The notes beneath the pieces were generated by a model. It had not been told where the DNA came from and searched no databases. It saw nothing but the letters and a program-made list of their open reading frames with translations. Made by a program: the position numbers and the translations under genes. DNA of 64,000 nt from the NCBI RefSeq assembly GCF_012271765.1, contig NZ_VRKO01000010.1, positions 814,884 through 878,883 on the forward strand. Reading direction: 5' to 3'. Positions 1 through 64,000 of the stretch are shown here, one piece after another. The DNA comes from Erwinia rhapontici. Lineage in GTDB: Bacteria > Pseudomonadota > Gammaproteobacteria > Enterobacterales > Enterobacteriaceae. The first letter of the stretch is position 1. Each line of letters starts with the position of its first letter.

Positions 1-56
1 TGCAAAATCTACTCGCTAATTAAAGTGTTCTGCCAAAAATCAATTTTTAAAGTGAG

Positions 57-485
57 TTACTGCTGGATATCTAGCGTGAAATTGATTTTATCATCCGGCA
101 GGGAGCGCGGTTTTCCGTCCGGGTCGACGGCGACGTAAATAAACACGGCTTCGGTGGTGCAGTAGCGTTGCCCGATGGGTTCTGACGACACTTTCTTTAT
201 CCACACTTCAATATTAATGGTGATGGAGCTGGTGCCGGTGCGAATGCAGCGTGCATGGCAGGTGACGACATCACCCACCGCGACCGGCTTCAGAAAGGTC
301 ATCCCGTCAGCGCGCACGGTGACCACACGTCCCCCGGCAATCTCTTTGGCCAGAATAGCGCCGCCCATATCCATCTGCGACATCAGCCAGCCACCGAATA
401 TATCACCGTTGGCATTGGTGTCTGCTGGCATGGCGAGGGTGCGCAGCACCATCTCACCCTGCGGTGTTCTTAGTTCTTCGCTCAT
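57..485 (-). CDS. yciA: Acyl-CoA thioesterase YciA
   Basis: Hotdog-fold acyl-CoA thioester hydrolase that cleaves short- to long-chain acyl-CoAs to free acid and CoA in the cytosol. The protein (142 aa from the chosen start) carries the family segment with PADTNANGDIFGGW and SQMD near the N-terminus, where the catalytic Asp lies, and a VTVRADGMTFLKPV strand typical of YciA. E. coli YciA is about 132 aa. I chose the ATG at 485 because AGGAA lies 8 bases upstream. The open frame continues to 551, but that extension has no family similarity. It is the last gene of a yciC-yciB-yciA run on this strand, as in E. coli. Confidence 0.95.
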   Translation of the reverse strand: MSEELRTPQGEMVLRTLAMPADTNANGDIFGGWLMSQMDMGGAILAKEIAGGRVVTVRADGMTFLKPVAVGDVVTCHARCIRTGTSSITINIEVWIKKVSSEPIGQRYCTTEAVFIYVAVDPDGKPRSLPDDKINFTLDIQQ

Positions 486-558
486 TGTTATGTTCCTGAC
501 ATTGCTGATTTCAAATAACCCACTTGCCCGATCGGGGGTTCCGTCGGGCATTTAACGC

Positions 559-1098
559 TTATTTTTCTTCTTGTTGTGGCATCAGACGGTAAATATAGAC
601 ACCGCTTAATAATGTGAACAGCAGCGTTAACGCACTCAGACCGAAGACTTTAAAGTTCATCCAGATGTCCTGGGAAAGCCAGAACGCCACGTAGATATTG
701 GCCAGTCCGCAGGCAAGGAAAAAGAGCGCCCAGGCGATATTCAGACGTCGCCAGGCAAATTCTGGCAGTTGAATCTCCTTGCCCAGCATTTTCTGGATAA
801 GAGGTTGTTTCATAAACCACTGGCTGAACAGCAGTGCGACAGCAAACAGACCGTAAATAATGGTGACTTTCCATTTGATAAAGTCCGGGTTATGCAACGC
901 AATCGTCAGGGTGCCAAAAATAGCCACCAGTGCGAAGGTGATCAGCGACATTTTTTCCAGCTTGCGATACAGCAGCCAGCTGGCGACCAGCGCCAGACCT
1001 GAGGCAACGATCAGTGCACCAGAGGCAACAAAAATGTCGTACAACTTGTAGAAAACAAAAAACACTACAAGCGGAAGAAAGTCGAGTAACTGCTTCAT
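559..1098 (-). CDS. yciB: Inner membrane-spanning protein YciB (septation protein A family)
   Basis: Integral inner-membrane protein of the YciB/IspZ family. In E. coli it is linked to cell envelope synthesis and interacts with elongation and division proteins; its molecular activity is not settled. Starting at [10 protein letters not shown] gives 179 aa, the E. coli length. I see about five hydrophobic segments, starting with the [20 protein letters not shown] region and ending near [20 protein letters not shown] start 12 bases further upstream (MEAAMKQ) is possible but would be non-standard. It lies between yciC and yciA. Confidence 0.95.
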
Positions 1099-1137
1099 AG
1101 CGGCTTCCAAATAACAGACTAAACCGGAATATTATGA

Positions 1138-1169
1138 ATCGGGAATGACTCTGTCGAGGCATTCCCGAT
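1138..1169. other. 10-bp inverted repeat between yciC and yciB
   Basis: ATCGGGAATG (1138-1147) pairs with CATTCCCGAT (1160-1169) across a 12-base loop. It lies in the short gap after the yciC stop and before yciB. There is no U-run on either side, so it looks more like an mRNA-stabilising or processing hairpin inside the operon than a terminator. Confidence 0.5.
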
Positions 1170-1172
1170 GAA

Positions 1173-1910
1173 TTAACGTAACAGCATATACAGGCGTGAC
1201 AAATAGATAATCAGTATGGCTGAAATCAGATTGCTAATGGCGTTCAACAGGACGGAGGCGACGTCAGGTGGCAACCACAGCAATGAAGATGCCAGCAGCA
1301 GCACAACCAGTTTCGCCACAATCCACAGAACAACAGCCGGTGCCACCAGTTTCATCTGGCTCCATCCGAGGCGAACGCTGGTGCGCATGGCCGCAAAAAC
1401 GCCGATTTTCTCTGTGTTCATGATGATTGGTGACAACGCCAGCGTCACGGCCAGCAATACACCCGGCACCACCAGCACCATAAAGCCAAGCTGGATCACT
1501 AACGTCATCAGGAACGTCAGCAGCAGCAGGCGCGGTAATAGCGGAGCTGAAGCACCAATGGCCCGCAGTGCACTGACACGCTGACCGGATGATACCATCG
1601 GGATCAGGCACAGCATGCCGCCCAGCAGCAGCACATTCCCTACCAGTGAAGCAAAAGTCCCCGCAGCGGAGGCTTTTAGCAGCACCTTTTGTTGTTCCGG
1701 CGACATGTTTTGAATCATTTCCATCAGGCTGCCGGCCGAACCTGCAGCACCGTCACCCAGGATCTGCATTTGATCGGCATCAGGCGTAAAAGCCTTGCCG
1801 AGCATCATGGTGATAAATGAGGTCAGTAGCGCCATCAGTGTAATGGTAACCAACTGATGACGGAAAAAATTCCCCGTGTCACGGTATAGCGAACCCGCCG
1901 TGATAGACAT
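1173..1910 (-). CDS. yciC: UPF0259 family inner membrane protein YciC
   Basis: Polytopic inner-membrane protein, 245 aa from [11 protein letters not shown] (E. coli 247 aa). About six hydrophobic stretches are visible, for example [35 protein letters not shown] and [18 protein letters not shown]. In E. coli YciC has been tied to envelope homeostasis together with YciB; the activity is unknown. An open extension to 1964 adds 18 residues without a membrane or family signal. I chose 1910 because an AAGGAGAGTAC-type ribosome site precedes it. It is first gene of the yciC-yciB-yciA cluster and is divergent from ompW. Confidence 0.93.
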
Positions 1911-2280
1911 GTACTCTCCTTGAAAGGCCGGTGTTATAGACCCGGCGATTGTACATGCTCTCATGGGGTGCTGGCACTCAGATTGACATAACTTTCGATT
2001 TAAGAAGGTATTACCGCAGCTTTCACGCGCTGCTGCGTGACATTTCCCTGCGTCTGAGCTGACGTTGTGTCATTTCTCATTTTCCCTCTCTGGATCACTA
2101 AGATTAATCCCGGGGTTAATTGGGCAAAATTGATCTAAATCAACCCTATGTTTTTTATCAAGTTTATACGGATTGATTCACATGACCTTTTGCGTAAATA
2201 AGCGTAAATATGTTCGTGATTTCGCACTAAGGCCTCGTAGCAGGCCACATGCTGACAACAATTCGACAAAAGGAATGGTT
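1911..2280. other. yciC/ompW divergent intergenic region
   Basis: 370 bases without a gene. It holds the yciC promoter region on one side and, toward ompW, an FNR site, a candidate -10 (TATACG, about 2165-2170) and a roughly 100-base ompW leader ending in AAAAGGAATGGTT before the ATG at 2281. Short open frames here (start at 2173) run in frame into ompW but show no signal peptide and are read as leader. Confidence 0.6.
2130..2143 (+). promoter_or_regulatory. FNR binding site of ompW
   Basis: TTGATCTAAATCAA is a perfect TTGAT-N4-ATCAA FNR palindrome. Its centre is about 40 bases upstream of the start expected from the TATACG -10 near 2165-2170, the class II activator position. ompW is a known FNR target in enteric bacteria, so anaerobic activation of ompW is the natural reading. 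Confidence 0.85.
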
Positions 2281-2916
2281 ATGAAACTGAAAGCACTGGC
2301 ACTGGCCCTTGTTACCCTACTGCCTGCTGTTGCCTCCGCCCACCAAGCCGGGGACTTCTTTATGCGCGCCGGTTCAGCGACTGTGCGCCCGACCGGTGGC
2401 TCAGATAATGTGATGGGGCTGGGGGAGTTCGATATTGATAACAATACCCAGCTTGGTCTGACTTTTACCTATATGGCGACGGACAACATTGGTATTGAGT
2501 TGCTGGGTGCCACACCGTTCAAACATCACGTTGGACTACAGGCCACCGGAACACTGGCAACAGTTCATCAACTGCCGCCAACGTTAATGGCACAGTGGTA
2601 CTTCATGGGCAATACCAGCAAATGGCAGCCTTATGCCGGTATCGGTGTTAACTACACCATGTTCTATGACACGGACTTTAACGACACCGGGCGAGCGGCA
2701 GGGCTGAGTAACCTGAAAGTGAAAAACTCCTGGGGCGTGGCGGGGCAGTTAGGCCTGGATTATCAATTAACGCCTGACTGGATGCTGAATGCGTCACTGT
2801 GGTACATGGATATTAATACTAAAGTCAGTTTCGACTCTCAGACGGCAGGTCATCAGAGTATTGATACACACATTAATCCGTTCGTGTTCTTCTTCGGGGC
2901 GGGTTACCGTTTCTAA
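2281..2916 (+). CDS. ompW: Outer membrane protein OmpW
   Basis: Eight-stranded outer-membrane beta-barrel of the OmpW/AlkL family with a hydrophobic channel for small molecules; it is a colicin S4 receptor in E. coli. The chosen product is 211 aa, with a signal peptide (MKLKALALALVTLLPAVASA) cut before HQAGDFFMRAG. Aromatic-rich beta strands follow (TPTLMAQWYF-type, YAGIGVNYTMFY, LNASLWYMDI), and the C-terminus GAGYRF ends in Phe as expected for BAM recognition. An AAGGAA ribosome site precedes the ATG. The gene has its own FNR-linked promoter and a terminator just downstream. Confidence 0.96.
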   Translation: MKLKALALALVTLLPAVASAHQAGDFFMRAGSATVRPTGGSDNVMGLGEFDIDNNTQLGLTFTYMATDNIGIELLGATPFKHHVGLQATGTLATVHQLPPTLMAQWYFMGNTSKWQPYAGIGVNYTMFYDTDFNDTGRAAGLSNLKVKNSWGVAGQLGLDYQLTPDWMLNASLWYMDINTKVSFDSQTAGHQSIDTHINPFVFFFGAGYRF

Positions 2917-2938
2917 GCCTGTCTGGGCCAGAAACAAG

Positions 2939-2966
2939 AAAGGCGCGAAGTTCGCGCCTTTTTCTT
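2939..2966. terminator. Bidirectional terminator between ompW and the BON lipoprotein gene
   Basis: AGGCGCGAA (2941-2949) and TTCGCGCCT (2951-2959) form a tight 9-bp stem followed by TTTTCTTTT on the plus strand. Upstream As (GAAAG) give a weaker U-run for the minus strand. It serves ompW and the convergent gene ending at 2979. Confidence 0.85.
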
Positions 2967-2978
2967 TTATACAGTTCG

Positions 2979-3293
2979 TTACTTAATCTGCATATTGTTT
3001 ACCACCGATTTCACACCCGCCACACCACGTGTGACCTGTACGGCGCGGTTTGCCGCCTGCGGTGAACTGACAAAACCACTTAACTGCACGCGGCCTTTAA
3101 AGGTCTCAACGTTGATTTCCGTGGACTTCAGTGATTTATCATTCAGCAACCCGGCTTTCACCTTAGTCGTTACTACCGTATCGTCAATATACCCGCCAGT
3201 ACCTTCTTTGGTTGCCGTAGGCGCGCAGGCGCTGACGGACAGTGCCACAACAGCGGCAATAACCATACCCGATAAGACTTTAAACAATTTCAT
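2979..3293 (-). CDS. BON-domain lipoprotein
   Basis: Small envelope lipoprotein, 104 aa from MKLFKVLSG. It has a signal peptide with lipobox LSVSAC, then a single BON domain (about residues 35-104) with the characteristic DDTVVTTKVKAGLL helix, the GRVQLSGFVSS strand-turn and a VKSVVNNM end. BON domains bind phospholipid or envelope partners, as in OsmY and DolP. In E. coli the stress genes yciGFE occupy this ompW-trpA interval; here this gene is alone. It is likely an envelope stress protein, but I cannot name an orthologue. Confidence 0.85.
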   Translation of the reverse strand: MKLFKVLSGMVIAAVVALSVSACAPTATKEGTGGYIDDTVVTTKVKAGLLNDKSLKSTEINVETFKGRVQLSGFVSSPQAANRAVQVTRGVAGVKSVVNNMQIK

Positions 3294-3395
3294 TGCATCT
3301 CTCCCTGTCATCATCAAAAGGCAGTCATCCGCGTGATTGCGGTTCACAATAATAGTTGTTCACAGAAGGAAAGAAAGCAAATCAGGATTGTGACA

Positions 3396-3437
3396 AACAG
3401 AAAGAAAATAATGCCTTATCACAGGAATAAGGCATTA
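3396..3437 (-). terminator. trp operon terminator
   Basis: Reading the minus strand after trpA, AATGCCTTAT and ATAAGGCATT (3427-3436 and 3410-3419) form a 10-bp stem with a 7-base loop, followed by ATTTTCTTTC. This is a Rho-independent terminator at the end of the trp operon. Confidence 0.8.
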
Positions 3438-3444
3438 ACAGAGA

Positions 3445-4251
3445 TTAGCTGCGGGTGGCGGCCTTCAGTGAGCTGGCAAAGGCAGTCAGCTCTTTCAGCA
3501 TCACGTCGGGGTGGGAGGCGTTCCGCTCAATGATTTTGACAATCGCCGAGCCTGAAATCGCCCCGGCGGCACCGGACGCGATCGCTTCTTTAACCTGTGA
3601 AGGTTCAGAAATGCCAAAGCCCTGCAAGGCAGGCGCAGCGTGGTATTCGCGCAGCTTATCGACCAGATGTTTCAACGGCAGATTGGCACGGGTTTCGGAG
3701 CCGGTGACGCCAGCACGTGACAGCAGGTAGGTATACCCCCGGCCGTGCGAGGCGATTTCACGCAGCAGATCGTCACTGGCGTTCGGCGGGCAGATAAAGA
3801 TCGGGGCGACGTTATGGCGCATCGCCGCCTGACGGAAGGGGGCGGACTCCTCCACCGGCACATCCGCAATCAGCACGGAATCAACGCCAGCCTGCTGGCA
3901 GCGGGCATAAAAATTATCGATGCCGTTTGAGAACACCAGGTTCGCGTACATCAGCAGGCCAATCGGCAGTTCCGGGTATTTCTGGCGAATGGCGGCCAGC
4001 ATCTCGAAGCATTGTGATGGCGTCACGCCGGCGGCGAAGGCGCGCAGATTGGCATTCTGAATGGTCGGGCCATCCGCCAGCGGATCGGAGAAGGGGATGC
4101 CAAGTTCAAGGGCATCCGCGCCTCCGGCCACCAGCGCATCAATAATCTGCAATGACAGCTCAGGATTCGGGTCACCGAGGGTAACGAAAGGCACGAAAGC
4201 GCCTTCTTTACGTTCTGCCAGGCGTTTAAAACAGAGGTCGTAACGTTCCAT
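3445..4251 (-). CDS. trpA: Tryptophan synthase alpha subunit
   Basis: Cleaves indole-3-glycerol phosphate to indole and glyceraldehyde-3-phosphate; the indole is channelled to TrpB in the alpha2-beta2 complex. The 268-aa TIM barrel equals the E. coli length. Seen: the [10 protein letters not shown] start, the catalytic Glu in [11 protein letters not shown] and the catalytic Asp in [12 protein letters not shown], and the phosphate-binding GFGIS and GAISGSAIV segments. It is the last gene of the trp operon and its ATG overlaps the trpB stop by one base, consistent with translational coupling. Confidence 0.98.
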
Positions 4252-5441
4252 CAGATTTCTCCCTTAGCGGTAAAGATGTCATGCACGGTGAAGATGTCTT
4301 TGTCACCACGGCCGGAAAGATTCACCACCAGCAGTTGCTCTTTCTCAGGGTTTTCACGCATCATTTTCAGGGCATGGGCCAGCGCGTGTGACGATTCCAG
4401 CGCAGGGATAATCCCTTCGCTGCGGCACAGTGTTTTAAAGGCATCCAGCGCTTCGTCATCCGTAATAGAAACGTAATCAGCGCGGCCAATGCTGTTGAGA
4501 TAGGCGTGCTGAGGGCCGACGGACGGGAAGTCGAGACCGGCAGAAATAGAGTAAGACTCTTCAATCTGGCCATCGTGGGTTTGCATCATGGGGGCTTTCA
4601 TCCCGAAATAGATGCCCACGCGGCCATGCTTCAGTGGCGCGCCGTGCTCGCCGCTTTCAATCCCGTGCCCCGCCGGTTCAACGCCAATCAGGCCAACGCT
4701 GGTGTCATCAATAAAATCAGCAAACATACCGATGGCGTTAGAGCCGCCACCCACACAGGCAATCAACGCATCCGGCAGGCGACCCTCTTTTTCCAGAATC
4801 TGCGCTTTGGTCTCTTCACCAATCATGCGCTGGAACTCACGCACGATGGTCGGGAACGGATGCGGGCCCGCTGCGGTACCCAGCATATAGTGAGCGGTTT
4901 CATAGCTGCCCGACCAGTCGCGCAGCGCTTCGTTACAGGCATCTTTCAGCGTTGAGGAACCGCTGTGAACCGGGATCACTTCCGCACCCATCAGCTTCAT
5001 ACGGAATACGTTAGGAGACTGGCGTTCGATATCTTTCGCGCCCATATAGATGCGGCATTTCAGGCCAAGCAGTGCGCTGGCAAGTGCAGACGCCACGCCA
5101 TGCTGACCGGCACCCGTCTCAGCGATAATCTCCTTTTTCCCCATGCGTTTCGCCAGCAGTGCCTGGCCCAACACCTGGTTAGTTTTGTGCGCGCCGCCGT
5201 GCAGCAGGTCTTCACGCTTCAGATACAGGCGGGTTTTGGTGCCTGCCGTCAGGTTTTTGCACAGCGTAAGTGCGGTAGGGCGGCCAGCATAGTTTTTCAG
5301 CAGGTCAGTAAATTCCGCCTGGAACGCCGGGTCGCTCTGAGCGCTGATAAAGGCATCTTCCAGTTGGAGCAGTGCAGGCATCAGGATCTGCGGCACATAC
5401 ATGCCGCCAAACTCACCAAAATACGGATTTAATCGGGTCAT
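4251..5441 (-). CDS. trpB: Tryptophan synthase beta subunit
   Basis: PLP enzyme condensing indole with L-serine to give L-tryptophan. The 396-aa product (E. coli 397) shows the PLP lysine in GGAHKTNQ, the phosphate-binding loop GGGSNA and the catalytic Glu in AETGAGQHG. The N-terminus [19 protein letters not shown] is typical. It lies 14 bases downstream of trpC and overlaps trpA. Confidence 0.98.
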
Positions 5442-5455
5442 GTCGTTTCTCTTTA

Positions 5456-6817
5456 TCAGTAGGCTTTCAGTGTCTGAAACACGGAAGCAATTTTACCGGC
5501 ATCTTTCACTCCAGGGGCACTTTCCACGCCGGAGTTAAAGTCGAGGCCCGCACAGCCAAGCTGTGCCGCCTGTACGCAATTTTCTGCACCCAGACCACCG
5601 GCCAGCAGCACATTGTCCAGCGACTGGTTGGCAAGCAGTGACCAGTCAAACGCCTGACCGCTGCCCCCGTTTCCGTGGTCGAAGACGTAGCGGTCAACGC
5701 CAGCCCAGTCACGGTCAGGCAGGCTGTCGCTGATGCTGAACGCTTTCCAGATTTTTACCGTTTCCGGTAGCTGGCTGCGTAACTGGCTGACGTAGTCGCG
5801 GTCTTCGTCGCCGTGCAACTGTACGGCGGAGAGATTCAGCTGCTGCGCACAGGTGACAACGTCACTGATGACATTATTACGGAACACGCCGACATACTTC
5901 AGTGCAGCGGCAGGGATAATCTGCTGAGCCTGTTCGATACTGAGCTGGCGAGGGGAACCCTCGGCGAAGATCAGGCCGCCATACAGTGCACCTGCCTCCA
6001 GCGCGTTGCGGGCATCTTCGGCACGCGTCAGGCCGCAGACTTTGTTATCGCCGATAATCACCCGACGCACGGCGGCAGCCAGGTCATCTTCTGACATCAG
6101 CGCCGAGCCAATCAGGAAGCCGTTAGCAAAGTGGCTCAGTTCGCGCACTTGCGCATAATTGTTGATGCCGGACTCGCTGATCACCGTGACGCCATGCGCC
6201 ACTTTCGGTGCCAGGCGGCGGGTGCGGTCCAGATCGATGGAGAGATCGCGCAGGTCACGGTTATTAATGCCGACCACTTTGGCACCCAGCGCGGTGGCGC
6301 GTTCCAGCTCTTCATCGCTGATCACTTCCGTCAGGACGCCCATGTTCAGGCTGTGCGCCACGGCAGCCAGCTGGCGATACTGATCGTCGTTCAGCACGGA
6401 GAGCATCAGCAGGATGGCATCGGCCTGGTAATGGCGCGCCAGGTAGATCTGATACGGGTCAATAATAAAGTCTTTGCACAGTACCGGCTGGGTGACAATA
6501 CTGCTGACGATCGGCAGAAAATCGAAGCTTCCCTGGAAGTATTTCTCATCCGTCAGCACCGAAATGGCAGAGGCATAATGCTTATACACGCCGGCAATCA
6601 CCGCCGGGTCAAAGTCTTCACGGATCACGCCCTTTGAGGGCGAAGCCTTCTTACATTCCAGAATAAAGACGGTGCGCGCACCTTTCAGCGCATCGTAAAA
6701 GCTGCGCGTGGAGGGTGTGATGTCGTTCTGAAAGGTGGCCAGCGGCTGCTGCTGCTGACGTTCTGCCAGCCAGATTGCTTTATCCTGAACGATTTTAGTG
6801 AGTACGGTTTCCTGCAT
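5456..6817 (-). CDS. trpC: Bifunctional indole-3-glycerol-phosphate synthase / phosphoribosylanthranilate isomerase
   Basis: Fused TrpC-TrpF enzyme catalysing the two steps before tryptophan synthase: isomerisation of phosphoribosylanthranilate, then ring closure to indole-3-glycerol phosphate. The 453-aa protein equals the E. coli fusion. Residues 1-255 are the IGPS barrel ([34 protein letters not shown]); residues about 256-453 are the PRAI barrel ([11 protein letters not shown] with the catalytic Cys, [26 protein letters not shown]). It is separated from trpD by only 2 bases. Confidence 0.98.
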
Positions 6818-6819
6818 GA

Positions 6820-7818
6820 TTATCCTCTTGCTGCCAGTGCGACCACGTGCTCGTAGGCTTTGCCGCTGCGAATGGTTTTCAGCGCCTGTTGGGCATTGTG
6901 TCGTAAGTCTTCATGACCAAAAATTTTCAGCAACAGGGCGACGTTTGCCGCCACGGCTTCTTCGTGCGCCAGCTCGCCATTACCCTGGAGTAAACGGGTT
7001 AAAATGTCACGGTTTTCTTCCGGTGAACCCCCGGCCAGCGCCTCTTGCGGATGGTAGCTCAGGCCAAAATCTTCAGCCGTTAACTGATAGCTGGTGATCT
7101 CGCCGTCACGCAGTTCGGCCACATGAGTGGCGCTGTGCAGAGCCACTTCATCCATCCCCCCGCCATGCACGACTGCCGCACGCTGGTAACCCAGCACTTT
7201 CAACGTCTGAGCAATCGGCAGCACCAGCTCCGGGCTGTAAACACCGATCACTGCCAGCGGCGGACGTGCCGGGTTAATCAACGGGCCGAGCACGTTAAAG
7301 ATGGTACGCGTCTTCAGTTCTTTACGCACCGGCATCGCATGGCGAAAACCGCTGTGATACTGAGGGGCAAACAGGAAACACACGTTTAAATCATCCAGTG
7401 CCTGGCGTGCCTGCACTGCGGGTAAATCCAGGCTGATACCGAAAGCGGCCAGCAAATCTGACGAACCCGATTTACTGGAAACACTGCGGTTACCGTGCTT
7501 CGCCACCTTCAATCCGCACGCGGCGGCAACAAATGCGCTGGCGGTGGAAATATTAATGCTGTTACTGCCGTCACCGCCGGTCCCGACAATATCCGCAAAC
7601 GGATAGTCCGGGCGCGGGAAAGGTTTAGCGTCTTCTAACAAGGCGGTGGCTGCCCCGGCAATCTCCTGAGGACGTTCACCACGGATCTTCATGGCGATCA
7701 GCGCTCCCGCCAGCTGGGTTGGCTCCAGCTGCCCGGTAATAATCGCCGAAAACAGCTGGTGGCTTTCTGCCTGCGTCAGGATCTCGGCCTGGTATAATTT
7801 TTCCAGAATAGTGTTCAT
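6820..7818 (-). CDS. trpD: Anthranilate phosphoribosyltransferase
   Basis: Transfers phosphoribose from PRPP to anthranilate. It is a stand-alone 332-aa protein, whereas in E. coli this domain is fused behind TrpG. Seen: the PRPP-binding [29 protein letters not shown] and the VHGGGMDE segment. Two starts compete: ATG at 7836, which overlaps the trpG stop as ATGA, and ATG at 7818 preceded by AAGGAG with 6-base spacing. I favour 7818. The separate genes still sit head to tail, so TrpG and TrpD are co-produced. Confidence 0.95.
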
Positions 7819-7832
7819 TGCTGTCTCCTTGA

Positions 7833-8411
7833 TCACGCCAGCGCCCAGGCAAGAGTTTGTTCCAGCAGGCGTGCGCCCTGGCTGGTAAGAATAGATTCCG
7901 GATGGAACTGGAAGCCACAGACACGGTTGGCGTCATCACGGACGGCCATCACCATGCCGTTATAGGTGGCGTTAACCGTTAATCCATCGGGAATATTGCT
8001 GCCGACCAGCGAGTGGTAGCGTGCTACCGGTAACGGGTTGTTCAGCCCGGCAAACATGCCCTGATCGTCATGATCAATCGCAGAGGCTTTGCCGTGCAGG
8101 ATTTCGCCCGCCTGACCCACGTGGCCGCCATAGGCTTCAACAATCGCCTGATGGCCGAGGCAGATACCGATAATCGGCAACTGGCCGCGTAAGGCCTGTA
8201 ACAGCGCTGGCATACAGCCCGCTTCTGACGGTGCGCCCGGACCGGGAGAAAGCATCAGGACCGGATTTTCCATCTGCTGCAAACGGGCAATCAGCTGGTC
8301 CGCCGGGACGTTGTTACGGTAAATCACCACGTTATGGCCAAAGGCACGTAACTGGTCGACGAGGTTGTAGGTAAATGAGTCGAAGTTATCGAGCAGCAGA
8401 ATATCGGCCAT
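7833..8411 (-). CDS. trpG: Anthranilate synthase component II (glutamine amidotransferase)
   Basis: Class I glutamine amidotransferase that supplies ammonia to TrpE. The 192-aa protein has the oxyanion segment [12 protein letters not shown], the catalytic Cys in GICLGHQAI and the His-Glu pair in [10 protein letters not shown]. The N-terminus [20 protein letters not shown] matches the TrpG part of E. coli TrpGD, but the gene stops here instead of continuing into the phosphoribosyltransferase. The ATG overlaps the trpE stop by one base. Confidence 0.97.
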
Positions 8412-9973
8412 CAGAACATCTCCTTGCTATGGTGCGCTGTCGCGATGGCACGCAGAACCGCGCGCGCCTTATTACGGCTTTCATCCGCTTCCGCCTGCGG
8501 ATTGGAATCCAGAACCACCCCGGCACCGGCCTGAACCGTTGCCACGCCGTCTTCGACGTAGGCAGAGCGAATCACAATGCAGGTATCCAGATCGCCGCTG
8601 GCGGTGAAGTAACCAACGGCACCACCGTAGCTGCCGCGACGGGTGCCTTCGGCTTTGGCAATCAGCTGCATAGCGCGGACTTTTGGTGCGCCGCTCAGAG
8701 TGCCCATGTTCATGCAGGCACGGTAAGCGTGCAGCACGTCAATATCCGCACGCAGCTGGCCGACCACGCGGGAGACCAGATGCATGACAAAGGTGTAACG
8801 GTCAACTTTGGTCAGGTCTGCCACATAACGCGTTCCCGGCTCGCAGATACGCGCCAGATCGTTACGGGCGAGGTCAACCAGCATCAGATGCTCGGCCATC
8901 TCTTTATGGTCAGTGCGCATTTCCAGCTCGATGCGGCTGTCGAGGTCGCGATCCAGTGAGCCATCCGCATGGCGGCCGCGTGGGCGGGTGCCGGCAATTG
9001 GGTAGATTTCAATCTGGTTGCTGATGGCGTCATACTTGAGTGAGCTTTCCGGCGAAGCGCCAAACAGGCTGAACTCGCGATCCTGCATAAAGAACATATA
9101 CGGGCTTGGGTTACTGTTCTTCAGCGTGTCATAGGCGGCCAGCGGCGACGGGCAGGGCAGTGAGAAGCGACGGGATGGCACCACCTGGAAGATTTCGCCG
9201 ATGCGGATCGCATCCTGCATCTGGCGCACCACCTGGCAGTAATCCTCATCGCTCTGGCTGACGCTGAGCGTCATACTTTCGACGGTCTTCACCGGCAGTG
9301 CGCTGGCAGGCTGCAGCATCTGACCGTGCAGCTGCTCAATGCGGCTTTGCAGGCGCATAAATTCTGAAGGTGAATGGGTGAAAAGGCTGGCCTGCAGTCG
9401 CGCGCTTTGCGTCTGATGGTCAATCACCAGCAGCGTTTCTGCCAGATAGAAGCAGTAATCCGGGCAGCGCTGTTCATTCTTTAATTCCGGCAGTGACTCA
9501 AAACCTGCCACCAGATCATAAGCAAACAGGCCGCCGAGCAGCACGGCTTCACGCTCTTCTGCCGGGGCATTAACCAGCTGTGGGATCAGGCGTAATGCAT
9601 CAAAGACCGACAGCGCACGAAGATTGGCGTCCTCATCGAGGAAAGCGTGATTAATCGGGAACACCAGTTCGCGGCCATCCGGGCGCACGCTGTTCTCAAC
9701 CGATTCGGGCAGCGCGGCATCCAGCAGCGGCAGGAGTGCGCGACCATTCTCAGACAGTGCCTGCACCTGTACCCGGTTATCGAGGGCGCTAATGCGCAGG
9801 GCGCTATCCACAATCAGCAGGCTTTTCAGGTTGCGCTTGCTGTCAACGTCCGCAGATTCCAGCAGCAGAGTCTCGGAACGGGCGGCACACAGCTGATGAA
9901 AAACAGCGGCCGGATCTTCGCGGTAAGGTGCGTTGCCGGTAATCAACTTCACTGTAGGTTTGGCATTTTGCAT
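8411..9973 (-). CDS. trpE: Anthranilate synthase component I
   Basis: Converts chorismate and ammonia to anthranilate, the committed step. It is 520 aa like the E. coli enzyme. Seen: the tryptophan feedback-binding LLLESAD motif near residue 39, the chorismate-binding core ([55 protein letters not shown]) and C-terminal [13 protein letters not shown]. It is the first structural gene, downstream of the leader and attenuator, so its expression is set by TrpR and by charged tRNA-Trp. Confidence 0.98.
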
Positions 9974-9995
9974 GTGATGTTCTCTGTTTTTTGCT

Positions 9996-10024
9996 CAAAA
10001 AAAAGCCCGCATCAGGCGGGCTTG
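9996..10024 (-). terminator. trp attenuator
   Basis: On the minus strand AGCCCGC (10022-10016), loop CTGAT and GCGGGCT (10010-10004) form the terminator hairpin, followed by a run of eight T (10003-9996). It lies about 45 bases after the trpL stop and about 25 bases before trpE, exactly where the E. coli 3:4 attenuator lies. A Trp-stalled ribosome on the leader would release the upstream pairing partner and prevent this hairpin. Confidence 0.93.
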
Positions 10025-10068
10025 AGTATCTGCACTACGTATTGACCGTGCATGACAACCTCGCCCGT

Positions 10069-10119
10069 TCAGGGAGAAGTACGCCACCAACCAGTCATCA
10101 GAGAGAATGAATACGTCAT
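10069..10119 (-). CDS. trpL: trp operon leader peptide
   Basis: A 16-residue frame reading MTYSFSLMTGWWRTSP. The tandem Trp codons and the following Arg-Thr-Ser match the WWRTS core of the E. coli leader peptide, while the first nine residues differ. A GGTATC segment upstream matches the region before the E. coli trpL start. Its role is to sense charged tRNA-Trp through ribosome stalling. An internal ATG just before GWW would give a 9-residue peptide; I prefer the longer one from its position relative to the promoter. Confidence 0.9.
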   Translation of the reverse strand: MTYSFSLMTGWWRTSP

Positions 10120-10144
10120 GATACAGATACCTTGCTTGTGAACT

Positions 10145-10181
10145 TGCGTACTAGTTAACTGGTTCGCGGGAGAAAAGTCAA
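10145..10181 (-). promoter_or_regulatory. trp promoter and TrpR operator
   Basis: Minus strand: -35 TTGACT (10181-10176), 17-base spacer, -10 TTAACT (10158-10153), start near 10145. The operator palindrome covering the -10 (CCAGTTAACTAGTACGC) is nearly identical to the E. coli TrpR operator. Binding there by TrpR with tryptophan would block the promoter. Confidence 0.93.
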
Positions 10182-10251
10182 TACTCTTTTTCCCTTAGGG
10201 CAAAATGTCGGTATCATGCTGCGATATTTTTCTGTCTTTCCCGGAGTCGTT

Positions 10252-11163
10252 TTGACCGCAGTTGCCGCCTCACTCAGCGCTTTCCCTATCTACGATCTTC
10301 ACAGCCACACGCGGGCTTCCGACGGGTTACTGACCCCGGAGCAACTGGTTATGCGTGCGGTGGAACAGCGCGTGGGCGTGCTGGCCATCACCGACCACGA
10401 TACAACGGAGGGCATTAAACCCGCGCGTGAAGCGATTGCACGTCATGCGTTGCCGTTGCAGTTGATCAATGGCGTGGAGATCTCAACGCTGTGGGAGAAC
10501 CATGAAATCCATATCGTTGGCCTGGGTATTGATATTGACCACCCACAGATGGTGGCCTTCCTGGCTGAACAGGGGCAGCGCCGTCTGGCGCGTGCGGAAC
10601 TGATCGCTGAACGGCTGGAAAAAGCGCATATCCCCGGTGCATTAGCGGGTGCGCTGGCGCTGGCGGAAGGCGGTGCCGTGACGCGCGGGCATTTTGCCCG
10701 CTTTCTGATTAACGCCGGTAAAGCGGACACCATGCAGCAGGTATTCAAAAATTATCTGGCACGTGGCAAAACCGGTTATGCCCCGCCACAGTGGTGTACA
10801 ATTAAACAAGCTATTGATGCCATTCATCATTCAGGTGGCCGTGCCGTGGTAGCCCATCCCGGCCGCTACGGTCTGTCGGCAAAATGGCTGAAACGTCTGC
10901 TGGCTCACTTCAGTGAGCAGGGCGGCGAGGCGATGGAAGTGGCTCAGTGTCAGCAGGCGCCCAATGAGCGTCAGCAGCTGGCACGCTATGCGCAGGACTA
11001 CCAGTTAGCGGCCTCGCAGGGTTCTGACTTCCATCAGGCCTGTCCCTGGATTGAACTGGGAAAAAAATTGTGGCTGCCGGGCGGTGTCGAAGCGGTATGG
11101 CACCGTTTTCCTGAAATTGTCAATCAGGTTTGTGGCAGTGAAGCGCAAACAAGAGGTGTGTAA
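10252..11163 (+). CDS. rnm: PHP-domain 5'-3' exoribonuclease Rnm (RNase AM, YciV/TrpH)
   Basis: PHP-family metal-dependent 5'-3' exonuclease that matures the 5' ends of rRNAs and removes nucleotides from pAp and short RNAs in E. coli. The metal-binding motifs are visible: YDLHSHTRASDG, ITDHDTTEG, GVEIS, NHEIHIVG, VVAHPGRY and GSDFHQ. I chose the TTG at 10252 (303 aa; E. coli 293) because GGAG lies 5 bases upstream; an ATG at 10216 would add 12 residues but has a poor ribosome site. It is divergent from trpL and overlaps yciO by one base. Confidence 0.92.
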   Translation: MTAVAASLSAFPIYDLHSHTRASDGLLTPEQLVMRAVEQRVGVLAITDHDTTEGIKPAREAIARHALPLQLINGVEISTLWENHEIHIVGLGIDIDHPQMVAFLAEQGQRRLARAELIAERLEKAHIPGALAGALALAEGGAVTRGHFARFLINAGKADTMQQVFKNYLARGKTGYAPPQWCTIKQAIDAIHHSGGRAVVAHPGRYGLSAKWLKRLLAHFSEQGGEAMEVAQCQQAPNERQQLARYAQDYQLAASQGSDFHQACPWIELGKKLWLPGGVEAVWHRFPEIVNQVCGSEAQTRGV

Positions 11164-11783
11164 TGAGTCAATTTTTCTATATTCATCCGGATAATCCCCA
11201 GCCGCGTCTGATCAAGCAGGCGGTTGAAATGCTCAACAAGGGCAGTGTGATTGTCTATCCGACGGATTCTGGCTATGCACTGGGCTGTAAGCTGGAAGAT
11301 AAAAGTGCGATGGAGCGTATCTGTCGCATTCGTCAGCTGGATGGGAACCATAACTTTACCCTGATGTGTCGTGATCTCTCAGAGCTGTCGACCTATGCGC
11401 ACGTAGACAACACCGCATTTCGCCTGATCAAGAACAACACGCCGGGGAACTACACGTTTATTCTGAAGGCAACCAAAGAGGTGCCACGCCGTCTGATGAG
11501 CGAGAAACGTAAGACGATCGGTCTGCGTGTCCCCTCAAACCCGATTGCGCTGGAACTGCTGGAAGCACTGAATGAGCCGATGATGTCGACGTCGCTGATG
11601 CTGCCGGGAAATGACTTTACCGAGTCCGATCCGGAAGCGATCCAGGATGAAATTGGCAAGCTGGTGGACTTGATTATTCATGGCGGGTATCTCGGGCAGC
11701 AGCCAACCACCGTCATTGATTTAACGGAAAATACCCCGGAAGTGATCCGCGAGGGTGTGGGCGATATTCAACCCTTTCTCTAA
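11163..11783 (+). CDS. yciO: TsaC/YrdC-family protein YciO
   Basis: Paralogue of the threonylcarbamoyl-AMP synthase TsaC, 206 aa, equal to E. coli YciO. Seen: the YrdC fold start VIVYPTDSGYALGC, the substrate region KLEDKSAMERICRIRQL and the LRVPSNPIALELLEAL region. In E. coli YciO has at most weak t6A synthesis activity, so its natural role remains open. It is translationally coupled to rnm (one-base overlap), which fits an RNA-related job. A clear terminator follows. Confidence 0.95.
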   Translation: MSQFFYIHPDNPQPRLIKQAVEMLNKGSVIVYPTDSGYALGCKLEDKSAMERICRIRQLDGNHNFTLMCRDLSELSTYAHVDNTAFRLIKNNTPGNYTFILKATKEVPRRLMSEKRKTIGLRVPSNPIALELLEALNEPMMSTSLMLPGNDFTESDPEAIQDEIGKLVDLIIHGGYLGQQPTTVIDLTENTPEVIREGVGDIQPFL

Positions 11784-11788
11784 GCGTT

Positions 11789-11826
11789 AAATAACAGGCC
11801 GCTGAGAATGGGCCTGTTATTTATTC
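11789..11826 (+). terminator. Terminator after rnm-yciO
   Basis: AATAACAGGCC (11790-11800) and GGCCTGTTATT (11811-11821) form an 11-bp stem followed by TATTCTCATT. The A-rich 5' arm gives some U-run for the convergent gene as well. Confidence 0.85.
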
Positions 11827-11839
11827 TCATTCATTGTTA

Positions 11840-12466
11840 TTACGATGTTGATTTGCCCAGCCACTCTTTAAAATCCTTATACGGGATATACAGTGAAACA
11901 TCCTTAAGCGGAACTGGAGATTTACGCGGTCTTTTTATTTCGCTAGTAAAGCCAACAATGACGCCACCAATGGTGTCATCGCTATTATAAACCGCCCCCC
12001 CCGACATGCCTTTTACCACGCCAGCATTGGATGCCATCGCTACGCAAGGTCGTTTATTCCATTCATTGCGGATTCCCGTCAGAGCCAGATTGACGCCTGC
12101 TGATTCAACGGGCATGGCGGAAATAAAGCTGTAACCGTACATTTTCACTGACTCGCCAATGGCACCGTCGCGAAATTTCGGCAGCGTTTTGATGTCGTTC
12201 TTGTGGTAGATGATCGCCAGGTCGCAGTAAGGGTGATAGGCCTTCACTTTCTGTACGGAAAGCTTTGCCACATGCGCTGCAGTCAGGCTGTACTCCGGGG
12301 TGATAGGGATACTGGTGCCCAGCGCGCCGATGCCGAGAATGGTCGGAATGCCGGTAAAGTTCATATCTACGCGTTTCATAGCTTCGCTGCTGTAGTCATA
12401 TTTGCCTACAGAGCAGCCGGTCAGCATTAGCAATGCCAACGCCGGCAGGGTGTTTTTAATTTTCAT
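11840..12466 (-). CDS. Trypsin-fold serine protease lipoprotein
   Basis: Putative envelope serine protease of chymotrypsin/trypsin fold, 208 aa. A lipoprotein signal ends with lipobox LTGC (Cys about residue 18). The triad appears intact: His near residue 65 (LTAAHV), Asp near 82 (CDLAIIY) and Ser near 155 (GMSGGAVY). The catalytic Ser context MSGGA rather than GDSGG is unlike digestive trypsins. The start is uncertain, because ATG at 12466 has no strong ribosome site and a GTG lies 9 bases upstream. It is a lone gene beside 0.9 kb of AT-rich DNA and has no E. coli counterpart here. Substrate unknown. Confidence 0.78.
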   Translation of the reverse strand: MKIKNTLPALALLMLTGCSVGKYDYSSEAMKRVDMNFTGIPTILGIGALGTSIPITPEYSLTAAHVAKLSVQKVKAYHPYCDLAIIYHKNDIKTLPKFRDGAIGESVKMYGYSFISAMPVESAGVNLALTGIRNEWNKRPCVAMASNAGVVKGMSGGAVYNSDDTIGGVIVGFTSEIKRPRKSPVPLKDVSLYIPYKDFKEWLGKSTS

Positions 12467-13331
12467 AATAATCACATTTTGTCGGACACGTCAGTAAAAT
12501 CCCTGGTGAGGAGTAATGACGTGTAATGCCGATGCCGAGTGTGACTCAGCGTATTTTTTCAGGAGCATTCACTCCCGTTTACTGCTAACAACGAAAAGAA
12601 AAACGAAGTTTTTATGTTCACGTTAAACGTGTATTTATAATATCTATTTAACTATCTATTTATATGGCGCTCTTCTGCCTGAGTGAATTCTACACAAACT
12701 TATAAGTTGAGCAAATTAATATCTGAGCCTTAATCTTAATATGCCGGATAATCCAGAATTAACCCAACCTGCTGTGTAAATTAACTGAATATTTGGTATT
12801 TATTCTCCTGTATCCTCGGCTGATAGTGATTATGGCAGCATGATATAATGTAAAATAGTTTCAGTCTGGTATTTGAAACTAAAAAAATCAAAAAAACTGG
12901 AGTGGCGGGCTGGTGTTCACGCGTAGATACGGGATTTTCGGGCTGGCGCCAGGCCTGGTGCGGGCTGAAAGGTTCAACAAATAAGGGGAGTGTAAGGCAG
13001 TAACCTGCTGTTATTTCGGTTAATTCATTTTTTAACGAATGAATGAAAAATACGCTAAATGATAAGTATTTATACTTTCATTCAGGTGGGTAACTGTTAA
13101 GTCTTTTAAATGTAATAAAAATGGCGCGGTCACGCACTGCGTCCTTTGGGTTTGATGACCAATGGCACGGGGAGCAATCAAATCTTTGCCTGATTGACGG
13201 CGTTGAACGACGGCGACCCGCCGCAAACTGCGTCACTGCCAGCATTTTTCCCTGAGAAGAACAGATCAACGTGTTCAGCATCAAGGGCTGGAAATGCTGG
13301 CATAGGAAATTTTCCAGTGATTGAAATCCAC
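12467..13331. other. AT-rich intergenic region without a recognisable gene
   Basis: About 0.9 kb between the lipoprotein protease and the ars operon. The stretch 12590-12900 is visibly AT-rich compared with neighbours. A 7-bp inverted repeat ATTCATT/AATGAAT lies at 13023-13044. From about 13110 to 13300 base composition rises again and short minus-strand frames (13032-13226 and 13078-13284) overlap in different frames, which could be decayed coding sequence, but I recognise no family. No clear insertion-sequence ends were seen. Confidence 0.5.
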
Positions 13332-13366
13332 TTTTACTTTTAACATATATGAATTATCATATTTGT
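13332..13366 (+). promoter_or_regulatory. ars promoter with likely ArsR operator
   Basis: TTTTAC (13332-13337), a 17-base spacer and TATCAT (13355-13360) form a weak sigma70 promoter 31 bases before arsR. The AT-rich segment ACATATATGAATTATCATATTTG between and over the -10 resembles known ArsR sites with a TCAT then TTTG/TTGT pattern. Autorepression by ArsR, relieved by As(III)/Sb(III), is inferred. Confidence 0.55.
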
Positions 13367-13391
13367 CTTGTTTTCACTGGAACGTTTGATT

Positions 13392-13712
13392 ATGCATCCT
13401 GTTCAACTTTTCAAATTGCTTGCCGACGAAACGCGGACAACCATTATTTTGCTGTTACGGGAAGCGGGAGAGTTGTGTGTGTGCGACCTTTGCGCAGTGA
13501 CAAACCAGTCGCAGCCGAAAATTTCCAGGCATATTGCCCTGTTACGTGATGCAGGATTAGTGCTGGATCGCCGTGAGGGCAAATGGGTTCATTATCGTCT
13601 TTCACCTCATATGCCGGCATGGGCTGCCTCGATTATTGATACCGCATGGAGCAGTCAGCGTGAGGAAGTACGTGAATCACTCAAAAACGCTAACGCTAAT
13701 GTGTGCAGCTGA
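13392..13712 (+). CDS. arsR: Arsenical resistance operon repressor ArsR
   Basis: Winged-helix metalloregulator of the ArsR/SmtB family, 106 aa from MHPVQLFKLLADETR. The As(III)-binding motif ELCVCDLC is complete, followed by the recognition helix QSQPKISRHIALLRDAGLVLDRREGKWVHYRL. It closely resembles chromosomal E. coli ArsR (117 aa). An upstream in-frame start at 13368 would sit inside the promoter region and lacks family similarity. First gene of arsRBC. Confidence 0.95.
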   Translation: MHPVQLFKLLADETRTTIILLLREAGELCVCDLCAVTNQSQPKISRHIALLRDAGLVLDRREGKWVHYRLSPHMPAWAASIIDTAWSSQREEVRESLKNANANVCS

Positions 13713-13766
13713 TCGCAAAAACGCATTCACAAAAACGTATGTATTTTTTCGAGGTGGGAGATTTCA

Positions 13767-15056
13767 ATGTTACTCGCAGGCGCAATATTTATCCTGACCA
13801 TCGTGTTGGTTATCTGGCAGCCTCGCGGGCTTAGCATTGGCTGGACAGCGTCAATAGGTGCAGTGCTTGCGTTGGTGACCGGAGTCATTCAGTTGAATGA
13901 CATTCCGGCTGTCTGGCATATCGTCTGGAACGCAACGGCTGCATTTATCGCAGTAATCATCATCAGCCTGCTGTTGGACGAATCAGGATTTTTTGAATGG
14001 TGTGCGTTGCATGTTGCCAAATGGGGTAACGGGCGAGGGCGGTTGCTTTTTACGTATATTGTGCTGTTAGGTGCTGCGGTGGCCGCGCTATTTGCTAATG
14101 ATGGTGCTGCGCTCATTCTGACACCCATTGTTATCGCTATGCTGCTGGCATTAGGTTTTAGCAAAGGAACAACACTGGCTTTCGTTATGGCAGCCGGGTT
14201 TATCGCTGACACAGCCAGTGTGCCGCTGATAGTCTCCAATCTCGTTAATATCGTTTCTGCAGATTTTTTCCAACTGGGGTTTAGTGACTATGCGTCAGTC
14301 ATGGTGCCGGTTGATCTCGCCGCTATCATTGCCACGCTGATTGTCCTTCATCTTTTCTTCCGTAAAGACATTCCCGCTACCTACGATCTTTCACTGTTGA
14401 AATCTCCTGCGAATGCCATCAAAGACCCAGCGACATTCAAAATGGGCTGGCTGGTGTTGGTTCTGCTGTTGGTTGGCTTCTTCCTGCTTGAGCCGCTCGG
14501 CATTCCCGTGAGTGCTATAGCTGCGTCTGGTGCGCTCATTCTGTTTGTTGTGGCTAAACGCGGCCATGCCATTAACACCGGGAAAGTGCTACGCGGTGCA
14601 CCGTGGCAGATTGTTATTTTCTCACTGGGGATGTACTTGGTTGTCTACGGTCTGAAAAATGCGGGCCTCACCCAGTATCTCACCTCACTGTTAAATACCT
14701 TCGCAAACGGGGGGTTGTGGAGTGCCACCTTTGGTACTGGGCTGGTCACGGCGATGCTTTCATCAGTGATGAACAATATGCCCACTGTTTTGATCGGCGC
14801 GCTCTCAATCGACGCAAGCGCGGCGGAAGGTGTCATCAAAGAAGCTATGATTTACGCCAACATTATTGGCTGCGATCTGGGGCCGAAAATTACACCGATT
14901 GGAAGTCTGGCGACGTTACTTTGGTTGCATGTACTCGACCAGAAAAACATCAAGATTAGCTGGGGTTACTACTTCCGGGTTGGCGTGGTGATGACACTGC
15001 CCGTGTTGCTTGTCACCCTGAGTGCGCTGGCTTTGCGTCTGGCGCTGACCCAATGA
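13767..15056 (+). CDS. arsB: Arsenite/antimonite efflux permease ArsB
   Basis: Inner-membrane As(OH)3/Sb(III):H+ antiporter with about 12 membrane segments, 429 aa like E. coli ArsB. Seen: [20 protein letters not shown] at the start, [20 protein letters not shown] in the first half and [18 protein letters not shown] in the second. A GAGGTGGGAG ribosome site precedes the ATG. No arsA is present, so this would be the ATP-independent pump. Confidence 0.96.
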
Positions 15057-15069
15057 GATGAGAATGAAC

Positions 15070-15495
15070 ATGACAGATATTACCCTCTACCATAATCCGG
15101 CCTGTGGAACATCACGTAACACGCTGGCGCTGATTCGTAATAGCGGTGTTGAACCAACAATTATTCTCTATCTGGAGACACCGCCCGATCGCGATAAGCT
15201 CGTACAGTTGATCACTGCAATGCAGATTAGCCCCCGTGCATTGCTTCGTCAGAACGTGGAACCTTACGAGCAACTGGGATTAGCCGAAGAGCGCTTCAGC
15301 GATGATGAATTGATTGCATCCATGCTGACATATCCGATCCTGATTAATCGCCCGATTGTTGTCACACCGATTGGCACGCGGTTATGCAGGCCGTCAGAAA
15401 TCGTTCTTGAAATATTGCCAGACCCGCAGCAGGGCGAATTCAGCAAGGAAGGGGGTGAAAAACTGATCGACAAACAAGGAAAGCGGCTGGTGTAG
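15070..15495 (+). CDS. arsC: Glutaredoxin-dependent arsenate reductase ArsC
   Basis: Reduces As(V) to As(III) for export by ArsB, using glutathione and glutaredoxin. It is 141 aa from MTDITLYHNP, the E. coli length. The catalytic Cys lies in NPACGTSRN, and the Arg residues that stabilise the intermediate are in INRPIVV and GTRLCRPSE. Two ATGs at 15058 and 15064 are in frame upstream; 15070 matches the family start and follows GAGATGAGAATGAAC. No clear terminator follows it. Confidence 0.95.
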   Translation: MTDITLYHNPACGTSRNTLALIRNSGVEPTIILYLETPPDRDKLVQLITAMQISPRALLRQNVEPYEQLGLAEERFSDDELIASMLTYPILINRPIVVTPIGTRLCRPSEIVLEILPDPQQGEFSKEGGEKLIDKQGKRLV

Positions 15496-15568
15496 TCCAA
15501 CAATGCTCACTCTTTCAATGGGTCGCACGGGTTATGGGGACGAGGTGTAGGGCTTTTTTTGGGCCTGC

Positions 15569-15610
15569 GCGGTGTAAGAAGGTTACACCGCAGTAAAAAG
15601 GCTGTATAAT
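15569..15610 (+). promoter_or_regulatory. rluB promoter with hairpin over the -35
   Basis: TTACAC (15583-15588), a 16-base spacer and a consensus TATAAT (15605-15610) lie about 90 bases before rluB. A perfect 9-bp inverted repeat GCGGTGTAA/TTACACCGC (15569-15577 and 15583-15591, 5-base loop) covers the -35. It could be a regulator site or the end of the ars transcript. Confidence 0.65.
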
Positions 15611-15698
15611 GACACGCGATACACACTTTAAGTTATTGAAAACAAAAGAAATTCTGTTTTCACCATGACGCCTGGGAAGGCGACACAGAGGTAGCTCC

Positions 15699-16592
15699 AT
15701 GAGCGAGAAATTACAAAAAGTTTTAGCACGCGCCGGGCACGGTTCCCGTCGTGAAATCGAAACCCTGATCTCTGCCGGACGCGTCAGCGTTGATGGCAAG
15801 CTGGCCACACTGGGTGACCGTGTTGAGCCAAGTGCCTCAATGAAGATCCGTGTTGACGGCCATATTGTTCCTGTCAGTGAATCCATTGCCGAAGTCTGCC
15901 GCGTACTGGCGTATTACAAGCCGGAAGGCGAGCTTTGTACCCGTAATGACCCGGAAGGCCGTCCAACGGTATTTGACCGTCTGCCGAAGCTGCGCGGTGC
16001 ACGCTGGGTGGCCGTTGGCCGTCTGGATGTGAACACCTGTGGTCTGCTGTTGTTCACTACCGATGGTGAACTGGCAAACCGCCTGATGCACCCGAGCCGT
16101 GAAGTTGAGCGCGAATATGCCGTCCGCGTATTTGGTGCCGTCGATGACGAGAAGATCAAACAGCTGAGCCGTGGCGTGCAGTTAGAAGACGGCCCGGCAG
16201 CCTTTAAAACCCTGAAGTTTACGGGCGGGGAAGGGATTAACCAGTGGTACAACGTCACGCTGACCGAAGGGCGCAACCGTGAAGTTCGTCGTCTGTGGGA
16301 AGCGGTCGGTGTGCAGGTGAGCCGTCTGATCCGTATCCGCTATGGCGATATCGACCTGCCGAAAGGTCTGCCGCGTGGCGGCTGGACAGAGCTGGAACTC
16401 CAGCCGACCAACTACCTGCGTGAGCTGGTCGGTCTGGCGCCGGAAACGGTCACCAAAGTCGCCGTGGAAAAAGATCGCCGCCGTACTAAAGCGAACCAGA
16501 TCCGCCGTGCGGTCAAGCGTCATACCACCACGACCACGAAAGCCAGCAAGCCGGGCAGCAATCGCCGCTCGTCTAAGCGTCAGCAAGGCTAA
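15699..16592 (+). CDS. rluB: 23S rRNA pseudouridine(2605) synthase RluB
   Basis: Isomerises U2605 of 23S rRNA to pseudouridine. The protein is 297 aa: an S4 RNA-binding domain (about residues 3-60, [21 protein letters not shown]), then the RsuA-type catalytic domain with the Asp in [23 protein letters not shown], and a basic C-terminal tail rich in Lys, Arg, Thr and Ser. The tail length is variable in this family. It has its own promoter and converges with btuR at a shared terminator. Confidence 0.96.
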
Positions 16593-16616
16593 CGTTGCGT
16601 GATGCAGTGTGTGATG

Positions 16617-16645
16617 TCAAAAGGGACCTTCGGGTCCCTTTTGCG
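16617..16645. terminator. Bidirectional terminator between rluB and btuR
   Basis: CAAAAGGGACC (16618-16628), loop TTCG and GGTCCCTTTTG (16633-16643). The UUCG tetraloop and flanking A and T runs make it a good Rho-independent terminator in both directions. Confidence 0.92.
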
Positions 16646-16654
16646 TTATAGCGC

Positions 16655-17248
16655 TTACCAGTCTATGCCCTGCTGTGCCTGGATCCCGGCATCAAAGGCA
16701 TGCTTAACCGGGCGCATTTCACTGACGGTATCCGCCTGCTCCAGAATCTCCCGATGACAGCCGCGGCCAGTGATAATCACACTCTGATGAACAGGGCGTT
16801 GTTGCAATGCCTCAAGCACCTCTTCCAGCGGCAGATAGTCAAAACTCACCATATAGGTCAGTTCATCCAGCACCACCAGGTCCAGCGTCGGATCCTGCAA
16901 CATGCGTTTGCCATGCTGCCACACGCTCAGGCAGGCGGCGGTGTCCGTTTCACGGTTTTGCGTGTCCCAGGTAAATCCGGTGGACATCACCTGAAACTCT
17001 ACGCCATGAGGTTCCAGCAGGTTACGCTCACCGTTGGGCCATTCGCCTTTGATAAACTGGATGACGCCGACACGCTTCTGATGCCCGACGGCACGCGTGG
17101 CGGTGCCAAACGCCGCCGTGGTTTTTCCTTTACCGTTACCAGTAAATACCATCAGAATACCGCGAACATCGGTCGCCGCCGCAATGCGCGCGTCCACCTG
17201 CTCTTTCAGTCGCTGCTGGCGCTGTTGATGACGATCTTCTGCGGCCAT
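16655..17248 (-). CDS. btuR: Cob(I)yrinic acid a,c-diamide adenosyltransferase BtuR/CobO
   Basis: Transfers the adenosyl group of ATP to the corrin cobalt, making adenosylcobalamin from salvaged corrinoids. It is 197 aa (E. coli 196). Seen: a P-loop MVFTGNGKGKTTAAFG near residue 33, then FIKGEWPNGER and VVLDELTYM. No other cobalamin synthesis genes lie nearby, consistent with salvage. The start overlaps the yciK stop by one base (TAATG). Confidence 0.95.
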   Translation of the reverse strand: MAAEDRHQQRQQRLKEQVDARIAAATDVRGILMVFTGNGKGKTTAAFGTATRAVGHQKRVGVIQFIKGEWPNGERNLLEPHGVEFQVMSTGFTWDTQNRETDTAACLSVWQHGKRMLQDPTLDLVVLDELTYMVSFDYLPLEEVLEALQQRPVHQSVIITGRGCHREILEQADTVSEMRPVKHAFDAGIQAQQGIDW

Positions 17249-18009
17249 TATTCTGCTGCTCCTGGTTTACGTCCAGGCTGCGCATCAAAGCTGATCCCGG
17301 TTTTACGTTTACTGTCATCACCCATCAGCCAGAGATAAAGCGGCATAATGTCGGCAGGGGTTTTCAGCTTATTGGCATCTTCCTGTGGGAAGGCACTGGC
17401 GCGCATTTTGGTGCGGGTGCCTCCGGGATTTATGCAGTTCACCCGTAGCTGGCGTGCATCGTACTCTTCGGCAAGCACCTGCATCATGCCTTCGGTGGCA
17501 AACTTCGACACCGAATAGGCACCCCAGCCTGCACGCCCCTGGCGGCCAACGCTGGAAGAGGTGAACACCAGCGAAGCAGCATCGGACTTCAGCAGCAGCG
17601 GCAGCAGGGCCTGGGTCAGGAAAAACGTGCCGTCGATATTGACGCGCATTACCTGCTGCCAGGTCGCCGGGTCCTGCTGATCCATCGGTACGACGTCACC
17701 TAACAACCCGGCGTTATGCAGCACGCCGTCCAGGCGCGGCACCTCTGCTGCTACCGACTGTGCCAGCTGATGGCAGCTTTCCGGCGTCGCAGTTTCCAGA
17801 TCGAGAGTAAACCACAACGCCGGGGCTTTGCTGTGCTGATTCACTTCATCACAGACCCGTTGCAGTTTTTCGGCATTGCGGCCCAGTAGCACCACCTGCG
17901 CGCCGTAGCGGGCATAGGAGAGGGCGGCCTCGCGCCCGATGCCATCGCTGGCGCCGGTCACAAGAATAATTCGGTGATTAAGCAGATCGCTTTTCGGTTG
18001 ATAATGCAC
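17248..18009 (-). CDS. yciK: SDR-family oxidoreductase YciK
   Basis: Short-chain dehydrogenase of unknown substrate, 253 aa (E. coli 252). Seen: the NAD(P)-binding LVTGASDGIGREAA, the VLHNAGLLG segment, the catalytic Ser in FTSSSVGRQG and the YxxxK motif as YSVSKFATEG. I chose the GTG at 18009 (VHYQPKSDLLNHRIILVTG), preceded by AGAGG; the open frame continues to 18123 without similarity. It is coupled to btuR by a one-base overlap. Confidence 0.93.
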   Translation of the reverse strand: MHYQPKSDLLNHRIILVTGASDGIGREAALSYARYGAQVVLLGRNAEKLQRVCDEVNQHSKAPALWFTLDLETATPESCHQLAQSVAAEVPRLDGVLHNAGLLGDVVPMDQQDPATWQQVMRVNIDGTFFLTQALLPLLLKSDAASLVFTSSSVGRQGRAGWGAYSVSKFATEGMMQVLAEEYDARQLRVNCINPGGTRTKMRASAFPQEDANKLKTPADIMPLYLWLMGDDSKRKTGISFDAQPGRKPGAAE

Positions 18010-18229
18010 GTAAAGATCCTCTGGCGATGGGGATGATATCCGCGGGCTGATGATCCTGGTTGGCGTAAGCCTTTGCACGGATTGAATAAAGTGATTTATG
18101 CCTGAAAACGGTGATGAGTTCAATCGCGCTGCCCGGATTTACGGTGAAGTCACGTCAGCAGGCGACTCCTGAGCGCGACTCCGCTACAATAAGTCAATCT
18201 CTAACATAATGTAAATCAAGGCGGTTTGA

Positions 18230-19279
18230 GTGGACTTACTCTCTTATTATGGACTTTTTCTGGCAAAAACCGTCACCGTTGTGGTGGCGATTGTGGCCAT
18301 CGCCGTGGTGATCGCTAATCTTGCCATGCGGAAACGCGCCCAGAGCGGCCAGCTAAAACTGACCCACCTGGATGAACGCTACACGGAAATGCAGGATACG
18401 ATGCGGCTGGCGAAGATGAAGCCGTTACAGCAAAAACTGTGGCACAAAGAGCAGAAGAAAAAAGAGAAGCTGGAGGCAAAAACCGCCAAACAGCAGGCGA
18501 AGCTGGGGCGTCCACCGGCAGCGACGAAACCCACGCTGTATGTGATCGATTTCAAAGGCAGCATGGATGCCGGTGAAGTCTCCTCGCTGCGTGAGGAGGT
18601 GTCGGCGGTCATGGCGGTGGCGACGGCCGGGGATGAAGTCCTGCTGCGTCTGGAAAGCCCAGGCGGCGTGGTGCATGGTTACGGCCTGGCAGCCTCTCAG
18701 CTTCAGCGCCTGCGTGAGAAGAAAATCCCGCTGACGGTGGCCGTTGATAAAGTGGCGGCGAGCGGCGGTTATATGATGGCCTGTGTGGCGGATCGTATCG
18801 TTGCCGCTCCGTTCTCGATCATCGGATCCATTGGCGTGGTGGCGCAAATCCCTAACTTTAACCGTCTGCTGAAGCGCAATGAGATTGACGTTGAGCTGCA
18901 CACGGCCGGGGAATACAAACGTACGCTGACGCTGTTTGGTGAGAATACCGAGCAGGGACGCGAGAAATTCCGTGAGGACCTGAATGAAACGCACCTGCTG
19001 TTTAAGCAGTTTGTACACCAGATGCGTCCTTCGCTGGATATTGACAGTGTCGCGACCGGGGAGCACTGGTACGGGACGCAGGCGCTGGATAAAGGCCTGG
19101 TTGATGCCATCAGCACCAGTGATGATCTGATTATCGCTCAGATGGAGAAACACCAGGTGATTGGGGTGCGTTATGCGCGCCGCAAAGGGGTGATGAGCCG
19201 CTTTACCGATAGCGCGACGGGTAGTGTTGAACGTCTGCTGCTGCGTCTCTGGCAGCGTGGTGATAAACCGCTGCTGTAA
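18230..19279 (+). CDS. sohB: Inner-membrane peptidase SohB (S49 family)
   Basis: Membrane-anchored serine protease of the signal-peptide-peptidase A family, 349 aa as in E. coli. An N-terminal membrane segment (LAKTVTVVVAIVAIAVVIANLAM) is followed by a Lys-rich coiled region (about residues 60-95) and the protease domain, with the nucleophile Ser in KVAASGGYMMACVADRIVAAP. The start is GTG at 18230; the peptide DLLSYYGLFLAKT matches SohB. High-copy sohB suppresses htrA defects in E. coli. In E. coli yciN and topA follow; here a 10-kb block intervenes. Confidence 0.95.
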   Translation: MDLLSYYGLFLAKTVTVVVAIVAIAVVIANLAMRKRAQSGQLKLTHLDERYTEMQDTMRLAKMKPLQQKLWHKEQKKKEKLEAKTAKQQAKLGRPPAATKPTLYVIDFKGSMDAGEVSSLREEVSAVMAVATAGDEVLLRLESPGGVVHGYGLAASQLQRLREKKIPLTVAVDKVAASGGYMMACVADRIVAAPFSIIGSIGVVAQIPNFNRLLKRNEIDVELHTAGEYKRTLTLFGENTEQGREKFREDLNETHLLFKQFVHQMRPSLDIDSVATGEHWYGTQALDKGLVDAISTSDDLIIAQMEKHQVIGVRYARRKGVMSRFTDSATGSVERLLLRLWQRGDKPLL

Positions 19280-19283
19280 TCCT

Positions 19284-19312
19284 CATTACGCCCGCGTCTG
19301 CGGGCGTGATAC
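19284..19312. terminator. Bidirectional terminator between sohB and the SWIM gene
   Basis: ATTACGCCCGC (19286-19296) pairs with GCGGGCGTGAT (19300-19310) around a 3-4-base loop (one mismatch or wobble), followed by ACTTTTAAC. It separates the convergent sohB and SWIM genes. Confidence 0.8.
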
Positions 19313-19314
19313 TT

Positions 19315-21342
19315 TTAACGGGCGTTCGCGTCCTGCGGCGTCAGTAGACACTGTTGTTCCAGTTCATCCCGCAGCAACACAATCGCGTTCAGCGTATTCA
19401 CCAGCCGCTCATGATCCGTACCCGCCAGTAATGCAGGCAGATGACGCAGCAGACGTGCCAGCCGTTCAAAGCCGCATCCATCCAGCGCCTGCGCCAGCGT
19501 TTCCGCTTCACGACAGGCACGCTGTTCCTGGTGGCACAACCCGTTGTGTAGCCACTGGATCAGCATCTGCTGGCACTGCTGTAGCAGGGCCAGAGGCAGC
19601 GGTAATGCCGGAGGGGATGCGCTGACAGGCAGCGCCTGAGATGGCGGGTTCCCGGCATTCAGCACCCAGGCACGCTGGCGCGTCATGATCACCAGCGGTT
19701 CCAGCACCAGAACACCGTCCACCACCGATACCCGACCGGAGACCTTGCAGGGCGGATCATCCTGCTGTTGCAGCAGGGCCGTCAGACAGTCAATGGCGCG
19801 TGGGGCCGAAGGCGATGCACTCAGTGATAACCGCAGAACATTTTCTTCACCTGCACCGCTGATAACATCAGCTTCCAGCGTTTGTCGCCCGGCATCCCAG
19901 CGGATATCCAGACATTCACCCAGCGGCAGGATAAACAGGCTATCACTGTGGCTAAGTGGTCGGGTGAAGGCGGGCGGGCGTTGTTGCAGATGGTGCCGCA
20001 GGGCTTCGACACCCGGCTGGCAAAGGGGGAACTCGGGCATCTCCCATGCCGAGGGCGTCAGGGGCGCGACGCTAGTCAGACGATCGCGCGCCGCCAGGTG
20101 TAATTCCCCGCGCGCATCGCGCTGTGCCGCCTGCGAGATGATTTGCCCACCTGCGAGGATTGAAGCCTGGAACCCCGCAATACGGCGCTGCCAGCCGGGT
20201 GCATTCTGCTGTTCTGCCAGCGGCCACTGGCGTGACAGATGCAGAACGCTGCCCGTATCCGGATCGGTAAACCAGATGCGTACCCCGTAATGGCGGTTGT
20301 CCTGCCAGCAATCCATGCCGAGTGATACCAGCCGCAGATGGTCGAGTTTGACCCGATCCTGAATCCCGAGGCCAACAATGTTGCGCCAGGGCTGTGCGGG
20401 CGTTTTGCCCTCCGAGGCCACGCGTGCCATCTCGCGGGCAGCCAGCACGCGAGCCGTTAACCCGGATAACTGACTGAGAAACGGCCCGGCACGATAATGG
20501 GATGCACGTTGGTGAAAGTGGTCGATCCCTTCAGTCATTTGCTGGAGTGACAGTGTCACCCAACGCCAGTTGGCCTGCTGAGCGCTGCGTTGTGCCTGAG
20601 TCAGTAGCGGAGCAAAGGTGACAGAAGGCTGGCTGAGCCCACGGCTCCATAGCTGGTGGCCCAGGTGACAAAGCTCTGCCAGATTGCCTTCACTCTCCGC
20701 CAGGTCAGTCACATCATCCTGCCGTTCGCCCTGTAATTGCCAGACGAGGTGTTCAAAACCCGGATGCTGTGCTTCGGCCGCGGCAAAGGCCTGCACCGCG
20801 AGAATGATATGTTCGCACAGCGTGCCTTCAACGCAGTCGCAACGGGCAAACTGCATGCTGCTGCGTGAAAAAAAACGCACATCGCTCATCGGCAGTTTCG
20901 CTGCGGGCACCTTTCCGGGTTCGCACTGGAGTTCTATCACCAGCCCTTTATCAGCCAGTTGCTGTGCGCGTTTTAGCGTTGCTGCAGGCAGTGAGCGTAG
21001 TTCCGCCAGCCACTCGCCGGGCTGCCAGCGGACAGAGGCGGCGGGGACTGGCGCTTCAGTGGCACACCGTTGTTGATAGCCGAGCACCAGCATAACCCGA
21101 TGGCGGCACATGTTGCTGGCCCCACAGCTACACTGTGCTTCTTTCAATGCCTGACCCTGGCTCAACCGGGTCTGGATGCCATCGCTAAACTGCGCTGTCA
21201 GCACGCCGTCCTTATCGCTGAACGAGGGCAGATTTCCGGCGGCGATCTCTTTCTGGCTGCGTTTAACGAAACCCGCATTGCTGAGGGCGATTAACGCCTG
21301 CGGGGTCAGTTCGAGCAGCTCGCTGCGTAGCATCTCACTCAT
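19315..21342 (-). CDS. yehQ: SWIM zinc-finger protein (YehQ-like)
   Basis: A 675-aa protein with two SWIM-type CxC-x5-CxH motifs near residues 70-80 (CSCGASNMCRH) and 170-180 (CDCVEGTLCEH). SWIM fingers bind DNA, RNA or protein partners. The remaining 500 residues show no motif I know. Architecture and neighbours match E. coli YehQ. The ATG overlaps the VWA gene stop (ATGA). It is the last gene of the five-gene cluster and ends against sohB at a shared terminator. Function unknown; a nucleic-acid or substrate-recognition role is a guess. Confidence 0.85.
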   Translation of the reverse strand: MSEMLRSELLELTPQALIALSNAGFVKRSQKEIAAGNLPSFSDKDGVLTAQFSDGIQTRLSQGQALKEAQCSCGASNMCRHRVMLVLGYQQRCATEAPVPAASVRWQPGEWLAELRSLPAATLKRAQQLADKGLVIELQCEPGKVPAAKLPMSDVRFFSRSSMQFARCDCVEGTLCEHIILAVQAFAAAEAQHPGFEHLVWQLQGERQDDVTDLAESEGNLAELCHLGHQLWSRGLSQPSVTFAPLLTQAQRSAQQANWRWVTLSLQQMTEGIDHFHQRASHYRAGPFLSQLSGLTARVLAAREMARVASEGKTPAQPWRNIVGLGIQDRVKLDHLRLVSLGMDCWQDNRHYGVRIWFTDPDTGSVLHLSRQWPLAEQQNAPGWQRRIAGFQASILAGGQIISQAAQRDARGELHLAARDRLTSVAPLTPSAWEMPEFPLCQPGVEALRHHLQQRPPAFTRPLSHSDSLFILPLGECLDIRWDAGRQTLEADVISGAGEENVLRLSLSASPSAPRAIDCLTALLQQQDDPPCKVSGRVSVVDGVLVLEPLVIMTRQRAWVLNAGNPPSQALPVSASPPALPLPLALLQQCQQMLIQWLHNGLCHQEQRACREAETLAQALDGCGFERLARLLRHLPALLAGTDHERLVNTLNAIVLLRDELEQQCLLTPQDANAR

Positions 21343-22475
21343 GATTGCAGGTTCTCCGCCAGCCAGGCCGCCAGTTCACCCGGCGTCATGGCTGCAATCT
21401 GTGCCCCGGCATTGACCAGCCGTTGGGCCATATCACGGTCATAGCTGGGGGCGGCTTTACTGTCGAGTGCGGCCAGTCCCAGCACTTTGCTGCCGCTCTG
21501 CACACACTGCCTGACCTGGTTGACCAACAGTGAGGGGGATCCGCCTTCGAAGAAATCGCTGACCAGTACAATCGCGCTTTTTTGCGGCTGTTCGATCAGC
21601 TGCCGCGCATACTGCACGGCTTTACCAATATCGGTGCCGCCACCCAACTGAACTTTCATCAGCAGGTCAACCGGGTCCTGCACGTCAGCCGTCAGATCCA
21701 CTACGCTGGTGTCGAATGCCACCAGATGGGTACGGATCCCTGGTAGCTGCCAGAGGCAGGCGGCCATCACGGCGGAGTGGATCACCGAATCCACCATCGA
21801 TCCGCTCTGATCGACCAGCAAAATGAGCTGCCATTTCTCGCTGTGGCGTTTTACCCGACTCATAAAGACCGGGGATTCAATAAACAGCCGTCCGCGCTGT
21901 GGGTCCCAGCGGTGCAGGTTATCACGCAGTGTGCCTTTAAAATCGAAGTTACGGGCAATGGCCACCGGCGATCGGCGTCGGCGGTCGCGGGTGCCGGAAA
22001 ACGCCTGCCGGACCTCAGTCGCCAGCCGCGCCATAATCTGTTCCACCACCTGACGCACCAGACGTCGGGCGGCCTGTAACACCTGTGGATTCATCAGGTG
22101 TTTGGTGTGCAACACCGCGCGCAGCAGGCCCTCAGAGGGGGCGATGCGTTCCAGTACCTCAATGTTGGTGACCACATCATCGATGCCGAAGCGCAATACG
22201 GCGTCACTTTCCAGCCGTTCAATCACCTCTGCAGGGAACAGTTGATGGATGGCGTTGATCCATTGCGGGGTGGTGAGCTGCGATCCCTCGCTGCCGCCGT
22301 GGCGCTCACCGCGTTGCAGGCGCTGCGGATCGCGACCGTACAGCCACTCCAGGGCGTTATCCACCGCGCGGGCATGTTCATCAAGCCCGCCGAGACTGCT
22401 TTCCGCAGCCTCACCGAGCATCAGCCGCCAGCGTTGTAGCTCAGTGCTGGTTAACATATCGGAGAGTTCAGGCAT
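21339..22475 (-). CDS. yehP: VWA-domain protein (YehP-like)
   Basis: A 378-aa protein with a C-terminal von Willebrand A domain. The metal-ion-dependent adhesion site is complete: DQSGS in LLVDQSGSMVDS (about residue 220), Thr in GGGTDIGKA and Asp in VLVSDFFEGG. The N-terminal half is helical, with an Arg-rich patch (GTRDRRRRSP) before the VWA domain. VWA proteins of this class pair with MoxR AAA+ ATPases as adaptors, and the MoxR gene is two genes upstream. It corresponds to E. coli YehP (378 aa). It starts 9 bases after the DUF5682 gene and overlaps the SWIM gene by 4 bases. Confidence 0.9.
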   Translation of the reverse strand: MPELSDMLTSTELQRWRLMLGEAAESSLGGLDEHARAVDNALEWLYGRDPQRLQRGERHGGSEGSQLTTPQWINAIHQLFPAEVIERLESDAVLRFGIDDVVTNIEVLERIAPSEGLLRAVLHTKHLMNPQVLQAARRLVRQVVEQIMARLATEVRQAFSGTRDRRRRSPVAIARNFDFKGTLRDNLHRWDPQRGRLFIESPVFMSRVKRHSEKWQLILLVDQSGSMVDSVIHSAVMAACLWQLPGIRTHLVAFDTSVVDLTADVQDPVDLLMKVQLGGGTDIGKAVQYARQLIEQPQKSAIVLVSDFFEGGSPSLLVNQVRQCVQSGSKVLGLAALDSKAAPSYDRDMAQRLVNAGAQIAAMTPGELAAWLAENLQS

Positions 22476-22484
22476 CCGGGGTCC

Positions 22485-24827
22485 TCACAGTATGCCCCAG
22501 GCGCGGAGCGCATCGACGGCGCGCTGCTCCTGCTGCTGATGACGAAGAAAATCGGCAGGTGCACAGGCATCCGGCAGCGGCGTTTGTAACAGATGTTCTG
22601 GCAAGTGGGAGAGCTGGTAATGCGCCAGCACCTGACGTGCAAGCGCTGCCCGTTCGCGCGGCGGTAGCCACGCCAGTGCGGCACGCAGATCGGGCAGGGC
22701 GGCGATAAACTGATCGTCCGCCAGCTGCATCAGTTGCTGATTAAACCCGGCCACAAAGGCCGGATGTGATGCCAACTGGTGGCGTGCCAGCGCGATGAGT
22801 CCGTGCAGCGCCTCGCCCAGCCGTGCCGGAGGCAGTGCCGCCAGCAGCGCCAGTGCCGCCTCTGCATCGGCGCTGGGATGTTCAAGACGAATTAACGCAC
22901 CCAGCGCCGCGCCGCGACTGAGCGCACTCGCCTCCGCTGCACGGCAGCGGCGTTCCAGCACGGCAAGCGCACGCGGCAACAGCACCAGAGCGCGATCGGG
23001 CTGCGGGTGACTCTGCTCATCGCGCAAAATATGGCACAGTGCCTGCCAGCTGTGCAGATGGGCATTGATCTGCGTGGCATCAATCAGCCCGGTCGACTCC
23101 GCCAGCCACAATGTGCGGTCTATCGCTGCCCGTAGAGTGGTGTGCAGGATGGCGGCGTCGCGCATTCCGTTGAAGGTGTCGTGGCGCCACAGCGCGTAGA
23201 GGATCTCCATCGCGGGGCCCATCTGCTCAAACTGACTCTCCAGCGCGATCTGCTGCTCCAGCCGGGAGAGCAGTTGCAGGCTGAATGTGGACAGCCCGGC
23301 GAGGGCGGCGCGTTGCAGCCAGGCGGCCAGTGACGCAATGTCATCGGCCCCGGCCATCGCGGATTCCAGACGGTTGCGCGCGGCCTCGATCAGCGTGGCG
23401 CCATAGCGTGCGGCTTCGATCAGGGCGGCATGTTGCTGCAACGGCCGGGTCAGCGTCCACTGCTCTTCACCGTCACCGGAAAGCGCCAGCGTGTGGCCCT
23501 GCTGGCAGAGAATGCCGGGGATATCCAGCACCGCAAGGCGATGCAGCACCTGACTTTGCCCTAATCCTTCCGCATCAAAGCGGTTAAGGGTCAGGGTGGA
23601 CGGGAGCGTAATGCTGGCGTGCGCAAGCTCGCGTATCACATCCTGGGGTAAGGGGGGTTGTGGTGTGTCGGCGGCCAGTTCGCCAAAGCGATGTCCTGCC
23701 AGCACGTCTACCAGGGTGATCAGAATCGGATCCGTGCCCGCCTGTAACTGACCGCGATAGCTCCACGGTAATGGTGTATGCAGGGCTTCTTTGATCAGAC
23801 TGCCCGCCAGCGCATCCAGCCAGTCGTTGCGCAGCGGTAGCCGGTGCCCGCGCAGTGCCGCCAGCCCCCGCGCCATGGAGACGACATTGGTCATATCCGC
23901 GGTTGAGGCGGGCAGATGCTGGCGGCGCAGATGGGTCAGAACGGTTTCCAGCAGACGCTGCCCGGCCTGTTGCAGCCCGTATTGCCAACACCAGTGCTGC
24001 CACACCGGCGCGGGCATCCCGGAGAGATAGCCTGCCAGCACATCCAGCCGCTTTTCACTGTAGGGGGTCAGATAGCTGCCGGTGACGGCACCGGTAAGGG
24101 GTGGGTCAGGCAGCCCGGGTTCCCTGGTATCTGAAACGCTGCGCCACAGACGGGCAAGGACTGGAGCATGCCAGCCTCCGCAGACCACCAGCACCGGGCC
24201 GTTATCCTGTGCCATCGCCCAGGCGATCCAGCGAGCCATATAAGCTTCGCGCTGCCGATCCTGCGGGCTGCCAGGGCAACCGTCACGCAGTTGCTGAAAC
24301 CACCGATCCAGCGTGCGGGGGAGTTCGTTATGCTGATCGTCATCTTCGAACAGATGGTCCCATAACGCATCGCTGCTCTCCATCCCGCAGGCCGCCATCA
24401 TCGCCTGCTGGCGCTGATGATAGTGCTGGCTGTCGCTGTCGTCTTCGTCATCGTCGGTTGTCTGCGCCCAGATCGGCACATCGATAAAACGCGTTTCGGC
24501 CTTCAGCCGTTGTGCGGCCAGCAGTGCCTGCCATTCAGGTGACCATTCGGCAAACGGTGTCCAGGCACCGATACCGGGCGTATCGTGATCCTGAAACTGG
24601 CAGTAACCGTAAATCGCGATCGGCAACTGATGCGCCAGCCGCAGTTCATCGAGTCGGGGGTTAAAATCCGCCGGGCCTTCAATCAATACCCAGGCCGGGC
24701 GTAGCTGTTCGATGCTGTGCTTAACCCACCTGGCGCAGGCCGGGCTGTGGTGGCGGATGCCGAGGATGAGCGGTTCACCGGCCGGGGGCATCGTGACTGG
24801 AGGACGATCTGTTGCCGGGAGGGTCAT
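22485..24827 (-). CDS. yehM: DUF5682 family protein (YehM-like)
   Basis: A 780-aa protein of uncharacterised family DUF5682, equivalent to E. coli YehM (759 aa). The family signature is at the N-terminus: ILGIRHHSPACARWV followed by VLIEGPADFN. A second His-containing block, VLVVCGGWHAPVLARL, is near residue 225. The rest is Ala- and Leu-rich and probably helical repeats. The spaced His and Glu near the start recall metal-dependent TIKI/TraB/EreA-type proteins, but I cannot prove this. It overlaps the MoxR gene stop by 4 bases, so the two are probably coupled. Confidence 0.87.
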   Translation of the reverse strand: MTLPATDRPPVTMPPAGEPLILGIRHHSPACARWVKHSIEQLRPAWVLIEGPADFNPRLDELRLAHQLPIAIYGYCQFQDHDTPGIGAWTPFAEWSPEWQALLAAQRLKAETRFIDVPIWAQTTDDDEDDSDSQHYHQRQQAMMAACGMESSDALWDHLFEDDDQHNELPRTLDRWFQQLRDGCPGSPQDRQREAYMARWIAWAMAQDNGPVLVVCGGWHAPVLARLWRSVSDTREPGLPDPPLTGAVTGSYLTPYSEKRLDVLAGYLSGMPAPVWQHWCWQYGLQQAGQRLLETVLTHLRRQHLPASTADMTNVVSMARGLAALRGHRLPLRNDWLDALAGSLIKEALHTPLPWSYRGQLQAGTDPILITLVDVLAGHRFGELAADTPQPPLPQDVIRELAHASITLPSTLTLNRFDAEGLGQSQVLHRLAVLDIPGILCQQGHTLALSGDGEEQWTLTRPLQQHAALIEAARYGATLIEAARNRLESAMAGADDIASLAAWLQRAALAGLSTFSLQLLSRLEQQIALESQFEQMGPAMEILYALWRHDTFNGMRDAAILHTTLRAAIDRTLWLAESTGLIDATQINAHLHSWQALCHILRDEQSHPQPDRALVLLPRALAVLERRCRAAEASALSRGAALGALIRLEHPSADAEAALALLAALPPARLGEALHGLIALARHQLASHPAFVAGFNQQLMQLADDQFIAALPDLRAALAWLPPRERAALARQVLAHYQLSHLPEHLLQTPLPDACAPADFLRHQQQEQRAVDALRAWGIL

Positions 24828-25903
24828 GGCAGCCGGTGACGCGCCTGGTAATACGCCTGCCAGTGCGCTTCTTTACGGTTACCGACGCGCTGCTCAAAGT
24901 AGCGTTGCAGGCGTGCGCGATCGTCTTCATTATCTTTGACGATGGTGCCACCAATGCAGTCAACCAGGTCAGCCGGTTCACCGGCGCGCTGTTGCAGGAA
25001 CCAGGCGCGCACGCCCACCGCATGTGCCACATTGACCGCTTCAGCCGTCGACATAATGGCGTTCAGGCTGTCCATCGCGCTTTTTTTCTCTCCACCGCTG
25101 CGCAGATCGCGGAAGGTTTGCACCAGCAGTTCCAGCACGTCATCCGGCACTTTATGCGGGATGCCGCTGTGCGTCAGCAGACGTGCAGACGCAGAAGAGA
25201 CCAGCGCCAGCTCCTGCTCGAAATTCATAATCGGGAACACGGTTTCGAAGTCAAAGCGGCGTTTCAGCGCGGCACTCATCTCGTTAACGCCACGATCGCG
25301 GGTGTTGGCGGTGGCGATAATATTGAAGCCTTCACGGGCATACAGCTGGCTGTCATCACCGCTCAGTTCCGGCACGGTCATCACGCGGTCAGACAGCATC
25401 CCAAGCAGGCAGTCCTGCACTTCGAGCGGTGCGCGGGTGATCTCTTCGAAACGTACGATTTTACCCTCACGCATGCCCTGATAAAGCGGGGCCGGGACCA
25501 GGGCATCAGTTGATGGCCCCTGGTTAATCAGTAAGGCATAGTTCCAGGCGTATTTAATCTGATCTTCTGTCACCGATGCGCCGCCCTGAATGGTCAGCCC
25601 GGCATCACCGCTGATGGCGGTTGCCAGCAGCTCTGACAGCAGCGATTTTGCGGTGCCGGGTTCACCGACCAGCATCAGACCGCGCCCGGTGGCCAGCGTC
25701 ACCAGCATGCGCTCAACGCTGGCGATCGATGTGACGACTTTTGCACTGATATCCCGGGCATCATCGCCCAGGATAAATGCCCGTGCTGCCGGCAGACTGA
25801 GTTGCCAGCCGGGGGGCAGGGGGCCACTGTCATCCTGTTTCAGCCGCGCCAGTTCCGCAGCGTAAAGTACCGCGGCCGGGGGCCGCTGCAATACATCAGA
25901 CAT
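24824..25903 (-). CDS. yehL: MoxR-family AAA+ ATPase (YehL subfamily)
   Basis: A 359-aa AAA+ ATPase equivalent to E. coli YehL (362 aa), which names a MoxR subfamily. Seen: Walker A LVGEPGTAKSLL (about residue 80), Walker B in KIVRFEEITRAP with acidic residues, sensor 1 IIATANTRDRGVNEM and the arginine-finger region ALKRRFDFE. The N-terminus LQRPPAAVLYAAELARL is family-like. MoxR ATPases with VWA partners remodel or activate target complexes. It lies between the WGR giant (29-base gap) and the DUF5682 gene (4-base overlap). Confidence 0.93.
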   Translation of the reverse strand: MSDVLQRPPAAVLYAAELARLKQDDSGPLPPGWQLSLPAARAFILGDDARDISAKVVTSIASVERMLVTLATGRGLMLVGEPGTAKSLLSELLATAISGDAGLTIQGGASVTEDQIKYAWNYALLINQGPSTDALVPAPLYQGMREGKIVRFEEITRAPLEVQDCLLGMLSDRVMTVPELSGDDSQLYAREGFNIIATANTRDRGVNEMSAALKRRFDFETVFPIMNFEQELALVSSASARLLTHSGIPHKVPDDVLELLVQTFRDLRSGGEKKSAMDSLNAIMSTAEAVNVAHAVGVRAWFLQQRAGEPADLVDCIGGTIVKDNEDDRARLQRYFEQRVGNRKEAHWQAYYQARHRLP

Positions 25904-25932
25904 GGTCTTTCCTTAACAAACGGGTTCAGGCA

Positions 25933-28900
25933 TTAATCAAACAGCGCATCAATATCACTCAGCATTTCGCTGGCGGTAATCGGATGCAGTTGTGAGAACG
26001 GATGCTTTTGCGGGTGCTGCTGGCCCCAGCCATACTGGTGGGCATCGCCGTGCCACAGCCAGATGCTTGCCAGCGACTGCTCCTTGTTAAATTCATCCGG
26101 TGCCATGCCAACGCCCAGGCCTTCACCCATTTCCAGCACCAGCGTCAGGTCCCCCAGGGGTTTTAACATCCAGCAGATCCATCCCGCATCCTGTGGCACG
26201 CCACGCAGCCAGCCTTTGCTGGTCAGTCCGGCCAGACGTCCACTTGGGCAGAGCCTGCCCTGCCAGCGTTGTAAATCGGTGGCTTCACGCTCTTCAGCGG
26301 TCAGCAGATAGCGGTTACGATCCAACTGGCGGAAGGGCGGTAGCAGTTCATAATCGGCAAACAGCTGACCAAAGGCAGCGGCATCTTCGGGCGGCATTTC
26401 CAGAATATGCGGAATACCGATTTCAACAGCGTTATGCGGCAGTGTGAACAGGTCATCGTCTGCGGTGCTGTAACTGTTGTCTTCCGCGACGCGGAAGCAG
26501 CTCAGCAACTGGTTATCGGCATCATAGGCACCCCACACCAGGCGGCGGGTCAGGTGACCGACCAGCGGATGACCCACCAGGAACTGGATGAACTGGGCTT
26601 CTGTCCAGCGACGGCGCAGGCACATTGCGCTTTCCAGACGGGCGATCTGCTGGCTGGCGATGGTGCGCGCATCTTTTTTCAGTAATTTGAAGCGATTGAC
26701 CGCATCTGTCGCCAGCGCAGCATCGTCATTCTTGTTCGGCTTTGGCAGGTCTTTCAGGCGGCTGCCGCTGCTGTCGCGTACGAAAGGTTTGAGTGATTCA
26801 TCAAAACTGACGCTGAACTGGCGCGGACCGAAATCAAGCAGCAATGAGCCATTGTCATCCAGCCCCAGATCTGGTGCCAGGCGGTCTTCCAGCTCTGCGA
26901 CACTCAGTTCGCGTTTTTCGGCAATCTGGCTGATTTTTTCACGCGCCCGCTCCTGCAGCGCTTTGAACTTCAGCTTCTGCGCAATACCGTTCAGCTGCAT
27001 CAGCGCGATATCCGAGCCAATATCCGCCAGAATATCCAGACCCGCAACGGCACGTTTATGCTGGGATTCACCCGGCCAGCTGCGGATCAGCGGGGTTAAC
27101 TGACGGGCGATATCATCGTTGCCGAACAGCCCGAGCGTGCTGAACGCCCAGCCCTCTTTTGATGGCGCTGAAGCGGCCATCCACGCGGTGTACAGATCCC
27201 AGGCAAACGCCGCCAGTGAGTCCGGCGTACAGGCTTCTTTGACCTGGACCAGCCCCGGATACAGGCCATTTTCCGTCGGGAATCGTAGCATGGTGCCGAG
27301 GTGCATCAGGGCATCCTCCGGCAGGGCTTTACCGTTATGGAGCAGAGGACGTGTCCACAGCACGGGTTGCCAGAAGTCCGGCAATGCAGGGCGCTTCGCC
27401 GGGAAATCGTCCAGTGGGTCAAGCTGCACCAGGGCATTGACCGCTGCCAGCACCTCGGGTTGCGCATAGCGTCCAGCCACCGCTTCCAGCAGTTCCTGAT
27501 AGCCGTTATCCAGCAGCAGACGCAGCGCCAGACGCGCGTGATCCTGCGCTTCTCCGGCTTTGCCGAAAGCCACCGGCAGCAGGCCAGCTACCGCATGTTC
27601 CGGATACTTCAGCAGCCAGTTACGCGCCTCTGCACGCAGGGTTTTCAGTTTGGAAAACGCCCGTGAAACCAGCGGTGCGAGGTCGGTGCTACCCACGCAG
27701 AGTGCGACGGGTAGCGCTTCCTGCGGCTGGCGGCCAACACTGTTGATAAAGCCGGGCAGCCCGTCCAGGCCGAAATGTGCCATGACCAGCGCAATACCGG
27801 TGTGATGCTCCGTACTGAGCGCATTCCACAGGTTGAGGCCTTTTTCACGCGGCAACCCGGGTAAAATAGTGAGATTCCAGTCACTGGCGTAATGCGAGTG
27901 GTTGGTCGCCCAGTCGGCAATAAGCTGACTGTAATTATCCTCGTCATAGGCCTGCACCGCTGTGTCTGGCAATGACTGGTTCCATGAATTGAAGCCAAAA
28001 CGCGCGAGGATCTCTTCTGTCTTCAGACCCTCCACCTTGAGCTTACGATGATTCGACCACATCGACAGCTGGTCTTCTGGCACGCCGTCGAACTGTGGCG
28101 CGACAGGCTGCACCGATAACGTCAACTGCGGAATGGTGCCGACCTGTTTTTTGACGGTCCACGGCGGTGACACGAGGATCGCCGGTAACATCTCCGCGCT
28201 GGCGCAGTCGGTTTTAACGTTCAGCTGCGCAAGACTGCTCTCCACCAAAGCGCGTTCCTCTGCGGAGAGCCAGGGGGCAACCTCAGCAGCCAGCTGCGGT
28301 TGAGTGTGCAGCAGGGCATGAAGCTGACTACGCCACAGCGCATCCTCTTTACCGTTCAGCAGACGAACCAGGGCCGCGAACGCGGCGTGAGGGAAGCGTT
28401 TACTGGCTTTTGCTGCGCGCTCATAGCTGCGTTTTCCCTTGCCGGCAGCGTCAATTAACATCATGAGTGCCTGCGGATGGTTGATGTGCATCAGCACTTC
28501 GCCACAGCGATCGCCGTGAGCATAGGGCGCCAGGCGCGGTAGCGCGCGCACACCCTGCTCCAGCAGCACAGTGCTGGTCAGTATTTCGCCGTAATACCAG
28601 CTATCAAACAGTTCTAACGCCTGGTAATACTCCAGTACATGCAGGGTATCCTCATCCGTCGCGGTCATTTTCAGCCACTCCAGCGCCGTCAGATCCCGGT
28701 TGCGTCCTGCACGCAGGGTGATTTCATCGGCCAGTTCGGGCCGCTCAGGCAGCAGCAATGACACCAGCGGCTGACGCCAGAGTGGGATCAGCGGCAGGGC
28801 GGCGACCAGGCGGTCTGCGCAGCGTTGCCACAGGTCTGGCTGTGCCGCAGAGAGGTGCCAGCGCAGACGCATTTCATAATCAACGATATTCTGCTGGTAA

Positions 28901-29751
28901 CCCGCAGGTGGGTTATCCGCCGGATAAAACGAGATGTTGCGCGAGCGGTAATCCCGGTCGAGACCAATCTGCAGGCTGGCGATGATCATCTCGACGGCAT
29001 ACTCCAGGCCATAGCTGGCCACGATGGCATCGATCAGCAGCGAAGTGTCGCGCCCCGCATAGGTCTGATTGATTTTCATCAGGGCCGCAGCGGCCATCGG
29101 GGAGTCCTGCGGCAGCGGTTTTGCCTCGGCGAGGCAGGCCTGCGCGATGGCGAACGCCTGCTGCCAGCTGCTATCGCAGCGACTGCCGTCCAGGACCATG
29201 CCGCCGTTCTTTTTGGTTTCCTGGCTCAAGACCTTCAGACGACGTAACTGTTCTGCGGGTTCTTCGACTTTACCGATGGCCGGGAGTGGCCTGTCACGGT
29301 GGCTGAGTGCCAGTACGGACAGCTTCTGCGGCAGCGTAATGGCATCATCTTCTGTCAGCCACAGCGGTGCCGCAGGGTTGACGACGGCGCTGAGGGGAGC
29401 GGCTACGGGGGAAGCGGTGAGAGGCTCGTCAGCCGTTGGCGCGGCGGACGGTGTTTTTTTCGGACTGGCTGGCGCCACGGCTGCGGGTGGCACGGCCTGG
29501 ACTGAGGCTGCACTGCCAGCAGAAGCGATGCTCTGTTGTTTATCTTCACCTGCTGCCAGATAGCCTTTGCGGCTCTTCTCTTTAATGAGCTTCTCGCACG
29601 CTTTTCTGGCCTGTTCATCATCATCAAAGCTTTTTATCTGGCTTTGCCCCTGAGTTCCCACACGTCCCCAACTGAGATGGAGTTCCTGTTGTTTTTGTAC
29701 AATGGTCCAGAATTTGTGGGATTTTTCATCCTGATAAATCAAGGTGGTCAT
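25933..29751 (-). CDS. yehI: WGR and DUF4132 domain protein (YehI/MolR-like)
   Basis: A very large protein, 1272 aa from MTTLIYQDEKSHKFW. Residues about 1-80 form a WGR domain (LSWGRVGTQGQSQIKSF), a fold found in PARPs and bacterial nucleic-acid-linked proteins. Residues about 88-155 are an Ala/Pro/Ser-rich linker. A long helical region follows, and the C-terminal part is the DUF4132/MolR domain (about 1040-1230; LVWGAYDADNQLL, FTLPHNAVEIGIPHILEM). E. coli YehI is about 1210 aa. I chose the ATG at 29751 (GGAAACCAC ahead), although the frame stays open to 29937. It is first gene of the cluster; function unknown. Confidence 0.88.
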   Translation of the reverse strand: MTTLIYQDEKSHKFWTIVQKQQELHLSWGRVGTQGQSQIKSFDDDEQARKACEKLIKEKSRKGYLAAGEDKQQSIASAGSAASVQAVPPAAVAPASPKKTPSAAPTADEPLTASPVAAPLSAVVNPAAPLWLTEDDAITLPQKLSVLALSHRDRPLPAIGKVEEPAEQLRRLKVLSQETKKNGGMVLDGSRCDSSWQQAFAIAQACLAEAKPLPQDSPMAAAALMKINQTYAGRDTSLLIDAIVASYGLEYAVEMIIASLQIGLDRDYRSRNISFYPADNPPAGYQQNIVDYEMRLRWHLSAAQPDLWQRCADRLVAALPLIPLWRQPLVSLLLPERPELADEITLRAGRNRDLTALEWLKMTATDEDTLHVLEYYQALELFDSWYYGEILTSTVLLEQGVRALPRLAPYAHGDRCGEVLMHINHPQALMMLIDAAGKGKRSYERAAKASKRFPHAAFAALVRLLNGKEDALWRSQLHALLHTQPQLAAEVAPWLSAEERALVESSLAQLNVKTDCASAEMLPAILVSPPWTVKKQVGTIPQLTLSVQPVAPQFDGVPEDQLSMWSNHRKLKVEGLKTEEILARFGFNSWNQSLPDTAVQAYDEDNYSQLIADWATNHSHYASDWNLTILPGLPREKGLNLWNALSTEHHTGIALVMAHFGLDGLPGFINSVGRQPQEALPVALCVGSTDLAPLVSRAFSKLKTLRAEARNWLLKYPEHAVAGLLPVAFGKAGEAQDHARLALRLLLDNGYQELLEAVAGRYAQPEVLAAVNALVQLDPLDDFPAKRPALPDFWQPVLWTRPLLHNGKALPEDALMHLGTMLRFPTENGLYPGLVQVKEACTPDSLAAFAWDLYTAWMAASAPSKEGWAFSTLGLFGNDDIARQLTPLIRSWPGESQHKRAVAGLDILADIGSDIALMQLNGIAQKLKFKALQERAREKISQIAEKRELSVAELEDRLAPDLGLDDNGSLLLDFGPRQFSVSFDESLKPFVRDSSGSRLKDLPKPNKNDDAALATDAVNRFKLLKKDARTIASQQIARLESAMCLRRRWTEAQFIQFLVGHPLVGHLTRRLVWGAYDADNQLLSCFRVAEDNSYSTADDDLFTLPHNAVEIGIPHILEMPPEDAAAFGQLFADYELLPPFRQLDRNRYLLTAEEREATDLQRWQGRLCPSGRLAGLTSKGWLRGVPQDAGWICWMLKPLGDLTLVLEMGEGLGVGMAPDEFNKEQSLASIWLWHGDAHQYGWGQQHPQKHPFSQLHPITASEMLSDIDALFD

Positions 29752-30364
29752 GTGGTTTCCATTTGTGTTGAACAGGACATCGATAGCGCAGCGATATCCG
29801 TAAAAGAGAAGCGATTCTCTGCCTCCGGTCACTTTTTTTTTGCAGCAGCGGCGGTAGACCGGTGGGTCAATGTAATCAACGCCAGAAAGGGGTTCAAGCG
29901 GAAAAATCTCGCTTTTATCAATCGGTTGATTATCCAAATATCATATCCGCAGGCAAATCGTTTTTTTCTTCCTTTATAAGGCAGTCGTCTCAGTGAACAA
30001 ATGCTGTGCTTCGTGGTGCCCGGGCGTTGCGGCGAATAGCACAAATTTATCTCTTTTTGCTGCCTTTCCTGGCGTAAATGGGGGCTTGATGCTAATTAAG
30101 TTGCGTAACAGATTTTATCAGGTAGAGTGTGGGCGTTTCGGGTTCCGGGCGTAAAACAGACTTTACGCTCTGTTAGAGATTCGCTTAACAGGTTGTAAAA
30201 AGTACCGTTAATCAACTGGTTGCAACGTGCGTTATTATGTTGGAATGGATAAAAAGTTAACCGGGTTGAATCTGTTATCCCGATAACCCTATCGTTAGTG
30301 CGCGATGTGACGAGTGCAAAACGGCACACTTACTCTCGGATGTTTTAATCAGGTAAAGGTAACT
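29752..30364. other. Intergenic region between the WGR gene and topA
   Basis: 613 bases carrying divergent promoters. Candidate topA-side elements include TTGCGT (30101-30106) with TAGAGT 16 bases later (30123-30128). A perfect 7-bp inverted repeat GCGTAAA/TTTACGC lies at 30150-30169. E. coli yciN, which sits upstream of topA, is absent. On the minus strand TATGAT (29945-29940) is a possible -10 for the WGR gene, without a good -35. The topA ribosome site is AGGTAAAGGTAACT. Confidence 0.5.
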
Positions 30365-32962
30365 ATGGGAAAAGCTCTCGTAATAGTTGAGTCCCCGGCA
30401 AAAGCCAAAACGATCAATAAATATCTCGGTAATGACTTCGTGGTGAAATCCAGCGTAGGCCATATCCGTGATTTGCCGACCAGTGGATCAACAGTTAAAA
30501 AGAGCGCTGACTCTACAACCAGTAAAACAACCAAAAAGGTCAAAAAAGACGAAAAGACGGCGTTAGTTAACCGTATGGGCGTCGACCCTTATCACGGCTG
30601 GGATGCGAATTATCAGATCCTGCCGGGCAAGGAAAAAGTTGTCGCTGAACTCAAGGCGCTGGCTGAGAAAGCTGACCATATCTATCTCGCAACGGACCTT
30701 GACCGCGAAGGGGAAGCCATTGCCTGGCACCTGCGGGAAGTGATCGGTGGCGATGAATCGCGCTACAGCCGCGTGGTGTTTAACGAAATCACCAAGAATG
30801 CGATTCGCCAGGCATTTGAAAAGCCGGGTGAACTGAATATTGACCGTGTTAATGCCCAGCAGGCGCGCCGCTTTATGGACCGCGTTGTGGGTTACATGGT
30901 GTCTCCACTGCTGTGGAAAAAAGTGGCACGTGGTCTTTCCGCTGGCCGTGTTCAGTCGGTCGCCGTTCGACTGGTGGTTGAGCGTGAGCGCGAAATCAAA
31001 GCGTTTGTTCCGGAAGAATACTGGGATCTGAATGCGGACCTGACCACGCCGAAAGGGGTGGATTTGCCGATGCAGGTGACGCATCAGGGCGATAAACCGT
31101 TCCGTCCGGTAAACCGCGAGCAGACCTACGCCGCTGTCAGCCTGCTGGAGAAAGCCCGCTATGTGGTTGCCGATCGTGAAGATAAGCCCACCAGCAGCAA
31201 GCCCGGCGCACCGTTTATTACCTCTACGCTGCAGCAGGCGGCCAGTACCCGTCTTGGCTTTGGCGTGAAGAAAACCATGATGATGGCCCAGCGTCTGTAT
31301 GAAGCCGGTCATATCACCTATATGCGTACTGACTCAACCAACCTGAGCCAGGATGCTGTCGGCATGGTGCGCGGCTACATCGAAGATGAGTTCGGCGCGA
31401 AATACCTGCCGAAAGCCGCCAACGTCTACAGCAGCAAAGAGAATTCCCAGGAAGCGCATGAAGCCATCCGTCCATCGGATGTGAAAGTGCAGTCTGAGCA
31501 GCTAAAAGATATGGAAACCGACGCGCAGAAGCTGTATCAGCTGATCTGGCGTCAATTTGTTGCCTGCCAGATGATGCCGGCGCAATACGATTCCACCACG
31601 CTGACGGTGGAAGCGGGCGATTTCAAACTGAAGGCGAAAGGGCGCACGTTGCGCTTTGACGGCTGGACGCGTGTGATGGCTGCGCTGCGTAAAGGTGATG
31701 AAGATCGCGTGCTGCCTGCTGTGGAAGTGGGGAGTGAGCTCAGTCTCCAGCAACTGGTGCCAAGCCAGCACTTCACCAAACCACCGGCCCGCTTCAGCGA
31801 AGCCTCGCTGGTTCGTGAGCTGGAAAAACGCGGTATCGGCCGTCCTTCTACCTATGCCTCTATTATCTCGACCATTCAGGATCGTGGATATGTGAAGGTA
31901 GAAAGCCGTCGATTCTATGCGGAAAAAATGGGTGAGATCGTTACCGACCGTCTGGAAGAGAACTTCCGTGAGCTGATGAACTATGACTTCACCGCGCACA
32001 TGGAAGACAACCTCGACAAAGTCGCGAAGAATGAAGCCCAGTGGAAAGCCGTACTGGATAAGTTCTTCAGTGAGTTCAGCGATCAACTGGCGCAGGCAGA
32101 GAAAGATCCTGAAGAAGGCGGTATGCAGCCTAATCAGATGGTCCTGACTTCAATTGACTGCCCAACCTGTAGCCGCCAGATGGGTATCCGTACTGCCAGC
32201 ACCGGGGTATTCCTCGGGTGCTCTGGCTATGCGTTGCCGCCGAAAGAGCGTTGTAAGCAGACCATTAACCTGATTCCTGAGAATGAAGTACTGAATATTC
32301 TCGAAGGTGATGACGCGGAAACGAACGCACTGCGCGCCCGTCGCCGCTGCCAGAAATGTGGCACTGCGATGGACAGCTATCTGATCGACCCTCAGCGTAA
32401 GCTGCACGTCTGTGGTAACAACCCAGAATGTGATGGTTATGAGATCGAGCAGGGCGAGTTCCGCATCAAGGGTTATGACGGTCCGATCGTTGAGTGTGAG
32501 AAATGTGGTTCCGAAATGCACCTGAAAATGGGTCGCTTTGGTAAGTACATGTCCTGCACCAATGACGATTGCAAAAATACGCGTAAAATTCTGCGCAGCG
32601 GCGAAGTCGCGCCACCGAAAGAAGATCCGGTGCCGTTACCTGAGTTGCCGTGTGAGAAGTCAGACGCTTATTTCGTTCTACGTGATGGTGCTGCTGGTGT
32701 ATTCCTCGCGGCCAATACGTTCCCTAAATCGCGTGAGACCCGCGCGCCGCAGGTGGAAGAGCTGCAACGCTTCCGCGACCGTTTGCCGGAAAAACTGCGT
32801 TACCTGGCCGATGCGCCAGCGACCGATGAAGAAGGTAACAAAGCCGTCGTGCGTTTCAGTCGCAAAACAAAACAGCAGTACGTCAGCACAGAAAAAGACG
32901 GAAAAGCCACTGGCTGGTCTGCTTTCTTTGTTGATGGTAAATGGGAAGTCACCAAGAAGTAA
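30365..32962 (+). CDS. topA: DNA topoisomerase I
   Basis: Type IA topoisomerase relaxing negative supercoils, 865 aa as in E. coli. The Toprim domain carries [15 protein letters not shown] and the acidic triad [13 protein letters not shown]. The active-site Tyr lies in [12 protein letters not shown] near residue 319. The C-terminal part has Cys4 zinc motifs (CPTCSRQ with the CSGY region; CQKCG/CGNNPEC; CEKCG/CTNDDC). I chose ATG 30365 from the strong AGGTAAAGG site and the canonical GKALVIVES start. A terminator hairpin follows and cysB is next. Confidence 0.98.
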
Positions 32963-32983
32963 CGTTGCGTGAATTATCCTCGT

Positions 32984-33022
32984 CGGGGGCGGCCTGTCAT
33001 CGCTGCCCCCGCACCTTCTTTT
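32984..33022 (+). terminator. Terminator after topA
   Basis: GGGGGC (32985-32990) and GCCCCC (33005-33010) with extra pairing toward the loop, followed by the pyrimidine-rich TTCTTTTCTTCT. It is plausible as the topA terminator. Confidence 0.7.
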
Positions 33023-33125
33023 CTTCTGTTCCCGCTGATGAATTCCCCTGGCTGTGCTATACATATCCCACATTTTTGATATAGTTGTTATAGATAACCC
33101 CTTTCTTATTATCTAATTGCATTAG

Positions 33126-34190
<1,065 letters not shown>

Positions 34191-34214
34191 TCACTCAGGT
34201 GATGAAAAAACCTG

Positions 34215-34246
34215 TCCGGAGCCGCTTTGCGGCTCTTTTTTTTTCC
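34215..34246 (+). terminator. Terminator after cysB
   Basis: GAGCCGC (34219-34225), loop TTT and GCGGCTC (34229-34235), then a run of nine T. A textbook Rho-independent terminator. Confidence 0.92.
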
Positions 34247-34385
34247 ATTGATGCCAGCTGGCACCCCATTCGTTAATGTCCTTTGATTATTTTTTCGTAA
34301 ATGAAAGATGTATCACATGTTCTCCTATTGTTATTTCTTAAATGAGAAACAGTACACAGTTTTCATTGTCCCCCTTTGCGCTCAG

Positions 34386-34400
34386 TTAGGATGATTCTCA
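34386..34400 (-). promoter_or_regulatory. Candidate Fur box, distal
   Basis: Minus-strand TGAGAATCATCCTAA fits the 7-1-7 Fur consensus at 10 of 14 defined positions. It lies about 290 bases before ymiA. Inference only. Confidence 0.35.
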
Positions 34401-34670
34401 TACTCTAGTTAAAAGCAGGTGAGAACAGCTGCAACGAAAGGAGGAGTAAAGAAAACTCTAATTTAGAATGGACCTGTAATGGAACTCGGTGTTCTTAATT
34501 TGTGTTAAGTGATAATTAATGAGACTGAGTTGAGTGAGCATTTTTAATTAATCTTCTTCATGGATGATTAATCCTGTTAATCGTTTTGTTCAATAAAAAT
34601 TACTGGATTTTGCAACAGAGAATGTTTAGGATTCATCCTAATTTCTGATTGGTTCAAACAATCGTTTTAA

Positions 34671-34685
34671 TGAGAGTGATTATCA
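34671..34685 (+). promoter_or_regulatory. Candidate Fur box overlapping the ymiA ribosome-binding region
   Basis: TGAGAGTGATTATCA matches the 7-1-7 Fur consensus (TGATAAT-N-ATTATCA) at 12 of 14 defined positions. It ends 6 bases before the ymiA ATG. Iron regulation of the acnA locus has been reported for E. coli, which makes a Fur site plausible, but the position is unusually late. Confidence 0.45.
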
Positions 34686-34691
34686 AAAACT

Positions 34692-34850
34692 ATGGCTACT
34701 AGATTATCTGTACAACCCGGCTTCGGGGACAAAACCATCAAGGTTGAGCGTAACAGCAATCTGAAACGCAAAGCCTGGATGACGGTATTCGCTGCTTCAG
34801 CCCTGTTTTGGGGAGTGGTTGGCTTATTCGTATGGCGTATATGGGGATAA
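34692..34850 (+). CDS. ymiA: Small membrane protein YmiA
   Basis: A 52-residue protein with a basic N-terminal half and one membrane segment near the end (AWMTVFAASALFWGVVGLFVWRIWG). The NLKRKAWMTVF and ALFW...WRIWG pattern matches E. coli YmiA (46 aa, ELKRKAW...ALFW...WKVWG). It lies upstream of yciX and acnA exactly as in E. coli. No strong ribosome site is visible. Function unknown. Confidence 0.88.
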   Translation: MATRLSVQPGFGDKTIKVERNSNLKRKAWMTVFAASALFWGVVGLFVWRIWG

Positions 34851-34852
34851 CA

Positions 34853-35020
34853 ATGTACCTGAGACAGCCAGAGCAAAAAGCACAGCAAGTCCGCAAAACG
34901 AACGATCGTTTCTGTAAGGGCAAGAACAAGGCTCAGGACGCCATTCCGGCATCATGGGATTTGAATGACCTGCAGCGCAATTTTATTGAGTCAATGTTCG
35001 AAGAGAAGAAAGTTAAATAA
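34853..35020 (+). CDS. yciX: Small protein YciX
   Basis: A 55-residue soluble protein, basic in the first half (KAQQVRKTNDRFCKGKNKAQ) with an acidic-aromatic C-terminus (LQRNFIESMFEEKKVK). Its position 2 bases after the ymiA stop and its length match E. coli YciX. The spacing implies translational coupling with ymiA. Function unknown. Confidence 0.85.
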   Translation: MYLRQPEQKAQQVRKTNDRFCKGKNKAQDAIPASWDLNDLQRNFIESMFEEKKVK

Positions 35021-35128
35021 AGCAGTTATTAAAACTCACTCGGCGTTTTGCTGAGAATCAAAATTAAAACAGCGTTAATTATCATTCAGGCCGACTCACT
35101 GGCCAGGGCATCTTGACGCCCATTTTTG

Positions 35129-35356
35129 ATGCTAAACCCATCATTTAACGGTAAAACCCTCGCTTTAAATGCAGAGTGTTTAATGTGGTACGTTTTGGTC
35201 AGAGATGGCCTGCAGGAGTATAAACATGAACTTAACCCAAATTACCTGGTTCAGCACCTGGACATTCTCAGCATTGTTCTGGACCAGCGCGGTATGGATT
35301 GGAATGATGGTGCGTTAATCGCACTATTTAATCATCACCCGCGTAATAACAAATAA
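35129..35356 (+). CDS. Unrecognised small protein upstream of acnA
   Basis: A 75-residue soluble protein starting MLNPSFNGKTLALNAE and ending FNHHPRNNK, with a mixed helical middle (CLMWYVLVRDGLQEYKHELNPNYLVQHLDILSIVLDQRG). I recognise no family. Evidence that it is a gene: codon-like composition through the whole frame, no overlapping alternative, and a Rho-independent terminator starting at its stop codon. A TTG one codon upstream could also start it. The ribosome site is weak. It lies between yciX and acnA. Confidence 0.65.
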   Translation: MLNPSFNGKTLALNAECLMWYVLVRDGLQEYKHELNPNYLVQHLDILSIVLDQRGMDWNDGALIALFNHHPRNNK

Positions 35357-35391
35357 CGCCTCGCTGGCCAGTACAGCGGGGCGTTTTTGTA
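35355..35391 (+). terminator. Terminator upstream of acnA
   Basis: ACGCCTCGCTG (35356-35366) pairs with CAGCGGGGCGT (35374-35384) with one T-G wobble, followed by TTTTTGTATTTT. It ends the ymiA-yciX-small-gene transcript, so acnA needs its own promoter in 35391-35550. Confidence 0.9.
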
Positions 35392-35565
35392 TTTTAATTT
35401 CAGTTTGTTTCAGCTGTTGTCAATTAGTGTTGTTATCAAATCGTTGCGATTCGCTTGTGCTATGTTTAAACAAACCTTGTGCTTACTAAGGTTTTACCTT
35501 TTATCCCCGCAGCACGGCTCCGGTGACTTAAGGTAAATGTTAAAATAATACGCAATGGAGGAGCA

Positions 35566-38247
35566 ATGTCGACGACCCTACGCCAACTCAGTCAGGATGT
35601 ACTGTCTGTCCACGAGCAACGTTACCAGTATTACAGTCTTCACCTGGCTGAGGCTGAACTGGGCGATATTTCACGCCTGCCGAAATCAATGAAAGTGTTG
35701 CTGGAAAACCTACTGCGCTGGCAGGACGGTGACTCTGTAACCGATGAGGACATCCATGCACTGGCCGGCTGGCTGAAAAATGCGCATGCTGACCGCGAAA
35801 TTGCCTATCGCCCGGCACGTGTCCTGATGCAGGACTTTACCGGCGTGCCTGCTGTGGTTGATCTTGCCGCCATGCGTGAGGCGGTGAAACGGCTGGGTGG
35901 CGATGTCGCCCGGGTGAACCCGCTGTCGCCGGTTGATCTGGTCATTGACCACTCGGTAACGGTTGACCACTTTGGTGATGACGATGCGTTTGAAGAAAAC
36001 GTGCGTCTGGAAATGGAGCGTAACCATGAACGTTACGTCTTCCTGCGCTGGGGGCAGAAGGCCTTTAATCGTTTTAGCGTGGTGCCACCGGGGACGGGTA
36101 TTTGTCACCAGGTTAATCTGGAGTACCTGGGTCAGGCCGTCTGGCATGAAGAACAAGATGGAAAAGAGGTGGCTTACCCCGATACGCTGGTGGGGACCGA
36201 TTCACACACCACAATGATTAATGCGCTGGGCGTGCTGGGTTGGGGCGTTGGCGGGATTGAAGCGGAAGCCGCGATGCTGGGACAGCCGGTGTCAATGCTC
36301 ATTCCGGATGTGGTCGGGTTCAAACTGACCGGTAAGATGAAAGCGGGTATCACCGCCACTGACCTGGTGCTGACCGTAACGCAGATGCTGCGTAAGCACG
36401 GCGTAGTGGGTAAATTTGTTGAATTCTACGGCGACGGGCTGGATGATCTGCCGCTGGCCGACCGTGCCACCATTGCCAATATGGCCCCGGAGTACGGTGC
36501 GACCTGCGGGTTCTTCCCGGTGGATGCCGTAACGCTGGGCTATATGAAACTGACCGGGCGCAGCACGCAGCAGGTAGCGCTTGTTGAGGCTTACAGTAAA
36601 GCGCAGGGATTATGGCGCAATACCGGTGATGAACCGGTCTTTACCAGCACGCTGGCGTTGGATATGGGGGAAGTCGAATCCAGCCTGGCCGGGCCGAAGC
36701 GCCCGCAGGACCGTGTCGCACTGGGCGACGTCCCGGCGGCCTTCCGCGCCAGTAATGAACTGGAAGTGAATCACGCGCAGAAAGCCCACAAAACCGTCAG
36801 CTACCTGGACAGTAAAACCCATCAACAGTATCAGCTGGATGACGGCGCGGTGGTGATTGCCGCGATCACCTCCTGTACCAATACCTCCAACCCCAGTGTA
36901 TTAATGGCGGCGGGTCTGCTGGCGAAAAAAGCGGTGGATCTGGGGCTTGCTCCTAAGCCCTGGGTGAAGGCGTCTCTTGCGCCAGGTTCCAAAGTGGTGT
37001 CTGACTATCTTGCCGCTGCGCGCCTGACGCCTTATCTCGATAAACTCGGTTTTAACCTGGTCGGTTATGGTTGCACGACGTGTATCGGTAACTCCGGCCC
37101 GCTGCCGGATGAGATCGAATCCGCGATCAAACAGGGCGATCTGACCGTCGGCGCGGTGCTGTCGGGAAACCGAAACTTCGAAGGACGCATCCATCCCTAT
37201 GTGAAGACCAACTGGCTGGCGTCACCGCCGCTGGTCGTGGCCTATGCGCTGGCAGGTAATATGACCCTGAATCTGCAAACGGAGCCACTTGGCGAAGATG
37301 CAGCAGGTCATCCAGTGTATCTCAAGGATATCTGGCCTTCGCCGGAAGAGATCGCCGAAGCCGTGCAGATGGTTTCTACCGATATGTTCCATAAAGAGTA
37401 TGCCGAAGTCTTCGAGGGCACCCCGGAATGGCAGCAGATCAAGGTCAGTGAAGCCGCGACCTATGACTGGGATGGCAGTTCGACCTACATCCGGCTGTCG
37501 CCTTTCTTCGATGATATGGAAAGAGAACCGAAGCCAGTTCAGGACATTCAGGGGGCACGCATTCTGGCGATGCTCGGTGATTCGGTGACCACAGACCATA
37601 TCTCACCGGCAGGGAGCATTAAAGCCGACAGTCCGGCCGGACGTTACCTGCTGGAGCACGGCGTCGAGCGAACGGATTTCAACTCTTATGGCTCACGCCG
37701 TGGTAACCATGAAGTGATGATGCGCGGCACCTTTGCCAATATCCGTATTCGTAACGAAATGGTACCGGGCGTGGAAGGGGGAATGACGCGTTACATTCCT
37801 GGCGATGAGCAGATGGCGATCTATGATGCCGCCATGCGTTATCAGCAGGCTGGCATTCCGCTGGCGGTGATCGCCGGGAAAGAGTACGGCTCGGGATCCA
37901 GCCGCGACTGGGCCGCGAAAGGTCCACGTCTGCAAGGGGTTAGGGTGGTCATTGCCGAATCCTTTGAACGTATTCACCGCTCGAATCTTATTGGGATGGG
38001 GATCTTGCCGCTGGAGTTTCCGTCAGGCGTCACACGGAAAACGCTGGGGCTGACCGGGGATGAGCAGATTGATGTGCAGGATCTGAAGCAGTTAACACCG
38101 GGAGGCGTGGTGAAAGTCACGCTGACACGCATTGATGGGCGCCAGGAAGTGCTGGAAGCGCGTTGTCGTATTGATACCGGCAATGAGCTGACGTACTACC
38201 AGAATGACGGCATCTTGCATTACGTGATCCGCAATATGTTGCAATAG
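35566..38247 (+). CDS. acnA: Aconitate hydratase A
   Basis: Iron-sulfur aconitase interconverting citrate and isocitrate; AcnA is the stress and stationary-phase enzyme in E. coli. It is 893 aa (E. coli 891). The [4Fe-4S] ligands are visible: Cys in [11 protein letters not shown] and the pair in [12 protein letters not shown]. Other active-site segments are [33 protein letters not shown] and [17 protein letters not shown] strong GGAGGAGCA ribosome site precedes ATG 35566. Confidence 0.98.
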
Positions 38248-38261
38248 TCCGCGCCGTGTTT

Positions 38262-38294
38262 CTCTGGCGACCTGCAAGCTGCCGGTCGCCAGAG
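38262..38294. terminator. Hairpin between acnA and ribA
   Basis: CTCTGGCGACC (38262-38272) and GGTCGCCAGAG (38284-38294) form an 11-bp perfect stem between convergent genes. No strong U-run follows either way, so termination is inferred from stem strength and position. Confidence 0.65.
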
Positions 38295-38310
38295 TGCTAA
38301 CCCGAGAGGG

Positions 38311-38901
38311 TTATTTGGATAGCAGATGGCCCATTTTCGCGGCTTTCGTATCCAGGTAATGCGCATTGCTAGGGTTTCTTCCCACAATCAGTGGTACGCG
38401 CTCAACAATATTGATACCCGCCTCAGTGAGGATCTCAACCTTGCGCGGGTTATTGGTCAGCAGGCGGACTTCGTGGATGCCCAGCAATTTGAACATATCG
38501 GCGCAGAGGGTGAAGTCGCGCTCATCAGCCGCAAAACCTAACTGGTTGTTGGCTTCAACCGTATCAAAGCCTTTATCCTGCAGCGCATAAGCGCGGATCT
38601 TGTTCAGCAGACCGATATTACGGCCTTCCTGACGGTGATACAGCAGAATACCGCGCCCCTGCTCAGCAATCTGCGCCAGGGCAGCTTCAAGCTGGAACCC
38701 GCAATCGCAACGCAGGCTGAACAATGCATCGCCCGTCAAACACTCAGAATGGACGCGTGACAGCACAGGTTTGCTGTCGGAAATATCGCCAAACACCAGG
38801 GCGACATGATCGTGCCCGGTGGCGAGTTCTTCAAAACCAACCATGAGGAAATCCCCCCAAGGCGTGGGCAGATTGGCTTCTGCTACCCGTTTAAGCTGCA
38901 T
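38311..38901 (-). CDS. ribA: GTP cyclohydrolase II
   Basis: First step of riboflavin synthesis, opening GTP to the diaminopyrimidine and releasing pyrophosphate and formate. It is 196 aa as in E. coli, from [18 protein letters not shown]. The zinc Cys residues are in [19 protein letters not shown] and the catalytic Tyr and Arg region in [13 protein letters not shown]. The frame continues to 38937, but 38901 matches the family start. It is convergent with acnA and divergent from pgpB. Confidence 0.97.
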
Positions 38902-39129
38902 GTGACTCTCCAGAAACTTCAGGTGTTGCGCTATCATCAGATATCGCTGTGTCAGTTGCCTGACGCAAACAATTGTGCCTATTTTGCCACAACATATCGC
39001 GTGGCAGTTAACACGTTAGAGCGATTGTTTTAATAACGCAGAATTATCACTATAACAATCCTTATGTTATTATTTTTTAAGATAATCTTATAACAAACTC
39101 GTGAACATAACGGTTCGAAAGGAAGATAA

Positions 39130-39897
39130 ATGGCAGAGATCCTCAAACGTACCACCCTGGGCATGCTGGTATTGTTGATGATGCCACTCGGGGTGATGCT
39201 GTCAGGCTGGCACTGGCAGCCTGTGTCAATGGGATGGGGGCACAAGCTGCTCTTCTGGTTTACCGAAACAGTCACCAGCCCCTGGGGGACGCTGACCAGT
39301 GCTATTCTTTGCGGCTGGTTCCTCTGGTGCCTGCGCTTTCGCTGGAAACCCGCGGTATTTCTTCTGGGGATCATTATTGCCACGCTGCTCTCCGGGCAGT
39401 ACACCAAAAGCCTGATTAAAGAACATGTACAGGAGCCGCGCCCCTATGTTCTGTGGCTGGAGAAAACGTACGGTATTAATGAGCAGCAATTCTATGACCA
39501 GAAACGCAAACAGCGCAGTGAGATGGTCAGCGCCGCCGTTGCGGAGAATAGCCAGTTACCTGACTGGCTAAAAAAACACTGGGCATTTGAAACCGGTTTT
39601 GCTTTCCCCTCGGGGCATACCATGTTTGCCGCCAGTTGGGCGTTGCTCGGCGTGGGGCTGCTGTGGCCACGCAGGCGCTACGTCACTATCGTGTTGCTGA
39701 TGAGCTGGGCGATAGCGGTAATGGGTAGCCGCCTGGTGCTGGGGATGCACTGGCCGCGTGATTTGGTTTTCGCTACGCTTATCAGCTGGTTATTCATTAC
39801 CCTCGCAACCTGGCTGGCTCAGCGGTTCTGTGGGCCTCTAACGGTGCCTCCGCAGGAGCAGCAGGAGATAGCGCAGCGGGAAAATGAGGCCTCCTGA
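39130..39897 (+). CDS. pgpB: Phosphatidylglycerophosphatase B / undecaprenyl-PP phosphatase
   Basis: Inner-membrane PAP2-type lipid phosphatase acting on PGP, undecaprenyl pyrophosphate and related lipids. It is 255 aa (E. coli 254). The three PAP2 motifs are present: KSLIKEHVQEPRPY, FPSGHTMFAAS and SRLVLGMHWPRDLVFA, with about six membrane segments. A GAAAGGAAGATAA ribosome site precedes the start. Confidence 0.96.
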   Translation: MAEILKRTTLGMLVLLMMPLGVMLSGWHWQPVSMGWGHKLLFWFTETVTSPWGTLTSAILCGWFLWCLRFRWKPAVFLLGIIIATLLSGQYTKSLIKEHVQEPRPYVLWLEKTYGINEQQFYDQKRKQRSEMVSAAVAENSQLPDWLKKHWAFETGFAFPSGHTMFAASWALLGVGLLWPRRRYVTIVLLMSWAIAVMGSRLVLGMHWPRDLVFATLISWLFITLATWLAQRFCGPLTVPPQEQQEIAQRENEAS

Positions 39898-40073
39898 TTG
39901 TAAAGACGGTATCCTGTCCCCATATCTTTTGTTCGGCTCTTTTATGGCTGCCTGATGGCAGGAAGTGCAGGGAAAAGTGATGGGGCGAGGAATAACACGT
40001 GACATCAATGCAAGCATCAGACCGATTTTTTTGGCATAATTCATCTGGTTAACACCAGGGTATGGGATGAACT

Positions 40074-40382
40074 GTGAAATATTTGCTGATTTTTTTAGTG
40101 GTCCTGGCGATTTTCGTCATTTCAGTCACGCTGGGCGCGCACAACGACCAGGTAGTGAAGTTTAACTATCTGCTGGCGCAGGGTGAGTTCCGTGTTTCAA
40201 CGTTGCTGGCTTCACTGTTTGCCGCTGGATTTTTACTGGGCTGGGCGATTTGTGGATTGTTCTGGCTGCGTGTGCGGGTATCACTGGCACATACGCAACG
40301 TAAACTTAAACGTCTTCAGCAGCAACTGGGGCAGACAGAGCCATCCGTGACAGCGTCACAGGCACCTGCCGTCAAGGAATAA
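40074..40382 (+). CDS. lapA: Lipopolysaccharide assembly protein LapA
   Basis: A 102-aa inner-membrane protein (E. coli YciS, 102 aa) with two membrane segments (LLIFLVVLAIFVISVTLG and LLASLFAAGFLLGWAICGLFWL) and a cytoplasmic coiled tail (HTQRKLKRLQQQLG). LapA works with LapB in control of LpxC and LPS transport. The start is GTG 40074 after GGGATGAACT. lapB follows after 6 bases. Confidence 0.95.
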   Translation: MKYLLIFLVVLAIFVISVTLGAHNDQVVKFNYLLAQGEFRVSTLLASLFAAGFLLGWAICGLFWLRVRVSLAHTQRKLKRLQQQLGQTEPSVTASQAPAVKE

Positions 40383-40388
40383 TCATTT

Positions 40389-41558
40389 ATGTTAGAACTG
40401 CTGTTTCTGTTACTTCCCATTGCTGCCGCCTATGGCTGGTATATGGGGCGCAGAAGTGCGCAACAGGATAAGCAACAGGAAGCCAGCCGCCTGTCGCGTG
40501 ACTATGTGACCGGGGTGAACTTCCTGCTCTCTAACCAGCAGGACAAAGCCGTCGACCTGTTTCTCGATATGTTAAAAGAGGACAGTGGCACGGTGGAAGC
40601 GCACCTGACACTGGGCAATCTGTTCCGCTCCCGAGGTGAAGTCGATCGCGCTATACGCATTCACCAGGCACTGATGGAAAGCGCCTCCCTCACTTACGAC
40701 CAGCGCCTGCTGGCGATCCAACAGCTGGGCCGCGATTATATGGCTGCGGGGTTCTACGATCGCGCTGAACAGATGTTCGGTCAGCTGGTGGACGAAACGG
40801 ATTTCCGCATCAGCGCCTTGCAGCAACTGCTGATTATCCACCAGGCCACCAGTGACTGGCCGAATGCCATTGAAGTGGCTGAACGACTGGTGAAACAGGG
40901 CAAAGATCGCCTGAAGATGGAAATCGCGCATTTCTACTGTGAGCTGGCCTTGCAGGCTATCAGCAGTGATGATCTCGATCGTGCCATGAATCTGCTGAAG
41001 AAAGGGGAGTCAGCCGACCGCAACAGTGCCCGCGTCTCCATTATGATGGGCCGCATCCATATGGCGAAGAATGAGTTTGCCAAAGCCGTGGTGCATTTGC
41101 AGCGGGTAATCGAACAGGATAAAGAGTTGGTCAGTGAAACGCTTGAGATGCTGGAAGGCTGTTATGAACATCTTAATCAGCCTCAGGCCTGGTCCGAATA
41201 CCTTAAACGCTGCGTGGAAGAAAATACCGGTGCTGCAGCCGAACTCTACCTGGCGGGGATCCTTGACCGTGAAGAGGGCGCCGAGGTTGCACAAACTTAT
41301 ATTACCCGCCAGCTTCAGCGCCATCCAACGATGCGTGTTTTCCATCGGCTGATGGATTTCAACTTGCAGGAAGCCGAGGATGGCCGTGCGAAAGATAGCC
41401 TGATGGTGCTGCGCGATATGGTCGGCGAGCAGATCCGAACCAAACCTCGTTATCGGTGCCACAAGTGCGGCTTTACGGCTCATGCGCTTTACTGGCATTG
41501 CCCGTCGTGCCGTGCCTGGTCCTCCGTTAAACCTATTCGTGGTCTTGACGGCCAGTAA
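40389..41558 (+). CDS. lapB: Lipopolysaccharide assembly protein LapB
   Basis: A 389-aa membrane-anchored TPR protein (E. coli YciM, 389 aa) that directs FtsH to degrade LpxC, balancing LPS and phospholipid. Seen: an N-terminal membrane anchor (LELLFLLLPIAAAYGWYMG), about nine TPR repeats and a C-terminal rubredoxin-type zinc site CHKCG...CPSC. In E. coli pyrF-yciH-osmB follow; here ldhA is next, in the opposite orientation. Confidence 0.97.
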   Translation: MLELLFLLLPIAAAYGWYMGRRSAQQDKQQEASRLSRDYVTGVNFLLSNQQDKAVDLFLDMLKEDSGTVEAHLTLGNLFRSRGEVDRAIRIHQALMESASLTYDQRLLAIQQLGRDYMAAGFYDRAEQMFGQLVDETDFRISALQQLLIIHQATSDWPNAIEVAERLVKQGKDRLKMEIAHFYCELALQAISSDDLDRAMNLLKKGESADRNSARVSIMMGRIHMAKNEFAKAVVHLQRVIEQDKELVSETLEMLEGCYEHLNQPQAWSEYLKRCVEENTGAAAELYLAGILDREEGAEVAQTYITRQLQRHPTMRVFHRLMDFNLQEAEDGRAKDSLMVLRDMVGEQIRTKPRYRCHKCGFTAHALYWHCPSCRAWSSVKPIRGLDGQ

Positions 41559-41673
41559 TACGTGGGCGTTACGGCTTACTTCACCCCGCATTAGTTACAA
41601 CATACTAATGGCGCGAAAAAAAACGGTGCCAGCACCACCGAGCTCTTTTTTTTCTACAGGATAAAAGGCGAAA

Positions 41674-41702
41674 AGGCATAGCCGGGGAGGTTGGCTATGC
41701 CG
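41674..41702 (-). terminator. ldhA terminator
   Basis: GGCATAGCC (41675-41683) and GGCTATGCC (41693-41701) form a perfect 9-bp stem. On the minus strand it is followed by TTTTCGCCTTTT, just downstream of the ldhA stop. Confidence 0.85.
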
Positions 41703-41727
41703 GGGTTGTGCAGGGTACGCGTGTGGA

Positions 41728-42720
41728 TTACACGGTCAGCACATTGTCACAAGGTTCACCTTTCTCAAGGCGGCGCAGATTTTCCAGCGTGGTCTCAGAA
41801 ATACTGGTCAGGGCCTCCGCAGTCAGGAAAGCCTGGTGGCCGGTAAACAGGACGTTATGGCAGGCTGATAAACGACGGAACACATCATCCTGGATCACGT
41901 CGTTAGATTTATCCTCAAAGAACAAATCACGTTCGTTTTCGTAAACATCCATGCCCAGTGCGCCGATTTTTTGCTGCTTCAGCGCCTCAATGGCTGCCTG
42001 GGAATCAATCAGAGCACCCCGGCTGGTGTTGATCACCATGACGCCATCTTTCATCTGTGCAAACGCACTGCTGTTCAGCAGGTGATGATTATCCGCCGTC
42101 AGTGGACAGTGCAGGGTGATGACATCGGACTGGCTAAACAGCGTTTTAATGTCGACATATTCCGCACCCAGCTCCAGTGCCTGCGGGCTTGGATAAGGGT
42201 CGAACGCCAGCAGACGCATACCGAAGCCTTTCAGAATACGCATCGCAGCGATACCAATTTTCCCGGTGCCGATCACCCCGGCGGTACGTCCGTGCATGTT
42301 GAAACCAATCAGCCCTTCGAGGGAGAAGTTCGCATCACGCGTACGCTGGTAGGCGCGATGAATACGGCGGTTCAGGGTCATCATCATGCCGACCGCATGT
42401 TCAGCCACCGCTTCCGGTGAGTAGGCAGGAACACGTACCACCTGAATACCCAGTTCACGCGCCGCGTCGAGATCGACGTTATTGAAACCCGCGCAGCGCA
42501 GCGCAACAAACTTCACGCCCAGTTCGGCCAGCTCCTCTAACACCTTGCGGCTGCCGTCATCGTTGACGAAAATGCAAACGCCATCGCAGCCCACGGCGTT
42601 TTTCGCCGTACGTTCACTCAACAAAAAGTCGAAAAACTCCAGTTCAAAACCAAAGTCCTCATTGACCTGTGTGAGGTATTTCCGGTCATACTGCTTGGTG
42701 CTATATACCGCAAGTTTCAT
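41728..42720 (-). CDS. ldhA: D-lactate dehydrogenase (fermentative)
   Basis: NADH-dependent reduction of pyruvate to D-lactate in anaerobic or acid growth. It is 330 aa (E. coli 329). Seen: the start MKLAVYSTKQYDRKYL, NAD-binding GVIGTGKIGIAAMRIL, catalytic Arg in INTSRGALIDS, Glu in MDVYENERDLF and His in CHNVLFTGHQAFLT. I chose ATG 42720 after AAAGGAAAAGGCG. It is divergent from ydbH as in E. coli, but its other neighbour is lapB rather than hslJ. Confidence 0.97.
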   Translation of the reverse strand: MKLAVYSTKQYDRKYLTQVNEDFGFELEFFDFLLSERTAKNAVGCDGVCIFVNDDGSRKVLEELAELGVKFVALRCAGFNNVDLDAARELGIQVVRVPAYSPEAVAEHAVGMMMTLNRRIHRAYQRTRDANFSLEGLIGFNMHGRTAGVIGTGKIGIAAMRILKGFGMRLLAFDPYPSPQALELGAEYVDIKTLFSQSDVITLHCPLTADNHHLLNSSAFAQMKDGVMVINTSRGALIDSQAAIEALKQQKIGALGMDVYENERDLFFEDKSNDVIQDDVFRRLSACHNVLFTGHQAFLTAEALTSISETTLENLRRLEKGEPCDNVLTV

Positions 42721-42910
42721 CGCCTTTTCCTTTCGCCGTGCGTCAGTGATAAAGCAGTGTAACAATAATTTATCCCTACGCGGGAGAGGACCGCTGTTTA
42801 GCTGGTGTTAAAAGCAGCGAATCGATTGATTACAGGCGAAAAACTTCACCCTTCAGGGATTCCATGCCATCATTCAGGGATAATCACGGAATGAACAGGA
42901 TGTCACCGCC

Positions 42911-45541
42911 ATGAATCGGGGCTGGAAAATAGCGCTTGCTGTGCTGATGGCAGTTATCCTGCTGCTGACCGGCATACTTCTTACTGTTACCCAGTGGCTG
43001 CCGCGACTGGCCGGCCTCTGGCTGCCCGCAAAAACTTCCGTCGTCCTTGACGGTAACCCCGGCTGGCATCAGGGCGCGTTACGCCTGCCGGGTGTGCATT
43101 ATCGGGTGGGAGACTGCGAGCTGGCGAGCGTAAAAGGCGTGGCGCTCAGTTACCACCAGAGCCGCTGGCAACTGATTGTCGATGACGCCACCGTGGATAC
43201 TTCATGCGCAGCTAACCTTACCAGTGCCGACAATCACGATGCACCACGTACGTTGGCAGAATGGCAGCAGATGCTTCCCGCCGCCAACGTCACTCTCCGG
43301 CAACTCACGATTACGCCCTGGCAGAACTGGGCCGGGCAGCTTCAGCTTAATCTCGACCCTCAACGTCAGCACCTGCACTATCAGGGAAAAAACCTGTCAC
43401 TGGATGCCGAACTCAACGGACAGCAGCTGACGCTCACATCATTGAACATTCAGGCACCTGGCGTGCCGAAGCCCGTGAGCCTGAGCGGCACGCTGACGTT
43501 ACCGCGCATCCCTGACTCCTTACCTGAAGGTGGTGCATTACAGGGCGATTTGGCGCTGGATAGTGTCCCTGAACCGCTGCATCTGCGCCTTGACTGGCAG
43601 CAGCAGGTCGGCACGTTGGTCGTGACCGCGAAGGATCAAAAACAACCGCTGTTAACGCTGCCCTGGAACATCACTCGTGAGAACATCGTGGTGCAACAGG
43701 GGCAGTGGAACTGGCCCTGGGCGGTGCAACCGCTTTCTGGTGGTTTCGCGCTGACGGCAAAAGGCTGGCAGCAGGGGTTACCCGCCACGGAACTAAACGG
43801 CCGCTTTAATATGCTGACCGAGGGACGTGGCGGGAAAGGTAATGTGGTATTAACGCTGGGACCGGGAAATCTGGACTGGCAGAACAGTCAGCTGCCGTTC
43901 CGGCTGACAGGAGAGACGAAACTCGACAGCCTGCAATTCTTTGCCGGCTTGCCGGGAGAGTTACGTGGGCCGATGCTTGACCCACAGATAGTGATGCGGC
44001 CGGGTGCATTACTGCGTATGAAAGGGCGGTTGCTCTCCACCCTGGAAGTGGATGAAGCACGCTGGCCGCTGGCGGGCGTCTCGCTTTCTTCTGCCGGTAT
44101 TGATGGGCGCCTACAGGCGATCCTCAGTGCTCATGATCGCGAAATGGGGCGGTTTCGCCTGCATCTGGACGGACGGGCCAGTGACTTCTGGCCGGACAAA
44201 GGCACGTGGTTATGGCGTTACTGGGGGGATGGTTATCTGGCCCCGCTGAACGCAAAATGGGATGTCAAAGGTCAGGGACGCTGGCAGGATCGGTTGATTG
44301 AATTAACCTCGCTGTCGACCGGGTTTGATCATCTTGCCTATGGCAGCGTCACGATGGATGCCCCACGATTAACGCTGGACCAGCCTGTTCGCTGGCAACG
44401 TGACCCTGAGTCACCCTCATTCAACGGGCAATTAAGCCTGAACGCCAGGGAGACGCACTTCAGTAGCGGCGGCTATTTGCCCCCATCGACCCTGACACTG
44501 ACTGTCAAAGGGCGCGACCCGGAGGCGTTTCTGTACAAGGGGAGTTTGCAGGCGAAGAAAATTGGCCCGGTTCAGGTACGGGGCCGCTGGGATGGAGAAC
44601 GTCTGCGTGGTCAAATGTGGTGGCCGGAACAGCCATTAAACGTGTTTCAGCCGCTGATCAGTCCGGAGCTGAAACTGGCGATTCAGGGGGGCATGTTAAA
44701 AGCTCAGGTGGCTTTCTCTGCGGCCAGCGATCAGGGGCTGAAAGCCGGTGGTCACTGGCTGGTGAGCAATGGCAGCGTGCTACTGCCGGATAATGAATTT
44801 GAGGGTATCGACTTCTCGCTACCTTTCCGCCTGGAATCTCATCGCTGGTATTTCGGCGCTCACGGGCCCGTATCATTACGGATAAAAAAGATTAACAACC
44901 AGTTTGCGATGCACAATGTCACGGCCGATCTTCAGGGCTGGTATCCCTGGAGTGACAGGCAGCCGCTCACACTGAGTAACGTGAACCTTGAGCTGCTCGG
45001 CGGGCAGTTGAGTATGGCCAGCTTGCAGATGCCACAAACGGAGGCAGCCACGATCCATGTCACGCATCTGAGCTTGTCCGAACTGGTCACCACCATGAAG
45101 CTTAAACAGCTGGCCATGTCGGGCTACATCAATGGTGCGTTGCCGCTGTGGCTGAATAATTCACACTGGCTGGTGAAAGAGGGCTGGGTTGCTAACAGCG
45201 GGCCACTCACCGTGCGTATGGATAAAGACATGGCCGATGCCATCAGTCGTAATAATTTTGCCGCCGGGGCTGCCATCGACTGGCTGCGTTATATGGAAAT
45301 CTCCCGAAGCTGGGCAACAATCGATCTCGATAATTTAGGCGTGATGAACATGACCGCTAAAGTCGATGGCACCAGCCGTTTCAGCAACAGAAATCAACGC
45401 GTATCGCTGAACTACAGCCAGCAGGAAAATTTGTTCCAACTGTGGCGCAGTCTGCGCTTTGGCGATAACCTGCAATCTTGGGTGGAACAGAATGCCACCT
45501 TGCCGTCGCAAAAGGAAAACAGTGATGAAACCCCTCAGTAG
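42911..45541 (+). CDS. ydbH: AsmA-like intermembrane lipid transport protein YdbH
   Basis: An 876-aa inner-membrane-anchored, mostly beta-strand protein (E. coli 879 aa), one of three partly redundant AsmA-like proteins (with TamB and YhdP) that carry phospholipid to the outer membrane. Seen: an N-terminal anchor (KIALAVLMAVILLLTGILLTV), long alternating hydrophobic strands typical of a lipid groove, and a C-terminal conserved block near LVKEGWVANSGPLTVRMDK. Its end overlaps ynbE by 17 bases. Confidence 0.94.
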   Translation: MNRGWKIALAVLMAVILLLTGILLTVTQWLPRLAGLWLPAKTSVVLDGNPGWHQGALRLPGVHYRVGDCELASVKGVALSYHQSRWQLIVDDATVDTSCAANLTSADNHDAPRTLAEWQQMLPAANVTLRQLTITPWQNWAGQLQLNLDPQRQHLHYQGKNLSLDAELNGQQLTLTSLNIQAPGVPKPVSLSGTLTLPRIPDSLPEGGALQGDLALDSVPEPLHLRLDWQQQVGTLVVTAKDQKQPLLTLPWNITRENIVVQQGQWNWPWAVQPLSGGFALTAKGWQQGLPATELNGRFNMLTEGRGGKGNVVLTLGPGNLDWQNSQLPFRLTGETKLDSLQFFAGLPGELRGPMLDPQIVMRPGALLRMKGRLLSTLEVDEARWPLAGVSLSSAGIDGRLQAILSAHDREMGRFRLHLDGRASDFWPDKGTWLWRYWGDGYLAPLNAKWDVKGQGRWQDRLIELTSLSTGFDHLAYGSVTMDAPRLTLDQPVRWQRDPESPSFNGQLSLNARETHFSSGGYLPPSTLTLTVKGRDPEAFLYKGSLQAKKIGPVQVRGRWDGERLRGQMWWPEQPLNVFQPLISPELKLAIQGGMLKAQVAFSAASDQGLKAGGHWLVSNGSVLLPDNEFEGIDFSLPFRLESHRWYFGAHGPVSLRIKKINNQFAMHNVTADLQGWYPWSDRQPLTLSNVNLELLGGQLSMASLQMPQTEAATIHVTHLSLSELVTTMKLKQLAMSGYINGALPLWLNNSHWLVKEGWVANSGPLTVRMDKDMADAISRNNFAAGAAIDWLRYMEISRSWATIDLDNLGVMNMTAKVDGTSRFSNRNQRVSLNYSQQENLFQLWRSLRFGDNLQSWVEQNATLPSQKENSDETPQ

Positions 45542-45716
45542 CCTTTGGATAACGGGTGGAACGATGCTGCTTTGCGGGTGTATCCCGCGCATTGAAGTGG
45601 CCGCCCCAAAAGAGCCGATCACCATTAATATGAATGTAAAAATCGAGCATGAAATTCATATCAAAGTGGATAAGGACGTTGAAGCGTTATTAAAAACCCA
45701 GAGTGGTCTGTTCTGA
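45525..45716 (+). CDS. ynbE: Outer-membrane lipoprotein YnbE
   Basis: A 63-aa lipoprotein (E. coli 61 aa) with signal peptide and lipobox LLCGC, then a conserved domain PRIEVAAPKEPITINMNVKIEHEIHIKVD. In E. coli YnbE multimers at the outer membrane complete the YdbH lipid bridge by beta-strand stacking. It starts inside the end of ydbH (17-base overlap), pointing to coupled translation. Confidence 0.94.
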   Translation: MKPLSSLWITGGTMLLCGCIPRIEVAAPKEPITINMNVKIEHEIHIKVDKDVEALLKTQSGLF

Positions 45717-45727
45717 GGACGGGGCAT

Positions 45728-46051
45728 ATGAAACGACTTAACTGCGGTATATTGCTGGGTTGTTTGCTGCTGTCACCTGCTGTGATGGCGCTGACGCTGG
45801 ATGAAGCCCGCCAACAGGGACGTGTGGGTGAAACGCTGAATGGCTACATTGCGGCGGTTCAGCAGGATGCGGAAACCCTCACGCTGGTTAAACAGATTAA
45901 TGAGGGGCGTACACGTCAATATCAGCTGCTGGCGCAGCAAAATAATATGACCACGCGCGACGTTGCCAGTATTGCGGGTTCCAAACTGGTTGAGAGAGCG
46001 AAATCAGGGGAATATGTACGAGGAATAAACGGTCAGTGGTTGAAGAAGTAG
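45728..46051 (+). CDS. ydbL: Periplasmic protein YdbL (DUF1318)
   Basis: A 107-aa secreted protein with a signal peptide (CGILLGCLLLSPAVMA) and a DUF1318 domain (LDEARQQGRVGETLNGYIAAV...). In E. coli YdbL acts as a chaperone-like partner that regulates YnbE multimerisation. It begins 11 bases after ynbE with a GAGGACGGGG site. It ends the operon at a strong terminator. Confidence 0.94.
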   Translation: MKRLNCGILLGCLLLSPAVMALTLDEARQQGRVGETLNGYIAAVQQDAETLTLVKQINEGRTRQYQLLAQQNNMTTRDVASIAGSKLVERAKSGEYVRGINGQWLKK

Positions 46052-46077
46052 CGGCGGCACCGACACAGTGCCACCGC

Positions 46078-46112
46078 GCAGGTTGAGGAGGGTTAGCTCA
46101 ACCTGTTTTTTC
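46078..46112 (+). terminator. Terminator after ydbH-ynbE-ydbL
   Basis: CAGGTTGAG (46079-46087) pairs with CTCAACCTG (46097-46105), followed by TTTTTTCGG. A smaller hairpin (GCGGCGGCAC...GTGCCACCGC) lies just before it at about 46052-46078. Confidence 0.88.
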
Positions 46113-46118
46113 GGGTAA

Positions 46119-46859
<741 letters not shown>

Positions 46860-46961
46860 TTAAAACCCTAAGTGCTTGTCTGTGTTACACTACGCAAAAT
46901 TCTTATCCCCTGTTTAATCCATGTCGCCCAATGTCACGGCGACAAAGCGAGCTTTACTACC

Positions 46962-49900
46962 ATGTCTGATACGCCACAATCTGCCCTGACGCCTCTTTAT
47001 TCGCGGCTGGATTCGCTGATGCTGCGCGACCGCCAGCGTCTGCAGCGCCGCCTTCAGGGGGCAAAAAAAATTAAAAATCCAACGGCGCTGAATGCGCTGA
47101 TTGAGGAACTAAGTGGTGATATTGCGGCCTCAGAATTGCGGGTCAGTGCACGTCTTGCCGCCAGGCCAACTATCCGCTACCCGGAAAATTTACCCGTTAG
47201 CCAGAAGAAACAGGATATTGCTGACGCGATCCGCGATCACCAGGTGGTGATTGTGGCGGGGGAAACCGGTTCAGGTAAAACCACGCAGTTGCCGAAGATT
47301 TGCATGGAGCTGGGACGCGGTATTCGCGGGCTGATTGGTCACACCCAGCCGCGCCGCCTGGCAGCGCGTACCGTGGCCGATCGTATCGCCGCCGAACTGG
47401 AAACCTCGCTGGGTGGCTGTGTGGGTTACAAGGTGCGATTCAACGATCAGGTTGGCGACACCACGCAGGTCAAACTGATGACCGACGGCATACTGCTGGC
47501 TGAAATTCAGCAGGATCGCCTGCTGATGCAGTACGACACCATAATCATCGATGAAGCGCACGAGCGCAGCCTGAATATCGATTTTCTGTTGGGCTATCTG
47601 CGCGAGCTGCTGCCAAAACGCCCTGATCTGAAAGTGATCATCACGTCAGCGACCATCGACCCGCAGCGTTTTTCCCGACATTTCCACAACGCACCCGTGA
47701 TTGAAGTTTCTGGCCGCACTTACCCGGTGGAAGTACGCTACCGCCCGGTGGTGGAAGATGCTGACGATACTGACCGCGATCAGCTTCAGGCTATTTTTGA
47801 TGCGGTGGATGAACTGGGCAGAGAGAGTCGTGGCGATATCCTGATTTTCATGAGCGGCGAACGCGAAATTCGCGACACCGCTGATGCCCTGATGAAACGC
47901 GATCTGCCGCACACTGAGGTATTACCGCTCTACGCGCGTCTGTCGAATGCAGAACAGAACCGTGTGTTCCAGTCCCACGTTGGACGGCGCATTGTGCTGG
48001 CCACTAACGTAGCCGAAACGTCACTGACGGTGCCGGGCATTAAATATGTGATTGACCCGGGTACGGCGCGTATTAGCCGCTATAGCTTCCGTACTAAAGT
48101 GCAGCGTTTGCCGATTGAGCCGATATCACAGGCGTCAGCCAATCAGCGTAAAGGGCGTTGCGGGCGCGTATCCGAAGGGATCTGTATTCGTCTGTATGAT
48201 GAAAATGATTTCCTCAGCCGTCCGGCCTTCACCGATCCGGAAATTCTGCGTACCAACCTGGCCTCCGTCATCCTGCAAATGACTGCGCTGGGGCTGGGTG
48301 ATATTGCCGCCTTCCCGTTTGTGGAAGCCCCTGACCAACGCAATATTCAGGACGGTGTGCGCCTGCTGGAAGAGCTGGGTGCGATCACTCTGAATGAGAG
48401 CCAGCACTATCAGCTGACGACGTCGGGTCGTGCGCTGGCCCAACTCCCGGTTGACCCGCGTCTGGCAAAAATGGTGCTGGAAGCCCAGAAATATGGCTGC
48501 GTGCGTGAAGTGATGATCATTACCGCCGCGCTGTCGATTCAGGACCCGCGTGAACGTCCGGCCGAGAAAAAGCAGGCATCAGACGAAAAGCACCAGCGAT
48601 TTGCCGATAAAGACTCTGATTTCATCGCCTTTGTTAACCTGTGGAACTACGTGCAGGAGCAGCAGAAAGCGCTGTCTTCCAGCCATTTCCGTCGTCAGTG
48701 TAAAACGGACTACCTGAACTACCTGCGGGTGCGCGAATGGCAGGACATCTACACGCAACTGCGTCAGGTGGTGCGTGAACTGGGGCTGCCAGTGAACAGT
48801 GCTCCCGCTGAAATTCGCGAGATCCATACTGCGCTACTCACCGGCTTACTGTCTCATATTGGCCAGAAAGACGCTGATAAACAGGAGTTTACCGGTGCGC
48901 GTAATGCGCGTTTCGCCATTTTCCCTGGCTCTGGCCTGTTTAAGAAGCCGCCGAAGTGGACGATGGTGGCCGAACTGGTAGAAACCAGCCGCCTGTGGGG
49001 GCGCATTGCTGCCCGTATTGAGCCGGAGTGGATAGAGCCGGTGGCACAGCATCTGCTCAAACGCAGCTACAGTGAACCGCACTGGGAAAAAGGCCAGGGC
49101 GCGGTGATGGCCAATGAAAAAGTGACGCTTTACGGGCTGGCGATTGTCGCGGCGCGCAAGGTGAATTACGGCCAGATTGATCCGGTGCTGTCGCGTGAGC
49201 TGTTTATCCGTCATGCGCTGGTCGAAGGCGACTGGCAAACGCGCCATGCGTTCTTCAAGGCCAACCTCAAACTGCGCACGGAAGTGGAAGAGCTGGAGCA
49301 CAAATCCCGCCGCCGCGACATTCTGGTTGACGACGAAACGCTGTTTGATTTTTACGACCAGCGCATCAGCCACGAGGTGGTCTCTGCCAGGCATTTTGAC
49401 AGTTGGTGGCGAACCGTCAGTCGCGAAGAGCCGGACCGCCTTAATTTTGCCCGCGAGATGTTGATCAAGCAGGGCGCGGAGAACGTCAGTAAGCTCGACT
49501 ATCCGAACTTCTGGCATCAGGGCAACCTGAAGCTGCGTCTGAGCTATCAGTTTGAACCGGGTGCCGACGCGGATGGGGTCACGGTTTATGTTCCGCTGCC
49601 GTTGCTCAATCAGGTTGAAGAGAAGGGCTTTGAGTGGCAGATCCCGGGCGTGCGTCGGGAACTGGTGATTGCGCTGATCAAATCACTGCCTAAACCGCTG
49701 CGTCGTAACTTTGTCCCGGCGCCGAACTACGCTGAAGCATTTCTCGGACGAGCCACGCCGCTGGAGCTGCCGCTGCTGGAGTCGCTGGAACGTGAGTTCC
49801 GCCGCATGTCGGGCGTCACGCTGGATCGCGAAGCATGGCAATGGGAACAGGTGCCCGATCATCTTAAAATTACCTTCCGCATTATTGACGAAAATAACCA

Positions 49901-50861
49901 CAAGCTGGCCGAAGGCAAAGATCTCTCTGCGCTGAAACTCCAGCTCAAAGGTAAGGTTCAGGAAACGCTGTCTAAAGTGGCCGATGACGGACTGGAACAG
50001 AATGGGCTGCATATCTGGAGCTTTGGCGATCTGCCGGACCATTTCGAGCAGAAGCGCGGCAATTACAGTGTGAAAGCCTGGCCTGCGCTGGTGGATGAGA
50101 AAGACAGCGTGGCGATCCGCCTGTTTGACTCTCAGCATGAACAGCAAAAAGCGATGTGGCGCGGGCAGCGGCGTTTACTGCTGCTGAATATTCCCTCACC
50201 GATTAAGTATCTGCACGAAAAATTACCGAATAAAGCCAAGCTGGGGCTGTATTTTAACCCTTACGGTAAGGTGCTGGATTTAATTGATGACTGTATTGCC
50301 TGTGGGGTCGATAAACTGATCGCTGAGTCGGGTGGCCCAAGCTGGCAGGAACAGGGATACGCGAAGTTGCATGATAAAGTGCGTGCTGAACTGAACGACA
50401 CAGTAGTAGCCATCGCCAAAAAGGTCGAGCAGATCCTGACCTCGGTATTCAATATCAATAAACGTCTGAAAGGGCGCGTCGATATCACGATGGCGCTGGC
50501 GCTGTCGGATATCAAAGCGCAAATGAGTGGCCTGGTGTATCGCGGCTTCGTGACGGGCAACGGCTGGAAGCGCCTGGCTGATACCTTACGTTATTTACAG
50601 GCGATTGAACGCCGTATGGAAAAGCTGGCGGTTGATCCGCACAGCGATCGTGCGCGTATGCTTAAAGTCGAATCCGTTCAGCAGGCGTGGACACAGTGGT
50701 TCAACAAGCTGCCGCCGGAACGTAAAGATGATGAGGAAGTGCAGGATATCCGCTGGATGATTGAAGAGCTGCGTGTCAGCTTCTTTGCTCAACAGTTAGG
50801 GACGCCTTTCCCTATCTCGGAAAAACGTATCCTACAGGCGATGGAGCAAGTGACGTTGTAA
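46962..50861 (+). CDS. hrpA: ATP-dependent RNA helicase HrpA
   Basis: DEAH-box 3'-5' RNA helicase, 1299 aa (E. coli 1300), involved in mRNA processing and in rescuing stalled or collided ribosomes. Seen: Walker A VVIVAGETGSGKTTQLPK, IIIDEAHERSL, SAT motif ITSATIDPQRF and QRKGRCGRVSEG, then winged-helix, ratchet, OB-fold and a long C-terminal DUF3418 region. I chose ATG 46962 (MSDTPQSALTPLYSRLDSLMLRD); the frame is open from 46872. Confidence 0.97.
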   Translation: MSDTPQSALTPLYSRLDSLMLRDRQRLQRRLQGAKKIKNPTALNALIEELSGDIAASELRVSARLAARPTIRYPENLPVSQKKQDIADAIRDHQVVIVAGETGSGKTTQLPKICMELGRGIRGLIGHTQPRRLAARTVADRIAAELETSLGGCVGYKVRFNDQVGDTTQVKLMTDGILLAEIQQDRLLMQYDTIIIDEAHERSLNIDFLLGYLRELLPKRPDLKVIITSATIDPQRFSRHFHNAPVIEVSGRTYPVEVRYRPVVEDADDTDRDQLQAIFDAVDELGRESRGDILIFMSGEREIRDTADALMKRDLPHTEVLPLYARLSNAEQNRVFQSHVGRRIVLATNVAETSLTVPGIKYVIDPGTARISRYSFRTKVQRLPIEPISQASANQRKGRCGRVSEGICIRLYDENDFLSRPAFTDPEILRTNLASVILQMTALGLGDIAAFPFVEAPDQRNIQDGVRLLEELGAITLNESQHYQLTTSGRALAQLPVDPRLAKMVLEAQKYGCVREVMIITAALSIQDPRERPAEKKQASDEKHQRFADKDSDFIAFVNLWNYVQEQQKALSSSHFRRQCKTDYLNYLRVREWQDIYTQLRQVVRELGLPVNSAPAEIREIHTALLTGLLSHIGQKDADKQEFTGARNARFAIFPGSGLFKKPPKWTMVAELVETSRLWGRIAARIEPEWIEPVAQHLLKRSYSEPHWEKGQGAVMANEKVTLYGLAIVAARKVNYGQIDPVLSRELFIRHALVEGDWQTRHAFFKANLKLRTEVEELEHKSRRRDILVDDETLFDFYDQRISHEVVSARHFDSWWRTVSREEPDRLNFAREMLIKQGAENVSKLDYPNFWHQGNLKLRLSYQFEPGADADGVTVYVPLPLLNQVEEKGFEWQIPGVRRELVIALIKSLPKPLRRNFVPAPNYAEAFLGRATPLELPLLESLEREFRRMSGVTLDREAWQWEQVPDHLKITFRIIDENNHKLAEGKDLSALKLQLKGKVQETLSKVADDGLEQNGLHIWSFGDLPDHFEQKRGNYSVKAWPALVDEKDSVAIRLFDSQHEQQKAMWRGQRRLLLLNIPSPIKYLHEKLPNKAKLGLYFNPYGKVLDLIDDCIACGVDKLIAESGGPSWQEQGYAKLHDKVRAELNDTVVAIAKKVEQILTSVFNINKRLKGRVDITMALALSDIKAQMSGLVYRGFVTGNGWKRLADTLRYLQAIERRMEKLAVDPHSDRARMLKVESVQQAWTQWFNKLPPERKDDEEVQDIRWMIEELRVSFFAQQLGTPFPISEKRILQAMEQVTL

Positions 50862-50881
50862 CGAGGTGTTGAGTAATCATT

Positions 50882-50911
50882 ACCCTGCCAGCCGGTTCAT
50901 GCTGGCAGGGA
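50882..50911. terminator. Hairpin between hrpA and amiD
   Basis: CCCTGCCAGC (50883-50892) and GCTGGCAGGG (50901-50910) form a perfect 10-bp stem with an 8-base loop between convergent genes. No long U-run is present. Confidence 0.7.
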
Positions 50912-50916
50912 CAACG

Positions 50917-51807
50917 TTATAAATCGGTATTACTCTCCTGCTGGGAAGCGATACGTTGCGTATCGCCGCGATATTTTTCCACCAGCGCAGCGGCAATGGC
51001 CTCGGTTTCTGCATCGGCGATGCCGCTGTAATCAGACGGACGAAAGTGCATCTGAAACACCGCAATGACCTGTCGGGTAGTGGTATCCATGACGCCCGTT
51101 TGCGGGATTGAATAACCATAACGGGCCAGATAAGCCTGAATTTTAACGGGTGAACCGGTATCACTGGGTGCACGGCCCGCCAGAAACTGCTGTACGGTGC
51201 TGCTGTCCGGCCAGGCACCGATACCTTCATCGGCTAACTGTTTCCACGGAAAGAGTGGGCCAGGATCAACTTTTCGTGTGGGGGCCACATCGCTGTGACC
51301 GAGCACGTTATCCGGCGTAATATCATAGCGTTTGATGATATCGCTGGCGAGGCGGGCAAGCAGTTTGATTTGCCTGGCATCCCACGCATACCATTCCCGC
51401 TCCATTAAATTCTGTTCATAGCCCAGATTCACATTTTCGACGCCAATAGAGCTGTCATTCAGGTTCGTGCGACCATTCCAGGCGCTGACACCGGCATGCC
51501 ATGCGCGCTTATCTTCGGCAACCAATTGATAAACCGTATTTTTGCTCAGTAACGGGTTGTTGGAAGAGGGCACGAGATAATGTGCACTGACATTACCCCG
51601 GGTGAGCAGACGCATTGAGTCAGTATCATTGGCGGCGGTGTAATGCAGGATCAGAAATCGCACACGCTCATTCTGGCTTTGGGAAGGGTGTTGTATGTTA
51701 ACCAGATAACCCGTCCGTTGGAGCGGATTACCTGATTGCGGAAGACTTTGGTTTTTGGTGCAGCCTGCGATGAAGAAAATCAGGCTCATCAACGCTATTT
51801 TTTTCAT
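50917..51807 (-). CDS. amiD: N-acetylmuramoyl-L-alanine amidase AmiD
   Basis: Outer-membrane zinc amidase lipoprotein that cleaves MurNAc-L-Ala bonds, including anhydro-muropeptides, in peptidoglycan turnover. It is 296 aa, longer than the E. coli 276. Seen: lipobox IAGC (Cys about residue 16), zinc residues in LILHYTAAND and VLGHSDVAPTRKVDPG, the catalytic Glu region SIGVENVNLGYE, and a C-terminal peptidoglycan-binding domain (GVMDTTTRQVIAVFQMHFRPSDYSGIADAETEAI). In E. coli amiD lies elsewhere, so its place beside hrpA is a rearrangement. Confidence 0.94.
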   Translation of the reverse strand: MKKIALMSLIFFIAGCTKNQSLPQSGNPLQRTGYLVNIQHPSQSQNERVRFLILHYTAANDTDSMRLLTRGNVSAHYLVPSSNNPLLSKNTVYQLVAEDKRAWHAGVSAWNGRTNLNDSSIGVENVNLGYEQNLMEREWYAWDARQIKLLARLASDIIKRYDITPDNVLGHSDVAPTRKVDPGPLFPWKQLADEGIGAWPDSSTVQQFLAGRAPSDTGSPVKIQAYLARYGYSIPQTGVMDTTTRQVIAVFQMHFRPSDYSGIADAETEAIAAALVEKYRGDTQRIASQQESNTDL

Positions 51808-51928
51808 ACCTCATCCTTGAACACTGAAAAGTCAGTGACATTATCGACGAGGGACTTAAATAGAAATATCCACTAAATAGCGATAAAAACGGCGATGCTA
51901 TGCCAGCGCATTTTTTACCGTGTCATCC

Positions 51929-52735
51929 TTATTGTGCCAGTGCTTCCAGGCTGTCACGAAATGCGGTCACAGCAATGGCCCGGTTATCCGCCAGATAACG
52001 ATCTTTGGGCGCCGGGGCCGAACTCTGCACCGCGATCAGCTGCCAGTTGCCATCAACCTTTAACAATAACGGTGAACCGCTGTCACCCGGTAACGTATCA
52101 CACTGATGTGACAGCACATTTCTTTGCGCCCAACCGGTGATCAGACAGTCGTTGTGAGAGTAGAGCGTATCGAGATGGTCTTCCGGATAACCCGCCTGTG
52201 TGACGCGGCGACCTGTCATTTTTAACGCGGCAGTGAGATCTTTGCGCGACCCGGAAAACAATGGAATAGGGACAATCCCGGAAGGGGGATTACGCAGAAT
52301 AATCAAGCCAAAATCATAAGGCGCAGCGGAAGCCGGGACAATCCAGCCATCACCATCAGCCTTCAGTTTTTTCCCCAGGGCCGGATCAACACGCGCTTCA
52401 ATATCGTGGATCTCATAACGCCAGCTGCCGTTATCACTGGAGATAAAACGCAGGGCAACGGCTTTGTCGGGTTTTCCCGGTGGGGCAAGCAGGCAGTGTC
52501 CGGCGGTCAGCGCAAGATGAGGAGCAATCAGCGTCGCGCTGCACAGGTTGCCGCTTTCAGTTTCCAGCTGGCCAATGGCTTCCCAGGGTACAGAAGCTGT
52601 CTCGCTGACGGGCTGGCGGTCATCTTTACCAAAAAACAGTGTTTGCGTGTCAGCGTCGCTCCGCTCGGGATCTTCGGCATGGGTGTAACAGGACACGGTA
52701 AGGAAACCTATCAATAACACAGCGGTCAGACGCAT
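51929..52735 (-). CDS. ydgD: Trypsin-like serine protease YdgD
   Basis: Exported S1-family protease, 268 aa (E. coli YdgD 273 aa). It has a signal peptide ([20 protein letters not shown]) and an intact triad: His in [12 protein letters not shown], Asp in YDFGLIIL and Ser in [11 protein letters not shown]. Cys pairs are placed as in S1 proteases. It follows asr and ydgU as in E. coli and may share acid induction. The signal includes a Cys, but TVSC is a poor lipobox, so it is more likely periplasmic than lipidated. Confidence 0.93.
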
Positions 52736-52854
52736 ATTTTTCTCAGGCTGGAAAAACGTTGATATCAGTGATTATGCTAGTGCAGTAACTATAGACGGAT
52801 AGTGCTGGAAAAGGGAGATTAATTTGGAATATCAGCACGCTACAGCAACCCTGA

Positions 52855-52938
52855 TTACAGGTAAAAGCTGGCGGCTACCAGGCCACATAAGATCATCACA
52901 GCCAGAATGATTTCGAATAAATAGCGACGAACCATCAT
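52855..52938 (-). CDS. ydgU: Small membrane protein YdgU
   Basis: A 27-residue protein reading MMVRRYLFEIILAVMILCGL then VAASFYL: a basic start, then one membrane helix. The MVRRY-F-IIL...CGL...FYL pattern, length and position between asr and ydgD match E. coli YdgU as I recall it. AAGGAG lies 6-7 bases before the first ATG; a second ATG follows at once. The asr terminator ends only about 17 bases upstream, so expression probably depends on read-through from asr. Confidence 0.82.
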   Translation of the reverse strand: MMVRRYLFEIILAVMILCGLVAASFYL

Positions 52939-52952
52939 CCGAAACTCCTTAA

Positions 52953-52980
52953 AGAAACACCCGGTAGAACCGGGTGTTTG
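52953..52980 (-). terminator. Terminator between asr and ydgU
   Basis: AAACACCCGG (52955-52964) and CCGGGTGTTT (52970-52979) with a 5-base loop; on the minus strand it is followed by CTTT, partly merged with the stem's own Ts. It probably limits read-through from the strongly expressed asr into ydgU. Confidence 0.82.
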
Positions 52981-53024
52981 AGTGAACTAATGTACGTGAG
53001 GTATAACACCCCGGCCGTCAGTCA

Positions 53025-53546
53025 TTACGCTTTAGGAGCGGCTTTCTTCACTGCTTTGTGGTGTTTTTTAGCAGCCTGGGCTTTCTGAGCAGCAGGTTTG
53101 GTTGCTGCTTTATGGTGCTTTTTAGCAGCCTGAGCTTTCTGAGCTACAGGTTTGGTTGCTGCTTTGTGGTGTTTTTTAGCAGCCTGGGCTTTCTGAGCTA
53201 CAGGTTTGGTTGCTGCTTTGTGGTGTTTTTTAGCAGCCTGAGCTTTCTGAGCTACAGGTTTTTTAGCCGCTTTGTGGTGCTTTTTAGCCGCCTGAGCTTT
53301 CTGTGCAGCTGCTTTTTTCGCTTTGTGGTGCTTTTTAGCGGCCTGGGCTTTCTGCACAGCCGCTTTCTTGTGTTTTTTCACATGCTTAACAGACGCTTTC
53401 ACTGGTGCTGGAGCAGCGGTGGTGTTGGTAGCAGCAGCCACAGTCGGTGCAGCGGTGGTAGCTGGAGCAGCCGTTGTTTCAGCCGCGAAAGCAACAGAAG
53501 ACAGACCCATTGTAGCAGCGACAACCAGAGCAAATAATTTTTTCAT
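53025..53546 (-). CDS. asr: Acid shock protein Asr (repeat-expanded)
   Basis: Exported, very basic acid-shock protein. It is 173 aa against 102 in E. coli. A signal peptide ([21 protein letters not shown]) is followed by an Ala/Thr/Pro-rich spacer (about 22-50), a Lys/His patch, and six copies of a [12 protein letters not shown] unit from residue 65 on. It is nearly all Ala, Lys, His and Gln, expected to buffer or chaperone in the periplasm at low pH. A GAGGG ribosome site precedes it. Upstream lie a -10 (TATAGT, 53612-53607) and an RstA box. E. coli asr is induced by acid through PhoBR and RstAB. Confidence 0.95.
53028..53354 (-). repeat. Six in-frame copies of a 54-bp coding repeat in asr
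   Basis: The [12 protein letters not shown] core begins at residues 65, 82, 100, 118, 136 and 154, giving periods of 17, 18, 18, 18 and 18 codons. Copies three to five are almost identical in DNA, differing at a few wobble positions, which suggests recent copy-number change by slippage or unequal recombination. Confidence 0.92.
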
Positions 53547-53654
53547 TGCAAAACCCTCAAGGTGTTTTTAGTTCAGGTGTCAGCCCACTCTGGGGCCGGT
53601 GAAAAGACTATAAGGGAATCAGTGAGGGCTTTCCGTGAGTGATTGGTATCGGCG

Positions 53655-53668
53655 TGTAACCGATTGTA
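53655..53668 (-). promoter_or_regulatory. RstA box upstream of asr
   Basis: Minus-strand TACAATCGGTTACA matches the RstA consensus TACATNTNGTTACA at 10 of 12 defined positions. It lies about 43 bases upstream of the TATAGT -10 (53612-53607), as an activator site should. rstA itself is 3 kb away in this window. Confidence 0.75.
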
Positions 53669-53692
53669 CAAGAGGGGCGATACGCAGAAAAA

Positions 53693-53863
53693 GGTCGAGG
53701 CATGCCTCGACCAGGGGTAGAAACGCGCAGGGGTCAGGCATGCCTCGACCAGGGGCAGAAACGCGCAGGGGTCAGGCATGCCTCGACCAGGGGTAGAAAC
53801 GTGTAGGGGTCAGGCATGCCTCGGCCAGGGGCAGGAACGTGTAGGGGTCAGGCACGCCTGACC
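53693..53863. repeat. 38-bp tandem repeat with internal palindrome
   Basis: Four full units start at 53693 (39 bp), 53732, 53770 and 53808 (38 bp each), plus a partial unit from 53846. Each begins with a palindrome; in unit 1 it is a perfect 20-bp one (GGTCGAGGCATGCCTCGACC). The rest reads AGGGGYAGRAACGYGYAGG with few differences. It fills the gap between the M32 peptidase stop and the asr upstream region. There are no unique spacers, so this is not CRISPR. Confidence 0.93.
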
Positions 53864-53873
53864 CACAGGCAGG

Positions 53874-55358
53874 TTACTTCAAATAACGGCTTTCCAGGTG
53901 CTGGCGGAAATAGTGCGGATTCAGATCTTCCCCAGTGGCATTTTCAATCAACTGGCGGGTGCTGAAACGGCTGCCATGCTGCCAGATATTCTGCTGTAAC
54001 CAGTCAAACACCGGTTGGAGGTCACCCTGACGGATCTGTTCATCAACCTGCGGGATCGCCCGCTTCACGGCCTGGAACAACTGTGCAGCATACATCGCGC
54101 CCAGTGTATACGTTGGGAAGTAACCGAATGCACCGTCCGTCCAGTGAATATCCTGCATACAACCGTCACGGTAATTGCCACGCGTATCCAGGCCCAGCCA
54201 GGCCAGCATTTTCTCGTCCCACAGCGCCGGGATATCCTCGACTTCAATCTCGCCGCTAATGAGTGCACGTTCAATTTCATAGCGCAGAATAATGTGTGCC
54301 GGATAGCTGACCTCATCGGCATCCACGCGGATCAACCCAGGCTTCACACGCTGGTTCAGAGCAATAAAGTTCGCTTCATTGAGTTCCGGGCGGTCGCCCA
54401 GCAGCAACTGTACCTGCGGGCGGATCAGGCTGAGGAATTCAGGGCTGCGGCCGAGCTGCTTTTCAAAGAACAGGCTTTGCGATTCGTGAATGGCGGTTGA
54501 TCGCGCCAGCGCCACGGGTTGATTGGCCCACTGCTTAGGCAGATTTTGCTCGTAGCGCGCGTGCCCGGTTTCATGGATAACTCCCATCATGGCGCTGATA
54601 AACTCGGCTTCGTTATAGCGCGTGGTGATACGGACATCCTCGGGTACGCCACCACAGAAGGGATGCGCACTGATATCAAGGCGCCCGGCGTTAAAATCAA
54701 AACCCAACTGTTGCATAATCGCCAGGCCCAGCTGTTGCTGTGATGCCTGGGGGAAAGGCCCTTCAGGGCGATCGACAATTTCGCCAGCCTGCTGTTCAAC
54801 GATCTGCTGTAACAGATTCGGCAGCCACTGCTTCAGGTCACCAAAGGTTTTATCCAGTTTGGCGCTGGTCATACCGGGTTCGAACACATCCAGCAGGGCA
54901 TCGTAACGCGATTTTCCACTGGCCTGAGCGCGGATTTCAGCCTCCTCACGGCTCAGCTTTACTACTTCTTTCAGATTGGCGGAAAACCCGGTCCAGTCAT
55001 TGGCCGGACGCTGCTGGCGCCAGGCATGTTCACAGCGCGATCCCACAATAGACTTGGCTTCTACCAATGAAGCCGGCAGCAACGAGGCCTGCTGCCAGGC
55101 GCGCTGCATTTCAGCCAGGTTGGCCTGTGCCACATCATCCAGATCTTCCTGCTGTGCCTGTTGCAGCCAGACACCCACCTCTTTCGCGGTGAGGATTTCA
55201 TGGCGCAGGACGCTCAGCTCCGCCAGCGCTTCACCGCGCGCGCGGCTGCCGCCCGCGGGCATCATGGTCATCATATCCCAGCCTGCAATGGCCGACAGAT
55301 GGCCGAAGCGGGAAAGGCGCTGGAAGGTACGTGTCAGGTGAGCATAGGAAGAAGACAT
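53874..55358 (-). CDS. M32-family metallocarboxypeptidase (Taq type)
   Basis: Zinc carboxypeptidase of family M32, 494 aa, cytosolic. The catalytic HEXXH is visible as GVIHETGHARYEQ (about residue 265), with the conserved GTRD-like DVRITTRY upstream and the Glu zinc ligand in IHESQSLFFEKQ. It removes C-terminal residues from peptides. It begins only 19 bases after the rstB stop with AAGGAAATCT as ribosome site, so it is probably cotranscribed with rstAB. E. coli K-12 has tus here instead. Confidence 0.93.
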   Translation of the reverse strand: MSSSYAHLTRTFQRLSRFGHLSAIAGWDMMTMMPAGGSRARGEALAELSVLRHEILTAKEVGVWLQQAQQEDLDDVAQANLAEMQRAWQQASLLPASLVEAKSIVGSRCEHAWRQQRPANDWTGFSANLKEVVKLSREEAEIRAQASGKSRYDALLDVFEPGMTSAKLDKTFGDLKQWLPNLLQQIVEQQAGEIVDRPEGPFPQASQQQLGLAIMQQLGFDFNAGRLDISAHPFCGGVPEDVRITTRYNEAEFISAMMGVIHETGHARYEQNLPKQWANQPVALARSTAIHESQSLFFEKQLGRSPEFLSLIRPQVQLLLGDRPELNEANFIALNQRVKPGLIRVDADEVSYPAHIILRYEIERALISGEIEVEDIPALWDEKMLAWLGLDTRGNYRDGCMQDIHWTDGAFGYFPTYTLGAMYAAQLFQAVKRAIPQVDEQIRQGDLQPVFDWLQQNIWQHGSRFSTRQLIENATGEDLNPHYFRQHLESRYLK

Positions 55359-55377
55359 AGATTTCCTTATTGAGAGT

Positions 55378-56667
55378 TTAAGAGTGCAGAGTGGGGGTCA
55401 CTGGCCAGCAAAAACGCACGCTGGCGCCCCCAAGCGGACTGCTGTCGATGATGACATAGCCGCCAAAAGCCTGGGCGATCGAGTGGACAATGGCCAGGCC
55501 AAGTCCACAGCCTCCGGTCGCGCGGTCGCGGCTGGGATCAAGGCGTACAAAGGGTTCAAAGACCCGCTGACGTTCGTCCAGTGGGATCCCCGGACCGTCA
55601 TCCTCAACCTGCAAGAACGCCATATCGCCATCAAACCACAGGCCGACCCGCAGACGTTGATCGGCATAACGCAGGGCATTATTCACCAGATTATCGAGCA
55701 CGCGCTCCATCAGACGGGTATCGGCAACGCCAATATTCTCGCGCTGCGGCGTATCCAGGGCAATATCAAACGCCGGCTTCACCGAACGGATATCGTCCAG
55801 TCGTTCATGCAGCCACTGGGCCAGATCGAGCGTTTGCAAATTCAGGTTAACCTGCGGACGGTCCAGACGGGCATACGTCAACAGCTCCTCGATCAGTGAC
55901 TCCAGCTGGCCGATATCGCGATTAAGCGCCGCAGACTCGGCTTCCGTCAGGTTATCACTCATTTCCAGGCGGTAACGCAGGCGAACCAGCGGGGTGCGTA
56001 ATTCATGCGCGATGCCGTCAATCAGCTGTTTCTTACTGGTGACCAGCGTGTTGATATTATCGGCCATCTGGTTAAATGCCACGCCAAGGCGCAGCAGGCT
56101 GGAGGTGCTGTCGAAATGAATACGTTCCTCAAGGTGCCCCTGACCAAAGCGTTGCGCGGCATTCTCCAGCTTTAACATGTCCTGCCAGTGCGGTCGCATC
56201 CAGATAAACACGGGCAACGCCAGTGAAATACCGATAAACGCCAGCAGCGCGATATCCAGAATGCGCATCTCATGCAGGTAAAACAGGTAGGGAATGGGGC
56301 CGACGGCCAGCACATAGTGGCTGCGCGGAATATGCTGTAAGAAGGTGTATTCATCGTCCAGCGCCACGATCTCACCCGAACGCAGGCGGCGCAGCGTCCC
56401 GGGGTCTAGCTGGTATTTGCTCATTGGCTCAATATGCAGCTTAAATGACAAATTGAGGTCGAGGTTGTCGATGGTTTTATTCCAGTCGCGCGGGGGGATC
56501 TCCCTCAGCTCACTGCGCATCAGGTACAGCGAACTTTTCATCAGATCGTCCATCGACTGACGCCCGGCGCGCTCGGCGGTAAATTTGTACACCAGCCCAA
56601 CCAGCATTGCCATCACCAGGAAACAGACAAACAGCAGCAGGTAAAACTGAATAAACAGTTTTTTCAT
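55378..56667 (-). CDS. rstB: Sensor histidine kinase RstB
   Basis: Inner-membrane two-component sensor, 429 aa (E. coli 433). Seen: a first membrane helix (FYLLLFVCFLVMAMLVGLVY), a periplasmic domain of about 100 residues, a second helix (ILDIALLAFIGISLALPVFIW), HAMP, the phospho-His in IDGIAHELRTPLVRLRY, N box NALRYA, and G boxes DDGPGIP and GCGLGLAIV. The ATG overlaps rstA by 4 bases. In E. coli the rstAB operon is PhoP-controlled; I found no convincing PhoP box. Confidence 0.96.
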   Translation of the reverse strand: MKKLFIQFYLLLFVCFLVMAMLVGLVYKFTAERAGRQSMDDLMKSSLYLMRSELREIPPRDWNKTIDNLDLNLSFKLHIEPMSKYQLDPGTLRRLRSGEIVALDDEYTFLQHIPRSHYVLAVGPIPYLFYLHEMRILDIALLAFIGISLALPVFIWMRPHWQDMLKLENAAQRFGQGHLEERIHFDSTSSLLRLGVAFNQMADNINTLVTSKKQLIDGIAHELRTPLVRLRYRLEMSDNLTEAESAALNRDIGQLESLIEELLTYARLDRPQVNLNLQTLDLAQWLHERLDDIRSVKPAFDIALDTPQRENIGVADTRLMERVLDNLVNNALRYADQRLRVGLWFDGDMAFLQVEDDGPGIPLDERQRVFEPFVRLDPSRDRATGGCGLGLAIVHSIAQAFGGYVIIDSSPLGGASVRFCWPVTPTLHS

Positions 56668-57392
56668 TGTGCATCCCAGGCGTGCGGCGCAAACAGATAG
56701 CCTTTATTACGGATGGTTTTAATCCGGTAAGGCTCGGTGGCGCTGTCCAGCAGCTTCTTACGCAGGCGAGAAATCGCTACATCAATGCTGCGGTCCATAC
56801 CGTCATAACTGACGCCGCGCAGCGTTTTTAGCAGCGCATCACGATTAAGAATGGTGCCTGCATGGGTTGCCAGCTCCCAGAGCAGATCGAAATCGGCGGT
56901 GGAGAGGGCGACAATCTCATCGGAAAGCGTGACCTGACGGTTAATCGGATCGATGCTTAAGGTGCCAAACCGCAGGGCTTTCTGACCCGCAATCCCAGGG
57001 GCTATCTCTTCATGCTGGCTATTGATCCCTGCCTGGCGCAGATGCAGCCGCAGACGTGCAAGGAGAACCGCAGGCGGCGTGGTCTTGAGAATATAGTCGT
57101 TTGCCCCCATCTCCAGCGACAGAATATGATTCATATCGCTGTCCAGCGACGTCAGCAGCACGATAGGGCCTGACCAGCTGTGACGCGTACGCAAATCGCG
57201 GCACAGCGTCATGCCATCTTTGCCTGGCAGCATAATGTCCAGCATCACCAGGTCAGGATTCGCGGCAGCAATAGTCTCTTCCGCGCGATCGCCACGGCTT
57301 TCTACAATAACGTCAATGTCATGCCGGCCCAGATAGGCAGCAATCAGTTCACCAACATCTTTATCATCTTCGACAAATACAATTTTGTTCAT
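56664..57392 (-). CDS. rstA: Response regulator RstA
   Basis: OmpR/PhoB-type regulator, 242 aa (E. coli 239). The receiver domain shows the acidic pair in VFVEDDKDVG, the phospho-Asp in LVMLDIMLPGKDGM and the Lys in YILKTTP. The C-terminal winged helix has LLWELATHAGTILNRDALLKTLRG and RSIDVAISRLRKKL. Known targets include asr, whose RstA box is present in this window. It is the first gene of rstA-rstB-M32. Confidence 0.97.
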   Translation of the reverse strand: MNKIVFVEDDKDVGELIAAYLGRHDIDVIVESRGDRAEETIAAANPDLVMLDIMLPGKDGMTLCRDLRTRHSWSGPIVLLTSLDSDMNHILSLEMGANDYILKTTPPAVLLARLRLHLRQAGINSQHEEIAPGIAGQKALRFGTLSIDPINRQVTLSDEIVALSTADFDLLWELATHAGTILNRDALLKTLRGVSYDGMDRSIDVAISRLRKKLLDSATEPYRIKTIRNKGYLFAPHAWDAQ

Positions 57393-57587
57393 AGGGCCGG
57401 GTATCAGGCTATTGGAAACCGTAGCTTATCCTTTCCTGGTCGCAACGACCATTAATCAGCGCTAAATGTTAGGGGGAATGTAGTACAAACTCAGTCGAAT
57501 ATGTCATTATATCCCGCGCCTGAAAGGGTGTGCGGTGTCGAGCCCGGTCAGGGCTGTTCTTGCGTCGAAATGGATAAGGGGATAAGA

Positions 57588-58001
57588 GTGTCAGAAGAGA
57601 AGCTGGCTGCAGCAGAGTACAGTGATCGTATCTGCCTCAACTATATCGATTTCCTCTCCGCATCCTGTAAAAAACGCTGGAGCTTTGTTGACGCCATCTA
57701 TGGTGTGATCCCGTTTTTTGGCATGATTACCCGCAAGTCAGCCACCAGCCCGCCTTCATCATCCGAACCGCTGAAAGACCTCGCGCTGCAAATCATCTCG
57801 ACCCAGGTCAGCGATGAAATCAATATCGCCCGTCTGATCACCCTGGCGCAACAGCAGCACATTGGGCAGTTTGATATCCTGATGCCTTACCCCTTGTCCG
57901 AATCACAGCTGGTTGCTATTCGCCAGGAGTACGCCAGGCCGCTCAAGCTTGAGCAGCTCGACGATCGCCTTAGCGTGATACTCCCGCAGCTGACACACTG
58001 A
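57588..58001 (+). CDS. Unrecognised small cytosolic protein beside rstA
   Basis: A 137-aa protein from GTG 57588 (RVSEEKLAAAEYSDRICLNYIDF...), preceded by AAGGGG with 8-base spacing; the frame is open from 57501 with an ATG at 57570 also possible. A hydrophobic patch (AIYGVIPFFGMI) is followed by a Ser/Pro stretch and two helical segments ending LKLEQLDDRLSVILPQLTH. I recognise no family. It is divergent from rstA and convergent with ydgI, 3 bases from the ydgI stop. E. coli has folM-ydgC at this place. Confidence 0.7.
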   Translation: MSEEKLAAAEYSDRICLNYIDFLSASCKKRWSFVDAIYGVIPFFGMITRKSATSPPSSSEPLKDLALQIISTQVSDEINIARLITLAQQQHIGQFDILMPYPLSESQLVAIRQEYARPLKLEQLDDRLSVILPQLTH

Positions 58002-58004
58002 CCC

Positions 58005-59396
58005 TTAACGGGTCAGCATCCAGACGGCAGGCAGGGCGGTGATCACCAGCAGCACCATGATCGATTTTTCAACGCGGTGCAATGACGTCCCGGCGCGGCC
58101 GCCACGGCGGGCAAACAGAAACAACACCATCCCCGGCGCGTACAGCACTACCGACAGCAGCAGATGCATCGGGCCCGACGCGTACAGCAGCCACACACCA
58201 TAGACGCTGGCACCCAGCGCCACCATCATCGCCCCGGGTTTATTTGATTCACGCGCGACCTTAAACAGATAAGCGCCGACCAGCAGATAGGGCACCAGAA
58301 TCATCTCAGAAGCAATGGTCAGCAATGTGTTGTAATCGGAGCCGGTCAGCCAGATCAGGATCAGACACACCTGCACACAGCCATTGGTCAGCCACAGCGA
58401 TGCAGAAGGAGCGCCCCGTACATTCTGCCGACTCAGACCGCGTGGGAACGCGCCATGCTGTGCCGCCACCAGCGGCACTTCCGCTGCCATGATGGTCCAG
58501 CTCAGATAAGCTCCGCAGACAGAAACAATCAGGCCGCTGACAATCACCAGGTTGCCCCAAGGGCCGATCAGGGCGGTCATCAATCCGGCCATTGAGGGAT
58601 TGCGCATTTCAGCCAGTTCGGCACGCGGGACGATCCCGAGTGACAGCAGCGTCACTAGCAGGTAGATCGCCAGCGCCGCCGTGACCGCCAGCAGCGTGGC
58701 ACGTCCCACGTCACGACGGTTTCGCGCACGCGATGAAACGACCACCGCACCTTCAATACCGATAAATACCCACAGCGTAATCAGCATGGTGTCTTTCACC
58801 TGCTGCCAGACCGGTTTCCCCAGTGCGACGCCGCTGAAATCGAAGCGAAAACGATCGTAATGGAACGCGGCAATGGCCAGCAGGACAAATAAGCCCAACG
58901 GCAGCAGTTTGCCCAACGTTGCGATCAGATTAATGCTGGCCGCCGTCTGCACACCGCGCAGCACCAGCGCATGCACCAGCCACAGCAGGATTGAGGCTGC
59001 AAGCATGGCCTGCCAGGTGTTGCCATCGCCAAAAATGATATGGCCGGGAGAGTCAGTAAAGAAGCTCATGGCGGAGAAAACGATCACCAGGTAGGACACA
59101 TTGGCAATCACGGCACACAGCCAGTAACCCCAGGCAGAACAGAAGCCAATCAGTTCGCCAAATCCCGCCTTTGCATAAGTGAAAATGCCGCCATCTAACT
59201 CGGGTTTCAAGCGGCTCAGCAGCAGCATGGCCAGCGCCAGTAGCACGATCCCCACACCGGTGATGGCCCAGCCAATCAGCAGGGCAGCCGGGCTGGCGAC
59301 CGCCGCCATATTTTGTGGCAGGCTAAACACGCCCGCGCCTAACATAGAACTGAGTACCAGCGCCGTCAGCGCGGTGAGACCTAACTTTTTGTCCAA
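58005..59396 (-). CDS. ydgI: APC-family amino acid transporter YdgI (ArcD-like)
   Basis: Twelve-segment inner-membrane antiporter of the basic amino acid/polyamine family, 463 aa (E. coli 460). The start MDKKLGLTALTALVLSSMLGAGVFSLPQNMAAVASP matches YdgI, with the GAGVF motif of APC transporters. Annotated as a probable arginine/ornithine antiporter; the substrate is not shown by the sequence. It lies next to ydgH as in E. coli. Confidence 0.93.
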   Translation of the reverse strand: MDKKLGLTALTALVLSSMLGAGVFSLPQNMAAVASPAALLIGWAITGVGIVLLALAMLLLSRLKPELDGGIFTYAKAGFGELIGFCSAWGYWLCAVIANVSYLVIVFSAMSFFTDSPGHIIFGDGNTWQAMLAASILLWLVHALVLRGVQTAASINLIATLGKLLPLGLFVLLAIAAFHYDRFRFDFSGVALGKPVWQQVKDTMLITLWVFIGIEGAVVVSSRARNRRDVGRATLLAVTAALAIYLLVTLLSLGIVPRAELAEMRNPSMAGLMTALIGPWGNLVIVSGLIVSVCGAYLSWTIMAAEVPLVAAQHGAFPRGLSRQNVRGAPSASLWLTNGCVQVCLILIWLTGSDYNTLLTIASEMILVPYLLVGAYLFKVARESNKPGAMMVALGASVYGVWLLYASGPMHLLLSVVLYAPGMVLFLFARRGGRAGTSLHRVEKSIMVLLVITALPAVWMLTR

Positions 59397-59571
59397 GAAA
59401 AACTCCGGTTACAGAATAAAACACCAGTTGTAACGACCATGTTGGTTTTAACTCAGGATGTGAGGCCGGAAAAAGCAACGAAACGCCTGAAAGTGGCGGG
59501 GGATTTTACGGATAGCGGCGGCAGGATGCAATGACTTACTATGCAAAAAGAGACGGGAATTATTCATAACG

Positions 59572-59597
59572 ACGGGGCAACCAGGCAGTTGCCCCGC
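59572..59597 (-). terminator. Probable ydgH terminator
   Basis: CGGGGCAA (59573-59580) and TTGCCCCG (59589-59596) form a perfect 8-bp stem with an 8-base loop, just downstream of ydgH on the minus strand. The U-run is weak. Confidence 0.6.
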
Positions 59598-59606
59598 AAA
59601 GAGACG

Positions 59607-60557
59607 TTACTTAAAGAGATCCGCAGAGACGGTCAGGTTACCGCCGCTCTGATTCGACCACTGACGGGTGACGTGATAATACTTGGCACCTTTAGCGATC
59701 GCACGGCGACCCACTTCTTCAGACACTTCAGTCGGGGTGCTGTAGTGGCCGGTGAAGGTCACGCTATCGTACGGCTGCATCTGCGCCGCAGTAATGGCAT
59801 TCACTTCCTGCACACTTTTGCCATCCGGGCGAGTCACGGTGTAACGCTTACCGGTTGAGCTTTGAGTTTCATAGAAACGGCCCACTTTGTTGCTTGGGGT
59901 TTCATTGGATGCCACACCCGGTAGTTCAACCGTTTTCGCTGCCGCACCGCCCGCTGCCAGCGCGGCTTTACCTGCTTCGGAATCCGCCGGGATCAGGTTA
60001 GGAGACTGCACCTGACGCTTAGGCGCATCGGCTTTATAGATGTAAGCCGTGATAATCTGATTGCCACCGCTGTTGGTGTCGATCTGACGCACGATAAAGA
60101 AAGACTCTGCGCCTTTCTCTTTTGCTGCACGGGTAATGGCATCATTGACATCAGGCTGGCTGCGGAAAAAGCCGCTGGCGCTGACGGTGTCGTAAGGCTC
60201 AATAGTAAACGCTTCTGCTTTGGTCAGCTCACGTACGCCATTAATGATGCGATCTTTATTTTTCGGCGCAACAGGCGCATCGGCATGATAGAGATCGGCC
60301 GTCACATTCCAGTTGCCGCCGTTGCCGTTGGTATCGTTGATACCCTGAATATAGTAAGAGGCTGCACCAAGCGCATCAGCACGTTTTGATACGGCATCGC
60401 TGGCCTCGTAGATGGCATTAAAACGCCCGCTAATGGTGATCCGATCAAACGGTTTCAGCGCAGCGGCTTTCTCCGGCGTCAGTTCCTGCGCCGCATGGGC
60501 GGTCAATGCTGTGAGTGACAACAGGGCTGATGCCAGAATGGTATTCTTCAGCTTCAT
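59607..60557 (-). CDS. ydgH: Periplasmic DUF1471 protein YdgH
   Basis: Exported protein of 316 aa (E. coli 314) with a signal peptide (MKLKNTILASALLSLTALTAHA) and three DUF1471/YhcN repeats, each with the pattern PFDRITISGRFNA / PYDTVSASGFFRS / PYDSVTFTGHYST followed by KGAxxYxV. YhcN-type proteins are envelope stress and biofilm related. It lies between ydgI and pntA in the E. coli order. Confidence 0.95.
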   Translation of the reverse strand: MKLKNTILASALLSLTALTAHAAQELTPEKAAALKPFDRITISGRFNAIYEASDAVSKRADALGAASYYIQGINDTNGNGGNWNVTADLYHADAPVAPKNKDRIINGVRELTKAEAFTIEPYDTVSASGFFRSQPDVNDAITRAAKEKGAESFFIVRQIDTNSGGNQIITAYIYKADAPKRQVQSPNLIPADSEAGKAALAAGGAAAKTVELPGVASNETPSNKVGRFYETQSSTGKRYTVTRPDGKSVQEVNAITAAQMQPYDSVTFTGHYSTPTEVSEEVGRRAIAKGAKYYHVTRQWSNQSGGNLTVSADLFK

Positions 60558-61075
60558 AAAAATTAATCCTTCGCCTTACGCAAAAAATGAGTACAAAAAC
60601 GTGCTGGACTCTTGATGTGTAACAGATTAGCGGATGATTATTGCATGTAATAATGTTCGCTGTCTCAGCCATTTTGTGGGGATTTGATGTCAGTACAATT
60701 CCCGTTTTCAGAATAATGAAGAAAGCTGGCTGAATCGTGTCATTTTTCAAACATTAACAACTTAAGCTGGTAATTGTTAACACTTATATCGTTAACACAT
60801 TGTTAATCAATGTTTTTTGATAACGTTTGTCGGTAAATGTTAAATTTTACCGTAGCAGATAATGCGTTCTTTACATCCTGATTCAGGCTCAATATATCGC
60901 TGGAGGGGGTCTGTACTGCTTTTTTATCGGTTAGTCATCACCAGACACTGACTGTGGGTGGATCGGAACACTTATTTTCAGTAGGTTATAACCAGTTTGA
61001 ACCTGTTACGTTTCGGTCATAAGGGCCGGGACGATGAGAACAAACCATCGTACTCTCTGAAGAAAAGGGAAGATT
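60558..61075. promoter_or_regulatory. ydgH/pntA divergent regulatory region
   Basis: 518 bases with no gene. A cluster of GTTAAC-like motifs lies at 60776-60783, 60791-60798 and 60802-60809, with an inverted copy at about 60751-60760. The AT-rich tract 60740-60890 is probably the promoter zone. A leader of about 180 bases with a GAAAAGGGAAGATT ribosome site precedes pntA. Confidence 0.5.
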
Positions 61076-62605
61076 ATGCTTATTGGTATTACCAAAGAGC
61101 GGTTGCCCAACGAAGCCCGTGCTGCTGCGACACCAAAAACGGTTGAACAGTTATTAGCTCTGGGTTTTAGCGTCGCTGTAGAAAGCGGCGCGGGTAAACT
61201 CGCCAGTTTTGAAGACGCGGCCTTTGAAGCGGCTGGCGCAACCATTACCGATTCGGTGAATGTCTGGCAGTCCGATATCGTATTAAAAGTGAATGCGCCG
61301 ACCGACGAAGAGATTGCTCTGACGCGTGCCGGAAGCACGCTGGTGAGCTTTATCTGGCCTGCGCAAAACCCGGAACTGCTGGCAAAACTGGCCGCGCGTA
61401 ACGTCACCGTGATGTCTATGGATGCCGTGCCGCGTATCTCGCGTGCGCAGTCTCTTGATGCGCTCAGTTCGATGGCAAACATCGCCGGTTATCGTGCGAT
61501 TGTTGAGGCTGCGCATGAATTTGGCCGATTCTTTACCGGGCAGATTACCGCCGCCGGTAAAGTGCCACCTGCGAAAGTGATGGTGATTGGTGCCGGAGTG
61601 GCCGGTCTGGCCGCTATCGGCGCAGGCCGCAGCCTGGGCGCTATCGTGCGTGCCTTTGATACTCGCCCTGAAGTGAAAGAGCAGGTCCAGAGTATGGGCG
61701 CGGAGTTCCTCGAACTTGATTTTGAGGAAGAAGCGGGCAGCGGTGATGGTTATGCCAAAGTCATGTCGGAAGCCTTTATTAAGGCCGAAATGGCGCTGTT
61801 TGCGGCTCAGGCGGAAGAAGTGGACATCATTGTCACCACCGCGCTGATCCCGGGCAAACCGGCACCGACGCTGATCACCGCAGAAATGGTTGCCTCCATG
61901 AAACCGGGCAGCGTGATCGTCGATCTGGCTGCGCAAAACGGCGGTAACTGTGAGTTGACCGTGGCCGATACCATCACCACCAGCCCGAACGGGGTGAAAA
62001 TCATCGGTTACACCGATCTGCCAAGTCGTCTGCCGACTCAGTCTTCTCAGCTTTATGGCACTAATCTGGTGAACCTGATGAAGCTGCTGTGCAAAGAGAA
62101 GAACGGTGAAATCACCATCGACTTTGACGATGTGGTGATCCGCGGTGTGACCGTGATCCGTGATGGCGAAATCACCTGGCCTGCACCACCAATTCAGGTG
62201 TCTGCTGCGCCGAAAGCGGCCAAAGTGGAAACCCCGATCGAAAAACCGGTGGAAAAACCTGTCTCACCGCTGCGTAAATACGGGCTGCTGGTGCTGGCGA
62301 TTGTGCTGTTTGGCTGGCTGGCCAATGTGGCTCCACCTGAGTTCCTTTCGCACTTCACCGTCTTTGCGCTCTCCTGCGTGGTGGGTTACTACGTGGTGTG
62401 GAACGTCAGTCATGCTCTGCATACGCCGCTGATGTCGGTGACCAATGCCATTTCAGGCATTATCGTCGTCGGTGCCGTGTTGCAGATTGGTCATGGCGGC
62501 TGGGTCAGCTTCCTGTCCTTCGTTGCGGTGCTGATTGCCAGCATCAATATCTTTGGTGGCTTTACCGTCACCCAGCGCATGCTGAAAATGTTCCGTAAAA
62601 ACTGA
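61076..62605 (+). CDS. pntA: NAD(P) transhydrogenase subunit alpha
   Basis: Membrane proton-translocating transhydrogenase, moving hydride from NADH to NADP+ at the expense of proton motive force. It is 509 aa (E. coli 510). The NAD(H)-binding domain I spans about residues 1-380 (start [20 protein letters not shown]; Rossmann [22 protein letters not shown]), and four membrane segments lie at about 405-505. pntB follows after 10 bases. Confidence 0.98.
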
Positions 62606-62615
62606 GGGGAAGTCC

Positions 62616-64000
62616 ATGTCTGGCGGATTAGTGACAGCAGCTTATATCATCGCTGCGATCCTGTTTATTTGCAGCCTTGCCGGGTTGTCTAAACATGAGA
62701 CCTCGAAGCAGGGGAATATTTTTGGCGTAAGCGGAATGGCGCTGGCGCTGGTGGTAACCATCTTCGGTCCGGATACGGGCAACGTTGCCTGGATCCTGCT
62801 GGCGATGGTGATCGGTGGTGCTATCGGTATTCGTCTGGCGAAGAAAGTCGAAATGACCGAAATGCCAGAGCTGGTGGCCATGCTGCACAGCTTTGTGGGG
62901 CTGGCTGCCGTGTTGGTCGGTGTTAACAGCTACCTGGACCACGGCCCGGGCCTGCTTCCGGTGATGGAAAACATCCATCTGACCGAGATCTTCATCGGTA
63001 TCTTTATCGGTGCGGTGACCTTTACCGGTTCTATCGTGGCCTTTGGTAAGCTGTGCGGCAAAATTTCTTCCCGCCCGCTGGCGTTGCCACATCGTCATAA
63101 GCTCAACCTGCTGGCACTGGTGGTTTCACTGGCGCTGTTGATTATGTTTGTGCGCAGTGACAGCACCGGAACCCAGGCCTTTGCGCTGGTGGTAATGACG
63201 CTGATCGCTCTGGCGTTCGGCTGGCATCTGGTGGCGTCTATCGGCGGTGCGGATATGCCTGTCGTGGTCTCCATGCTGAACTCCTACTCGGGTTGGGCGG
63301 CAGCGGCGGCGGGCTTTATGCTCAGCAACGACCTGCTGATCGTCACCGGAGCGCTGGTCGGTTCGAGCGGTGCCATCCTCTCTTACATTATGTGTAAGGC
63401 GATGAACCGTTCATTCTTTAGCGTGATTGCAGGCGGGTTTGGTACTGACAGCAGCTCAACCGGTGAAGGCGAAGAGATGGGCGAGTATCGCGAAATCGAT
63501 GCCGCGGGCACCGCTGAACTGCTGAAAAACTCCACCACGGTGGTTATCACCCCAGGCTACGGCATGGCGGTGGCGCAGGCTCAGTATCCGGTGGCAGAAA
63601 TCACCGCCAAACTGCGTGAGCGCGGCATCAAGGTGCGTTTCGGTATTCACCCGGTAGCGGGTCGTCTGCCTGGTCACATGAACGTCCTGCTGGCCGAAGC
63701 CAAAGTGCCGTATGACATCGTGCTGGAAATGGATGAGATCAACGATGATTTCAGCGATACGGATACCGTACTGGTTATCGGCGCCAATGACACCGTCAAC
63801 CCGGCGGCACAGGAAGACCCACGCAGCCCAATCGCGGGTATGCCCGTGCTGGAGGTGTGGAAAGCGCAGAATGTGGTGGTGTTTAAGCGTTCGATGAATA
63901 CCGGCTATGCCGGTGTGCAGAACCCGCTGTTCTTCAAAGAGAACACCCAGATGCTGTTCGGTGATGCGAAAGCAACGGTAGAAGCGATTCTGAAAGCGCT
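62616..64000 (+). CDS. pntB: NAD(P) transhydrogenase subunit beta (3' end cut by window)
   Basis: Beta subunit with about nine membrane segments (start [18 protein letters not shown]) and the C-terminal NADP(H)-binding domain III ([71 protein letters not shown]). The window ends in the last Leu codon (…AILKA then CT), so only one base and the stop codon are missing relative to the 462-aa E. coli protein. Ribosome site GAGGGGAAGTCC. Confidence 0.98.

Follow-up and report, generated by a model that had tools for sequence, protein, structure and literature searches.

Pairs of a MoxR ring ATPase and a VWA partner work on a dedicated enzyme in NorQ-NorD, CbbQ-CbbO and RavA-ViaA, as described in passages of PMC9976466, and known pairs of this kind mature or activate specific enzymes (parts of PMC9976466 and PMC13036017). 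The YehL subfamily of MoxR ATPases is described in a passage of PMC3893208 that gives neither a function nor a partner set; it contains the orthologue of the MoxR protein reported here. In the MoxR-vWA ternary conflict systems (eLife 2020), the MoxR-VWA core stays constant and another part varies. The yehI-yehL-yehM-yehP-yehQ operon of E. coli matches the locus reported here in all five families and in their order, and our literature search found no study on what this five-gene set does.

The locus was found in a 64,000-nucleotide stretch of Erwinia rhapontici (contig NZ_VRKO01000010.1), which was analyzed as a whole and is called the window. It encodes a bacterial machine, widespread but little studied, in which a protein-remodelling motor is combined with a zinc-finger protein, a large arm and a probable enzyme. 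New in this study are a candidate enzyme fold for DUF5682 and the proposal of DUF4132 as a candidate module for specificity, whose variable parts are mapped.

Organization and distribution of the gene set

Five tightly packed minus-strand genes occupy positions 19315-29751, between two ORFs that we take to be sohB (a name supported by synteny) and topA. Their coordinates and families, as given by the first-pass annotation, were confirmed by ORF and Pfam analysis (Table 1). At two of the junctions the genes overlap by 4 bases; the other two leave gaps of 9 and 29 bases. The key motifs, also claimed to be intact, were all located. The SWIM protein carries C-x-C-x5-C-x-H twice (residues 71-81 and 168-178), the VWA protein has the MIDAS-like motifs DQSGS, GGTD and VSD, and the MoxR protein has GEPGTAKS, TANTRDRG and ALKRRF, with a Walker B of the form R-x-E-E. 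Among 93 relatives of the YehL subfamily, Walker A is kept in 92, R-x-E-E in 93 and the sensor in 90. The VWA relatives keep DxSGS in 88/91 and GGT in 86/91, and the third motif, searched by a simple pattern, in 51/91.

Table 1. Features of the operon and of its flanks (window positions).
Feature	Position	Strand	Length and evidence
sohB (presumed), left flank of insertion site	18230..19279	+	ORF; name presumed, with synteny
SWIM protein, double	19315..21342	-	675 aa; PF04434, E 2.8e-5; motifs at 21100-21132 and 20809-20841
VWA_CoxE protein, proposed MoxR partner	21339..22475	-	378 aa; PF05762, E 4.9e-65
DUF5682 protein, proposed hydrolase/client	22485..24827	-	780 aa; PF18934, E 1.1e-92
ChaN/TIKI-like domain, predicted	23988..24776	-	DUF5682 residues ~18-280; alignment and hhalign
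MoxR AAA+ ATPase (AAA_5), YehL subfamily	24824..25903	-	359 aa; PF07728, E 1.4e-33
WGR+DUF4132 protein, first gene, proposed recognition arm	25933..29751	-	1272 aa; Pfam
DUF4132 domain, conserved C-terminal part	26209..26766	-	PF13569, residues 996-1181, E 3.5e-51
WGR domain of DUF4132 protein	29548..29733	-	PF05406, residues 7-68, E 1.5e-18
topA (presumed), right flank of insertion site	30314..32962	+	ORF; name presumed

All five genes are under purifying selection, with dN/dS of 0.02-0.20 in a comparison of four congeners from which yciK of locus L130 was left out as an extraction artefact; the values of MoxR and VWA are similar to that of sohB. The GC content of the operon is 59-64%. Its third-position GC (0.65-0.70) is near that of the neighbouring sohB (0.66), so composition alone is no mark of foreign origin, and an argument for such an origin from GC alone was rejected. 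No flanking repeat of a mobile element bounding the operon was present among the repeats listed, which are short and imperfect.

Of 37 genomes of the genus, four carry the operon in the interval from sohB to topA, and these four members show the highest sohB identity. The site is empty in all 20 of the operon-less congeners fetched, where the matches of sohB and topA lie 420-667 bp apart. Presence across the family is patchy, with 6/149 genomes above the cut-off including that of the window. The gene set was also found in E. coli and in further genomes, and because it recurs there and all five genes have low dN/dS, it represents more than a chance arrangement. The MoxR, DUF5682, VWA and SWIM genes occur together at 81 of the 86 related loci with full flanks, and DUF5682 is beside MoxR and VWA at 82. 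Of the 86 loci, 56 hold this four-gene set with DUF4132, which is sometimes in tandem, and 19 hold it with DUF5691, a different family in its place; five hold it with neither and one with both. No relationship between DUF5691 and DUF4132 was detected by profile comparison (2.1%). The operon is positioned at sohB-topA in the genus of the window and at metG-btsSR in E. coli and two other family members; the first-pass annotation had equated it with the yeh set and placed that set elsewhere in E. coli. The neighbourhood survey that it had proposed thus revealed genes that stay together and change locus, rather than separate genes or a fixed core locus, the two outcomes named there as speaking against its reading. 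The five genes, with an exchangeable fifth, form one unit.

None of 11 viral_contigs candidates for phage carriage was confirmed, and one weak match was found among 50,697 phage records. Matches occur in 32 plasmid records out of 72,556, and several of these records are chromosome-sized. The neighbours show no clear defence island: in a scan without control, 115 neighbour proteins out of 215 candidates gave matches to 15 PADLOC models, twelve of the models by a single protein. At its usual site in E. coli the system is close to core (5161/5426 genomes), a status unlike that of a typical mobile defence island. The motor gene yehL is present in about 95% of the complete E. coli genomes (5160/5426, coverage of at least 80%).

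A predicted hydrolase domain and a proposed variable arm

The N-terminus of DUF5682 matches the ChaN family with an hhalign probability of 80.5% and a score of 47.1 over 185 columns, compared with no more than 20.9 when the columns were shuffled 60 times and with 22.1 for the reversed profile. This ChaN-like profile argues that the N-terminal domain is probably a TIKI/esterase-fold enzyme. An alignment of 60 rows was built from the window and 59 loci; 39 of the 98 DUF5682 loci were left out, one from E. coli and the others redundant, short or frame-broken (e.g. L044). Invariant in all rows are R25, H26, E50, S96, P97, E98, D116, E161, R193, E194, M197, G217 and H220, among others. Two His, two Glu and one basic residue are described for TIKI enzymes in part of PMC6254334. 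By motif order, we infer that H26, E50, R193 and H220 may match both His, one Glu and the basic residue; the position of the first catalytic Glu is occupied by I or V in DUF5682. ChaN itself matches Ere at 85.8% and a 10-row TraB set at 83.4%. Directly compared with Ere, DUF5682 gives 0.33%, inside the shuffle range. It gives 0.1% against a 13-row TraB set and 7.7% against the curated 10-row set, with a score of 29.0 (40 shuffles at most 18.2) that is not significant. The curated set is the better test; other TraB sets are messy, partial or of one to two rows. Among solved structures, the DUF5682 profile recovered no TIKI protein, and its 11 matches are all ATP synthase b subunits with E of at least 0.036. 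One fusion of DUF5682 to VWA was found, as a single 1234-aa frame in Kitasatospora phosalacinea (L063), and it speaks for contact between the two proteins.

Within one species, E. coli, the motor is constant and the DUF4132 gene varies sharply from strain to strain, as would be expected of an arm with changing targets to recognise. Of the DUF4132 genes in the E. coli reference strain, the second is present in 3989/5426 genomes and the first in 1604/5426 (coverage of at least 80%), and two or three copies of the gene occur. Within the second gene, a conserved stretch of 391 bases has matches in 5282/5426 genomes and a central one of the same length in 3390/5426 (3389 of the records at 95% or more); in genomes lacking the central match the segment may be lost, not replaced. 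Across five E. coli strains, the protein of the second gene shows 75.9-94.0% identity and dS of 0.16-0.76, values that overstate the diversity, with strains drawn from a similarity-spread list and K-12 (L243) left out; in the same strains metG has a dS of 0.02-0.22 and the YehL proteins share 98.6-99.2% identity. The variation is located in residues 1-350 and ~500-700. N-terminal and central segments fall to 35% identity, and the C-terminus stays at 90% or more. The N-terminal part of the window protein is likewise the most variable among the four congeners. The dN/dS between the E. coli alleles is 0.17-0.30, and the diversity consists of divergent alleles, not of dN/dS above 1; recombination import with no recognition role could also have produced it. 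Caution is needed with K-12, the reference strain, where the set is no longer complete: it has a broken DUF4132 gene and a shortened yehQ. The strain is also atypical, with 46-60 records at 99% or more for its DUF4132 gene and stretches.

The first-pass annotation had suggested damage or invader sensing from the association with a WGR giant and a SWIM protein. WGR as the key sensor is not supported, and the argument from it is weak, because WGR is carried by 15 of the 37 DUF4132 proteins scanned, all of which have the DUF4132 domain PF13569.

Proposed mechanism and alternatives

Our leading interpretation, held tentatively and at somewhat below even chances, is one machine in which DUF4132 would recognise a variable target and MoxR-VWA would couple recognition to the DUF5682 hydrolase. 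We infer its physical contacts, enzymatic activity, target and order of steps as follows. The MoxR ring ATPase and the CoxE-type VWA would form the remodelling pair, the SWIM zinc-finger protein a constant adaptor, and DUF5682, by its predicted TIKI/ChaN-fold domain, a dedicated in-operon client or effector. DUF4132, with or without WGR, would serve as the recognition arm and could be exchanged. It would dock on the other components through its conserved C-terminal part and use its variable N-terminal and central regions to bind a target that changes, which may be a protein or nucleic acid, either foreign or associated with damage. Binding of the target would be followed by ATP-driven remodelling through MoxR-VWA, by which the hydrolase would be activated or loaded with metal or substrate. 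A broader version appears rather unlikely: a phylum-spanning recognition system with a fixed MoxR-VWA-SWIM-TIKI-hydrolase machine and an exchangeable DUF4132 or DUF5691 arm that is diverse in its alleles and in some cases tandem, SOS-wired in E. coli and partly lost in K-12. Its arm would sense a foreign or damage product and its AAA+ ring would turn on the hydrolase, making it a new immune or damage-surveillance type. If the arm is the recognition subunit, AAA+ remodelling would be joined to a TIKI-type hydrolase in surveillance for invaders or damage.

We consider it unlikely that the operon encodes an enzyme-maturation chaperone with a metabolic or stress role, not one of invader recognition, in which MoxR-VWA, like NorQ-NorD acting on nitric oxide reductase, inserts a metal or cofactor into its client, either DUF5682 or an unlinked protein, and DUF4132 and SWIM are scaffolds. 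The CoxE type of the VWA with its conserved DxSGS, the precedent of the known pairs, the sohB-like dN/dS of MoxR and VWA, the near-core yehL and the single DUF5682-VWA fusion are consistent with it, and yehM is named among the genes mutated in copper-evolved strains. However, it leaves unexplained the divergent N-terminal and central DUF4132 segments inside one species, the varying DUF4132 copies and the patchy presence in the family. Damage sensing, suggested by the first-pass annotation, would in its fullest form be an SOS-induced machine guided by WGR and SWIM to damaged DNA, from which bound proteins are stripped by MoxR-VWA or on which they are cleaved by DUF5682; this too is improbable on the present evidence. 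LexA-like boxes precede the first DUF4132 gene at three metG-site loci, with scores of 16.8 (E. coli), 14.2 (L025) and 24.1 (L026) and 0/83, 0/48 and 0/48 background windows scoring as high; that of L025 is below the lowest score, 15.6, of the 18 training sites. A weaker box (11.0; 0/53 windows as high) is present in Proteus hauseri, and the 38-base stretch holding the E. coli box was found in 5058/5426 genomes. In parts of PMC11039860 and PMC3978071, molR is listed as a LexA-regulated or SOS gene. DUF4132/WGR genes of D. radiodurans are up on DdrO depletion but not in irradiated irrE-deleted cells (part of PMC8533742). A damage link exists for the metG-site copies. The operon start of the copy in the window has no LexA box (best score 3.5; 57/164 background windows as high). 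No clear box was seen at L022 (8.1), L023 (1.4), L024 (6.6), L130 (5.3), L131 and L132 (7.4, inside a coding region). Over 79 loci the pattern was found five times compared with 2.31 expected, two of the five within coding sequence, and two other box types were found 0 and 1 times. Without clear enrichment, LexA-type boxes as a general property of these loci are unsupported, and the limited spread of WGR likewise counts against an SOS machine.

The idea of a conflict system stands in so far as the DUF4132 variation is conflict-like, but no PADLOC family was matched by any of the five operon proteins at E up to 1, and membership in the described ternary systems, with VMAP, iSTAND or FtsH as third component, was rejected as very improbable. 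In common are the MoxR-VWA core idea and a weak bpMoxR similarity (E 0.0017; 17.9 bits, where the cut-off is 27). By family search, however, the hallmark third component and beta-propeller MoxR were not found, no VMAP, iSTAND or effector family appears in the Pfam matches of the five proteins, and the text of the eLife 2020 paper is without SWIM, WGR, YehL, Tiki or DUF5682. Hardly credible is a regulator of molybdate metabolism, as implied by the old name molR and by the title of Lee 1990: the Pfam matches of the five proteins include no molybdenum family, and DdrO depletion raised the DUF4132 genes and left molybdate genes such as moeA or moeB unchanged (part of PMC8533742).

Comparison with known systems

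Compared with the E. coli yeh proteins, those of the window show identities of 87.6% (MoxR, YehL), 79.1% (VWA), 64.2% (DUF5682), 55.8% (SWIM) and 54.4% (nearest DUF4132). The E. coli operon differs in its metG-btsSR site, the extra small gene yehK, its two or three DUF4132 genes and its LexA box. NorQ-NorD, CbbQ-CbbO and RavA-ViaA are set apart by the YehL-type Walker B, and their passages in PMC9976466 contain no SWIM, DUF4132/DUF5691 or DUF5682 partners. To the TIKI superfamily (ChaN, erythromycin esterase, Tiki/TraB), DUF5682 is linked by its ChaN-like profile and collinear His, Glu and His motifs; it departs from it in the missing first Glu, a long C-terminal part and the adjoining MoxR and VWA genes. 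In the ternary conflict systems the variable domains are fused to the vWA, whereas in the window operon, where no VMAP was found, it is the DUF4132 protein that varies.

Composition of the gene unit

ORF and family searches bore out the five minus-strand genes described in the first-pass annotation, both in their families and in their junctions. With hits allowed up to E = 1, PADLOC models matched none of the five proteins, and no NCBIfam cut-off was reached by any of them. Among four congeners, dN/dS was 0.02-0.05 for MoxR, 0.03-0.05 for VWA, 0.10-0.11 for DUF4132, 0.13-0.17 for DUF5682 and 0.13-0.20 for SWIM, compared with 0.03-0.06 for the flanking sohB and 0.001-0.025 for topA, at dS values that are high, mostly 0.4-1.6. 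All five genes are kept under selection in these congeners. The Walker B motif reads R-x-E-E in all 93 MoxR proteins of the YehL-type group, including that of the window, with Glu where AAA+ proteins usually carry Asp.

Scanning of GTDB genomes with the DUF5682 alignment gave at least 591 candidate stretches, of which 578 were confirmed and the best 80 were kept. Adding an E. coli locus and 17 others, possibly overlapping the named genomes, brings the total to 98 loci, 86 of them with full flanks. Because the 80 kept are the nearest in a larger set, the sample is biased toward relatives of the window. Judging by their titles, the scanned genomes span Actinomycetota, Pseudomonadota, Planctomycetota, Bacteroidota, Bacillota, Cyanobacteriota and further phyla. 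MoxR and VWA were both found near DUF5682 in 82 of the 86 full-flank loci. They are joined by DUF4132 and SWIM in 56, by SWIM and DUF5691 in 19, and by SWIM with neither DUF4132 nor DUF5691 in five. All parts occur together only in L105, and at least one part is missing from five loci (L038, L063, L077, L091 and L102), the VWA of L063 being fused to DUF5682 and the sequence of L038 stopping short of where a SWIM gene could appear. The neighbourhood survey suggested in the first-pass annotation thus groups MoxR, VWA and SWIM with DUF5682 in 81 of 86 loci, at sites that vary by lineage.

Four of five candidate DUF5691 proteins were confirmed by Pfam, and the fifth (from locus L118) gave weak HEAT repeats only. 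Profile comparison relates the SWIM proteins of the DUF4132 form to those of the DUF5691 form across 149 columns (94.8%); between DUF5691 and DUF4132 themselves it detects no relationship (2.1%). DUF4132 matches occur at 65 loci, in a single frame at 38, in two frames at 15 and in three at 12; some of these frames are split, overlap or lie on the opposite strand.

Coordinates of features in the window and in related loci
Feature	Locus	Position	Observation
Operon	Window	19315-29751 (-)	Five genes
MoxR gene	Window	24824-25903 (-)	R-x-E-E
Two adjacent genes	Window	13767-15495 (+)	Presumably arsenite efflux pump and arsenate reductase, by resemblance
Hybrid operon	L105, Chitinophaga niastensis	5919-16326	SWIM-DUF5691-MoxR-DUF5682-VWA, then DUF4132
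Fusion gene	L063, Kitasatospora phosalacinea	9986-13690	DUF5682 and VWA in one 1234-aa reading frame
Separated VWA	L102, Lentzea flava	1158-2300; 8956-12160	VWA gene apart from MoxR-DUF5682, on opposite strand; rare arrangement
yehL region	L244, E. coli FDAARGOS_448	13805-17497	Two incomplete frames annotated between second DUF4132 gene and yehP; yehL unlisted
First DUF4132 gene	L248, K-12 NC_000913.3	2475-6270	Split into yehF and pseudogene yehH; yehI intact
yehQ	L248, K-12 NC_000913.3	15101-16945	Annotated with 614 codons (666 in strain 2016C-3878)
First DUF4132 gene	L243, second MG1655 record	13001-16796	Marked frameshifted; yehQ marked with internal stop

Distribution and insertion sites

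DUF5682 exceeds the family cut-off in four of 37 genomes of the genus, with a sub-threshold match in one more, and DUF4132 is present in those same four (36 genus members searched). The operon also lies between sohB and topA in the three congeners fetched. Matches to sohB and topA are 420-667 bp apart in all 20 of the 33 operon-less congeners that were fetched. Since sohB identity is highest in the four carriers (100, 95, 91 and 91%), a single insertion followed by inheritance within one clade is the simplest history. Counting the genome of the window, the cut-off is exceeded in 6/149 genomes of the family and 12/299 of a phylum sample. Of 5426 E. coli genomes, 5161 match the MoxR-DUF5682 stretch with at least 80% coverage, and in the strains read the operon lies at metG-btsSR, elsewhere than in the window as originally claimed. 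The metG site is also occupied in two other family members, L025 and L026, whose metG is 94-95% identical to that of E. coli. L022, L023 and L024 have, within 20 kb, no gene of those tested from the metG side or the sohB side. The site therefore differs between lineages and is stable within a lineage.

Candidate enzyme and candidate recognition arm

The invariant residues of DUF5682 fall mostly within the first 280 residues (60-row alignment). Residues 1-295 matched a profile of 25 ChaN members collected from genomic loci, at a probability of 80.5% and with a score of 47.1 across 185 columns; 60 column shuffles reached no more than 20.9 and the reversed profile 22.1. DUF5682 gave no match to seven erythromycin esterases (Ere; 0.33%), and a 10-row TraB set gave 7.7% (score 29.0; 40 shuffles reach 18.2). 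The tie to the TIKI superfamily goes via ChaN, because ChaN matches both Ere (85.8%) and TraB (83.4%). With messier profile sets the values were 15.1% for TraB and 39.0% for ChaN, and the two controls, MoxR and SWIM, gave 0.3%. All hits of a PDB profile search were ATP synthase b subunits, none with an E value better than 0.036. TIKI enzymes have a catalytic set of two His, two Glu and one basic residue, according to excerpts of PMC6254334; judged by motif order, DUF5682 probably lacks one Glu of this set and has the remainder, with Arg as the basic residue.

Each E. coli strain that was read has two or three DUF4132 genes ahead of yehK or yehL, counting broken copies as well as intact ones. 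With a coverage threshold of 80%, 5160 of 5426 genomes contain yehL, 5125 records being at 95-99%. For the DUF4132 genes of the reference strain, the same threshold gives 1604 genomes with the first gene and 3989 with the second. A conserved 391-base stretch of the second gene matches in 5282 genomes and a central stretch of equal length in 3390, so that in at least 1892 genomes the conserved part is present and the central one is not recognisable, being replaced, diverged or lost. Of the central-stretch records, 60 are at least 99% identical, 3329 fall at 95-99% and one at 90-95%; intermediate values are nearly absent, which suggests that the alleles fall into discrete types.

Among five strains, alleles of the second gene show 75.9-94.0% protein identity and dS of 0.16-0.76, compared with dS of 0.02-0.22 for metG. 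Identities are 98.6-99.2% for YehL, 97.1-98.9% for YehP, 95.9-97.6% for YehM, 91.6-98.7% for YehI and 97.6% for YehQ (one pair). The second DUF4132 protein varies at residues 1-350, where 100-column windows fall as low as 43% identity, and at about 500-700, where they fall as low as 35%; from residue 697 onward every window is at 90% or more. YehI has a milder variable patch at 350-600, with a minimum of 68%. The DUF4132 protein of the window shows a like but less sharp profile among congeners, with an N-terminal minimum of 40% and 80-92% from residue 698 onward. This pattern fits a docking part joined to a recognition part; recombination with divergent lineages, involving no recognition role, could also account for the diversity. 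In E. coli FDAARGOS_448 the MoxR motor appears to be lost, with the DUF4132, VWA and SWIM genes remaining. Excerpts of PMC9334617 describe a resistance transposon in the metG-DUF4132 region of E. coli, and disruption of the region in 184 ST131 isolates.

Damage link, phenotypes and standing of the system

A LexA matrix was built from 18 E. coli sites, which themselves score 15.6-27.6, and was applied to 20 of 21 listed loci. Upstream of the first DUF4132 gene it gave 16.8, 14.2 and 24.1 at three metG-site loci (background windows as high: 0/83, 0/48 and 0/48) and 11.0 in Proteus hauseri (0/53). The window operon scored 3.5, with 57/164 background windows as high. A simple LexA pattern was found five times across 79 loci (2.31 expected), and the stretch holding the E. 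coli box is present in 5058 of 5426 genomes. Excerpts of PMC11039860 and PMC3978071 place molR among LexA-regulated genes, and those of PMC8533742 report that DUF4132/WGR genes of D. radiodurans go up upon DdrO depletion. A putative link to DNA damage, as raised in the first-pass annotation, is thus well supported by LexA boxes and the molR literature at the metG site, and unproven for the window copy, where no comparable box was found.

K-12 has lost part of the set, as judged from its split yehF/yehH and its shortened or interrupted yehQ, which may be one reason for the lack of a known function. The block from molR to yehQ is absent from genome-reduced strain DGF-298 (PMC10652928) and is therefore dispensable in the laboratory. 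In the doubling-time table of PMC4245954, molR1 deletion slows growth only in combination with lepA loss. Excerpts of PMC12409786 and PMC6442406 list yehM and yehQ among mutated genes of copper-evolved and butanol-tolerant E. coli.

Literature searches, mostly without subscription papers, returned no mention of DUF5682 and, among the matches listed, no functional study of the yehL/yehP/yehI/yehM/yehQ, DUF4132 and DUF5691 set, in agreement with the earlier statement that no function is established in E. coli. The families are known by name, YehL being a named subfamily of MoxR in excerpts of PMC3893208, and the system as such is undescribed in the literature searched. The mechanism that we infer, with DUF4132 as arm and MoxR as motor, is moderately probable. 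The text of the 2020 paper on MoxR-vWA conflict systems contains no SWIM, WGR, YehL, Tiki or DUF5682, and we class the operon with the MoxR-VWA systems, to which it would add a new enzyme candidate and a candidate for a variable arm that serves recognition.
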